Shown in pieces: positions 1 through 32,425 of a stretch of 32,425 bases of DNA. The position numbers and the translations under genes were made by a program. How positions within the stretch are numbered: position 1 is the first letter of the stretch; every line of letters starts with the position of its first letter. This DNA is from an uncultured Verrucomicrobiota bacterium (GTDB taxonomy: Bacteria; Verrucomicrobiota; Verrucomicrobiia; Palsa-1439): the NCBI GenBank assembly GCA_903825435.1, contig CAIKAP010000075.1:1-32425 (forward strand), written 5' to 3'. The notes under the pieces were generated by a model. It was given only the letters and a program-made list of their open reading frames with translations, was not told where the DNA came from and did not search any database.

Positions 1-169
1 CAATCTCTTTGCCGTTGGCGTCGGACACGACCAGCAGCATGACGGCAGGCCGAGCTTTCTTGGCGAGCGCCTTGAGGTCAATGGACTCCGTCTCCGCGCA
101 GACGGGCAAAGGTTGGTTGGCGGCGAACAGCGCAACAGCGGCAATGAAAACTCCGAGCACGCGTTTCAT
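1..169 (-). CDS. N-terminal fragment of an exported protein, probably trypsin-like (HtrA-type) serine protease
   Basis: The gene runs off the left edge, so only the first 56 codons are visible, read leftwards from an ATG at 167-169. The product opens with a typical signal peptide: MKR, a hydrophobic run rich in A, V, F and L, then a likely cleavage site after VCA. The mature part (TESIDLKALAKKARPAVM, then LLVVSDANGKEI) resembles the entry into HtrA/trypsin-like domains, where an Ala-x-Pro-Ala-Val segment leads into the first beta strand and an 'x-G-x-x-x-G-T-G-F' turn. The catalytic triad would lie outside the window. The gene is divergent from the esterase operon at 297. The protease call is an inference from a short stretch; that it is an exported protein is much firmer. 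Confidence 0.5.
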   Translation of the reverse strand, partial: MKRVLGVFIAAVALFAANQPLPVCAETESIDLKALAKKARPAVMLLVVSDANGKEI

Positions 170-245
170 GGCGGCAGGATAGGAGCCGACACGGAGGAAA
201 TCAACGGTGGAGTTTTGCAGCAGATAATACCTTGCCTCGCCACCG

Positions 246-271
246 CGCTTTATCGTTGACCGAATAAAGCG
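246..271. promoter_or_regulatory. Inverted repeat in the divergent intergenic region
   Basis: Perfect 8-bp arms CGCTTTAT (246-253) and ATAAAGCG (264-271) flank a 10-base centre, about 25 bp before the esterase start and within the 127-bp gap between two divergent genes. It could be an operator or a 5' leader hairpin. There is no following T run, so it is not an obvious terminator. I see no convincing Shine-Dalgarno before the ATG at 297 and no well-spaced -10/-35 pair in the gap. Confidence 0.3.
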
Positions 272-296
272 GCGGCGGGAACGTCTATTACCCCGA

Positions 297-1931
297 ATGA
301 AACGCACATTCCTCCTCATCGTGGCCGCCGTCGTCTCGGCAGCCGTCACCACCGCGTTCGCCGCGGTCAAACCCCACTGCACGTTTACCGACAACGCCGT
401 CCTCCAGCGCGGCGTCCCGTTGCCCGTCACCGGTACCGCCGACGATGGCGAGAACGTTACCGTGATTTTCCAGAACCAGAAAGTCTCGACCGTCGCCAAG
501 GACGGCAAATGGAAAGTCACACTCAAGCCCCTCGAAGCCGGCGGCCCGTTCGAAATGACCATTGGCACCACCGTGCTGAAGAATATCTTAGTCGGCGATG
601 TCTGGGTCTGCTCCGGGCAGTCTAATATGGGATTCGCGCTCAACAGCGCACACGATGCCGCGCAGGAAATTCCGAAGGCGACGCATCCGAAGATTCGCCT
701 CTACTCTGTCCCGCTCAAGACCGCGCTCGAGCCGCAACCGAGCTGTGGCGGCAAGTGGGTCGAGTGCACGCCCGACACGGCGAAGACTTTCACTGCCGTC
801 GGCTACTTCTTTGGCCGCGACATCCACGCCGCGACCGGTGTTCCCATCGGCCTGATCAACACCTCGTGGGGCGGTACGCCCGCGCAGGCATGGACAAGCA
901 TGCAAGGGTTGCAGACCGATCCGGTGCTCGACGGTTTTGTGAACAACTACAAGACCACCGTCGCCAACCTCGACAAGATCGTCGAGAAATACGAACGCGA
1001 AACGCTTCCGAAGTGGAAGAAAGAAACTGACGCCGCGCTGGCAAAGTGGAAGCAGGCAGTCGCCGATGCCAAGAAAGCCGGGCAGCCAGCGCCGGCGCGT
1101 CCGAATCTCCCGCGCAAACCGAATTCGCCGACGAACAATCCCAACACGCCGACCGTCCTCTACAACGCCATGATCCAGCCGCTCCTGCCATTCCCGATTA
1201 AGGGTGCGATCTGGTACCAAGGCGAATCCAATGCCGGCAACCCGATGCAGTACCGCGTCCTATTCCCCGTGATGATCAGCGACTGGCGTCGCGCCTGGGG
1301 CTGCGGCGAGTTCCCGTTCCTCTTCGTCCAGCTCGCCAACTTCATGAAATGCGACGGCAACCCCACGCAGTCCGAAAGCGGCTGGCCCGGCCTCCGCGAA
1401 GCACAGTCGCTGACGCTCAAGCTCCCCAACACCGGCCAAGCCGTCATCATTGACATCGGCGAGGCCAACGACATCCATCCCAAGAACAAAGCCGACGTCA
1501 GCAAACGCCTCGCCCTTGCCGGGTTGAAGGTCGCTTACGGTAAAGACATCGTTTATTCTGGCCCGACCTACGACACGATGAAGGTCGAAGGCGACAAAGT
1601 CCGTCTCCAATTCAAAAACACCGGCACCGGCCTCATCATCGGCGCCGCACCCGCCATCCGGCTCGGCGAAGAACCCACCAAGCCGCTTGACCATCTCGTC
1701 GGCTTCAACGTCGCCGGTGAAGACAAGAAGTTTGTCTGGGCCAGCGCGAAGATTGACGGCAACAGTGTGGTCGTCTGGAGCGACGCGGTGAAGAATCCTG
1801 TTGCCGTCCGCTACGCTTGGGCCAATAATCCCGAATGCAACCTGTACAACAAAGAAGGCATCCCGGCTTCGCCGTTCCGCACCGACGTCTGGGTCACCAC
1901 ATCCGAACAACCGAAGAAAGAGAAAAAGTAA
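297..1931 (+). CDS. Sialate O-acetylesterase family protein (SGNH/SASA esterase), secreted
   Basis: This is a predicted 544-residue exported carbohydrate esterase that removes acetyl groups from sialic acids or other acetylated glycans. Residues 1-22 form a signal peptide (MKRTFLL, hydrophobic stretch, then TAFA). Residues about 28-90 look like the beta-sandwich found in this family. The block GDVWVCSGQSNM follows, with nucleophile Ser109. Other family motifs are INTSWGGTP (188-195), IWYQGESNA (305-313) and NDIHPKNK with the expected catalytic Asp392/His394 pair. A charged Lys/Ala/Pro-rich insert at about 225-285 is predicted helical and probably variable in the family. It is the first gene of a tight plus-strand operon: its stop is one base before the next start. 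Exact substrate cannot be read from sequence; acetylated plant polysaccharide is as likely as sialic acid. No Shine-Dalgarno is visible. Confidence 0.9.
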   Translation: MKRTFLLIVAAVVSAAVTTAFAAVKPHCTFTDNAVLQRGVPLPVTGTADDGENVTVIFQNQKVSTVAKDGKWKVTLKPLEAGGPFEMTIGTTVLKNILVGDVWVCSGQSNMGFALNSAHDAAQEIPKATHPKIRLYSVPLKTALEPQPSCGGKWVECTPDTAKTFTAVGYFFGRDIHAATGVPIGLINTSWGGTPAQAWTSMQGLQTDPVLDGFVNNYKTTVANLDKIVEKYERETLPKWKKETDAALAKWKQAVADAKKAGQPAPARPNLPRKPNSPTNNPNTPTVLYNAMIQPLLPFPIKGAIWYQGESNAGNPMQYRVLFPVMISDWRRAWGCGEFPFLFVQLANFMKCDGNPTQSESGWPGLREAQSLTLKLPNTGQAVIIDIGEANDIHPKNKADVSKRLALAGLKVAYGKDIVYSGPTYDTMKVEGDKVRLQFKNTGTGLIIGAAPAIRLGEEPTKPLDHLVGFNVAGEDKKFVWASAKIDGNSVVVWSDAVKNPVAVRYAWANNPECNLYNKEGIPASPFRTDVWVTTSEQPKKEKK

Positions 1932-1932
1932 A

Positions 1933-2757
1933 ATGAAATTCACTACCGTCACCGCCGCATTGATGCTGGCCGCCACCGTCGCGTTTGCCCGCGACGATTC
2001 CGCCTCGGAAAAACTCGGCCTCAAACTCAGCCTCCAGTGCTACAGCTTCCGCGCGTTGTCGTTCATGGAGACCGTTGACGCCGCCGCCAAGCTCGGCATC
2101 AAGTATCTCGAAATCTATCCCGACCAGAAACTCGAACCCGGCTCGAAAGAAACCACCACCGCCAACATGAGCGACGCCACCGCCGCCAAGATCCAACAGA
2201 AACTCAAGGACGCCGGCGGCCTTCAGCTTGTCGCCTGCGGCGTCGCCGGCGTGCCAAACGACGAAGCCGGCGCGCGAAAAATGTTCGAGTGGGCGAAGAA
2301 AATGGGTATCAAAGTGCTCGTCACCGAGACCGTTCCGAACGAAGTCCACGACAAACTCACGAAAGAATACGGCATCCGATTCGCGTTGCACAATCACCCG
2401 AAGAGCTGGCCGCCCGACAAAGTTCTCGAAGCCTGTAAACCCTTCAACAAACTCATCGGTTCCTGCGACGACACCGGCCACCAATTTCGTGCCGACCGCA
2501 ACCCGATCGCCACCATGAAACAACTCGAAGGCCGCATCGAAAGCCTCCACTTCAAAGACCTTGACGCAAAGAAACAAGACGTCCCCTTCGGTACCGGTGA
2601 GTGCGACGCCAGGGGAATGCTCGCCGAGTTGAAGCGCCAGGGGTTCAAAGGCTATCTTTCCATCGAGTACGAGCGCGGCAGCGTTGCTGACCTTATGGCC
2701 AACATCGCCAAGTGCATCGCCTACTTCGACAAGACCTGCGCCGAACTTGCTAAATGA
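1933..2757 (+). CDS. Secreted sugar phosphate isomerase/epimerase-like TIM-barrel protein
   Basis: The product is 274 residues of the AP-endonuclease-2/xylose-isomerase-like TIM-barrel superfamily. I chose the ATG at 1933, one base after the esterase stop, because it gives a clean signal peptide (MKFTTVTAALMLAATVAFA). A longer upstream frame lies inside the esterase gene and adds no recognisable protein. Visible family features are the opening strand LSLQCYSFRALSF, KYLEIYPDQK, the mid-barrel FALHNHPKSW, IGSCDDTGHQ, ESLHFKDLD and the terminal GYLSIEYERG; these carry the Glu/Asp/His residues that bind metal in relatives. Export is notable because classical sugar isomerases are cytoplasmic, but signal-peptide-bearing members are common in Planctomycetota and Verrucomicrobiota. 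Substrate is unknown; a role in extracytoplasmic sugar conversion beside the esterase is inferred. Confidence 0.85.
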   Translation: MKFTTVTAALMLAATVAFARDDSASEKLGLKLSLQCYSFRALSFMETVDAAAKLGIKYLEIYPDQKLEPGSKETTTANMSDATAAKIQQKLKDAGGLQLVACGVAGVPNDEAGARKMFEWAKKMGIKVLVTETVPNEVHDKLTKEYGIRFALHNHPKSWPPDKVLEACKPFNKLIGSCDDTGHQFRADRNPIATMKQLEGRIESLHFKDLDAKKQDVPFGTGECDARGMLAELKRQGFKGYLSIEYERGSVADLMANIAKCIAYFDKTCAELAK

Positions 2758-2758
2758 C

Positions 2759-4015
2759 ATGAGACGGCTCGCGTTGTTGTTTTGCCTCGTCGCCGCGCCG
2801 CTGTGCGCCGAGAACTGGCCGCAGTGGCGCGGCCCGTTCTTCAACGGCTCCACCACCGAGACCGGTCTGCCGACCTCGTGGAGCGCCACCGAGAACATCG
2901 TCTGGGTCACGCCGATGTCCGGTTTCAGCGGTGCAACGCCCGCCATCTGGGGCGACAACGTTTTCGTCTCCAGCCCTGACAAAGCGAAGAACCTGAACCT
3001 CCTCTGTCTCGACCGCCGCACCGGAAAAACCCGTTGGCAGAAGACGCTCGGCGACGGCGACTTCGCCAAAGGCCACAACAACGCGGCCTCGCCGTCGCCC
3101 GTCACCGACGGCCAACATGTCTGGGTCATGTACGCCACCGGCATCGTTGCCGCGCTCGACATGAACGGCGCCGTAATTTGGAAACGCGACCTCGCCAAAG
3201 ACTACGGCAAGTTCGCCATCATGTGGATCTACGGTTCCAGCCCGCTCCTCTACAAAGGCAACCTCTACATCGAAGTCATCCAACGCAACCCGCCGACCTA
3301 TAAACATGCCCTCGATGACAAGCCGACCCGCGACTCCTACCTACTCTGTCTCGACCCGCTCACCGGTAAGGATCGCTGGCGTCACATCCGCAAGACCGAC
3401 GCCATCACCGAGTCCATGGAATCCTACACCACGCCGATTCCGAACGGTAACGAGATCATCATTATCGGCGGCGACTACGTCACCGGTCACAACGCCGACA
3501 CCGGTGTCGAGCTGTGGCGTTGCGCCGGGCTGAACCGCAAGCACGACGGCTGGTGGCGCAGCGTCCCGTCGTCCGTTGTCGCCGGCGGCACCGTCATCGC
3601 CTGCGGACCGAAACGCGATCCGCTCCTCGGCATCCGCGACGGCAAAGTCGCATGGGAACTCACCGCCGTCACGCCCGATGTCTGCACGCCGCTGTTCTAT
3701 CGCGGCAAACTATTCGTCCTCGACGGCGACCGCCAGAACATCGTCTGCCTCGACCCGAAAACCGGCTCCGTCCGCTGGCAGGGCAAACTCGAAGTGACCG
3801 GCGACATCTTCCGCGCCTCTCTTACCGGCGCGGACGGAAAACTTTATTGCGTCAGCGAAAAAGGAACTGTCTACGTCCTCGAAGCCGGTGACAGGTTCAA
3901 GGTTCTCTCGACCTTCAGGATAGCCGAGCCGCCCTGCCGCGCCAGTATCGCTGTCGCCCAAGGCCAACTCTTCCTGCGCACCGGCAAGAATCTCTACTGC
4001 ATTGGCAAGAAATGA
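2759..4015 (+). CDS. PQQ-binding-like beta-propeller repeat protein, exported
   Basis: The product is 418 residues. The ATG at 2759 follows the previous stop after one base and gives a signal peptide (MRRLALLFCLVAAPLCA) with the mature protein starting ENWPQWRGP, a hallmark opening of secreted PQQ-propeller proteins in PVC bacteria. Repeated blades are visible as Gly-Asp-x-x-Phe/Val strands ending in x-D-x-x-T-G-x-x-x-W: LCLDRRTGKTRWQ, LCLDPLTGKDRWR, GHNADTGVELWR and VCLDPKTGSVRWQ. This supports a seven- or eight-bladed fold like BamB or quinoprotein dehydrogenases. I see no heme-binding CxxCH and no proof that PQQ is bound, so it may be a structural scaffold. It overlaps the HNH gene by four bases (ATGA), which suggests translational coupling. 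Confidence 0.88.
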   Translation: MRRLALLFCLVAAPLCAENWPQWRGPFFNGSTTETGLPTSWSATENIVWVTPMSGFSGATPAIWGDNVFVSSPDKAKNLNLLCLDRRTGKTRWQKTLGDGDFAKGHNNAASPSPVTDGQHVWVMYATGIVAALDMNGAVIWKRDLAKDYGKFAIMWIYGSSPLLYKGNLYIEVIQRNPPTYKHALDDKPTRDSYLLCLDPLTGKDRWRHIRKTDAITESMESYTTPIPNGNEIIIIGGDYVTGHNADTGVELWRCAGLNRKHDGWWRSVPSSVVAGGTVIACGPKRDPLLGIRDGKVAWELTAVTPDVCTPLFYRGKLFVLDGDRQNIVCLDPKTGSVRWQGKLEVTGDIFRASLTGADGKLYCVSEKGTVYVLEAGDRFKVLSTFRIAEPPCRASIAVAQGQLFLRTGKNLYCIGKK

Positions 4016-4434
4016 AGCCGAGCAAGAAGCCGGTGAGTCCCAAGCAACAGGCCGAGATTCTCGCGAAACTCCGCCGCGACGCTGAGATTCGTCAAGCAGG
4101 CTATCGTGAACGGGCGTTGCGACTGTTCCCGCACGTCTGCGCCAGTTGTGGACGCGAGTTTTCCGGTAAACGACTGCCGGAGTTGACGGTCCACCACAAG
4201 GACCACAACCACCAAAACAACCCGCCCGACGGCAGCAACTGGGAGTTACTCTGCATCTACTGTCATGATCACGAGCACGAGAAATACAAGCTTGCCGAAT
4301 ACCTTGGCGAAACCAAGCCGCGTGAGTTGACGGAGCCGTCGCGGATGGCCGATCCGTTCGCGAAGCTCGACGGTCTACTGAAGCCAAATAAGGAAAATCC
4401 CAAACAAATCCGAAGCACGAATTCTTCAAATTGA
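4012..4434 (+). CDS. HNH nuclease, YajD-like
   Basis: The product is 140 residues with a small zinc-containing HNH endonuclease fold. Zinc ligands are Cys43 and Cys46 (CASC) and Cys81 and Cys84 (CIYC). The catalytic region is TVHHKDHNHQNNPPDGSNWELL, centred on His61-His62 and Asn76, and it is followed by CHDHEHEKY. These match the YajD family of E. coli. The N-terminus is a basic helix (KPSKKPVSPKQQAEILAK). The start overlaps the stop of the propeller gene (ATGA). The last 15 or so residues (from about 4390) are encoded by an A/T-rich degenerate repeat that continues past the stop, so the C-terminal tail is probably not part of the ancestral protein. The cellular role of YajD proteins is not established, and its place in a secreted-enzyme operon may reflect gene packing only. 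Confidence 0.87.
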   Translation: MKPSKKPVSPKQQAEILAKLRRDAEIRQAGYRERALRLFPHVCASCGREFSGKRLPELTVHHKDHNHQNNPPDGSNWELLCIYCHDHEHEKYKLAEYLGETKPRELTEPSRMADPFAKLDGLLKPNKENPKQIRSTNSSN

Positions 4435-4486
4435 AGTTTCGATCATTGTTTAGGATTTAGGAATTAGAGTTTAGAGTTTTGGGTTG
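4388..4486. repeat. A/T-rich degenerate interspersed repeat overlapping the HNH gene end
   Basis: The first half has motifs of the AAATCC/CCCAAA type (AATCCCAAACAAATCCG at 4396-4412). The second half has the opposite-strand style, with units TTTAGGATTTAGGAATTAG and GTTTAGAGTTTTGGG (4449-4484). The two halves form a loose imperfect inverted repeat. The composition is sharply different from the GC-rich flanks. It covers the last 15 codons of the HNH gene and most of the 94-bp gap to the next gene. Similar tracts are known from Planctomycetota and Verrucomicrobiota genomes (from memory). Confidence 0.6.
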
Positions 4487-4528
4487 CGGCGCGTTGCTTT
4501 TCGGATGGAGGTTGATTAAGCTGTTGGC

Positions 4529-6010
4529 GTGAAAGCGGTCACTACCGAACAAATCCGTGCTCTCGACCGTCGCGCGATGGAGGCCGGTATGCCGGGTAAG
4601 GTGTTGATGGACCGGGCGGGACTGGCAGTCGCGCGCAAGGCGGCGGCGTTGTCGCGACGCGTGCTGTTGCTGGCGGGCAAAGGCAATAACGGCGGCGACG
4701 CGATCGTGGCGGCACGGCATCTGGCGGCGATGGGTTGCGAGCCGACGCTGGCGTTGTTCTGCCGGCGCGCCGAACTCAGCGGCGATCCGCTGGCGTATTT
4801 CCAAGAACTCGGCAACGTGTCGGTGTTGGAACTGCCGAGCCTCGATCAACTGGCGTCGGTGTCGGCGGAGGTAATCGTGGATGGATTGCTCGGCACAGGA
4901 TTGACTGGTGACGTGCGCGAGCCGGCGGCATCGGTGATCCGCTGGGTCAACGAGCAATCGGTGCCGGCGGTAGCGATTGATTTGCCGTCGGGACTGGACA
5001 GCGACACGGGCGAGGTGCACGGCGTTTGTGTGCGCGCGGAGGTGACGGTGACGATGGGGCTGCCGAAGATCGGGCTGCTGCGTCCGTCGGCAACGGATTG
5101 GGTGGGTGTGATCGAGGTGGCGGACATCGGGTTCCCGCCGGAGTTTGGCGAGAAGATTCCCTCGGAGGTGGAACTGTTGACGGCGGCGGATGTGAAGGCG
5201 TTGTTGCCGCGGCGTCGGCGGAGCACGCACAAGGGCGATTACGGTCATCTGTTGGTAATTGCGGGGAGCGAAGGCTACACGGGTGCGCCGGTGTTGTGCG
5301 CGCATGCGGCGGCACGGTCGGGCGCGGGGTTGGTGACGTTGGCGGTGCCGCGGTCGGTGTACCCGATCGTGGCGGCGAGTTGTCCGACGGAGGTGATGCC
5401 GCGGCCGATGGACGAACTTGGATCGTTGTCGGACTACGACGCGTTGGCGCTGGGTCCTGGGTTGGGTCAGGCGCCGGAGACGCAGCGATTGGTGTTGAAT
5501 TGGATTTCGAGTTGCCGGCGGCCGTTGGTGGTGGACGCGGATGGGTTGAATGCGCTGGCGCGAAATGTGTCGTTGTTGAACACGGTGGCCGTGCCGCTGG
5601 TGTTGACGCCGCACCCCGGGGAGATGTCGCGGTTGTGTGGAAAAACCGTGCGCGATGTGCAGGCGCAACGGTGGGAGGTGGCGCGGCAGTTTGCGCGGGA
5701 GCACGGCGTGGTGCTGGTGTTGAAGGGCGCGGGCACGGTGGTGACGGACAAGTCGGGCGGTCTGTGGGTGAATTCCACGGGCAACCCCGGCATGGCGAAG
5801 GGCGGTATGGGCGACGCATTGACGGGGATCATCGGGGCGCTGCTGGTGCAGGACCTGTCGGCGTTGGACGCAGCGCGGGTGGGTGTGTTCGTGCATGGTC
5901 GCGCGGGCGACTTCGCGCGAGAACGCTGCGGCGAGCGGTCGATGTTGGTAAGTGATTTGATTCTGAATATCGGCGCGGCATTTGGTTCTATCGTTTCTTG
6001 TACTCGGTAA
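4529..6010 (+). CDS. nnr: Bifunctional NAD(P)H-hydrate epimerase / ADP-dependent (S)-NAD(P)H-hydrate dehydratase
   Basis: This 493-residue cytoplasmic repair enzyme converts damaged NAD(P)HX back to NAD(P)H: the N-terminal domain epimerises the R form and the C-terminal domain dehydrates the S form using ADP. The YjeF-N domain (about 1-215) shows TTEQIRALDRRAMEAG, the phosphate loop GKGNNGGDA and DGLLGTGLTG. The ribokinase-like domain (about 225-490) shows KGDYGHLLVIAGS, GAPVLCAHAAARSGAGLVT, ALGPGLG, LTPHPGEM, VLKGAGTVV and GNPGMAKGGMGDALTG, including the catalytic Asp. Length and domain order match the E. coli Nnr fusion. The start is GTG at 4529, the first start in frame before the conserved TEQIRALD segment. 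It lies 94 bp downstream of the HNH gene across the A/T-rich repeat, so it may have its own promoter. Confidence 0.93.
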   Translation: MKAVTTEQIRALDRRAMEAGMPGKVLMDRAGLAVARKAAALSRRVLLLAGKGNNGGDAIVAARHLAAMGCEPTLALFCRRAELSGDPLAYFQELGNVSVLELPSLDQLASVSAEVIVDGLLGTGLTGDVREPAASVIRWVNEQSVPAVAIDLPSGLDSDTGEVHGVCVRAEVTVTMGLPKIGLLRPSATDWVGVIEVADIGFPPEFGEKIPSEVELLTAADVKALLPRRRRSTHKGDYGHLLVIAGSEGYTGAPVLCAHAAARSGAGLVTLAVPRSVYPIVAASCPTEVMPRPMDELGSLSDYDALALGPGLGQAPETQRLVLNWISSCRRPLVVDADGLNALARNVSLLNTVAVPLVLTPHPGEMSRLCGKTVRDVQAQRWEVARQFAREHGVVLVLKGAGTVVTDKSGGLWVNSTGNPGMAKGGMGDALTGIIGALLVQDLSALDAARVGVFVHGRAGDFARERCGERSMLVSDLILNIGAAFGSIVSCTR

Positions 6011-6221
6011 TGAACCGGTTCGGGCCGACCTCAAAGAAGCGAACTTCGTGCCTCCAGCGCAATACCACTGCGCGCAATCTCTTGATCCCGCAGGGTCCAC
6101 CGTCCACGCGGGCCACCACCACCTCACAGCGGATGGTGGTCAAGATCGAGTTAAGGGCTTGGCGGCAGTGGCTGATGAAGATGCCGAAGTCGTTGCTGCT
6201 GCTGAAGAAACTGCTTCACTA
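5988..6221 (-). other. Gene-poor gap after nnr, with a possible small antisense ORF
   Basis: Between nnr and the tRNA no gene is recognisable. On the minus strand one frame stays open for about 75 codons and ends at a TAG at 5988-5990, overlapping the last bases of nnr in convergent orientation. Its translation ends RFFEVGPNRFITEYKKR and has GC-rich third positions, but it has no ATG; GTG or TTG starts near 6110-6130 would give a product of about 40-47 residues. A competing plus-strand frame starts at ATG 6010 and ends at 6222 (70 residues, Arg/Leu/Lys-rich). Neither resembles a family I know. I record the stretch so it is not read as empty. Confidence 0.2.
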
Positions 6222-6225
6222 AGAC

Positions 6226-6302
<77 letters not shown>

Positions 6303-6381
6303 ACATTATTGATAAACAATCACTTGCGACGTGTTGCTCAACCCCAAAAAAAGACCTTGTAACCCATATATTTGTAGCACT

Positions 6382-6974
6382 ATGAAAAGTAAGCCCAAAC
6401 CCCCAGAGGGCGGCCAACTGCTGCATCGGGTTGCTGCGTGTCTTTATCGAGCCGAACATAACGGAACATATTATGCACTCTTTAAGCGGGCAGGCAAGCA
6501 AATCAAACGCTCCCTCAAAACTGCCGACCGCCAGTTGGCAGATCGTAGCCTCAATGAGATGTGGATTTCAAGAAAGGTATGCTTACGGTTTCAGGCGGCG
6601 AACAAGGCACGAAGAACAGAGAGTTTCGAATGGTGCCGCTGTTTCCGGCACTGCGGCGGCTGTTACGGGAACTTCACGATGCTCTTGATCAAGCCCCGTT
6701 GTCTTCAGAAAAAGTTTTCTCCGTGCTGTGTGCGAGGCGTTCCTTGAGTTCGGCGTCGGAGAATCTAGGTCTCGCACACTATACCCACCATAGCCTGCGG
6801 CATTTTTTCTGCAGTAATGCCATTGAAGCGGGGATTGATTTCAAGGTGATTGCGGGTTGGTTGGACCACAAAGATGGCGGGGTACTTATTGCGAAAACCT
6901 ATGATCATCTGCGAGATTAGCATAGTGCTGCGATGGCTAAGCGCATTACATTTGATGCAACACGGAAAGGCTGA
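6382..6974 (+). pseudogene. Decayed tyrosine recombinase (phage-type integrase)
   Basis: The remnant holds both ends of an integrase but not its middle. The ATG at 6382 starts an N-terminal piece (VAACLYRAEHNGTYYALFKR, then KQIKRSLKTADRQLADRSL) typical of the SAM-like arm/core-binding start. Around 6553-6561 the frame changes and the text resumes in the catalytic domain as DVDFKKGMLTVSGG, TKNREFRMVPLFPAL, then HHSLRHFFCSNAIEAG (HxLR box) and GWLDHKDG with YDHLRD (His and the Tyr nucleophile). Some 150 or more residues that an intact enzyme of about 350-400 residues would carry here, including the first catalytic Arg, are missing. A TAG at 6918-6920 then interrupts the usual tail; the same frame continues HSAAMAKRITFDATRKG to TGA at 6972-6974. 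Three independent lesions make activity very unlikely. Confidence 0.85.
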
Positions 6975-7097
6975 GCGTGCAAGGAACAAACAACAACCCC
7001 ATAATATCCGCATCCTGCTCGATAGACCTTATGTTTTCTGCATGAGTCTGCAAGAGTCGGCACAAGTCAGCTTTTTGAGGAAAGAAGGCGAGATCAA

Positions 7098-7322
7098 ATG
7101 ACGCAATCTGAACCATGGGTGTCTTTAGAGGGTATCTCCCAGCATCTGGGTGTCAGCCAAGACACAATTCACCGTTGGATTCGAAATCGGAATATGCCGG
7201 CCCACCAGATTGGGCGGCTGTGGAAATTCAAAGTATCGGAAGTGGATAACTGGGTACGTGGCGGGGAGGTAGACAACACTGACGGGCGCACTATTGAGGG
7301 AAGTTCGCTGCATGCCAGCTGA
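7098..7322 (+). CDS. Excisionase-type helix-turn-helix DNA-binding protein
   Basis: The product is 74 residues, essentially one winged HTH_17/MerR-like domain: EPWVSLEGISQHLGVSQDTIHRWIRNRNMPAHQIGRLWKFKVSEVDNWVR. The pattern 'xSxxEIAxxLGVSxxTVxRWI, G-R-x-W-x-F-x-x-x-E-V-x-x-W' is that of the excisionase/DNA-binding family. A purine-rich ribosome site (AAGGCGAG at 7085-7092) precedes the ATG. It lies 123 bp after the dead integrase in an A/T-richer island and overlaps by 11 bases a short frame that looks like the start of another gene (7312). Relatives either direct phage excision or sit as small regulators before nuclease or methylase genes in defence islands. Which one applies here cannot be told. 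Confidence 0.8.
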   Translation: MTQSEPWVSLEGISQHLGVSQDTIHRWIRNRNMPAHQIGRLWKFKVSEVDNWVRGGEVDNTDGRTIEGSSLHAS

Positions 7323-7614
7323 TTACCATGATTTGCTGAAGGATATGAAACTGCACGTTCTGCGGTTTCGACTGGTGCCTTCGCTCATGAACGGGTTCAG
7401 CAATACCGCCGGACTCAAGTGGCAGCAAGTGAGGTTTCGAGATTACATCTCCTTCAAAATGACACCACGGCGCGCGCTGTTTATGCAGCCATGTTCCGGA
7501 GGCGGAAGTCATCGCGCGCCAAGGTTGGTGTATTCGTTTAACAGCTTGAGGAAGACGCGGTACTCGGCCAGCGAGACGCCGGGAGGAGTTTGGTGGTCAA
7601 CGCTAGGGATGTAG
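7312..7614 (+). pseudogene. Probable truncated gene downstream of the HTH protein
   Basis: An ATG at 7312 lies 11 bases inside the HTH gene, a typical operon overlap, and starts MPADYHDLLKDMKLHV. From memory this resembles the beginning of DUF1016/YhcG-type PDDEXK nuclease proteins (xPxxYxxFLxxLKxRI). The following residues do not continue that family, and the frame runs on into the antisense of the UroD-family gene before a stop at 7612-7614. I read it as the first 15-20 codons of a lost gene joined to unrelated sequence near the right boundary of the island. Family assignment is weak because so little is left. Confidence 0.3.
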
Positions 7615-8507
7615 CCGCCACGTCGCATCAGCGGAAGGATGCGCTCGAACTCGGCGCGCATGTCGGACTCGCTTTTGTTCATCGTCATCTTGTCGAAGTG
7701 GCCGACCATGCAGAGGTCGGGATATTTTTTGCGCAACTTCATTCCGTCCACGCCGGCTTGGCGTTCGAGCGGGAGCACGCCGCGGATGCCGACGTTGCGC
7801 AGCCACGGCACCATCAACGTCACGTCGCCGTCGGTGTCAACGAGCGGGATGATGTTGAACTCCTCGGCCATCGGAATGAGCTGGCGATAGTACGGCGCAA
7901 GGAAATCGTTGAACGCCTGCTCGGAAATCATCGGGCCGAGATTGTAACTGACGTCCTCGGCAAACGTCATGAACGTCGGCACGCAGACCTTTGCGATCTG
8001 CTCCATCAGGCGGCGATTGAAATCGCAGAGGTCCTGGTTGATGGCGTGGACAAGTTCCGGCTGATCGTAAAACGCGAGGCTCAGCCGTTCGATGTTCATC
8101 AACGTCCTCGGAAACCAGAAGAATCCTTCGAGCGTGATCCAGACGACGGCGTCGCCGCGACGCTGGCGTTCGGCCCACGCGCGCATCGTCTCGATGGCGG
8201 GCGTGTGATCCGGAAAAATGTGCGGACGAATCCGGCGATAGTCGTCCATGTTGGCGACAACGCCATCGACGTGGTGTTGCGTGGCCTCGATGGTTGCCTC
8301 GGTGGTGCTGAACCAGAACTGCGGGTACGGATCGAGGCCGAAATACTGAGCGATGTCTAAGACCTGGCTGAACTTCAGTTGGCGCGGCAACCCTTCGCCA
8401 TGCCATCGCTTGATCGTCTCGTCCCACCACATCGCCCACTCCCAGCGCGGCAGCCGGTCGACCGGTTGGAAGTTCATCACGGCGCGGAAACGTTCGACGT
8501 GGTTCAT
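7509..8507 (-). CDS. Uroporphyrinogen decarboxylase (UroD) family protein, candidate methyltransferase of the corrinoid locus
   Basis: The product is 332 residues of the UroD-like TIM-barrel family (MNHVERFRAVMNFQPVDRLPRWE start; PHIFPDHTP; PLVDTDGDV; GYIPSVDHQTPPGVSLAEY end). Family members MtaA, MtbA, CmuA and the acetogen demethylase MtvB transfer methyl groups to or from corrinoid proteins, while HemE decarboxylates uroporphyrinogen. This one lacks the HemE N-terminal signature and is the last gene of an operon with corrinoid, methyl-THF and homocysteine methyltransferase components, three bases after the previous gene. The zinc motif HxC of MtaA/MtbA is not obvious: the expected place reads MVGHFDKMTM, with His but no Cys. 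It therefore may use other ligands or a non-thiol substrate. A methyltransferase role is inferred from context. Confidence 0.8.
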   Translation of the reverse strand: MNHVERFRAVMNFQPVDRLPRWEWAMWWDETIKRWHGEGLPRQLKFSQVLDIAQYFGLDPYPQFWFSTTEATIEATQHHVDGVVANMDDYRRIRPHIFPDHTPAIETMRAWAERQRRGDAVVWITLEGFFWFPRTLMNIERLSLAFYDQPELVHAINQDLCDFNRRLMEQIAKVCVPTFMTFAEDVSYNLGPMISEQAFNDFLAPYYRQLIPMAEEFNIIPLVDTDGDVTLMVPWLRNVGIRGVLPLERQAGVDGMKLRKKYPDLCMVGHFDKMTMNKSESDMRAEFERILPLMRRGGYIPSVDHQTPPGVSLAEYRVFLKLLNEYTNLGAR

Positions 8508-8510
8508 GGC

Positions 8511-9389
8511 TCACCCTCCTAGCGCGCGGCGCATTGCACGCAAATGTTCCGGGGTTGTTCCGCAACAGCCGCCGACGACGGCAACGCCGAGCGATTTCAT
8601 CCGCGTTGCAAACGCGGCAAGTGCAGCGGGGCCGACGTTGTACACGGCATGGCCATTCACGACTTGTGGCAGGCCTGCGTTTGGCTTCGCAAGCAACCGC
8701 GCTTGCGGACGCGCTGCCTTCATCGCACGAATCACTTGTTCCAAACTCTCCGGACCGACGCTGCAATTCGAACCGACGGCAGCTGCACCGGCGTCGGTGA
8801 GTCGGAAAACGGCATCTTCTGGTGTGACGCCCATCATCGTGCGCCCGTTCAGCTCAAACGCCATACTGACGAGCACGGGCACGCTTGCGTTTTCCTTAGA
8901 CGCGCTGACGGCAAGCAACGCTTCCTGCAAATCAGTGAACGTCTCGCACACCAGCGCGTCCACGCCGGTTTGTGCGAGCAGGGCGGCTTGTTCGGCGAAA
9001 GAAGCGCGCGCTTCGTCAAGGCTAAACTCACCGTACGGTTCGAGCATCTCGCCAGTTGGGCCAATAGAACCGACGATAAAGGTGTTTTTACCCGCAGCAG
9101 CCTCACGAGCAAGTTCGACGGCGGTTCGATTGATGGTCTCAAATTTATCTTCGAGTCCACAGCGACTGAGGCCGACGCGGCTGGCGCCGAAGGTGCAAGT
9201 ATAAATCATGTCAGAGCCTGCGGCGACGTATTGCGCGGCAACCTTGCGGATGGCGACGGGATTGTCAAGTAACCAGCGTTCGGGCGCCTCGCCGACGGGC
9301 AAGCCAGCGGCTTGGAGCATCGTGCCGGTAGCGCCGTCAGCGAGAAGAGGTGTGGGTTGTGTCAGTGCGTCGAGAAAGGATCGGGTCAT
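8511..9389 (-). CDS. Homocysteine S-methyltransferase family protein (MetH-Hcy-domain-like)
   Basis: The product is 292 residues, one Hcy-binding TIM barrel with no extra domains. It starts with LLADGATGTML, followed by TCTFGASR, GSIGPTGEML, ETFTDLQEAL and SMAFELNGRTM. The zinc cysteines are in place: Cys209 (GSNCSVGP) and Cys275-Cys276 (GGCCGTTPEH). The domain activates homocysteine thiolate for methylation, in MetH from methylcobalamin. As a free-standing protein in an operon with a separate corrinoid protein and a separate methyl-THF:corrinoid methyltransferase, it could supply the homocysteine half of a split methionine synthase. It overlaps the upstream transporter gene by four bases and is followed after three bases by the UroD-family gene. 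Betaine- or S-methylmethionine-dependent activity is the main alternative. Confidence 0.88.
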   Translation of the reverse strand: MTRSFLDALTQPTPLLADGATGTMLQAAGLPVGEAPERWLLDNPVAIRKVAAQYVAAGSDMIYTCTFGASRVGLSRCGLEDKFETINRTAVELAREAAAGKNTFIVGSIGPTGEMLEPYGEFSLDEARASFAEQAALLAQTGVDALVCETFTDLQEALLAVSASKENASVPVLVSMAFELNGRTMMGVTPEDAVFRLTDAGAAAVGSNCSVGPESLEQVIRAMKAARPQARLLAKPNAGLPQVVNGHAVYNVGPAALAAFATRMKSLGVAVVGGCCGTTPEHLRAMRRALGG

Positions 9390-10627
9390 GGCGTAACAGT
9401 GCGCCGTTCACCGCATTGAGACAAGAAATTTTTACCCAACTCCTGCCTACGCAGGAACAGTGACAGGAAGGACCCCAAGGCAAGCAGCACGGCGCCGAGA
9501 GCGAAGGCGTAGGCGCTGGCCTGCGGGCCGTGGCGATCTTTGAGCCAGGCGACGCCTTGCGGGCCGACGATACCAGCGGCGGACCAAGCGGTCAGGATGC
9601 AGCCGTAGAGGACCGGCATAAGACGGGGGCCAAAGGTGTTCAGCACAAATGACGGCATGACGCCGAAGCCGCCGCCGTAACAGAGCAGAACGTAGCAGAT
9701 CAGCACGCCGAACAGCCACGGGTTGCTGACTTTCATCAAGACGCCAAACGCGACGACTTGCGTGGCGAGCATGATGCGAAAAGTTGCAAGTTGGCCGAGC
9801 CGGTCGGAGAGAGCGCCCCAGCAGAGCCGGCCGAAACCGTTGAAGACGGAACTGACGGCGATCAGCGTCGCACCAAACACAGCCAGCGTGACGGGCGCCA
9901 ACGATGGATCAACTTTTTTCCACAAATCCTGGAGCAGCGGCGACTGGAAACTGATGATGGCGACGCCGGCGACGATGTTGCAGAAAAAAACCAGCCACAT
10001 CAGCAGGAATTGGCGCGACCAAATCGTGGCGATGCCGGTAAGGTCGGTGGGGCCTGTCGGGGTGTCAGGTGGATTACGAAGACCGGTAGCGACGATGAGA
10101 CCGGTGAGACCGACAATCAGGCCGGCACCGGCGAAAACTTCCGGTAATTGAAATTTTGTGGCCAATGCCGGCGCGATGACTTTGCTCATCAGGAGCGCGC
10201 CGAAGCCGAAACCCATCACGACCATGCCGGTGACGAGACCTTTTTTGTCGGGGAACCACTTCGCAACTGTGGCGACGGGCGTGACGTAGCCGAGGCCTAA
10301 ACCGATGCCGCCGATGCCGCCGTAGCCGAGCCACAACAGCGGCAGCGATTTCAAATGCAACGCCAGCGCGGCGAGGAGGTAGCCGGTGCCGTAGAGGAGG
10401 CTACCGGTGATGGCGAGTTTGCGCGGGCCGAATTTCGGCAACAGGACGCCGCCGACGGCGGCGGCGAGACCGAGGAAACCGATGGCGAAGCTGAATGTCC
10501 ACGCAACTTGCGTGTTGCGCCAGCCGTAGCCGTCAACGAGCGGTTTCTGGAAATAGCTCCAGGCGTAAACCGAGCCGAGGCAGAGTTGGAGCAGCGTGCC
10601 CAGGCCGGCAATGAGCCAGCGATTCAT
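9386..10627 (-). CDS. OFA-family major facilitator transporter (oxalate/formate antiporter-like)
   Basis: The product is 413 residues with about twelve predicted membrane helices. The start [76 protein letters not shown] and GRLCWGALSDRLG are characteristic of the OFA family, whose best-known member exchanges oxalate for formate. Many OFA members carry other monocarboxylates, so formate is only a candidate. The context favours a C1 acid: the next gene upstream in the transcript is formate-tetrahydrofolate ligase, whose stop overlaps this start by one base, and the downstream neighbour is the homocysteine methyltransferase. Location is the inner membrane. No Shine-Dalgarno is needed if translation is coupled. 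Confidence 0.87.
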   Translation of the reverse strand: MNRWLIAGLGTLLQLCLGSVYAWSYFQKPLVDGYGWRNTQVAWTFSFAIGFLGLAAAVGGVLLPKFGPRKLAITGSLLYGTGYLLAALALHLKSLPLLWLGYGGIGGIGLGLGYVTPVATVAKWFPDKKGLVTGMVVMGFGFGALLMSKVIAPALATKFQLPEVFAGAGLIVGLTGLIVATGLRNPPDTPTGPTDLTGIATIWSRQFLLMWLVFFCNIVAGVAIISFQSPLLQDLWKKVDPSLAPVTLAVFGATLIAVSSVFNGFGRLCWGALSDRLGQLATFRIMLATQVVAFGVLMKVSNPWLFGVLICYVLLCYGGGFGVMPSFVLNTFGPRLMPVLYGCILTAWSAAGIVGPQGVAWLKDRHGPQASAYAFALGAVLLALGSFLSLFLRRQELGKNFLSQCGERRTVTP

Positions 10628-12315
10628 TAGAACAGACCGACGATTTCGCCTTTGTCATTGATGTCGATGATTTCGGCGGAGGGGACTTTCGGGAGGCCGG
10701 GCATGGTCATGATGTCGCCGAGCAGCACGACGACAAACCCGGCGCCGGCACTGAGTTTCACGTCGCGGATCGGGACGTCGAAGTTTTTCGGGCGGCCACG
10801 CAACGACGGGTCGCTGGACAACGAGTATTGCGTCTTGGCCATACAGACCGGTAGGTGGCCGTACCCGCCTTCCTCGAGTTCCTTGAACTTGGCGCGGATT
10901 TTGGCGTCGGCCATGATGTTGTCGGCGCCGTAAATATTCTGCGCGATGGAGCGGACCTTGTTCCAGAGGCTCATCTCATCGGTGTAAAGGAACTGGAACG
11001 GCTGGGCGGCCGGTTTGCTGGTGATCTCGACGATGGCGTGCGCGAGTTCCTCGGCGCCGGCGCCACCCTTGGCCCAGTGCAGGCACTTGATGGCCTTCAC
11101 ACCGAGCTTCTGGCAGTGGCGTTCGACCACGGCGAGTTCCTCGTCGGTGTCGGCGACAAAGTGGTTGATGGCGACAACGACCGGGAGATTGAACATCCGG
11201 ATGTTTTCGAGATGTTTTTCCAGGTTAACGATGCCTTTCTCGACGGCAACCGGGTTCGGCGTTTTGAGGTCGGCTTTTTCCACGCCGCCGTGCATCTTGA
11301 GGGCGCGGATGGTGGCGACGATGACGACCGCGTTGGGCTGGAGGCCGGCATGGCGGCATTTGATGTCGAGGAATTTTTCCGCACCGAGATCGGCGCCGAA
11401 GCCGGCTTCCGTGACGGTGTAATCGGCGAGACGCATGCCGAGCTTGGTGGCGAGGACGCTGTTGCAGCCGTGCGCAATGTTGGCGAACGGGCCGCCGTGG
11501 ACAAACGCCGGGTTGTTTTCGAGCGTCTGGACGAGGTTCGGCTTAAGCGCGTCCTTGAGCAGGACAGTCATCGCACCGTGCGCCTTGAGGTCGGCGGCCG
11601 TGATCGGTTTCTTGTCGCGGGTATAGGCGACAACGATCCGGCCGAGGCGTTCCCGTAGTTCCTTGAGCGACTCGGAAAGACAGAAGATGGCCATGACTTC
11701 GGAGGCGACGGTGATGTCGAAGCCGGACTCGCGCGGGATACCGTTGGCGTGGCCGCCGAGACCGAGGACGATGTCGCGCAGGGCGCGGTCGTTCATGTCA
11801 ACGACGCGACGCCAGACGATCCGGTTGATGTCAATGTCAAGACGGTTGCCTTGGGTGAGATGGTTGTCGAGCATCGCGGAGAGAAGGTTGTGCGCGGTGC
11901 CGATGGCGTGGAAGTCGCCGGTGAAATGGAGATTGATGTCTTCCATCGGCACGACCTGCGAGTAGCCGCCGCCGGCAGCGCCGCCCTTGATGCCGAAGCA
12001 CGGGCCGAGGGAGGGCTCGCGCAGGCAGATGACGGCGCGTTTGCCGATGCGGTTGAGCGCGTCGCCGAGGCCGACGGTGGTGGTCGTCTTGCCTTCGCCG
12101 GCGGGCGTGGGGCTGATGGCGGTAACGAGGATGAGCTTGCCCTTGGGGACGTTGTCGAGCGAGTGGAAATAATCGAGCGAGATCTTTGCTTTGTATTTGC
12201 CATATTGCTCAATGTGATCAACGGGAATGTTGAGTTTCGCAGCGATTTTTTCGACCGGCTGCATCTTCGACTGGCGGGAGATTTCGATGTCGGACAGGAA
12301 CGTTTGGGTGCTCAT
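10627..12315 (-). CDS. fhs: Formate--tetrahydrofolate ligase
   Basis: The product is 562 residues, full length for the family. It joins formate to THF using ATP to give 10-formyl-THF, and can run in reverse to yield ATP and formate. The ATP-binding loop is [18 protein letters not shown]. Other signatures are [69 protein letters not shown] and [13 protein letters not shown]. The start ATG at 12315 is preceded by AAAAGGAAAA, a good ribosome site. It sits 13 bases after the methyl-THF methyltransferase gene and directly before the OFA transporter. In a demethylation pathway it would be the energy-yielding last step; in a biosynthetic one it would feed C1 units toward MetF. FolD, the link between them, is not in the window. 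Confidence 0.95.
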
Positions 12316-12328
12316 GGGAATTTTCCTT

Positions 12329-13192
12329 TTAGGCGTAGTATTCCTGGACGCGCATGATGACGTCGAAGCCTTCGAGCTTCAGACAGTGAGCGAGGCACTG
12401 CATCGCGGCGTGGTCGGGCGCGAGGATTTCGTATTTGCGTTTCACCGATCCGATGACGTGGTCCATGCCGAGCGGCATCGCCATCGTCAGGAACGCGCTC
12501 TCCAGCGGGCCTTTTGTCGGCGAACCGTCGGCGCGTTTCGGCGGCAACATCACGGTGAAATTGCTGAGACCAACCGACATGTGGACGCCCTTGAATTGCG
12601 GGTCGTCGTGGATCATGCGGATGGATTTTATCAACCGCTGGAACTGGTCGTCGGAGTCGGCGCCGATGGGCGAGATGCCTGCGTCAATGATGCAGTCACC
12701 GACGGCGATGCCGTGCCGCTTCGCCTCGGCGATCATCTGCTTCGCGGTGTCATAGGTCTGCTCGGCGGTGTGGTTGGGCTTGCCGGTGCCGTTCTCGTTG
12801 CGCTCGGTCACGAGTAGGATCGGTTTGAACGGCACGATCTTCTTCAACTCGAACATCTGCACCCGCAACGGCGAAATCGAGTTCAGCGCCGGAATCTTTC
12901 CGCCGGCGCGGGAGAGATCGTAGGCCTTGAGCGCGGCCTCGGCCATCACTGGGTCGGGAGTGTCAATCGAGAGCGGCTTGGCAGTCACGCTCTGGACCTG
13001 GCGCACCATCTCCGCAAGGAACTCCGGCGTTCGACTGCCAACGTTGACGTCGATGTAGCCGGCGCCGCCTTCGTCCTGCGACTTCGCCAGCTCCTTCAGC
13101 CCGGCAATGTCGTTGGCTTCGTAGAGTTTCTTGGTGGACGGGACAGAATCATTGATGGATTCGCCGATGATGGTGAGACCTTGGATGGGCAT
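12329..13192 (-). CDS. Methyltetrahydrofolate:corrinoid methyltransferase (pterin-binding domain, AcsE/MtvA-like)
   Basis: The product is 287 residues of the pterin-binding TIM barrel found in AcsE/MeTr, MtvA and the second module of MetH. Visible signatures are [13 protein letters not shown] at the start, [50 protein letters not shown] and [14 protein letters not shown], with the Asp and Asn residues that hold the pterin ring. It moves the methyl group between 5-methyl-THF and the corrinoid protein encoded upstream in the same operon. Spacing is two bases from the MetF-like gene and 13 bases to fhs. Direction of flow is not visible in the sequence. Dihydropteroate synthase is excluded by the neighbours and by the AcsE-type motifs. 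Confidence 0.92.
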
Positions 13193-13194
13193 GA

Positions 13195-14730
13195 CTATTT
13201 CTCCTTCTTGGCGTTGTGGTCACGGCCGAGGAACGAGTTGGCCCAGCCGGAACTGTTCTTAAGCCCGGCGTTGTAAAAGACCGCCTGGCCTTGGAGCATG
13301 TCTTTGGTTTCTTTGTAGTGCTTCAGGCGCTCGTAGGCGCGCGCCCAGATGCAGTCCTTGTCCTTCAATTCGCACCGCCCGTCGAACGAGCCGCCGCACG
13401 GACCGTTGCGCTGGTTCTTCGAGCACGACCCCTGCGGGCAAAGGTTCGCGATGTCGGGCAGGCTGCAATCGCCGCAGTCGCAGCAGTCGAACATGACCAG
13501 TTTCGACACCTTCTCAACGCCGTGCGCGGTGCGGGAAAGGAAACCGGTGTTCTTGTCCCACCCGGTGTAGATGCGCTTCATGAAGTTAAAGCCGCTGGTG
13601 CCGGGAGTGAAGAACGCGCTGTGGACACAACGCGAGAGGCGATAGTTGAAGTTGACTTCCTTGCTGTCGCCGGGGTGTTCAAGTGAGCGGACGTACTCAC
13701 GGTTCAACGCGCCGTCCGTCTCGAACAAGTAGAATTCGCCGTCGCGGCAGAACTGGATTTCCTTCGCGAACTCCTTCCAGTCGTTCGCGCCGAATTTCTC
13801 TGCCATATCGATGATCTCGAAGAAGCTTTCCGCCTTCGCCATGCCGCCGATGTAGCCACCCGCGAAACCGAGTCCCTTGAAGACAGCAAGCTGTTTCGCG
13901 GCCAGCTCGAAGAAGAACGCGCGCCCCTTGTCGGGCCCCGCGGCGTATTTCTCCGCGAGCGCCAGCAGCTTGTCGCTGACAACGCAGCCCGGCACGTCAT
14001 TGCGGTAGAACATGCCGGCGACGGTCTTGTTGAGCAGATAAACGTTGCCGATGAGCGGAAGGCTGATGCCGTGCGACTGGAGAAACAGTTTCACCTCGTG
14101 GAACTTCCGCATGTCGTAGCCGAGCTGGGTGTAGATGAACTCGGCGCCGTTGCTGATCTTGCGGAGCAGCTTGAAATACTGCGGCATTAACTCGCGCTCG
14201 TACCGTTTGAACGGCGACACCGCGCCCGCGATGTAGAAACTCGTCTTCGGCAGCGTCGTGATCTCGCCCTTGCGTCCCGGCACTGGCAGACCGTCGTTCA
14301 TCGCCTTCAACATCGCGATTAGGCTGACCGAATCGAGGTCGAACGAACCGCTTGCCAGCCCGTGGAACCCTGCCTTCGGATGATCGCCGGTCATGGCGAG
14401 GACGTTGTTGAGGCCCTCGGACGCGAGCCGCCACGCGGTGGATTCGAGCGCGTTGCGGTTGCGGTCCTTGCAAGTCAGGTGAACGACAATCTGGGCGCGA
14501 CGTTTGGCAAGCAACTGTCCCAGCCACTCCGGCGTGAGCATTACGTTGCCGCCCGGGTTGTCGGTGATCGAGACCCAACTGATCCGCGGGTCATCCGTCA
14601 ACGCGTTGCCGAGATCGACAATCTTGCTGGACTGGTCTGCCGGCACGAAACCGCGTGTCGTCACAACTTCTGCGCCGTAGCAGAACCGGCCGCTGGTGAG
14701 GACGTCGCGTAATGTCGGGGTTGTCGTCAT
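13195..14730 (-). CDS. metF: Methylenetetrahydrofolate reductase with MetV-like cysteine-rich C-terminal domain
   Basis: The product is 511 residues. The first 320 or so form a MetF-like flavin TIM barrel (GAEVVTTRGFVP start, ISWVSITDNPGG, VVHLTCKDRN, NNVLAMTGDHP, GAEFIYTQLGYD, PLIGNVYLLN). The last 130 carry the MTHFR-C domain with many cysteines: FDCCDCGDCSL, LCPQGSCSKNQRNGPCGG and RCELKDKDC, followed by WARAYERLK. This tail is the zinc/iron-sulfur type module called MetV when separate in acetogens. I use the ATG at 14730 because conserved protein starts right after it; an in-frame GTG at 14760 would add ten unconserved residues. It interconverts methylene-THF and methyl-THF; the electron carrier is unknown. 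It lies 86 bp after the corrinoid protein gene and two bases before the next. Confidence 0.88.
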   Translation of the reverse strand: MTTTPTLRDVLTSGRFCYGAEVVTTRGFVPADQSSKIVDLGNALTDDPRISWVSITDNPGGNVMLTPEWLGQLLAKRRAQIVVHLTCKDRNRNALESTAWRLASEGLNNVLAMTGDHPKAGFHGLASGSFDLDSVSLIAMLKAMNDGLPVPGRKGEITTLPKTSFYIAGAVSPFKRYERELMPQYFKLLRKISNGAEFIYTQLGYDMRKFHEVKLFLQSHGISLPLIGNVYLLNKTVAGMFYRNDVPGCVVSDKLLALAEKYAAGPDKGRAFFFELAAKQLAVFKGLGFAGGYIGGMAKAESFFEIIDMAEKFGANDWKEFAKEIQFCRDGEFYLFETDGALNREYVRSLEHPGDSKEVNFNYRLSRCVHSAFFTPGTSGFNFMKRIYTGWDKNTGFLSRTAHGVEKVSKLVMFDCCDCGDCSLPDIANLCPQGSCSKNQRNGPCGGSFDGRCELKDKDCIWARAYERLKHYKETKDMLQGQAVFYNAGLKNSSGWANSFLGRDHNAKKEK

Positions 14731-14816
14731 GTTCCGGTTTTGTTCCGGCGGTAAAGACACGCCGGGCCGGTGAGCTTTGTAAAAGGTTCTACCTTGTTTT
14801 CTTCCGTTGTGCCGGC

Positions 14817-15449
14817 TCAGGCGGCCATGAGCTGACGGGCGACGTCCACCGCGCTGGCGGCGTCGGGCGCGTAGCCGTCGGCGCCGATTTCCTTCGCGAA
14901 CTCTTGTGTGATGGGCGCGCCGCCGATGATGACCTTGACGGGGCTGAGGCCGGTTTTCTTGAGCGCCTCGATGGTGGTCTTCATCGCCGGCATTGTCGTG
15001 GTCAACAGCGCGGACAGGCCGACGACCTGCGCGTTGTGTTCCTTGACGGCGGCGGCGAATTTGTCGGGCGAAACGTTCGTGCCGAGGTCAACGACGCCGA
15101 AGTTGGCGCCTTTCCACATCATGGCGACGAGATTCTTGCCGATATCGTGAAGGTCTCCCTGTACGGTGCCGATGACGGCGGTGAACTTCGGCTTGATGCC
15201 GGCCTGCACCAGCAACGGTTCGAGGAGTGCCATCGCTTCCTTCATGGCGCGGGCAGCGATGAGCATCTCAGGAACAAAGATCTGGTTGTTCTTGAACTTC
15301 TCGCCAACCTCGGCCATGCCGGGGACAAGACCTTTCTCGACAATGTCCAGCGGTTTCATACCCGCTGCCAGCAACGTCTTCGTAATCTCGACGGAATCCT
15401 TGCGGTTTCCTTTCACGACTGCTTGGCTCAAAGTTTTCAGGTCACTCAT
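14817..15449 (-). CDS. Corrinoid (cobalamin-binding) methyl-carrier protein
   Basis: The product is 210 residues, MtbC/MtvC type. Residues about 1-85 are the helical cap (LSQAVVKGNRKDSVEITKTLLAAGM, then GEKFKNNQIFVPEMLIAARAMK). Residues about 90-210 are the B12-binding Rossmann fold with GTVQGDLHDIGKNLV, where His101 is the base-off axial ligand of the DxHxxG motif, then GLSALLTTTMPAM and IIGGAPIT. It shuttles a methyl group as methylcobalamin between a donor methyltransferase and the THF- or homocysteine-dependent enzymes of the same operon. It is the promoter-proximal gene, with ribosome site AGAGGAG (15457-15463) seven bases before the ATG and a strong promoter upstream. Being first and singly spaced, it is likely the most expressed component. 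Confidence 0.93.
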   Translation of the reverse strand: MSDLKTLSQAVVKGNRKDSVEITKTLLAAGMKPLDIVEKGLVPGMAEVGEKFKNNQIFVPEMLIAARAMKEAMALLEPLLVQAGIKPKFTAVIGTVQGDLHDIGKNLVAMMWKGANFGVVDLGTNVSPDKFAAAVKEHNAQVVGLSALLTTTMPAMKTTIEALKKTGLSPVKVIIGGAPITQEFAKEIGADGYAPDAASAVDVARQLMAA

Positions 15450-15476
15450 GCGTTATCTCCTCTTGAAAGTGGCGTC

Positions 15477-15505
15477 ACAATAGCGGTTGCCTCGCTTCTT
15501 GACAA
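15477..15505 (-). promoter_or_regulatory. Sigma70-like promoter of the corrinoid operon
   Basis: On the minus strand, TTGTCA (15500-15505) and TATTGT (15477-15482) are separated by exactly 17 bases. Transcription would begin about 7 bases downstream, near 15470, giving a 5' leader of about 20 bases with the ribosome site AGAGGAG. The leader is too short for a cobalamin riboswitch. The -35 box overlaps that of the divergent AraC promoter. Confidence 0.65.
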
Positions 15506-15526
15506 TACCCAAGATTGGCCGATACT
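15499..15526 (+). promoter_or_regulatory. Sigma70-like promoter of the AraC-DUF1638-RACE-archease operon
   Basis: On the plus strand, a consensus TTGACA at 15499-15504 is followed after 16 bases by GATACT (15521-15526, four of six consensus positions). Start of transcription would be near 15533, leaving about 13 bases of leader before the ATG at 15546 and no clear Shine-Dalgarno. The hexamer shares six bases with the opposite -35 box, so polymerase cannot easily occupy both promoters at once. Confidence 0.5.
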
Positions 15527-15545
15527 TGCCTGCCATTGACCGCTG

Positions 15546-16424
15546 ATGAACCTCAACCCGATGGACAACCTGCTCGTCGGCAGCGCCGGAATCGCCGCCT
15601 ATCCTCCGGGCGCAACCTTCGGCCCCAGACTCCTTTACGATTTCCAATTCCTCTGGATTATCGAGGGCAATATCGCTGCCAATTTCGATCAGAAGAAGAT
15701 TTCCGCTTTGCCTGACACTATCCTGCTCGGTCGGCCCGGGATGACGGACCGCTACGACTGGGACCGCGAACGGCGGACCATTCTAGCCTACCTGCATTTC
15801 AGCTTCGACTACTCTGCGCCGGAATGGCCGCCGTTGAAGGAATGGCCTTTGGTCCGGCGGATAACCTCCAATGACATCCTCCGCCCGCTCTTCCGCTACG
15901 CCGTCGGTCTGGCCCAATCGTCGATTCCAGACCGGGATCAACTCCTTGAATCCACCGTCACGCTGATGCTCCACAGTTTCCTCTCCGGCCAGACCGCCGT
16001 CGCGCCGGAGCCATTCGGCAAACTGCCCGGCGCTGTCGAGAAAGCGCTGGCGGCAATACGGCGGGCGCTCGCGCAAGACCCGCCGTTGCCGATCACGCTC
16101 GAAGAACTGGCCCGAACCGCGCACGTCACGGCCGAACATCTTTGCCGGCTGTTTCGGCGCCATCTGAACCTCGGCCCGCTCGAATGCGCCGGGCTGGCCC
16201 GGCTGGAGCGCGCGGCTTCATTGCTGGTCCGCTCGAACCTTGCAGTGAAGGAGGTCGCCGACGCCACCGGGTTCGTCTCGCAGTACCATTTCTCCAACAA
16301 GTTCAAGCGCATCTACGGCGTCTCGCCGCGTGACTACCGCCGCTCGATGCGAGCCGGTTTCATGATTCTCGGCAACCCGATCATCCAACGCCTCCAACTC
16401 CATGTTCCGGAAACCCAACCTTGA
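15546..16424 (+). CDS. AraC-family transcriptional regulator
   Basis: The product is 292 residues. Residues about 1-130 form the cupin-like effector domain (GATFGPRLLYDFQFLWIIEG start, LPDTILLGRPGMTDRYDWD). Residues about 185-285 are the double HTH: ITLEELARTAHVTAEHLCRLFRRHLNLGP for the first and AVKEVADATGFVSQYHFSNKFKRIYGVSPRDYRRS for the second, the classical AraC signature. It is divergent from the corrinoid operon, 96 bp away, across overlapping promoters, and heads the operon carrying DUF1638 and the corrinoid activator. Control of both operons in response to a methyl donor or related small molecule is the natural inference. The effector cannot be read from sequence. Confidence 0.92.
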   Translation: MNLNPMDNLLVGSAGIAAYPPGATFGPRLLYDFQFLWIIEGNIAANFDQKKISALPDTILLGRPGMTDRYDWDRERRTILAYLHFSFDYSAPEWPPLKEWPLVRRITSNDILRPLFRYAVGLAQSSIPDRDQLLESTVTLMLHSFLSGQTAVAPEPFGKLPGAVEKALAAIRRALAQDPPLPITLEELARTAHVTAEHLCRLFRRHLNLGPLECAGLARLERAASLLVRSNLAVKEVADATGFVSQYHFSNKFKRIYGVSPRDYRRSMRAGFMILGNPIIQRLQLHVPETQP

Positions 16425-16460
16425 TTTCGCCCTCTCGCCGGATAGAGTAGCGGCCACCTT

Positions 16461-17186
16461 ATGAGCGAGAAAGTCGCCGTCATCACCTGCGCTGTCTTGG
16501 AAATCGAGCTGGCCCATTTCGCCCGCGAGTTTCCGAACGTCGTCCATACCGAGGTCCTCGAACAGGGCCTGCACAACGAGCCCGACAAACTCCGCCGCGA
16601 ACTCCAAGCCGCCATCGATCGCGTCGAGGCCAACACGGTCGCCGACGTCATCGTGCTCGGGTACGGACTTTGCAGCCGCGGCACTGAAGGCGTGCGCACG
16701 CGGCGTTGCCGTCTGGTGATCGCGCGCGCGCACGACTGCATCACGCACCTACTCGGCAGTAAGGAACACTATGCCGCCTACGTCGCCGAGCATCCCGGTA
16801 CCTACTGGTACAGCCCCGGCTGGAACAGACACCACACGCCACCGGGCCGCGAGCGCTACGAGAATTTCCACCGGCTCTACACCGAGAAGTTCGGCGCCGA
16901 GAACGCCGAGTACCTCATGGAGACCGAACAAGGCTGGATGAAGAGCTACACCCGCGCCGCATTCGTCCACCTCGGCGCGGGCGACATCACCGGCGAATGG
17001 AAACGCACGCAGGAATGCGCCGCGTGGCTCGGCTGGCAATGCGATTTCCAGTGCGGCGACCCGGCGTTGCTGTGCGCGCTGCTTAACGGGCCGTGGGACA
17101 ACGACCGCTTTCTCGTCTTGAATCCCGGCGAAACTTTCCGCATGACAGCGGACGAACGTGTCATTGAAAAAACAAATCCAACTTGA
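16461..17186 (+). CDS. DUF1638 domain protein
   Basis: The product is 241 residues of unknown function. It matches the DUF1638 pattern as I remember it: VAVITCAVLEIEL at the start, a mid-region VIVLGYGLCSRGTEGVR, the conserved RAHDCITHLLGS, GTYWYSPGW and later GWQCDFQCGDPALLCALLNGPWDNDRFLVL. Conserved Cys, His and Asp residues (Cys10, Cys in GLCSRG, HDC, QCGD) suggest a metal or thiol site. The gene is soluble, 36 bp after the AraC gene, and overlaps the RACE gene by 29 bases. DUF1638 genes are often found beside corrinoid methyltransferase genes, so a role in handling the corrinoid protein or methyl donor is plausible but unproven. Confidence 0.85.
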   Translation: MSEKVAVITCAVLEIELAHFAREFPNVVHTEVLEQGLHNEPDKLRRELQAAIDRVEANTVADVIVLGYGLCSRGTEGVRTRRCRLVIARAHDCITHLLGSKEHYAAYVAEHPGTYWYSPGWNRHHTPPGRERYENFHRLYTEKFGAENAEYLMETEQGWMKSYTRAAFVHLGAGDITGEWKRTQECAAWLGWQCDFQCGDPALLCALLNGPWDNDRFLVLNPGETFRMTADERVIEKTNPT

Positions 17187-18657
17187 AATCGAGTCGCCGA
17201 AAGGCACGGCGACCATCGCGACCGCCTCGCACCAGCGGCTCAGCGACGTGCTACGGCGCGAACATCTGCCGTTGAATATCCGTTGCGGCCAGCGCGGCCT
17301 GTGCGACGGCTGCACACTCGACCTCGTACGCGGCACGATCGCCAACATCCACACCGGTGCGGTCGTCAACGCACCGGCATCGGTGCAGGCGTGCCAGCAC
17401 CGTCTCGACAGCGACGCGGCGATCCGGATTCCCGCGCGTTCGTTGCTGGCACACAAGCCGCAGATCGTCAGCGAATTCCGCGTCAATATCCCGCGCGCCT
17501 ACGACCCGCTCGCCAAGACCGGTATCGGCGCGGCAGTGGACGTCGGGACGACGACGGTGGCGGTGGTGCTCGTGGATTTGCGCGACGGCAAGGTTGTCGG
17601 GCGCGCCGCCGATTTCAACAAGCAGTTGAATTTTGGCGACGATGTGGCGACGCGGATCGGTTTGTGCGCCGGGGACAAGACAATGGTAGCGCGGCTCCAG
17701 GAAGCCGTCGTGCAGGAGACCATTTTGCCGCTGCTCGGAAACACGTCGCCTGTTTGTCTCAGCGTGGCCGGCAACACGACGATGCTGCACCTGTTCGCCG
17801 GCGTGGACCCGACGCCGATGGGGACGTATCCGTTCCGCCCGGCGTTTCTGGAACATCGCACGGTGAAGTTGTCGGCGTTCGGCGACGCGGAGGTTCATCT
17901 GTTGCCAAGCGCGGCGGCGTACATCGGCTCGGACATTACCGCCGGTATTTTAGCGAGTGGCCTGGCATACGATGACGGGCCGAGCCTGTTGGTGGACGTC
18001 GGCACGAACGGCGAAATCGTCTTGAAGTCGGGCGGTCGTCTTTTCGGTTGCGCAACGGCGGCCGGCCCGGCGTTCGAGGGCGCGGGGTTGACGAACGGCG
18101 TGCGCGCGGCGGAAGGCGCTATCCAGAAAATACGGCTCGGTGCGGAGACGCACGTTGATGTGATCGGCAAGACGAAGCCGATCGGCATCTGCGGTTCAGC
18201 GTACGTGGATTTCCTGGCGGAAGGCCGACGGACTGGCCTATTGAACGAGCACGGCCGGTTTCGGGAGCGCAGTGAGTTTCCGGTTGCGGCGGGTATCGTG
18301 ATCACGGAGACCGATGTGGCGCATCTGTTGCAGTCGAAGGCGGCGATTGCGGCGGGGATTGTGACGTTGCTGGAACGTGCCGGGCTGACCGCGTCGGCCA
18401 TCAAGCGCGTGTATATGGCGGGCGGGTTCGGTTTGCACATCAATGTCGCCAACGCCATCGGGTGCGGGCTGCTACCGGGATTCGCGACGGAGCAGGTGCA
18501 GGTGGTCGGGAACACGTCGCTGGCGGGCGCGTTTGTGAGCTTGCTGGATCGCGGTGCGCTGGAGGAGATCGCGCGAGTGTGCCGGCAGATCGAGGTGGTG
18601 GAGTTGAATCTGGATCCGGGATTTGAGTCGCGCTACATCGATCATCTCAGCTTATGA
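17158..18657 (+). CDS. Reductive activator of corrinoid enzymes (RACE; ferredoxin-ASKHA protein)
   Basis: The product is 499 residues. The N-terminal [2Fe-2S] ferredoxin-like domain has Cys43, Cys49, Cys52 and Cys79, the Cx5Cx2C...C pattern. A linker leads to an ASKHA ATPase-like domain with GAAVDVGTTTVAVVLVDL, CLSVAGNTTMLHLFAG, LLVDVGTNGEIVL, GPAFEGAGLTNG and VYMAGGFGLHI (DUF4445). Such proteins reduce inactive Co(II) corrinoid proteins back to Co(I) with ATP hydrolysis. The partner is very probably the corrinoid protein at 14817-15449. In a split methionine synthase it would replace the AdoMet-activation domain of MetH. The start is GTG at 17158, inside the end of the DUF1638 gene; the stop overlaps the archease start by four bases. 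Confidence 0.92.
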   Translation: MSLKKQIQLEIESPKGTATIATASHQRLSDVLRREHLPLNIRCGQRGLCDGCTLDLVRGTIANIHTGAVVNAPASVQACQHRLDSDAAIRIPARSLLAHKPQIVSEFRVNIPRAYDPLAKTGIGAAVDVGTTTVAVVLVDLRDGKVVGRAADFNKQLNFGDDVATRIGLCAGDKTMVARLQEAVVQETILPLLGNTSPVCLSVAGNTTMLHLFAGVDPTPMGTYPFRPAFLEHRTVKLSAFGDAEVHLLPSAAAYIGSDITAGILASGLAYDDGPSLLVDVGTNGEIVLKSGGRLFGCATAAGPAFEGAGLTNGVRAAEGAIQKIRLGAETHVDVIGKTKPIGICGSAYVDFLAEGRRTGLLNEHGRFRERSEFPVAAGIVITETDVAHLLQSKAAIAAGIVTLLERAGLTASAIKRVYMAGGFGLHINVANAIGCGLLPGFATEQVQVVGNTSLAGAFVSLLDRGALEEIARVCRQIEVVELNLDPGFESRYIDHLSL

Positions 18658-19076
18658 CGGCGCGCTACGAGTTCTTCGAGCACACGGCGGACATCGGTGT
18701 ACGTGTGTTTGGAGCGACGCTGGAGGAACTGTTCCGCAACGCGGCGGCGGCGTTGTTCGAGGTGATGGGAGAATGGAAGAAGTCAGGAGTCGGGAGTCAG
18801 AAATCGATCGTGATCGAGGCGGGGTCGGCGGAGGATTTGTTGCACGACTGGCTGACGGAGTTGTTGTTCGAGTTTTCGGCGCACGGGGTCGTGTACGATG
18901 AATTTGGAATCTCAAATCTCAATTCTCAAATCATCGAAGCCTCGTTGCGGGGTGGGGCGGTGGATTGGAAACAGTCGGAGCCGCGGGCGGAGGTGAAGGC
19001 GGTGACGTATCACCAGCTTCAGGTGGAGCAGCGCGACGACGGTTCGTGGTTGGCGACGGTGATCTTCGACGTTTAG
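18654..19076 (+). CDS. Archease family protein
   Basis: The product is 140 residues, normal for archease. It starts RYEFFEHTADIGVRVFGATLEELFRNAAAALFEVM, with the conserved HTADIG, followed by LLHDWLTELLFEF and EVKAVTYHQLQV, ending WLATVIFDV with the terminal Asp. Archease activates the RNA ligase RtcB in archaea and some bacteria; no rtcB is in the window. Its position as last gene of the RACE operon (ATGA overlap) is unusual and may hint at a different partner. Two loops (18777-18803 and 18900-18945) are encoded by short A/T-rich or AGTC-type direct repeats unlike the rest of the gene. The stop overlaps the BY-kinase stop by four bases in convergent orientation. Confidence 0.88.
   Translation: MTARYEFFEHTADIGVRVFGATLEELFRNAAAALFEVMGEWKKSGVGSQKSIVIEAGSAEDLLHDWLTELLFEFSAHGVVYDEFGISNLNSQIIEASLRGGAVDWKQSEPRAEVKAVTYHQLQVEQRDDGSWLATVIFDV
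18777..18803. repeat. Short tandem-like repeat inside the archease gene (first loop)
   Basis: The stretch contains AGTCAGGAGTCGGGAGTCAG, three near-copies of an AGTC/GGAGTC unit. It encodes the loop KSGVGSQKS, a variable region of the family between the first helix and a beta strand. It looks like an expansion or insertion tolerated in a loop. Confidence 0.5.
18900..18945. repeat. A/T-rich repeat inside the archease gene (second loop)
   Basis: GAATCTCAAATCTCAATTC and a further CTCAAATC follow one another at 18907-18934, a TCTCAAAT-type unit repeated about four times in a GC-rich gene. It encodes FGISNLNSQI. The unit is of the same general class as the repeat at 4388-4486. Confidence 0.5.
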
Positions 19077-21397
19077 TAAACGTCTTCGATCTCGTCCTTG
19101 TCCTTCTTCTCGGAGGAGGGAGCTTCGCCACCCTTGGCTTCGCCGGCTTTGGCTTCTTCTTCTTCCTTGTGGGCATAGTAGTAGCCGCGGGAATAGTAGC
19201 TGTAGTAGTAGGGGTAGTAGTGGTAGTAGCCGACACGGCCAGGTTCGAGGTTGTTGAGGATGAAGCCGAAAATCTTGGCACCACGACTGATGGCGGTCAT
19301 TTTGGCGACACGGACGTACCGTCGGGAGGTGCGGCCGGCCCAGATGATGAAAAGGGAGCCATCACCGGCGGCACCGAGAATGGCGCTGTCGGCGATGCCC
19401 ATGACGGGCGGGCTGTCCACGATGACGCGGTCATAGTGTTGGCGCGCCCAGTCCAGCGTTTCTTTCAGACGCCAGCCGAGCAGCAATTCGGCAGGATTGG
19501 ACGGATAGGCGCCGGAAGGGATAACATCGAGTTTTGGAATGTCGGTGTGGCGGACGACTTCCTCGGGGGTGACCTCACCAAGCAGCACGTCGGAGAGTCC
19601 TTTCTCGCGGTCGAGTCCAAAGTACTTATGGATTTCGCCACGACGCAAGTCGCCGTCGAGCAACAGGACGCGCTCTTCAATCTTGGAAAAACCGATGGCG
19701 AGGTTAACGCAGGTGGTGGTCTTACCTTCACGTGGAACGGCGCTGGTCATCAGTATGGTGCGGAGTTTCTCGCGAGGAATGGAGAAGATGATGGCAGATC
19801 GGACAACGCGGTAGGCTTCGGCGACGCCGCCTTGTTGTTTGACGCGATCAAGGCGGTGGGCGGTGAGATCGTCGTGGTTCCACTGGGCGGCAGGCACCAT
19901 TCCGAGAAATGGCAGTTGAAGGTCGCGTTCAACGTCCTCGGCAATTTTGATGGAGTCGTCTACGTACTCGACGAAGAAAGCGAGCGCCAGCCCGAGGCCG
20001 AGGCCGAAAAAGGCGGCGAGCATAAGTCCTTTCATCTTCTTCGGGTAAATAGGGTCGGATTCGACGGCGGCGGACTCGATCACAGAGATAGTGCGGTAGC
20101 GGAAACCTTGGCGAACATCGATGGCGGTAAGGGTGGTGAGGAGGGCACGCTGTTGAGAACGGAGGCGGTCGAGATCGTCGTTTAAGGCGTTGCCTCCCAG
20201 GAGTTCGCGGCTTTTCTGCTGGATCTCATTATCGGCTTCGCGGAGCATCTTTTCAGCGGAATCCATCTGGCGCTGGAGGAAAGCGACTTCGGCGTTCTGA
20301 ATGTCGCGGGCGAGACGCATCTGGTACTGAATGTTGTTCCTAACTTCGTTAAGTTCGATCTGCACCGACTGGACGGCGGGATACTTCGACTTATAGACAG
20401 TCAACAACTCAGCCAAACGTCCTTCCAATCTCACGCGGCGGCGTTCCAAGTCCATCAAGGTTTGCACAATGGCCGTCGGCATAGCGGGGACCGCTTGGAA
20501 TACGCGTTGGTCTGCTGCGGGTAATTCATTCGGACGCGCGGTGGCAGCGGGCACAACTGCGACGGCCACTTCGCCGGTGCGGGCGGTGTCCATGCCCGTG
20601 CCTGCGAGCTGTTCTGGTGTGGGATTTCTCTGTAGCTGTTCAGATTGTTGCGCGGCTGGTTGGCTCATGAGGGCGATGAAGGTGCCGGTGTTCGACTGTT
20701 CGAGGGCGGTTTGTCTGGCCTTAGCAGCGTCGAGCGCATTGCGCAACTGCACGTAGCTGGTGAGGTGCTGTGTGTAGAGTTGTCTCCAAGTAGCACTGGT
20801 GTCCTGGAGCACGGGAAGATTGTGTTCCTTGGCATAGGCGAGGTATCGCTCCTGGGCGGCCTTGATTTCCTGCCCAAGACGGTTGGCCTCGCGCGTTAGC
20901 GACAATAGCGCAGACTCAGCACCTCGGGCTCGTTCCTCGTCGCGGAATAACAGGTACTCTTGGGCTAGTGTGTTGGCGAAATCGCGAGCAAATTCCCTCG
21001 ATGGGCCGTCCACAGTGATGACGATGATGTCGGAACCGCCGATGAGCGAAACCTTCAAGTTGGCAAGGTTCTCACGGATTTCATCAGGCGACTTCTTCAT
21101 CCGCTGTTGAACGCGCCGCAGCATCGTCTGGCTCTGCATGAGGTTGAGTTGTGTGGCGTAAAACGTACGCATGTCCTCCACCACAGCTTCAGAAGTAGGC
21201 AATACACCCGTCGTGGTCACCAGCATGCGTAGGTTGGCGCGGTAGATCGGCTGGCGCGTGAATAGAAAAGCTGTCGCACCCGCCATGCTCAACAGAAAAC
21301 AGACCAGAATTAGCCATTTGCGCTTCAGTAAGACGGACAGATACTCCTTGATGTCCACTGACTCCGGACGCGCTTCAACTGGAGCTTGATTCAACAT
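19073..21397 (-). CDS. Polysaccharide co-polymerase / BY-kinase (Wzz-Wzc type)
   Basis: The product is 774 residues, an inner-membrane protein controlling export and chain length of exopolysaccharide. The Wzz domain starts at about residue 16 (DIKEYLSVLLKRKWL) with the first membrane helix at 27-47 and a long periplasmic coiled-coil region to about 440. The second helix (MLAAFFGLGLGLALAFF) precedes the BY-kinase: Walker A AVPREGKTTT (Lys559), Walker A' LLLDGDLRR (Asp581 region) and Walker B VIVDSPP (about 658). The C-terminus has a tyrosine cluster at 724-741, 12 Tyr in 18 residues, then an acidic/Lys-rich tail ending in Tyr774; such clusters are autophosphorylated. A Pro/Ala/Thr-rich insert lies at about 255-310. 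It follows the Wza-like gene after 12 bases. Glycosyltransferases, Wzx and Wzy are not in the window. Confidence 0.93.
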   Translation of the reverse strand: MLNQAPVEARPESVDIKEYLSVLLKRKWLILVCFLLSMAGATAFLFTRQPIYRANLRMLVTTTGVLPTSEAVVEDMRTFYATQLNLMQSQTMLRRVQQRMKKSPDEIRENLANLKVSLIGGSDIIVITVDGPSREFARDFANTLAQEYLLFRDEERARGAESALLSLTREANRLGQEIKAAQERYLAYAKEHNLPVLQDTSATWRQLYTQHLTSYVQLRNALDAAKARQTALEQSNTGTFIALMSQPAAQQSEQLQRNPTPEQLAGTGMDTARTGEVAVAVVPAATARPNELPAADQRVFQAVPAMPTAIVQTLMDLERRRVRLEGRLAELLTVYKSKYPAVQSVQIELNEVRNNIQYQMRLARDIQNAEVAFLQRQMDSAEKMLREADNEIQQKSRELLGGNALNDDLDRLRSQQRALLTTLTAIDVRQGFRYRTISVIESAAVESDPIYPKKMKGLMLAAFFGLGLGLALAFFVEYVDDSIKIAEDVERDLQLPFLGMVPAAQWNHDDLTAHRLDRVKQQGGVAEAYRVVRSAIIFSIPREKLRTILMTSAVPREGKTTTCVNLAIGFSKIEERVLLLDGDLRRGEIHKYFGLDREKGLSDVLLGEVTPEEVVRHTDIPKLDVIPSGAYPSNPAELLLGWRLKETLDWARQHYDRVIVDSPPVMGIADSAILGAAGDGSLFIIWAGRTSRRYVRVAKMTAISRGAKIFGFILNNLEPGRVGYYHYYPYYYSYYSRGYYYAHKEEEEAKAGEAKGGEAPSSEKKDKDEIEDVY

Positions 21398-21409
21398 CCT
21401 TCAATACCT

Positions 21410-22132
21410 CTAGAAATTGATCCACTTCTCCGGCACGATGATCCAGTCCCCGTTCTGGATCGGGAGGTCCTTCTCAAACTCGCCGCGTTTCATGATGCGA
21501 TCCACATTCACGAAGGTCTCGAACTTCTTGCCGTTTGTGTCGTAGCGCAGCACGCGCACCTTGGCCCCATTGCCGAATGTCGCAATACCGCCAGCGGCAA
21601 TGATCACCTTGGTCAGCGTGAACACCTCGTCGCGAGGCAGCATCAACGGCCCCGGCCGGCCGACGTGACCGAGCACATACACCACGCCACCACCGCCACC
21701 AATGCCGGTGGTGCTGGGTTGCCCCGGAGCACCTGTCGCAGCGTCTAACGTCACTGTCACCGTGGCCTTCTGAAAGTAATCCCGTTCCAAGGGAAGTTTG
21801 ATCATTTTGATCAGATCATCGGTCGTCAACCCCACCACCTTCACGCGTCCGACTCCGACCATCTCCACCATACCAGTAGGTGGCACTATGTACTGGCGGT
21901 TCAAATTCGTATCCTCGGCCACCATCACCGTTAATACCATCCCCGGCGCAATCAACCGCGGTGCGGATGCGTCCGCGCCGGGCGCGTTGGTCACAGCTGG
22001 TTCCGCCGCGGCGGGAGCGGAAAACTTCCGTATAAACTCTGCGTTGGAGAGGACCTTCGACTCCGGTGACGACGATTTGCAGCCACACACAGGCAGGATT
22101 AAACACAATAACAAGGACCATCTGGTTCTCAT
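21410..22132 (-). CDS. Polysaccharide export lipoprotein (Wza-like, SLBB domain)
   Basis: The product is 240 residues. The ATG at 22132 gives a lipoprotein signal (MRTRWSLLLCLILPVCGC) with lipobox PVCGC, so Cys18 would be lipidated; a longer upstream frame is rejected because the signal would then be internal. The poly-export segment follows (ISPGMVLTVMV-like IAPGMVLTVMVAEDTNLNRQYIVPPTG, then VGRVKVVGLTTDDLIKMI). An SLBB-like domain follows (VVYVLGHVGRPGPL, LTKVIIAAGGI, KVRVLRYD) and the protein ends IQNGDWIIVPEKW. It is shorter than E. coli Wza. A Gly-rich loop (TTGIGGGGG) lies near 170. It is co-transcribed with the BY-kinase and divergent from the ABC transporter. Confidence 0.9.
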   Translation of the reverse strand: MRTRWSLLLCLILPVCGCKSSSPESKVLSNAEFIRKFSAPAAAEPAVTNAPGADASAPRLIAPGMVLTVMVAEDTNLNRQYIVPPTGMVEMVGVGRVKVVGLTTDDLIKMIKLPLERDYFQKATVTVTLDAATGAPGQPSTTGIGGGGGVVYVLGHVGRPGPLMLPRDEVFTLTKVIIAAGGIATFGNGAKVRVLRYDTNGKKFETFVNVDRIMKRGEFEKDLPIQNGDWIIVPEKWINF

Positions 22133-22141
22133 AACCGTTGC

Positions 22142-22170
22142 ATCATACGCATCATGCCCACCTCGGTCAA
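22142..22170 (-). promoter_or_regulatory. Sigma70-like promoter of the Wza/BY-kinase operon
   Basis: On the minus strand TTGACC (22165-22170) and TATGAT (22142-22147) are spaced by 17 bases. The -10 box ends only nine bases before the ATG at 22132, so the transcript would have a leader of two or three bases, in agreement with the lack of a Shine-Dalgarno. Confidence 0.55.
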
Positions 22171-22199
22171 GCGACCGTAATGTAGTTTTAGCGTCGCCA

Positions 22200-22220
22200 A
22201 ATGACAGATGGTTTGTCATT
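22200..22220. promoter_or_regulatory. Perfect inverted repeat between divergent wza-like and ABC genes
   Basis: AATGACA (22200-22206) and TGTCATT (22214-22220) are perfect 7-bp arms around a 7-base centre, 10 bases upstream of the ABC transporter start and 30 bases upstream of the opposite -35 box. Size and symmetry suit a dimeric repressor site. No regulator gene lies alongside. Confidence 0.4.
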
Positions 22221-22230
22221 CTAGCGGCGC

Positions 22231-24036
22231 ATGACCAAGGACACCAAGCCCAGACCGCCACGGGCTAAACGCCTGCTGTTGACGCGCGCATGGCTCCTGA
22301 TGCGAATGCAATGGCGCGGAGCTGCGGCGGGTTTCGCACTGTCGCTGTTGGCGGTCGGAGCCAGCCTCTACCAGCCGTGGCCGATCCAGATCGTCGTGGA
22401 CACCATCCTCACCGACAAGGCGCCGCCACCTCACTGGCTGACGCCGTACATGTCCGACAAGAGCGTCGCGTTGCTGGTTATCTGTGGTGTGTTGCTAGCC
22501 GTGTATTTCCTCCGATACGCCTTAAACGCTTGGGGCACCATGTATTTCGTCCGCGCCGGGTTGGAGATGACGCACGACCTGCGCTGCCGGCTGTACGAAC
22601 ACATGCAGAAACTTTCCCTCCTGTTCCACGAACGCCACGCCGTCGGCGACTCCATTTACCGCGTCACTTGGGACACTTACTCCATCCAGACCTTGTTCAA
22701 CAGCGGCGTCGTCCCGATGATCAACGCCCTCGCCACGCTGATCGGCATGCTCATCATCATGTGGCGGTTCGACCCGTTGCTGACGCTGCTCGCCCTCGCC
22801 GTCGTGCCCGCGCTGTGGATCGTGATCAAGTACTACGGCGAACGCATCGGCCAGACGTCCGTCGAGTTTCACGACAGCGAAAGCAAACTCAGCACCCTGA
22901 TCCAGGAAACCCTCACCGCCATCCGGACCGTCCAGGCTTTCGTCCGCGAAGAAGACGAACGCCGGCGGTTCGAGGACGACACCGGCCGTTCCGTCGAGGC
23001 CAACCTCCGCCTGATGCGCGAACAAATCATGGTCGGGTTCATCGCCGGCCTCATCACCGCCGCCGGGACCGTCGCCATCATCTGGGTCGGCGGCGAACGC
23101 GCGCTCAACGGGCATCTCAGCGTCGGCGAACTGATCGTCTTCATCACCTACGTCGGCATGCTCTACACGCCGATGGCCACGCTCAGCGGGCTGGCCACCG
23201 CCGTCCAGGGCGCGCTTGCGCCGTTCCGTCGCGTCGTCGAGATTCTCACCGCCAACCCCGTCATCAGCGACAAACCGAAAGCCCGCCGGCTCACCGATTG
23301 CCGGGGGCTTGTCCGTTTCGAGCACGTCAGTTTCAGCTACGACCCCGGCCGGACCGTCATCAAAGACGTGGACTTCGAGACGCGCCCCGGTGAGATGATC
23401 GCGCTCGTCGGCCCCAGCGGTTCCGGCAAATCCACGCTCCTGAGCCTGCTGCTGCGGTTCTACGATCCCCAACAAGGCCGCGTCCTCGTGGACGGTGTTG
23501 ACGTGCGCGATTACCAATACCGCTCACTGCGCCGCGAGATCAGCATCGTGCCGCAGGAACCGATTCTCTTCTCCGCCAAGATCGCCGAGAACATCGCCTA
23601 CGGCCGGCCCGACGCGACGCGCGACCAGATCATCGAAGCGGCCAAACAAGCCGAGGCCCACGAGTTCATCAGCGCGTTGCCGGAGGGCTACGACACGCCG
23701 CTCGGCGAACGCGGCACGACGCTCAGCGGCGGCCAACGCCAGCGCCTCGCGCTCGCCCGCGCCTTCCTCAAGAACTCGCCGATCCTCATCCTCGACGAAC
23801 CGACCGCCGCGCTCGACGCCGAGACCGAGGCCGCCGTGCTGCGGACGCTGCGCCGGCTCCGCGAAAACCGGACCGTGTTCGTCGTTGCGCACCGGCTCTC
23901 GACGATCCGCGACGCGTCTTCCGTGCTCGTACTCCAAGCCGGGCAGGTTGCCGAGCGCGGCACGCACGAAGAACTGCTCGCCCGACACGGTCCGTATGCG
24001 CATCTGGTCGAGTTGCAATTCGGGCCAGCCAAGTGA
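22231..24036 (+). CDS. ABC transporter, fused permease-ATPase half-transporter (MsbA-like)
   Basis: The product is 601 residues. The membrane domain (about 20-320) has about six helices, starting AAAGFALSLLAVGASLYQPWP. The ATPase domain (about 350-600) has Walker A GPSGSGKST (394-402), Q-loop VPQEPILFS, signature LSGGQRQR (about 498), Walker B ILILDEP (about 518), D-loop and H-loop VVAHRLST. All catalytic residues are intact, so the homodimer should be active. Family members flip lipid A, glycolipids or export peptides and drugs. Its divergent position next to the Wza/BY-kinase pair suggests an envelope lipid or glycan-lipid substrate, but this is inference. It overlaps the pseudouridine synthase gene by four bases. 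Confidence 0.92.
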   Translation: MTKDTKPRPPRAKRLLLTRAWLLMRMQWRGAAAGFALSLLAVGASLYQPWPIQIVVDTILTDKAPPPHWLTPYMSDKSVALLVICGVLLAVYFLRYALNAWGTMYFVRAGLEMTHDLRCRLYEHMQKLSLLFHERHAVGDSIYRVTWDTYSIQTLFNSGVVPMINALATLIGMLIIMWRFDPLLTLLALAVVPALWIVIKYYGERIGQTSVEFHDSESKLSTLIQETLTAIRTVQAFVREEDERRRFEDDTGRSVEANLRLMREQIMVGFIAGLITAAGTVAIIWVGGERALNGHLSVGELIVFITYVGMLYTPMATLSGLATAVQGALAPFRRVVEILTANPVISDKPKARRLTDCRGLVRFEHVSFSYDPGRTVIKDVDFETRPGEMIALVGPSGSGKSTLLSLLLRFYDPQQGRVLVDGVDVRDYQYRSLRREISIVPQEPILFSAKIAENIAYGRPDATRDQIIEAAKQAEAHEFISALPEGYDTPLGERGTTLSGGQRQRLALARAFLKNSPILILDEPTAALDAETEAAVLRTLRRLRENRTVFVVAHRLSTIRDASSVLVLQAGQVAERGTHEELLARHGPYAHLVELQFGPAK

Positions 24037-24734
24037 ACATCCTGTACGAGGACGCCGACCTGTTGGTCGTGGACAAGCCGGGCAACCTCGTCTGTCACTC
24101 CGCCTCGCGTCCGGGCCAGTTGTCGCTTGCCGTCTGGGTGCGCGAGCACGGCGTCGCAACGCCGCGATTCCTGAACCGGCTCGACCGCGAGACCAGCGGC
24201 GTTATCGTTGTCACCAAAAACGAGCGGGCCGCCAAGATTCTTGGAAAACAAATGTTGCGCCGTGAAATCGAGAAAGAGTACGTTGCCATTTGCTGGGGCC
24301 GGTTCGCGGAGGAGCGCGGCGTGGTGGACAAGCCGATCGGCCTGACAAAGGACGCGGTGGTGTACACGAAACGCGTCGTGGACGAAACCGGAGGCAAGCC
24401 GTGCATGACGGAGTTCGAGGTCGAGCGCCGGCTGAAGGAGTTCACAGTGGTGCGATTGAAGCCGCGCACCGGGCGGGCGCACCAGTTGCGAGTTCACATG
24501 GCGTGGCTCGGTCATCCGATTGTTGGCGACAAGGTGTACGGGCCGGATGAACGGTGGTACTTGGAATTCATCGCGAAGGGCGTAACGGAAGAGATGTTGC
24601 GGTGTTTATTGATGCCGCGGCACGCGCTGCACGCGACGGCGGTGTCGGCGCGGCATCCGACGACACAGGAGCGGATGCGGTGGGAAGCGCCGGTGGCGGA
24701 AGACATGAAACGATTTATCGAAGAACATGCGTGA
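24033..24734 (+). CDS. RluA-family RNA pseudouridine synthase
   Basis: The product is 233 residues, the catalytic domain only, without an S4 domain. It starts with ILYEDADLLVVDKPGNLVCHSA. The motif containing the catalytic Asp reads LNRLDRETSG; most relatives have HRLD, so Asn replaces His. Later motifs are KEYVAICWG, TEFEVERRL, VRLKPRTGRAHQLRVHMAWLGHPIVGDKVYG and LHA near the C-terminus. It isomerises uridine in rRNA or tRNA; the target site cannot be inferred. The start is GTG at 24033, overlapping the ABC gene stop; the end overlaps the MFS gene by eight bases, so all three genes are likely one transcript. Confidence 0.9.
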   Translation: MNILYEDADLLVVDKPGNLVCHSASRPGQLSLAVWVREHGVATPRFLNRLDRETSGVIVVTKNERAAKILGKQMLRREIEKEYVAICWGRFAEERGVVDKPIGLTKDAVVYTKRVVDETGGKPCMTEFEVERRLKEFTVVRLKPRTGRAHQLRVHMAWLGHPIVGDKVYGPDERWYLEFIAKGVTEEMLRCLLMPRHALHATAVSARHPTTQERMRWEAPVAEDMKRFIEEHA

Positions 24735-25968
24735 ACTATTCCAGAACGCCGGGTTCCGGCGGTTGTGGGCGTCGCTGGTGGCGTTGTCGCTCGGCGACGC
24801 GCTGATGCAGATGGCGCTGCTGGAGCTGTTTCACCGGCACCACTACGACGAGCGGATCGAGACGGCGAAGATGCTCTTTGCGGTGGCGGTGCCGGGGTTG
24901 TTGTTCGGGCCGGTGGCGATGGCGTATCTGGACCGGTGGCAACGGCGCAGCGTGTTGCTGGTGAGCGACGCGTTCCGCGCGTTCGTGGTGCTCGGGATTG
25001 TGGCGTACGTGTGGCCGCTGGAGACGGGGCGCGTGGAGGAGAGTCACTTGTTCGTGGTGTACGCGCTGATTTTCGTGGTCGGGACGATGGCGACATTTTA
25101 TCTGCCGGCGCGCGTGGCGCTGGTGCCGAACCTGGTGCCGGCGGACAAGTTGATGCAGGCGAACACGCTGTTCACGACGAGCATCGCGGTGGCGGCCATC
25201 GGCGGCCGGGCGCTGGGAGGATTTGTGGCGGAGGTGTTCGGCGTGATGGCCGGCGTGGCGGCAAACGTGGCGGCGTATGTGTTCAGTGTGTGGTGCCTGT
25301 GGCGGATCAAGATGCCGCCGCACGCGACATCGCGTGACGTGGTGGGGCGCTCAACGGGCGGGTGGTCGGAGTTGCGGACGGGGCTGGCGTATTTGTGGGG
25401 GAACGCGCTGGCGTGGCGGCTGGTGTGGGTGGCGGCGGCGTTTGCTTTCGTGGGCGGATTGTTGCTGGTGGAGATCGTGGGGTACGCGATGGAGACGTTG
25501 AGTTTGCGGACCGGCGGCGTGGGCTATTTGATCGGCGCCGGCGGCGCGGGTGCGGCGATCGGCTTGGCTATTTGCGCGCGCGGCCCCAAGTGGGTGCGGG
25601 CGGATTGGTTTACGCCGTTGCAGTTGGTGGTGGTGGGCGCGGCGTTGGCGGGGATGGGGTTGACGAGGCAGGTGTGGGTGGCGGTGCCGTTGGTGGTGGT
25701 GGGCGCGGCGGCGGCGATGGCGGCGATTCACGTGGACGCGAAGTTGCAGGAGCACGTGGAGGAGACGCGGCGCGGGGCAGTGTTCGCGGCGCGCGGGATG
25801 TTGACATCGTTGACGACGGTGATCGCGTTCTGGTTGCAGTTCGGGACGGCGGTGTTGAGGCGGACACCGGCGCCGACGGTGATGTGGTGGCTGGGGCTGG
25901 GGACGATGGCGGCGGGTTTGTTGACGCTGGCGGCGATGCGGATGCGGGTCAGGCAATCTCGACGCTGA
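24727..25968 (+). CDS. MFS transporter of unknown substrate
   Basis: The product is 413 residues with 10-12 predicted membrane helices. It starts FQNAGFRRLWASLVALSLGDALMQMALLE, like the MFS_3/enterobactin-exporter-type group. The A-motif region reads LFGPVAMAYLDRWQRRSVLLVSD, a form of G-x-x-x-D-R-x-x-R-R, and FYLPARVALVPNLVPADKLMQANTL follows. These features fit drug/metabolite exporters or the lysophospholipid transporter LplT, but nothing decides the substrate. It is the third gene of the ABC-RluA-MFS unit. Its last 20 bases overlap the end of the convergent phosphatase gene, and no terminator lies between them. Confidence 0.85.
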   Translation: MRELFQNAGFRRLWASLVALSLGDALMQMALLELFHRHHYDERIETAKMLFAVAVPGLLFGPVAMAYLDRWQRRSVLLVSDAFRAFVVLGIVAYVWPLETGRVEESHLFVVYALIFVVGTMATFYLPARVALVPNLVPADKLMQANTLFTTSIAVAAIGGRALGGFVAEVFGVMAGVAANVAAYVFSVWCLWRIKMPPHATSRDVVGRSTGGWSELRTGLAYLWGNALAWRLVWVAAAFAFVGGLLLVEIVGYAMETLSLRTGGVGYLIGAGGAGAAIGLAICARGPKWVRADWFTPLQLVVVGAALAGMGLTRQVWVAVPLVVVGAAAAMAAIHVDAKLQEHVEETRRGAVFAARGMLTSLTTVIAFWLQFGTAVLRRTPAPTVMWWLGLGTMAAGLLTLAAMRMRVRQSRR

Positions 25969-27157
25969 GCAGGCAGACGTCGTCGATGAACTCTTGTGCG
26001 CCAGCAAATTGCTGGGAGTCGCGGAGTAATTCCTTGAACAGTTCCGGCGTGGGCCGTGCGAGGTTTTGGCGTGTGATGTTGAGGAGGCGTTCCTGTCCGT
26101 ATTCGTCGCCGCTGGCATTAGTGATCTCAAAAAGACCATCGGTGTAGAGGAAAATGGCGTCGCCGGATTCAAAAGGATGCTGAAGGGTGGTGTAGATGGT
26201 GTCGGGGAACAGGCCTAGCGCGGGGCCGGGGCGGTTGTTATTGGTGATGGGGATGATGGTGTTGCGGCTGCGTTGGAGGTGAAGCGGGGCGGGATGGCCG
26301 GCGTTGGCGTAGCGGATTTCGTGGCTGGCGGCGTCGATGACCATGTAGAAGACGGTGGCGAAAATGGTGGCGTCGGTTTGTCGGAGAATACTGACGAGTT
26401 CGCGATTGATTTCGTTGAGGAGGCTGCCGGGATCGGCGGCTTTGGCGATGAGTTCGTCCACGAGTGGCCGAATCATGGCAGTGATGAGGGCGGCGCGGAT
26501 CCCGTGTCCCATGACGTCGCAAATGAAGATGCCGGCGGAGGTGTCGTTGATGGGGAAGACGTCAAAGAAATCGCCGGCGAGGAGAGCAGCGGGCTGGTAA
26601 TGATGGTAAAACTGGAAGAGGGATTGTTCCGGTTTTGTTCCGGGCGGAAATGTGGGGTAGTGCTGGGGCAGGAGCGCCATCTGGACTTCGCGGGCGAGGA
26701 GGAGGTCGGCTTGGATTTGTTCGTTGTAAGCGCGAAGTTCGCGGGCGTAGCGGGCAAGTTCGGCTTCGGTGCGTTTGCGTTCGATGGCATAGCGGATGGT
26801 CCGTATGATGAGTTCGCTGTCGGCCCAACCTTTGACGAGGTAGTCCTGTGCGCCGGCACGAAGGGCGGCGATGGCTTTTTCGTCGCTAGAAGATCCGGTG
26901 AGGACGATGATAGGGAGGTCGGGTGCTATCTCGCGGGTTTTGATGACGGTGTCGAGTCCAGTGGCGTCGGGCAGGGTAAGGTCCACGAGGACGACGTCGA
27001 CGGGGTTGGTGTGGAGTCGGTCGATGGCTTTGGAGAGTCGGTCGAGCCAGGTCAGTTCAAAGGGGGTGGTCTGGGTGTCGCGGAGCATCTCGGAGAGCAG
27101 GCGGGCGTCGCTGGGATTGTCTTCTATGAGCAGGACGCGAATGGGTTGGTCGTTCAT
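25949..27157 (-). CDS. Response regulator with PP2C-type (SpoIIE/RsbU) phosphatase output
   Basis: The product is 402 residues. The receiver domain (1-125) has acidic pair Glu12-Asp13, phosphoacceptor Asp59 ([10 protein letters not shown]) and the conserved Thr/Lys sites (VLTGSS, DYLVKG). A coiled coil (about 130-165) links to the PP2C-like phosphatase (about 170-400) with metal-binding [38 protein letters not shown] and FIDDVCLL. Such proteins dephosphorylate an anti-sigma-factor antagonist (STAS protein) in partner-switching systems; no STAS or anti-sigma gene is in the window. It is the last gene of the signalling operon and overlaps the upstream response regulator by four bases. Confidence 0.92.
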
Positions 27158-27603
27158 GGGTTGTGTTCCGGGAGTTTGACGACGGTGAACCAGAAGGATT
27201 CTATGTTTTTCACGACTTTGATGAACTGATCGAGGTCAATGGGTTTCTGGACGTAGCAGTTGGCGTTGAGGGCGTAGGCTTTAAGAATGTCTTCCTCGGC
27301 TTGGTAGGTGGTGAGGATGACGACAGGGATACTCTTGAGGAGGGGATCGTTTTTGATTTCGGCGAGGACTTCGCGCCCGTCTTTTTTTGGGAGGTTGAGG
27401 TCGAGGAGAATGAGGTCAGGGCGTGGGGCGTTAGTGTGGGCGCCACGGCGGTTGAGGAAGTCCATGGCTTCCTCGCCGTCGTTGACGACGTTGAGTGTGA
27501 CTTTGAGTTTGTCGTCGCGAAGCGCTTCCTCGGTGAGGATGACGTCGCCGGGGTTGTCTTCCACGAGGAGAATTTCGATGAGCTTACTGTTGCAGGTTTT
27601 CAT
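27154..27603 (-). CDS. Single-domain response regulator (Rcp1-like)
   Basis: The product is 149 residues, one receiver domain with no output. It has [19 protein letters not shown], phosphoacceptor Asp68 ([13 protein letters not shown]), VVILTTY and [12 protein letters not shown] with the conserved Lys. The NPGD and NLPKKDG blocks are those of Rcp1-type regulators that pair with bacteriophytochrome-like kinases such as the one directly upstream. It overlaps both neighbours by four bases, so it most likely serves as a phosphate relay between the kinase and the REC-phosphatase or another target. Confidence 0.94.
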
Positions 27604-30023
27604 GAGAGGGTATTCCCTTGCTCGGGTAGGGTGAAGTGGAACGCAGAACCGCTGCCGGGTGTGGACTCGACCCAGATGCGACCGCCGTGGCGTTCGACGA
27701 TCTTCTTGCAGAGGGCCAGCCCGATGCCGGTGCCGGGATATTCTTCGAGGCTGTGGAGGTGTTGGAAGATGACGAAGATGCGCTGAAAATCTTTCGAGTC
27801 AATGCCGATGCCGTTGTCTCGGACGGTGATGACCCATTCTCCGGGGCGTTGTTTGGCGACGACGTGGATGGCGGGCGGTTTGGAGCCGTGGAATTTGATG
27901 GCGTTGCCGATGAGGTTCTGGAAAAGCTGGGTGAGTTCAGTGGAGTCAGCCATGATGGTAGGCAATGGGTCGCTGGTGACGGTGCCTTGTTGTTCGACGA
28001 GGGCTGGCTGGAGGTTACCGATGACGGTCTTGAGGACGGCGTTGCAGTCGGTGGGTGCAAAGGGGCGGCCTTGGCGTCCCACGCGGGAATACTGTAGTAG
28101 GTCGTCAATCAGCTTGCGCATGCGCCCGGCGCCGTCCACGGCAAAGCGGATGTATTCGTCGGCATCGGAGCCAAGTTTGCCGGCGTAGCGGTGTTGGAGG
28201 AGTTGGAGAAAGCCGGAGATGCTCCGCAACGGCTCCTTCAGGTCGTGGGAGGCGGCGTAGGCGAATTGTTCGAGTTCGACGTTGGAGAGGCGGAGGTTCT
28301 CCTCAACGTGTTTACGTTCGGTGATGTCGTTGTTAGTTTTGAGGATACCGCTGGGGTAGCCTTTGGCGTCGCGAACCAAGGCCCAGCGGCTAGCGACGAC
28401 GAGGTGGTGGCCGTCGCAGGTAAGCTGTTCCAGTTCACCTTCCCAGCGCCCGTTCTCGAGTAGTTCGGCAGTAATCTGTTTCAGAAGGACAGGAGAGTGT
28501 GTTCCCAAGATCTCGTGGGATTTTTGTCCCAGCACGTTGTTCTGCCGCCAGCCGTACATGCGTTCGGCGCCGCGGTTCCAGAACTGGATGCGTCCATCCA
28601 TGTCGCAGACGAGGATGGCGTCGTGGGTCAATTGAAGCAGTTCGGCTTCGCGGCGGGCGTCTTCTTCGGCGCTGTGACGCGCGGTGATGTCAAGTGCGAT
28701 GCAGGTGAGGCCGGTGATGTGGCCATCGGGGTCGCGCAACGGTTCGATAGTGATATCGTAAAAATAGGTGGTTTCGCGATAGGTGAGGGGCAGCGTGGCG
28801 CGGGTGCCGGTGCCGGTGTCGAGGACGCCGCGTTTCAATTCGGTGATGGCGGCGCCTTCTTCTGAGGATAACATCTCGGCGTCTGTCTTGCCGACGAGAT
28901 CGTAGACGGGAAATGGTGCTTTCGGATAATGGATCCACGTGTAGCGTAGTTTCTGGTCGTGTCGGAAGACGGCGATGGGGGCGCTGGTGACGGCGAGGCG
29001 GAAACGCTCTTCGCTTTCGCGGAGGGCTTTTTCGATATGGGCGTACTCGGTGAGTTGGACTTGGAGGGCGGCATTGGAGTGGGCGAGTTCGGTGGTGCGG
29101 CTAGCGACGAGCAGTTCGAGGTGGGTGCGGTGCTTGTAGAGTTCCTCCTCAATACGTTTACGGCGCAGCAACTGCCAGAGGTTGGCCATCAATAGGGCTA
29201 GTCCGCGCGCATTAGCTTCGGTGTAGGGGGACTCTTTGTTGGCGACATTGACGAGCGCGACGATGCGTTCGCCGTCAAAGACGGGCACGGTCAGGTAGCG
29301 GGTCGGTGTGGTGTGGTCCTTAGGGAAACACGGCGGGCAGGCGTCGGGTGTGGTGGGGTTGTTGTGGATGATGAAATGGCGTTGGCTGATGGCTTCCATC
29401 CACGGGCTGCTTTCGTGGATTTTGATGATGGCGGGTTTGTCGCCGGGGGCGGACTCGGCGCGGAGTTGTTTGGAGTAGTGGTGGATGGTAAGGACGGATT
29501 CGTCCTCGTTGAGGAAGCCGAGACAACCGTAGTGGCTGGCGGTGAGTCTAACGCCCTCCTCAAGGGCGACGTTGGTGATGGTGTCGGCGGGTAGGTCGGA
29601 GATTTGGTAGAGACGGACGAGGACTTCGAGGCGTTCGTTTTCGGCGGCGAGTTCGCGTTCGGCGCGTTTCAGGGGAGTGATGTCGCGGACGATGGCTTGG
29701 ACGACGCGCTGGCCAGTGAACGGGTCGGCGGTGAGGAAGGAGTCGTGGAGGACCCAGCGGTCCTCGCCCTTGAGGGTCTTGAAATGGTACTCGTAGCCGT
29801 GGATTTCGCCGTTTTTTTCAAGGAGGCGTCGGATGGTGCCGGGTGGCTCGACGTAGGCGAGGACTTCGTCGAGGTGTTTGCCGACGAGGGCTTCAGGAGG
29901 ACAGTCGAGGCCAAGGATGCGCACAAGGCCGCGGTTGGCCATGAGGATGCTGGCCTCGTCGAAGGTGTAACAATTCACTCCTTCTTCGGTGAACTCCAGC
30001 AGTCTGCGGTAGAGTTCCTGCAT
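27600..30023 (-). CDS. Cytoplasmic multi-sensor histidine kinase (PAS-GAF-PAS-PAS-HisKA-HATPase)
   Basis: The product is 807 residues with no membrane helix. I use the ATG at 30023, preceded by GGTAGAG at a suitable distance; an in-frame TTG ten codons earlier is less likely. Domains: PAS with PAC (about 1-125, [18 protein letters not shown]), GAF (about 140-285, [12 protein letters not shown] and [21 protein letters not shown]), coiled coil, PAS (about 330-450), PAS (about 455-575, [23 protein letters not shown]), HisKA with His593 ([12 protein letters not shown]) and HATPase ([29 protein letters not shown]). The kinase core is of the phytochrome-related type and closely resembles that of the next kinase upstream. 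No conserved Cys for a bilin chromophore is evident. It overlaps the response-regulator gene by four bases. Confidence 0.92.
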
Positions 30024-30068
30024 GGCTATTACTCTACCCAAGAACGCGGGCAACGGCCAGCGATTTTA

Positions 30069-31613
30069 TCAGGCATCGTTGGACGTGGCAGGGATGCTGA
30101 AGAAGAAGATGGAGCCTTTGCCCGGCTCGGACTCGATCCAGATGCGTCCTCCGTGGCGCTCGACGATTTTGCGGCAGACGGCGAGGCCGATGCCGGTGCC
30201 GGGGTATTTGTCAGAGGAGTGGAGGCGCTCGAAGATGACGAAGATACGTTTGTGGTACTGGGAGTCAATGCCAATGCCGTTGTCGCGGACGTTGAAGACC
30301 CACTCGGAGTTCTGATGGTTGACGCCGATGTGGATTTGTGGCGGCTCGTCAGGGCGGTGGAACTTGATGCCGTTGCCGATGAGGTTCTGGAAGAGTTGGG
30401 TCAGTTGGGTCACGTCGCCTTGGACAGTGGGCAAGGGGCGGTCGTAGGTGACTTTGGCGCCGGTTTCCTCGATGGTGGCGCGTAGGTTTTCCAGCGCCAT
30501 GTCCAGCGCGGTCCTGCAATCGGTCGGTTGGAATGCCTGAGCGTGAGTTTCCACCCTGGCGTACTGGAGCAGGCCGGTGATGAGGGCGTCCATACGGAGG
30601 GCGCCGTTGACGACGAAGTTCATGTAGCGTTCGTTGTCGGCGTCGAGCTTGCCTTGGAGGCGGGCTTGGAGGATCTGGACGAAGCTAGTGATTGTGCGCA
30701 ATGGCTCGCGCAGATCGTGGCTGGCTACGTAGGCGAACTGCTCCAGTTCGGAGTTGGAACGGGCGAGGGCGAGGCTGGCTTGTTTTAGGCGTTCATTGGC
30801 AGACCGTAAAGCGTTGGTGCGGTCGGCCACCAGTTCTTCGAGGTGGTCGCGGTGCCGACGGACTTCGTCCTCGGCTCGCTGGTGCTCGGTGATCTCGTGT
30901 TGGAGTGCCGTCTCGCTTCGCTGGATGCCGTCGAGCATCTGGTTGAAGATGGCGGTCAGATGGCCGATCTCGTCTTCGCTGTGTTGTTCAGCGCGCATGG
31001 AGTAGTTTTTGCTGGCGGTGATGCTCTGGGCGATGCGGGCCAAAGCGAGGATGGGATCAGAGACGCTGCGTTGGAGCAGGGCGGAGAGGACATAGGTGAC
31101 GCCGATGGCCAGCAGCAACACGAAGACGGTCATCAGTCCGTACACGCGGAGGCGGTCGTAGAGTGGATGCAGGTCGCTCTCGATGCAAAGAGTGCCAATG
31201 TGTTTGTTGTTGAGCACGACGGGGCGAACCACTTTTAGGGAGTTCCCTTCGTAGCGTTCGCCGTCGGGGCCGGGCGGGGATACAGGTGCCAATGGATTGC
31301 CTTCCTCGCCGATGAATGAGGCGAAGGGCTGGTCGTTCTTGTTGTAGAGGTCAGCGCGGAGGATGTGAGGGCGGGCGCGCAACGCCTGCAACGTCTCGCG
31401 TCCGGAGGAGGCGTCGTTGAAGGAGAGCGCGGCGGTGCTGTTGGCGGCGAGCACGTCGGCGAGCACCGCCAGGTCATTGGCCATCGTACGGCGGGTGGTG
31501 AACCAAACGTTGCCCATGAATGCGACCGACGCCAGCAGCAACGCGGCGGCGCTGGTGATCTGGATGATCAACATCAGCTTGTCCTGAAGTCCCATGCGGT
31601 ACCACCAAGTCAT
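30069..31613 (-). CDS. Membrane sensor histidine kinase (CHASE8-like sensor, HAMP, HisKA, HATPase)
   Basis: The product is 514 residues. Transmembrane helices lie at about 13-37 and 157-180; between them is a periplasmic sensor with DLAVLADVLAANSTAALSFND, the CHASE8 signature. HAMP (about 181-235), a coiled coil and HisKA with His299 (ASHDLREPLRT) follow, then HATPase with NLIGNGIKF, NGIGIDSQYH and [18 protein letters not shown]. The stop is 45 bp before the next kinase gene and the start is one base after the YfiR-like stop. In such loci YfiR-like proteins sit in the periplasm and could modulate the sensor domain. Probable phosphate acceptors are the two receiver proteins of the operon. Confidence 0.93.
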   Translation of the reverse strand: MTWWYRMGLQDKLMLIIQITSAAALLLASVAFMGNVWFTTRRTMANDLAVLADVLAANSTAALSFNDASSGRETLQALRARPHILRADLYNKNDQPFASFIGEEGNPLAPVSPPGPDGERYEGNSLKVVRPVVLNNKHIGTLCIESDLHPLYDRLRVYGLMTVFVLLLAIGVTYVLSALLQRSVSDPILALARIAQSITASKNYSMRAEQHSEDEIGHLTAIFNQMLDGIQRSETALQHEITEHQRAEDEVRRHRDHLEELVADRTNALRSANERLKQASLALARSNSELEQFAYVASHDLREPLRTITSFVQILQARLQGKLDADNERYMNFVVNGALRMDALITGLLQYARVETHAQAFQPTDCRTALDMALENLRATIEETGAKVTYDRPLPTVQGDVTQLTQLFQNLIGNGIKFHRPDEPPQIHIGVNHQNSEWVFNVRDNGIGIDSQYHKRIFVIFERLHSSDKYPGTGIGLAVCRKIVERHGGRIWIESEPGKGSIFFFSIPATSNDA

Positions 31614-31614
31614 G

Positions 31615-32208
31615 TCAGCCGCCCTCCCTTTCCGATTCAGGGTACAGGCTGAACGCCAGGTTCAGCAACTTGGAGCTGACCTTGAGGCTGGCCTTCGCGG
31701 CGGTCTCGGAGTTGATCTCGAAGCGGACTTTGTTCTCGTGAATCACGAACCCAATCATGCCGCCGTGGCGGACGAACTGGTCGCTGTCGCTGACGGTGAC
31801 GACAGGGACGCCCTTTAGCGCAGCCAGCACCTGCGGCAGGCGCGCCTGTTCGGAGCGGCTGATGAACAGTAACTGGCAGGCGTGCACATCTTCGATGCGT
31901 TTGAAGAGTCTGATGACGACCTTGCGGCCGTGAACGGTCTCACCTTCGACGGTCTGGCTGAGCACGGCGCCGAATGGGTTGTTGCCGAGGATACCGATGA
32001 CGAGCGGGGCGTTGGCGTCGGCGAAGGCGTTGGTGGGCCATTCGATGAACTGAGTAAAGTTGAACAAGAACGCGGCCTTGAGCTGGTACTCGGAGTAAGC
32101 CACCGGCTGCACTCTAGCCGGACACGCCGTGCGGGGCGTCAACATGAACAGGCATGTGGCCGCCAGCGCCGTCAGCCAACGGCGAATGGGTGAGAATCGG
32201 GTTCGCAT
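31615..32208 (-). CDS. YfiR family periplasmic protein (DUF4154)
   Basis: The product is 197 residues. The ATG at 32208 gives a signal peptide (MRTRFSPIRRWLTALAATCLFMLTPRTA); upstream codons in the same frame run through the tail of another gene and are not used. Family features are EYQLKAAFLFNFTQFIEWP, LVIGILGNNPFG, VHGRKVVIRLFKRIEDVHACQLLFIS, VVTVSDSDQFVRHGGMIGFV and the end VRFEINSETAAKASLKVSSKLLNLA. YfiR in Pseudomonas is a periplasmic repressor of the diguanylate cyclase YfiN; here the partner is more likely the adjacent sensor kinase. The order TonB-type receptor, YfiR-like protein, kinase is recurrent in bacteria (from memory). It follows the receptor stop by eight bases. Confidence 0.92.
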   Translation of the reverse strand: MRTRFSPIRRWLTALAATCLFMLTPRTACPARVQPVAYSEYQLKAAFLFNFTQFIEWPTNAFADANAPLVIGILGNNPFGAVLSQTVEGETVHGRKVVIRLFKRIEDVHACQLLFISRSEQARLPQVLAALKGVPVVTVSDSDQFVRHGGMIGFVIHENKVRFEINSETAAKASLKVSSKLLNLAFSLYPESEREGG

Positions 32209-32216
32209 GACGATGC

Positions 32217-32290
32217 TCAGTAATTGATCCGCACACCGAAGACGCCGTGGAAGGATTCCTGTGGATAGGCCATTCCCGCGATGCCACCTA
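32217..32290 (-). pseudogene. C-terminal end of a TonB-dependent receptor-like outer-membrane protein, cut by an IS
   Basis: Reading leftwards, a frame ending at TGA 32217-32219 encodes GGIAGMAYPQESFHGVFGVR followed by INY. Alternating strand pattern and a final aromatic residue are those of the last beta strand of TonB-dependent receptors and related barrels, including the YPQ turn. The upstream part is replaced by the end of an IS630-type transposase within about 15 codons. The position right before yfiR and a kinase fits a receptor. The rest of the gene, if any, lies beyond the window. Confidence 0.5.
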
Positions 32291-32425
32291 GTGTAGTGTT
32301 TCCAACGCTTCTTTACATTTGGCAATTTTTGTCATGATGCGGTTCACCGGCGCGGTCCAGACGAACACTTTGGGATTTTGGTTGTGATTCTTCAAGTACT
32401 CGGCGATGGCGGCAATCAGCTCTGC
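32288..32425 (-). mobile_element. C-terminal fragment of an IS630-family transposase
   Basis: Forty-five codons are visible, ending in TAG at 32288-32290; the gene continues beyond the right edge. The translation AELIAAIAEYLKNHNQNPKV, FVWTAPVNRIMTKIAKCKEA, LETLH matches the end of IS630-type transposases (LIxAIxxYLxxHNxxPKPFxWTxxAxxIxxKIxRxxxxL). The last DDE residue should lie just upstream of the visible part. Base composition is more A/T-rich than the flanking genes. IS630 elements insert at TA, and a CTAG occurs exactly at the junction. The terminal inverted repeat cannot be identified from one end. Confidence 0.75.

Follow-up and report, generated by a model that had tools for sequence, protein, structure and literature searches.

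An IS630-family element appears to truncate a TonB-dependent receptor gene upstream of yfiR in a Verrucomicrobiota genome

The window, which is the whole 32,425-nucleotide contig (C75) of an uncultured Verrucomicrobiota bacterium, ends on the right at base 32425 inside an IS630-family element. It is highly probable that this element, which has about 19 near-identical copies in the genome, has struck a CTAG lying close to the 3' end of a gene for a TonB-dependent receptor and has thereby truncated the receptor of a YfiBNR-like relay. The front of the receptor gene is situated on another contig (C62), and the last 23 codons remain in the window, next to yfiR. The source genome is 3.43 Mb long and is distributed over 242 contigs, with a completeness of 96% and an estimated contamination of 3%.

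Organization of the right edge of the window

The 3' end of the element occupies positions 32291-32425 on the minus strand. Its tip bears the inverted repeat (GTGTAGTGTT), and it carries the last 45 codons of the transposase. When read on the minus strand, these 135 bases give the transposase C-terminus AELIAAIAEYLKNHNQNPKVFVWTAPVNRIMTKIAKCKEALETLH, which is followed by TAG. The CTAG target site is located at 32288-32291, with the duplicated dinucleotide TA at 32289-32290. The TAG stop of the transposase corresponds to 32288-32290 on the minus strand, in agreement with the original prediction, which had placed this stop at a CTAG. Positions 32217-32288, also on the minus strand but in a frame different from that of the transposase, translate to GGIAGMAYPQESFHGVFGVRINY and then TGA. 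These are the last 23 codons and the stop of the TonB-dependent receptor.

The ATG of yfiR is situated 8 bases past the receptor stop, a stretch of 79 bases separates it from the stop of the transposase, and the transposase and yfiR are read in the same direction. The yfiR gene (31615-32208, minus strand; DUF4154, YfiR/HmsC-like) matches PF13689 at 2.4e-49 and is the sole YfiR match in its genome. The genes that follow it on the same strand were assigned from their domain matches. They encode a CHASE8-HAMP-HisKA-HATPase histidine kinase (30069-31613), a GAF/PAS histidine kinase (27600-30053), a single-domain response regulator (27154-27603) and, as the last gene of the run, a response regulator having a SpoIIE phosphatase domain (25949-27157). 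A consensus scan of positions 31900-32425 found no promoter-like site (0.2 expected by shuffling) and no terminator-like site (0.5 expected), a result that does not discriminate between loss and gain of a promoter through the insertion.

Structure and copies of the element

The 3' end of the element (up to 138 bases) is present at 19 contig ends having 19 distinct flanks, with the boundary CTAGTGTAG in every one of them, showing that the element boundary seen in the window is not due to chance. The opposite, 5', end is found at 18 contig ends of the same genome. It contains CTAGTGTAGTGTTACATAAATAG in 18 of 18 cases and opens into the reading frame MNITERIILSPEEQLTLQRWAQGKRL, as read on C62. 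The sequence CTAGTGTAGTG occurs 36 times in the genome, 18 times at the 3' ends (all except that of C150) and 18 times at the 5' contig ends. The terminal inverted repeats consist of GTGTAGTGTT at both element tips and diverge further in; in the C150 copy a single base of this repeat is different, just within the element boundary. Both sets of contig ends belong to a single element, one set representing its 5' terminus and the other its 3' terminus, with the same repeat at each tip. Thus, both the transposase start and the terminal inverted repeats, expected beyond the right edge if the feature was an insertion sequence, were located, the start together with the 5' end on contigs outside the window.

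The transposase of this genome is known from its last 45 and about its first 26 codons. The middle of the element is absent from the assembly, as is expected of a collapsed repeat. The 45-residue transposase end is by itself too short to match a model. Three full-length relatives, which were located through this C-terminal end, match the NCBIfam IS630 model NF033545 with 256-266 bits (the cut-off is 100) and also match PF13358 (Pfam DDE_3), which supports an assignment of the element to the IS630 type. Judging from relatives of 364-388 residues, a full copy would measure about 1.1-1.2 kb. In the source genome PF13358 matched two other loci, neither of which is this element.

When 57 genomes were searched at the DNA level with the 3' end of the element, a match was found in the source genome only. 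Protein searches with the 45-residue end gave matches in 15 of 141 and in 14 of 387 genomes, the source genome included. The nearest transposase C-terminus found is 66% identical and belongs to a remnant in genome G258 that lacks a readable 5' part. A back-translated ten-residue transposase motif had no matches in genome_contigs, a set that may omit the source genome, and the searches did not yield a complete copy of the element. A second transposase end of the IS630 type, which is 52% alike, is found at five further places in genome G000 (C35, C34, C170, C156 and C27); in at least two of them, C35 and C27, it lies at the contig start.

The CTAG target and the transposase stop codon

CTAG is present at all junctions, namely at 19 of 19 of the 3' ends and 18 of 18 of the 5' ends. 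The same tetranucleotide accounts for 127 of the 3837 TA sites present in 157 kb of analysed sequence, element junctions included, and comparison of this proportion with the 19 junctions indicates a strong target preference. A preference for TA inside CTAG is named for IS630 in the title of Tenzen and Ohtsubo (1991; via PMC2170065). At these junctions TA and CTAG are indistinguishable as the duplicated unit. In the relative L044 the left side reads GTA, which favours TA as the duplicated unit and suggests that the outer C is probably part of the target and not of the element.

The transposase does not bring its own stop codon; its TAG is supplied by the target CTAG, as the TA together with the G. 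Relatives of the transposase were taken from 36 loci, 35 of which could be read (L091 gave no match), several of the 35 representing the same element repeated within a genome. The same form of the stop (...CAC TAG), apparently provided by the target, is found in seven of these 35 loci (L041, L042, L046, L047, L049, L081 and L083). Among the remaining 28, 13 have their own stop followed by ACACTAG within about 35 bases, one breaks off at ACACT, and neither feature is seen in 14. No description of a target-made transposase stop codon was found in the portions of the IS630-family literature that were available.

The element resembles IS630 and ISY100 (IS630-Tc1-mariner) in its TA target and the duplication thereof, in its preference for CTAG, in its inverted repeats, and in the match of its full-length relatives to the IS630 transposase model. 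It is nevertheless a separate element, and differs from them in that its transposase stop codon is created by the target.

The receptor on both sides of the element

The front of the receptor is encoded on contig C62 (L080:6988-9162), which is one of the 18 contig ends that have the 5' side of the element. It contains a TonB plug domain (PF07715, 3.4e-16) and a barrel domain (PF00593, 2e-23). The genes preceding it on C62 encode an NMT1-like binding protein and a HAMP-GAF histidine kinase. An AbiEi/AbiEii toxin-antitoxin pair is also present on this contig, upstream of the receptor genes (L080 264-1852).

When the flanks on C62 and in the window are joined at a single CTAG, one open frame is formed, reading ...DLFADLRNVTDNRNAL-GGIAGMAYPQESFHGVFGVRINY. 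Receptor sequence therefore does continue beyond the element, in the form of a plug and barrel joined in frame to the tail, as was predicted for a TonB receptor truncated upstream of yfiR. The presence of CTAG at all junctions, with one CTAG left in the joined frame, is likewise in accord with the TA duplication anticipated for such an insertion. No contig spans C62, the element and the window. Because the middle of the element is absent from the assembly, the link between C62 and the window rests on protein continuity together with the target sequence.

The exact 18-mer of the empty site is absent from the assembly; its single match having one mismatch is on C193 and lacks CTAG. A search for other copies of the receptor in the same genome gave a sole match, of 32% identity and confined to the plug region, on C179. 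A receptor-front pattern scan of genome_contigs, which may omit the source genome, gave seven matches, none of them a relative. One alternative is that the insertion is not fixed and that part of the sampled population keeps an intact receptor. The 242 contigs at 96% completeness are like a metagenome bin, and the element copies are near-identical at their ends, implying that the insertions may be recent. The empty-site sequence would be evidence of such a mixture but is missing, although an assembly does not show minority forms. Polymorphism of this kind is a real possibility, but less likely than not.

Three receptors encoded directly upstream of YfiR, L116 (genome G013), L119 (G052) and L129 (G300), are 50-52% identical to the receptor over about 430 residues. 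All three align without gaps across the join between C62 and the window, for example NHYALYGIYGMAVPQETFSGVLGVRVTF. Their alignment scores are 435, 464 and 407 bits with the joined receptor and 406, 439 and 387 bits with the truncated one, so that the tail adds 20-29 bits. The 23-residue tail shares 14, 11 and 10 of its 23 residues with the C-termini of three YfiR-upstream receptors, which upholds the earlier assignment of the last barrel strand to the second frame. In the same comparison L110 and L113, which are of another receptor type, did not match the joined receptor. In a BLAST comparison of the joined receptor with four same-family receptors the C-terminal match was weak, and the tail was reached by G003_C4 alone (E 0.16).

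With the element present, the receptor ends in ...DNRNALV-stop and the last 23 residues are lost. When the 28 frames found upstream of YfiR (25 of them barrels) were used as a profile, the match extended to the final residue of the solved colicin I receptor chains, indicating that the 23 lost residues constitute the terminal strand. The terminal strand of a barrel is recognised by the barrel-assembly machinery and is needed for barrel assembly. Judging from the loss of this strand, the truncated receptor is probably not assembled. A truncated receptor that is still functional, its last strand being dispensable or replaced, appears improbable. The truncated protein does match the Pfam barrel model to the last position of the model. 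However, complete relatives reach the end of the model about 30 residues before their own ends, showing that the model does not reach as far as the last strand. Furthermore, the truncated chain ends in NRNALV, as opposed to F, Y or W as the C-terminal residue in 26 of the 28 frames that precede YfiR at other loci.

In its plug and barrel domains and in its matches to solved chains, the receptor is like the colicin I receptor, BtuB and the ferric enterobactin receptor. It differs from these in being encoded beside YfiR and sensor kinases.

It is also conceivable that C62 and the window are no longer neighbours, having been separated by recombination between element copies after the insertion. 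Such an exchange could occur with about 19 copies of the element in one genome, but the receptor front and tail fit at the codon level, and the order of receptor, YfiR and CHASE8 genes agrees with that in relatives. This rearrangement is therefore considered very unlikely, and the receptor would be broken in either case. That the tail is a chance frame or belongs to a different small gene, with no receptor interrupted, can practically be discarded: the frame has only 23 codons inside the window, but a like tail follows the same body, without gaps, in the three related receptors that align through the join.

Other proposed contig pairs at copies of the element

Six contig pairs were proposed as the two sides of element copies. 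The five besides C62 and the window (C18/C101, C8/C24, C7/C162, C61/C78 and C68/C10) were picked by eye from protein continuity. The C68/C10 pairing (L063, L018) is well confirmed: a ZnuA-like gene is split, with profile positions 1-134 on one half and 136-262 on the other. The C18/C101 pairing is partly confirmed, as one half reaches 129 of the 154 positions of SGSH_C and the other half has no match. Repeat proteins are encoded by the DUF11 and PATR pairs, whose pairings are weak. The halves of C7/C162 gave no profile match. Thirteen 3' ends and twelve 5' ends are unpaired.

Ranking the 18 x 19 possible joins according to how long an open frame spans them was rejected as a pairing method. It put first only C7/C162 of the six proposed pairs, and the top partner that it gave for the window was C232, in a different frame, and not C62.

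Very long autotransporter-like frames seem to have been struck by copies of the element on C61, C78, C7 and C162 (L061, L014, L051 and L012), with PATR repeats matching in C61 and C78. On C229 (L022) a copy of the element adjoins the open frame of another transposase (DUF772).

The receptor, YfiR and CHASE8 gene set

In genomes of the same family, the order of receptor, YfiR and CHASE8 kinase is kept in four loci of three genomes (L075-L078). A fifth same-family locus (L079, in G005) has no receptor beside YfiR. A survey of the class found YfiR at 64 places in 44 of 188 genomes. Thirty of these loci were obtained, and of the other 34 places G003:C4 (L075) alone was examined. The counts given below refer to 28 of the 30 loci, L111 (the window itself) and L137 (G005, with a contig end downstream) having been left out; L123, L128 and L131, which belong to the 28, coincide with L077, L078 and L076.

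The frame just upstream of YfiR has a TonB receptor barrel in 25 of the 28 loci. The three misses are a phosphomannomutase (L122), an 81-residue piece having a barrel-like end (L133), and L110, which has a barrel-like end and is 56% identical to L113, which does match. In the frames just downstream of YfiR, CHASE8 and HAMP domains are each found 27 times, the CHASE8 frame being absent next to YfiR in L126. HisKA is found in 16 of these frames, HATPase in 10 and an MCP signalling domain in one. GGDEF is absent among the 18 families detected in the downstream frames, which were cut about 1.5 kb after YfiR. The one downstream protein with the MCP domain (among the 28 frames of alignment A2) is a YfiR-linked protein with a chemoreceptor output.

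The prevalence of TonB barrels upstream and of CHASE8-HAMP proteins downstream (27 of 28) shows that the receptor belongs to a YfiBNR-like gene set, in which it is in the place of YfiB. In the papers found to name both YfiR and a TonB-dependent receptor, titles and abstract openings mention no such operon.

Excerpts of two papers describe that in YfiBNR the outer-membrane protein YfiB removes YfiR from YfiN (PMC4887326), and that the CHASE8-GGDEF cyclase of a YfiBNR-like operon is a YfiN-like protein (PMC8294551). As in YfiBNR of Pseudomonas aeruginosa and E. coli, YfiR is encoded here beside a CHASE8-HAMP sensor half, and an outer-membrane partner is found within the same gene run. However, this partner is a TonB-dependent receptor and not the OmpA/Pal-like lipoprotein YfiB, and the output is a HisKA-HATPase histidine kinase, whereas YfiN is a CHASE8-HAMP-GGDEF diguanylate cyclase. 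At the locus in the window YfiR itself is present (PF13689), with a predicted role as periplasmic repressor. There is no YfiN, as CHASE8-HAMP is followed by HisKA-HATPase, and the YfiB slot upstream of yfiR is taken by the TonB receptor.

Possible consequences of the insertion

Upon insertion the element would have left TA (or CTAG) on both of its sides, and the last 23 residues of the receptor are now stranded between the element and yfiR. By analogy with YfiBNR, the relay would have the TonB receptor as its outer-membrane component, YfiR as its periplasmic component and the CHASE8 histidine kinase as its inner-membrane component. Loss of the receptor would leave this relay without an input, and YfiR, if it is still made, would keep the kinase repressed. 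Alternatively, the insertion might also lower the expression of yfiR, in which case the kinase would be freed. In both cases the direction in which YfiR acts on the histidine kinase is borrowed from the diguanylate cyclase system. Read-through from the transposase into yfiR appears possible from the sequence, because the transposase reads towards yfiR, the distance from stop to start is 79 bases, and there is no terminator-like site.

It may be tentatively suggested, with somewhat less than an even chance of being correct, that in the relay of this class the TonB receptor, and not YfiB, binds or releases YfiR and so acts on the CHASE8 kinase (or, in one case, on a chemoreceptor-type output), and that the present genome, which has a single relay of this kind, carries a natural knock-out of the receptor in it, with a transposase directed towards yfiR. 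The insertion is of a known kind and represents routine mobile-element wear; the gene set of receptor, YfiR and CHASE8 protein is of more interest. Should the proposed mechanism hold, the relay would connect the binding of a ligand at the outer membrane to a histidine kinase through a known periplasmic repressor. A natural receptor-less variant would help to test the direction of the signal.

Other genes of the window

A formate-THF ligase, a methylene-THF reductase carrying DUF5981 and a protein of the RACo type are encoded near one another at positions 9389-18654 of the window, a grouping like that of acetyl-CoA pathway clusters.
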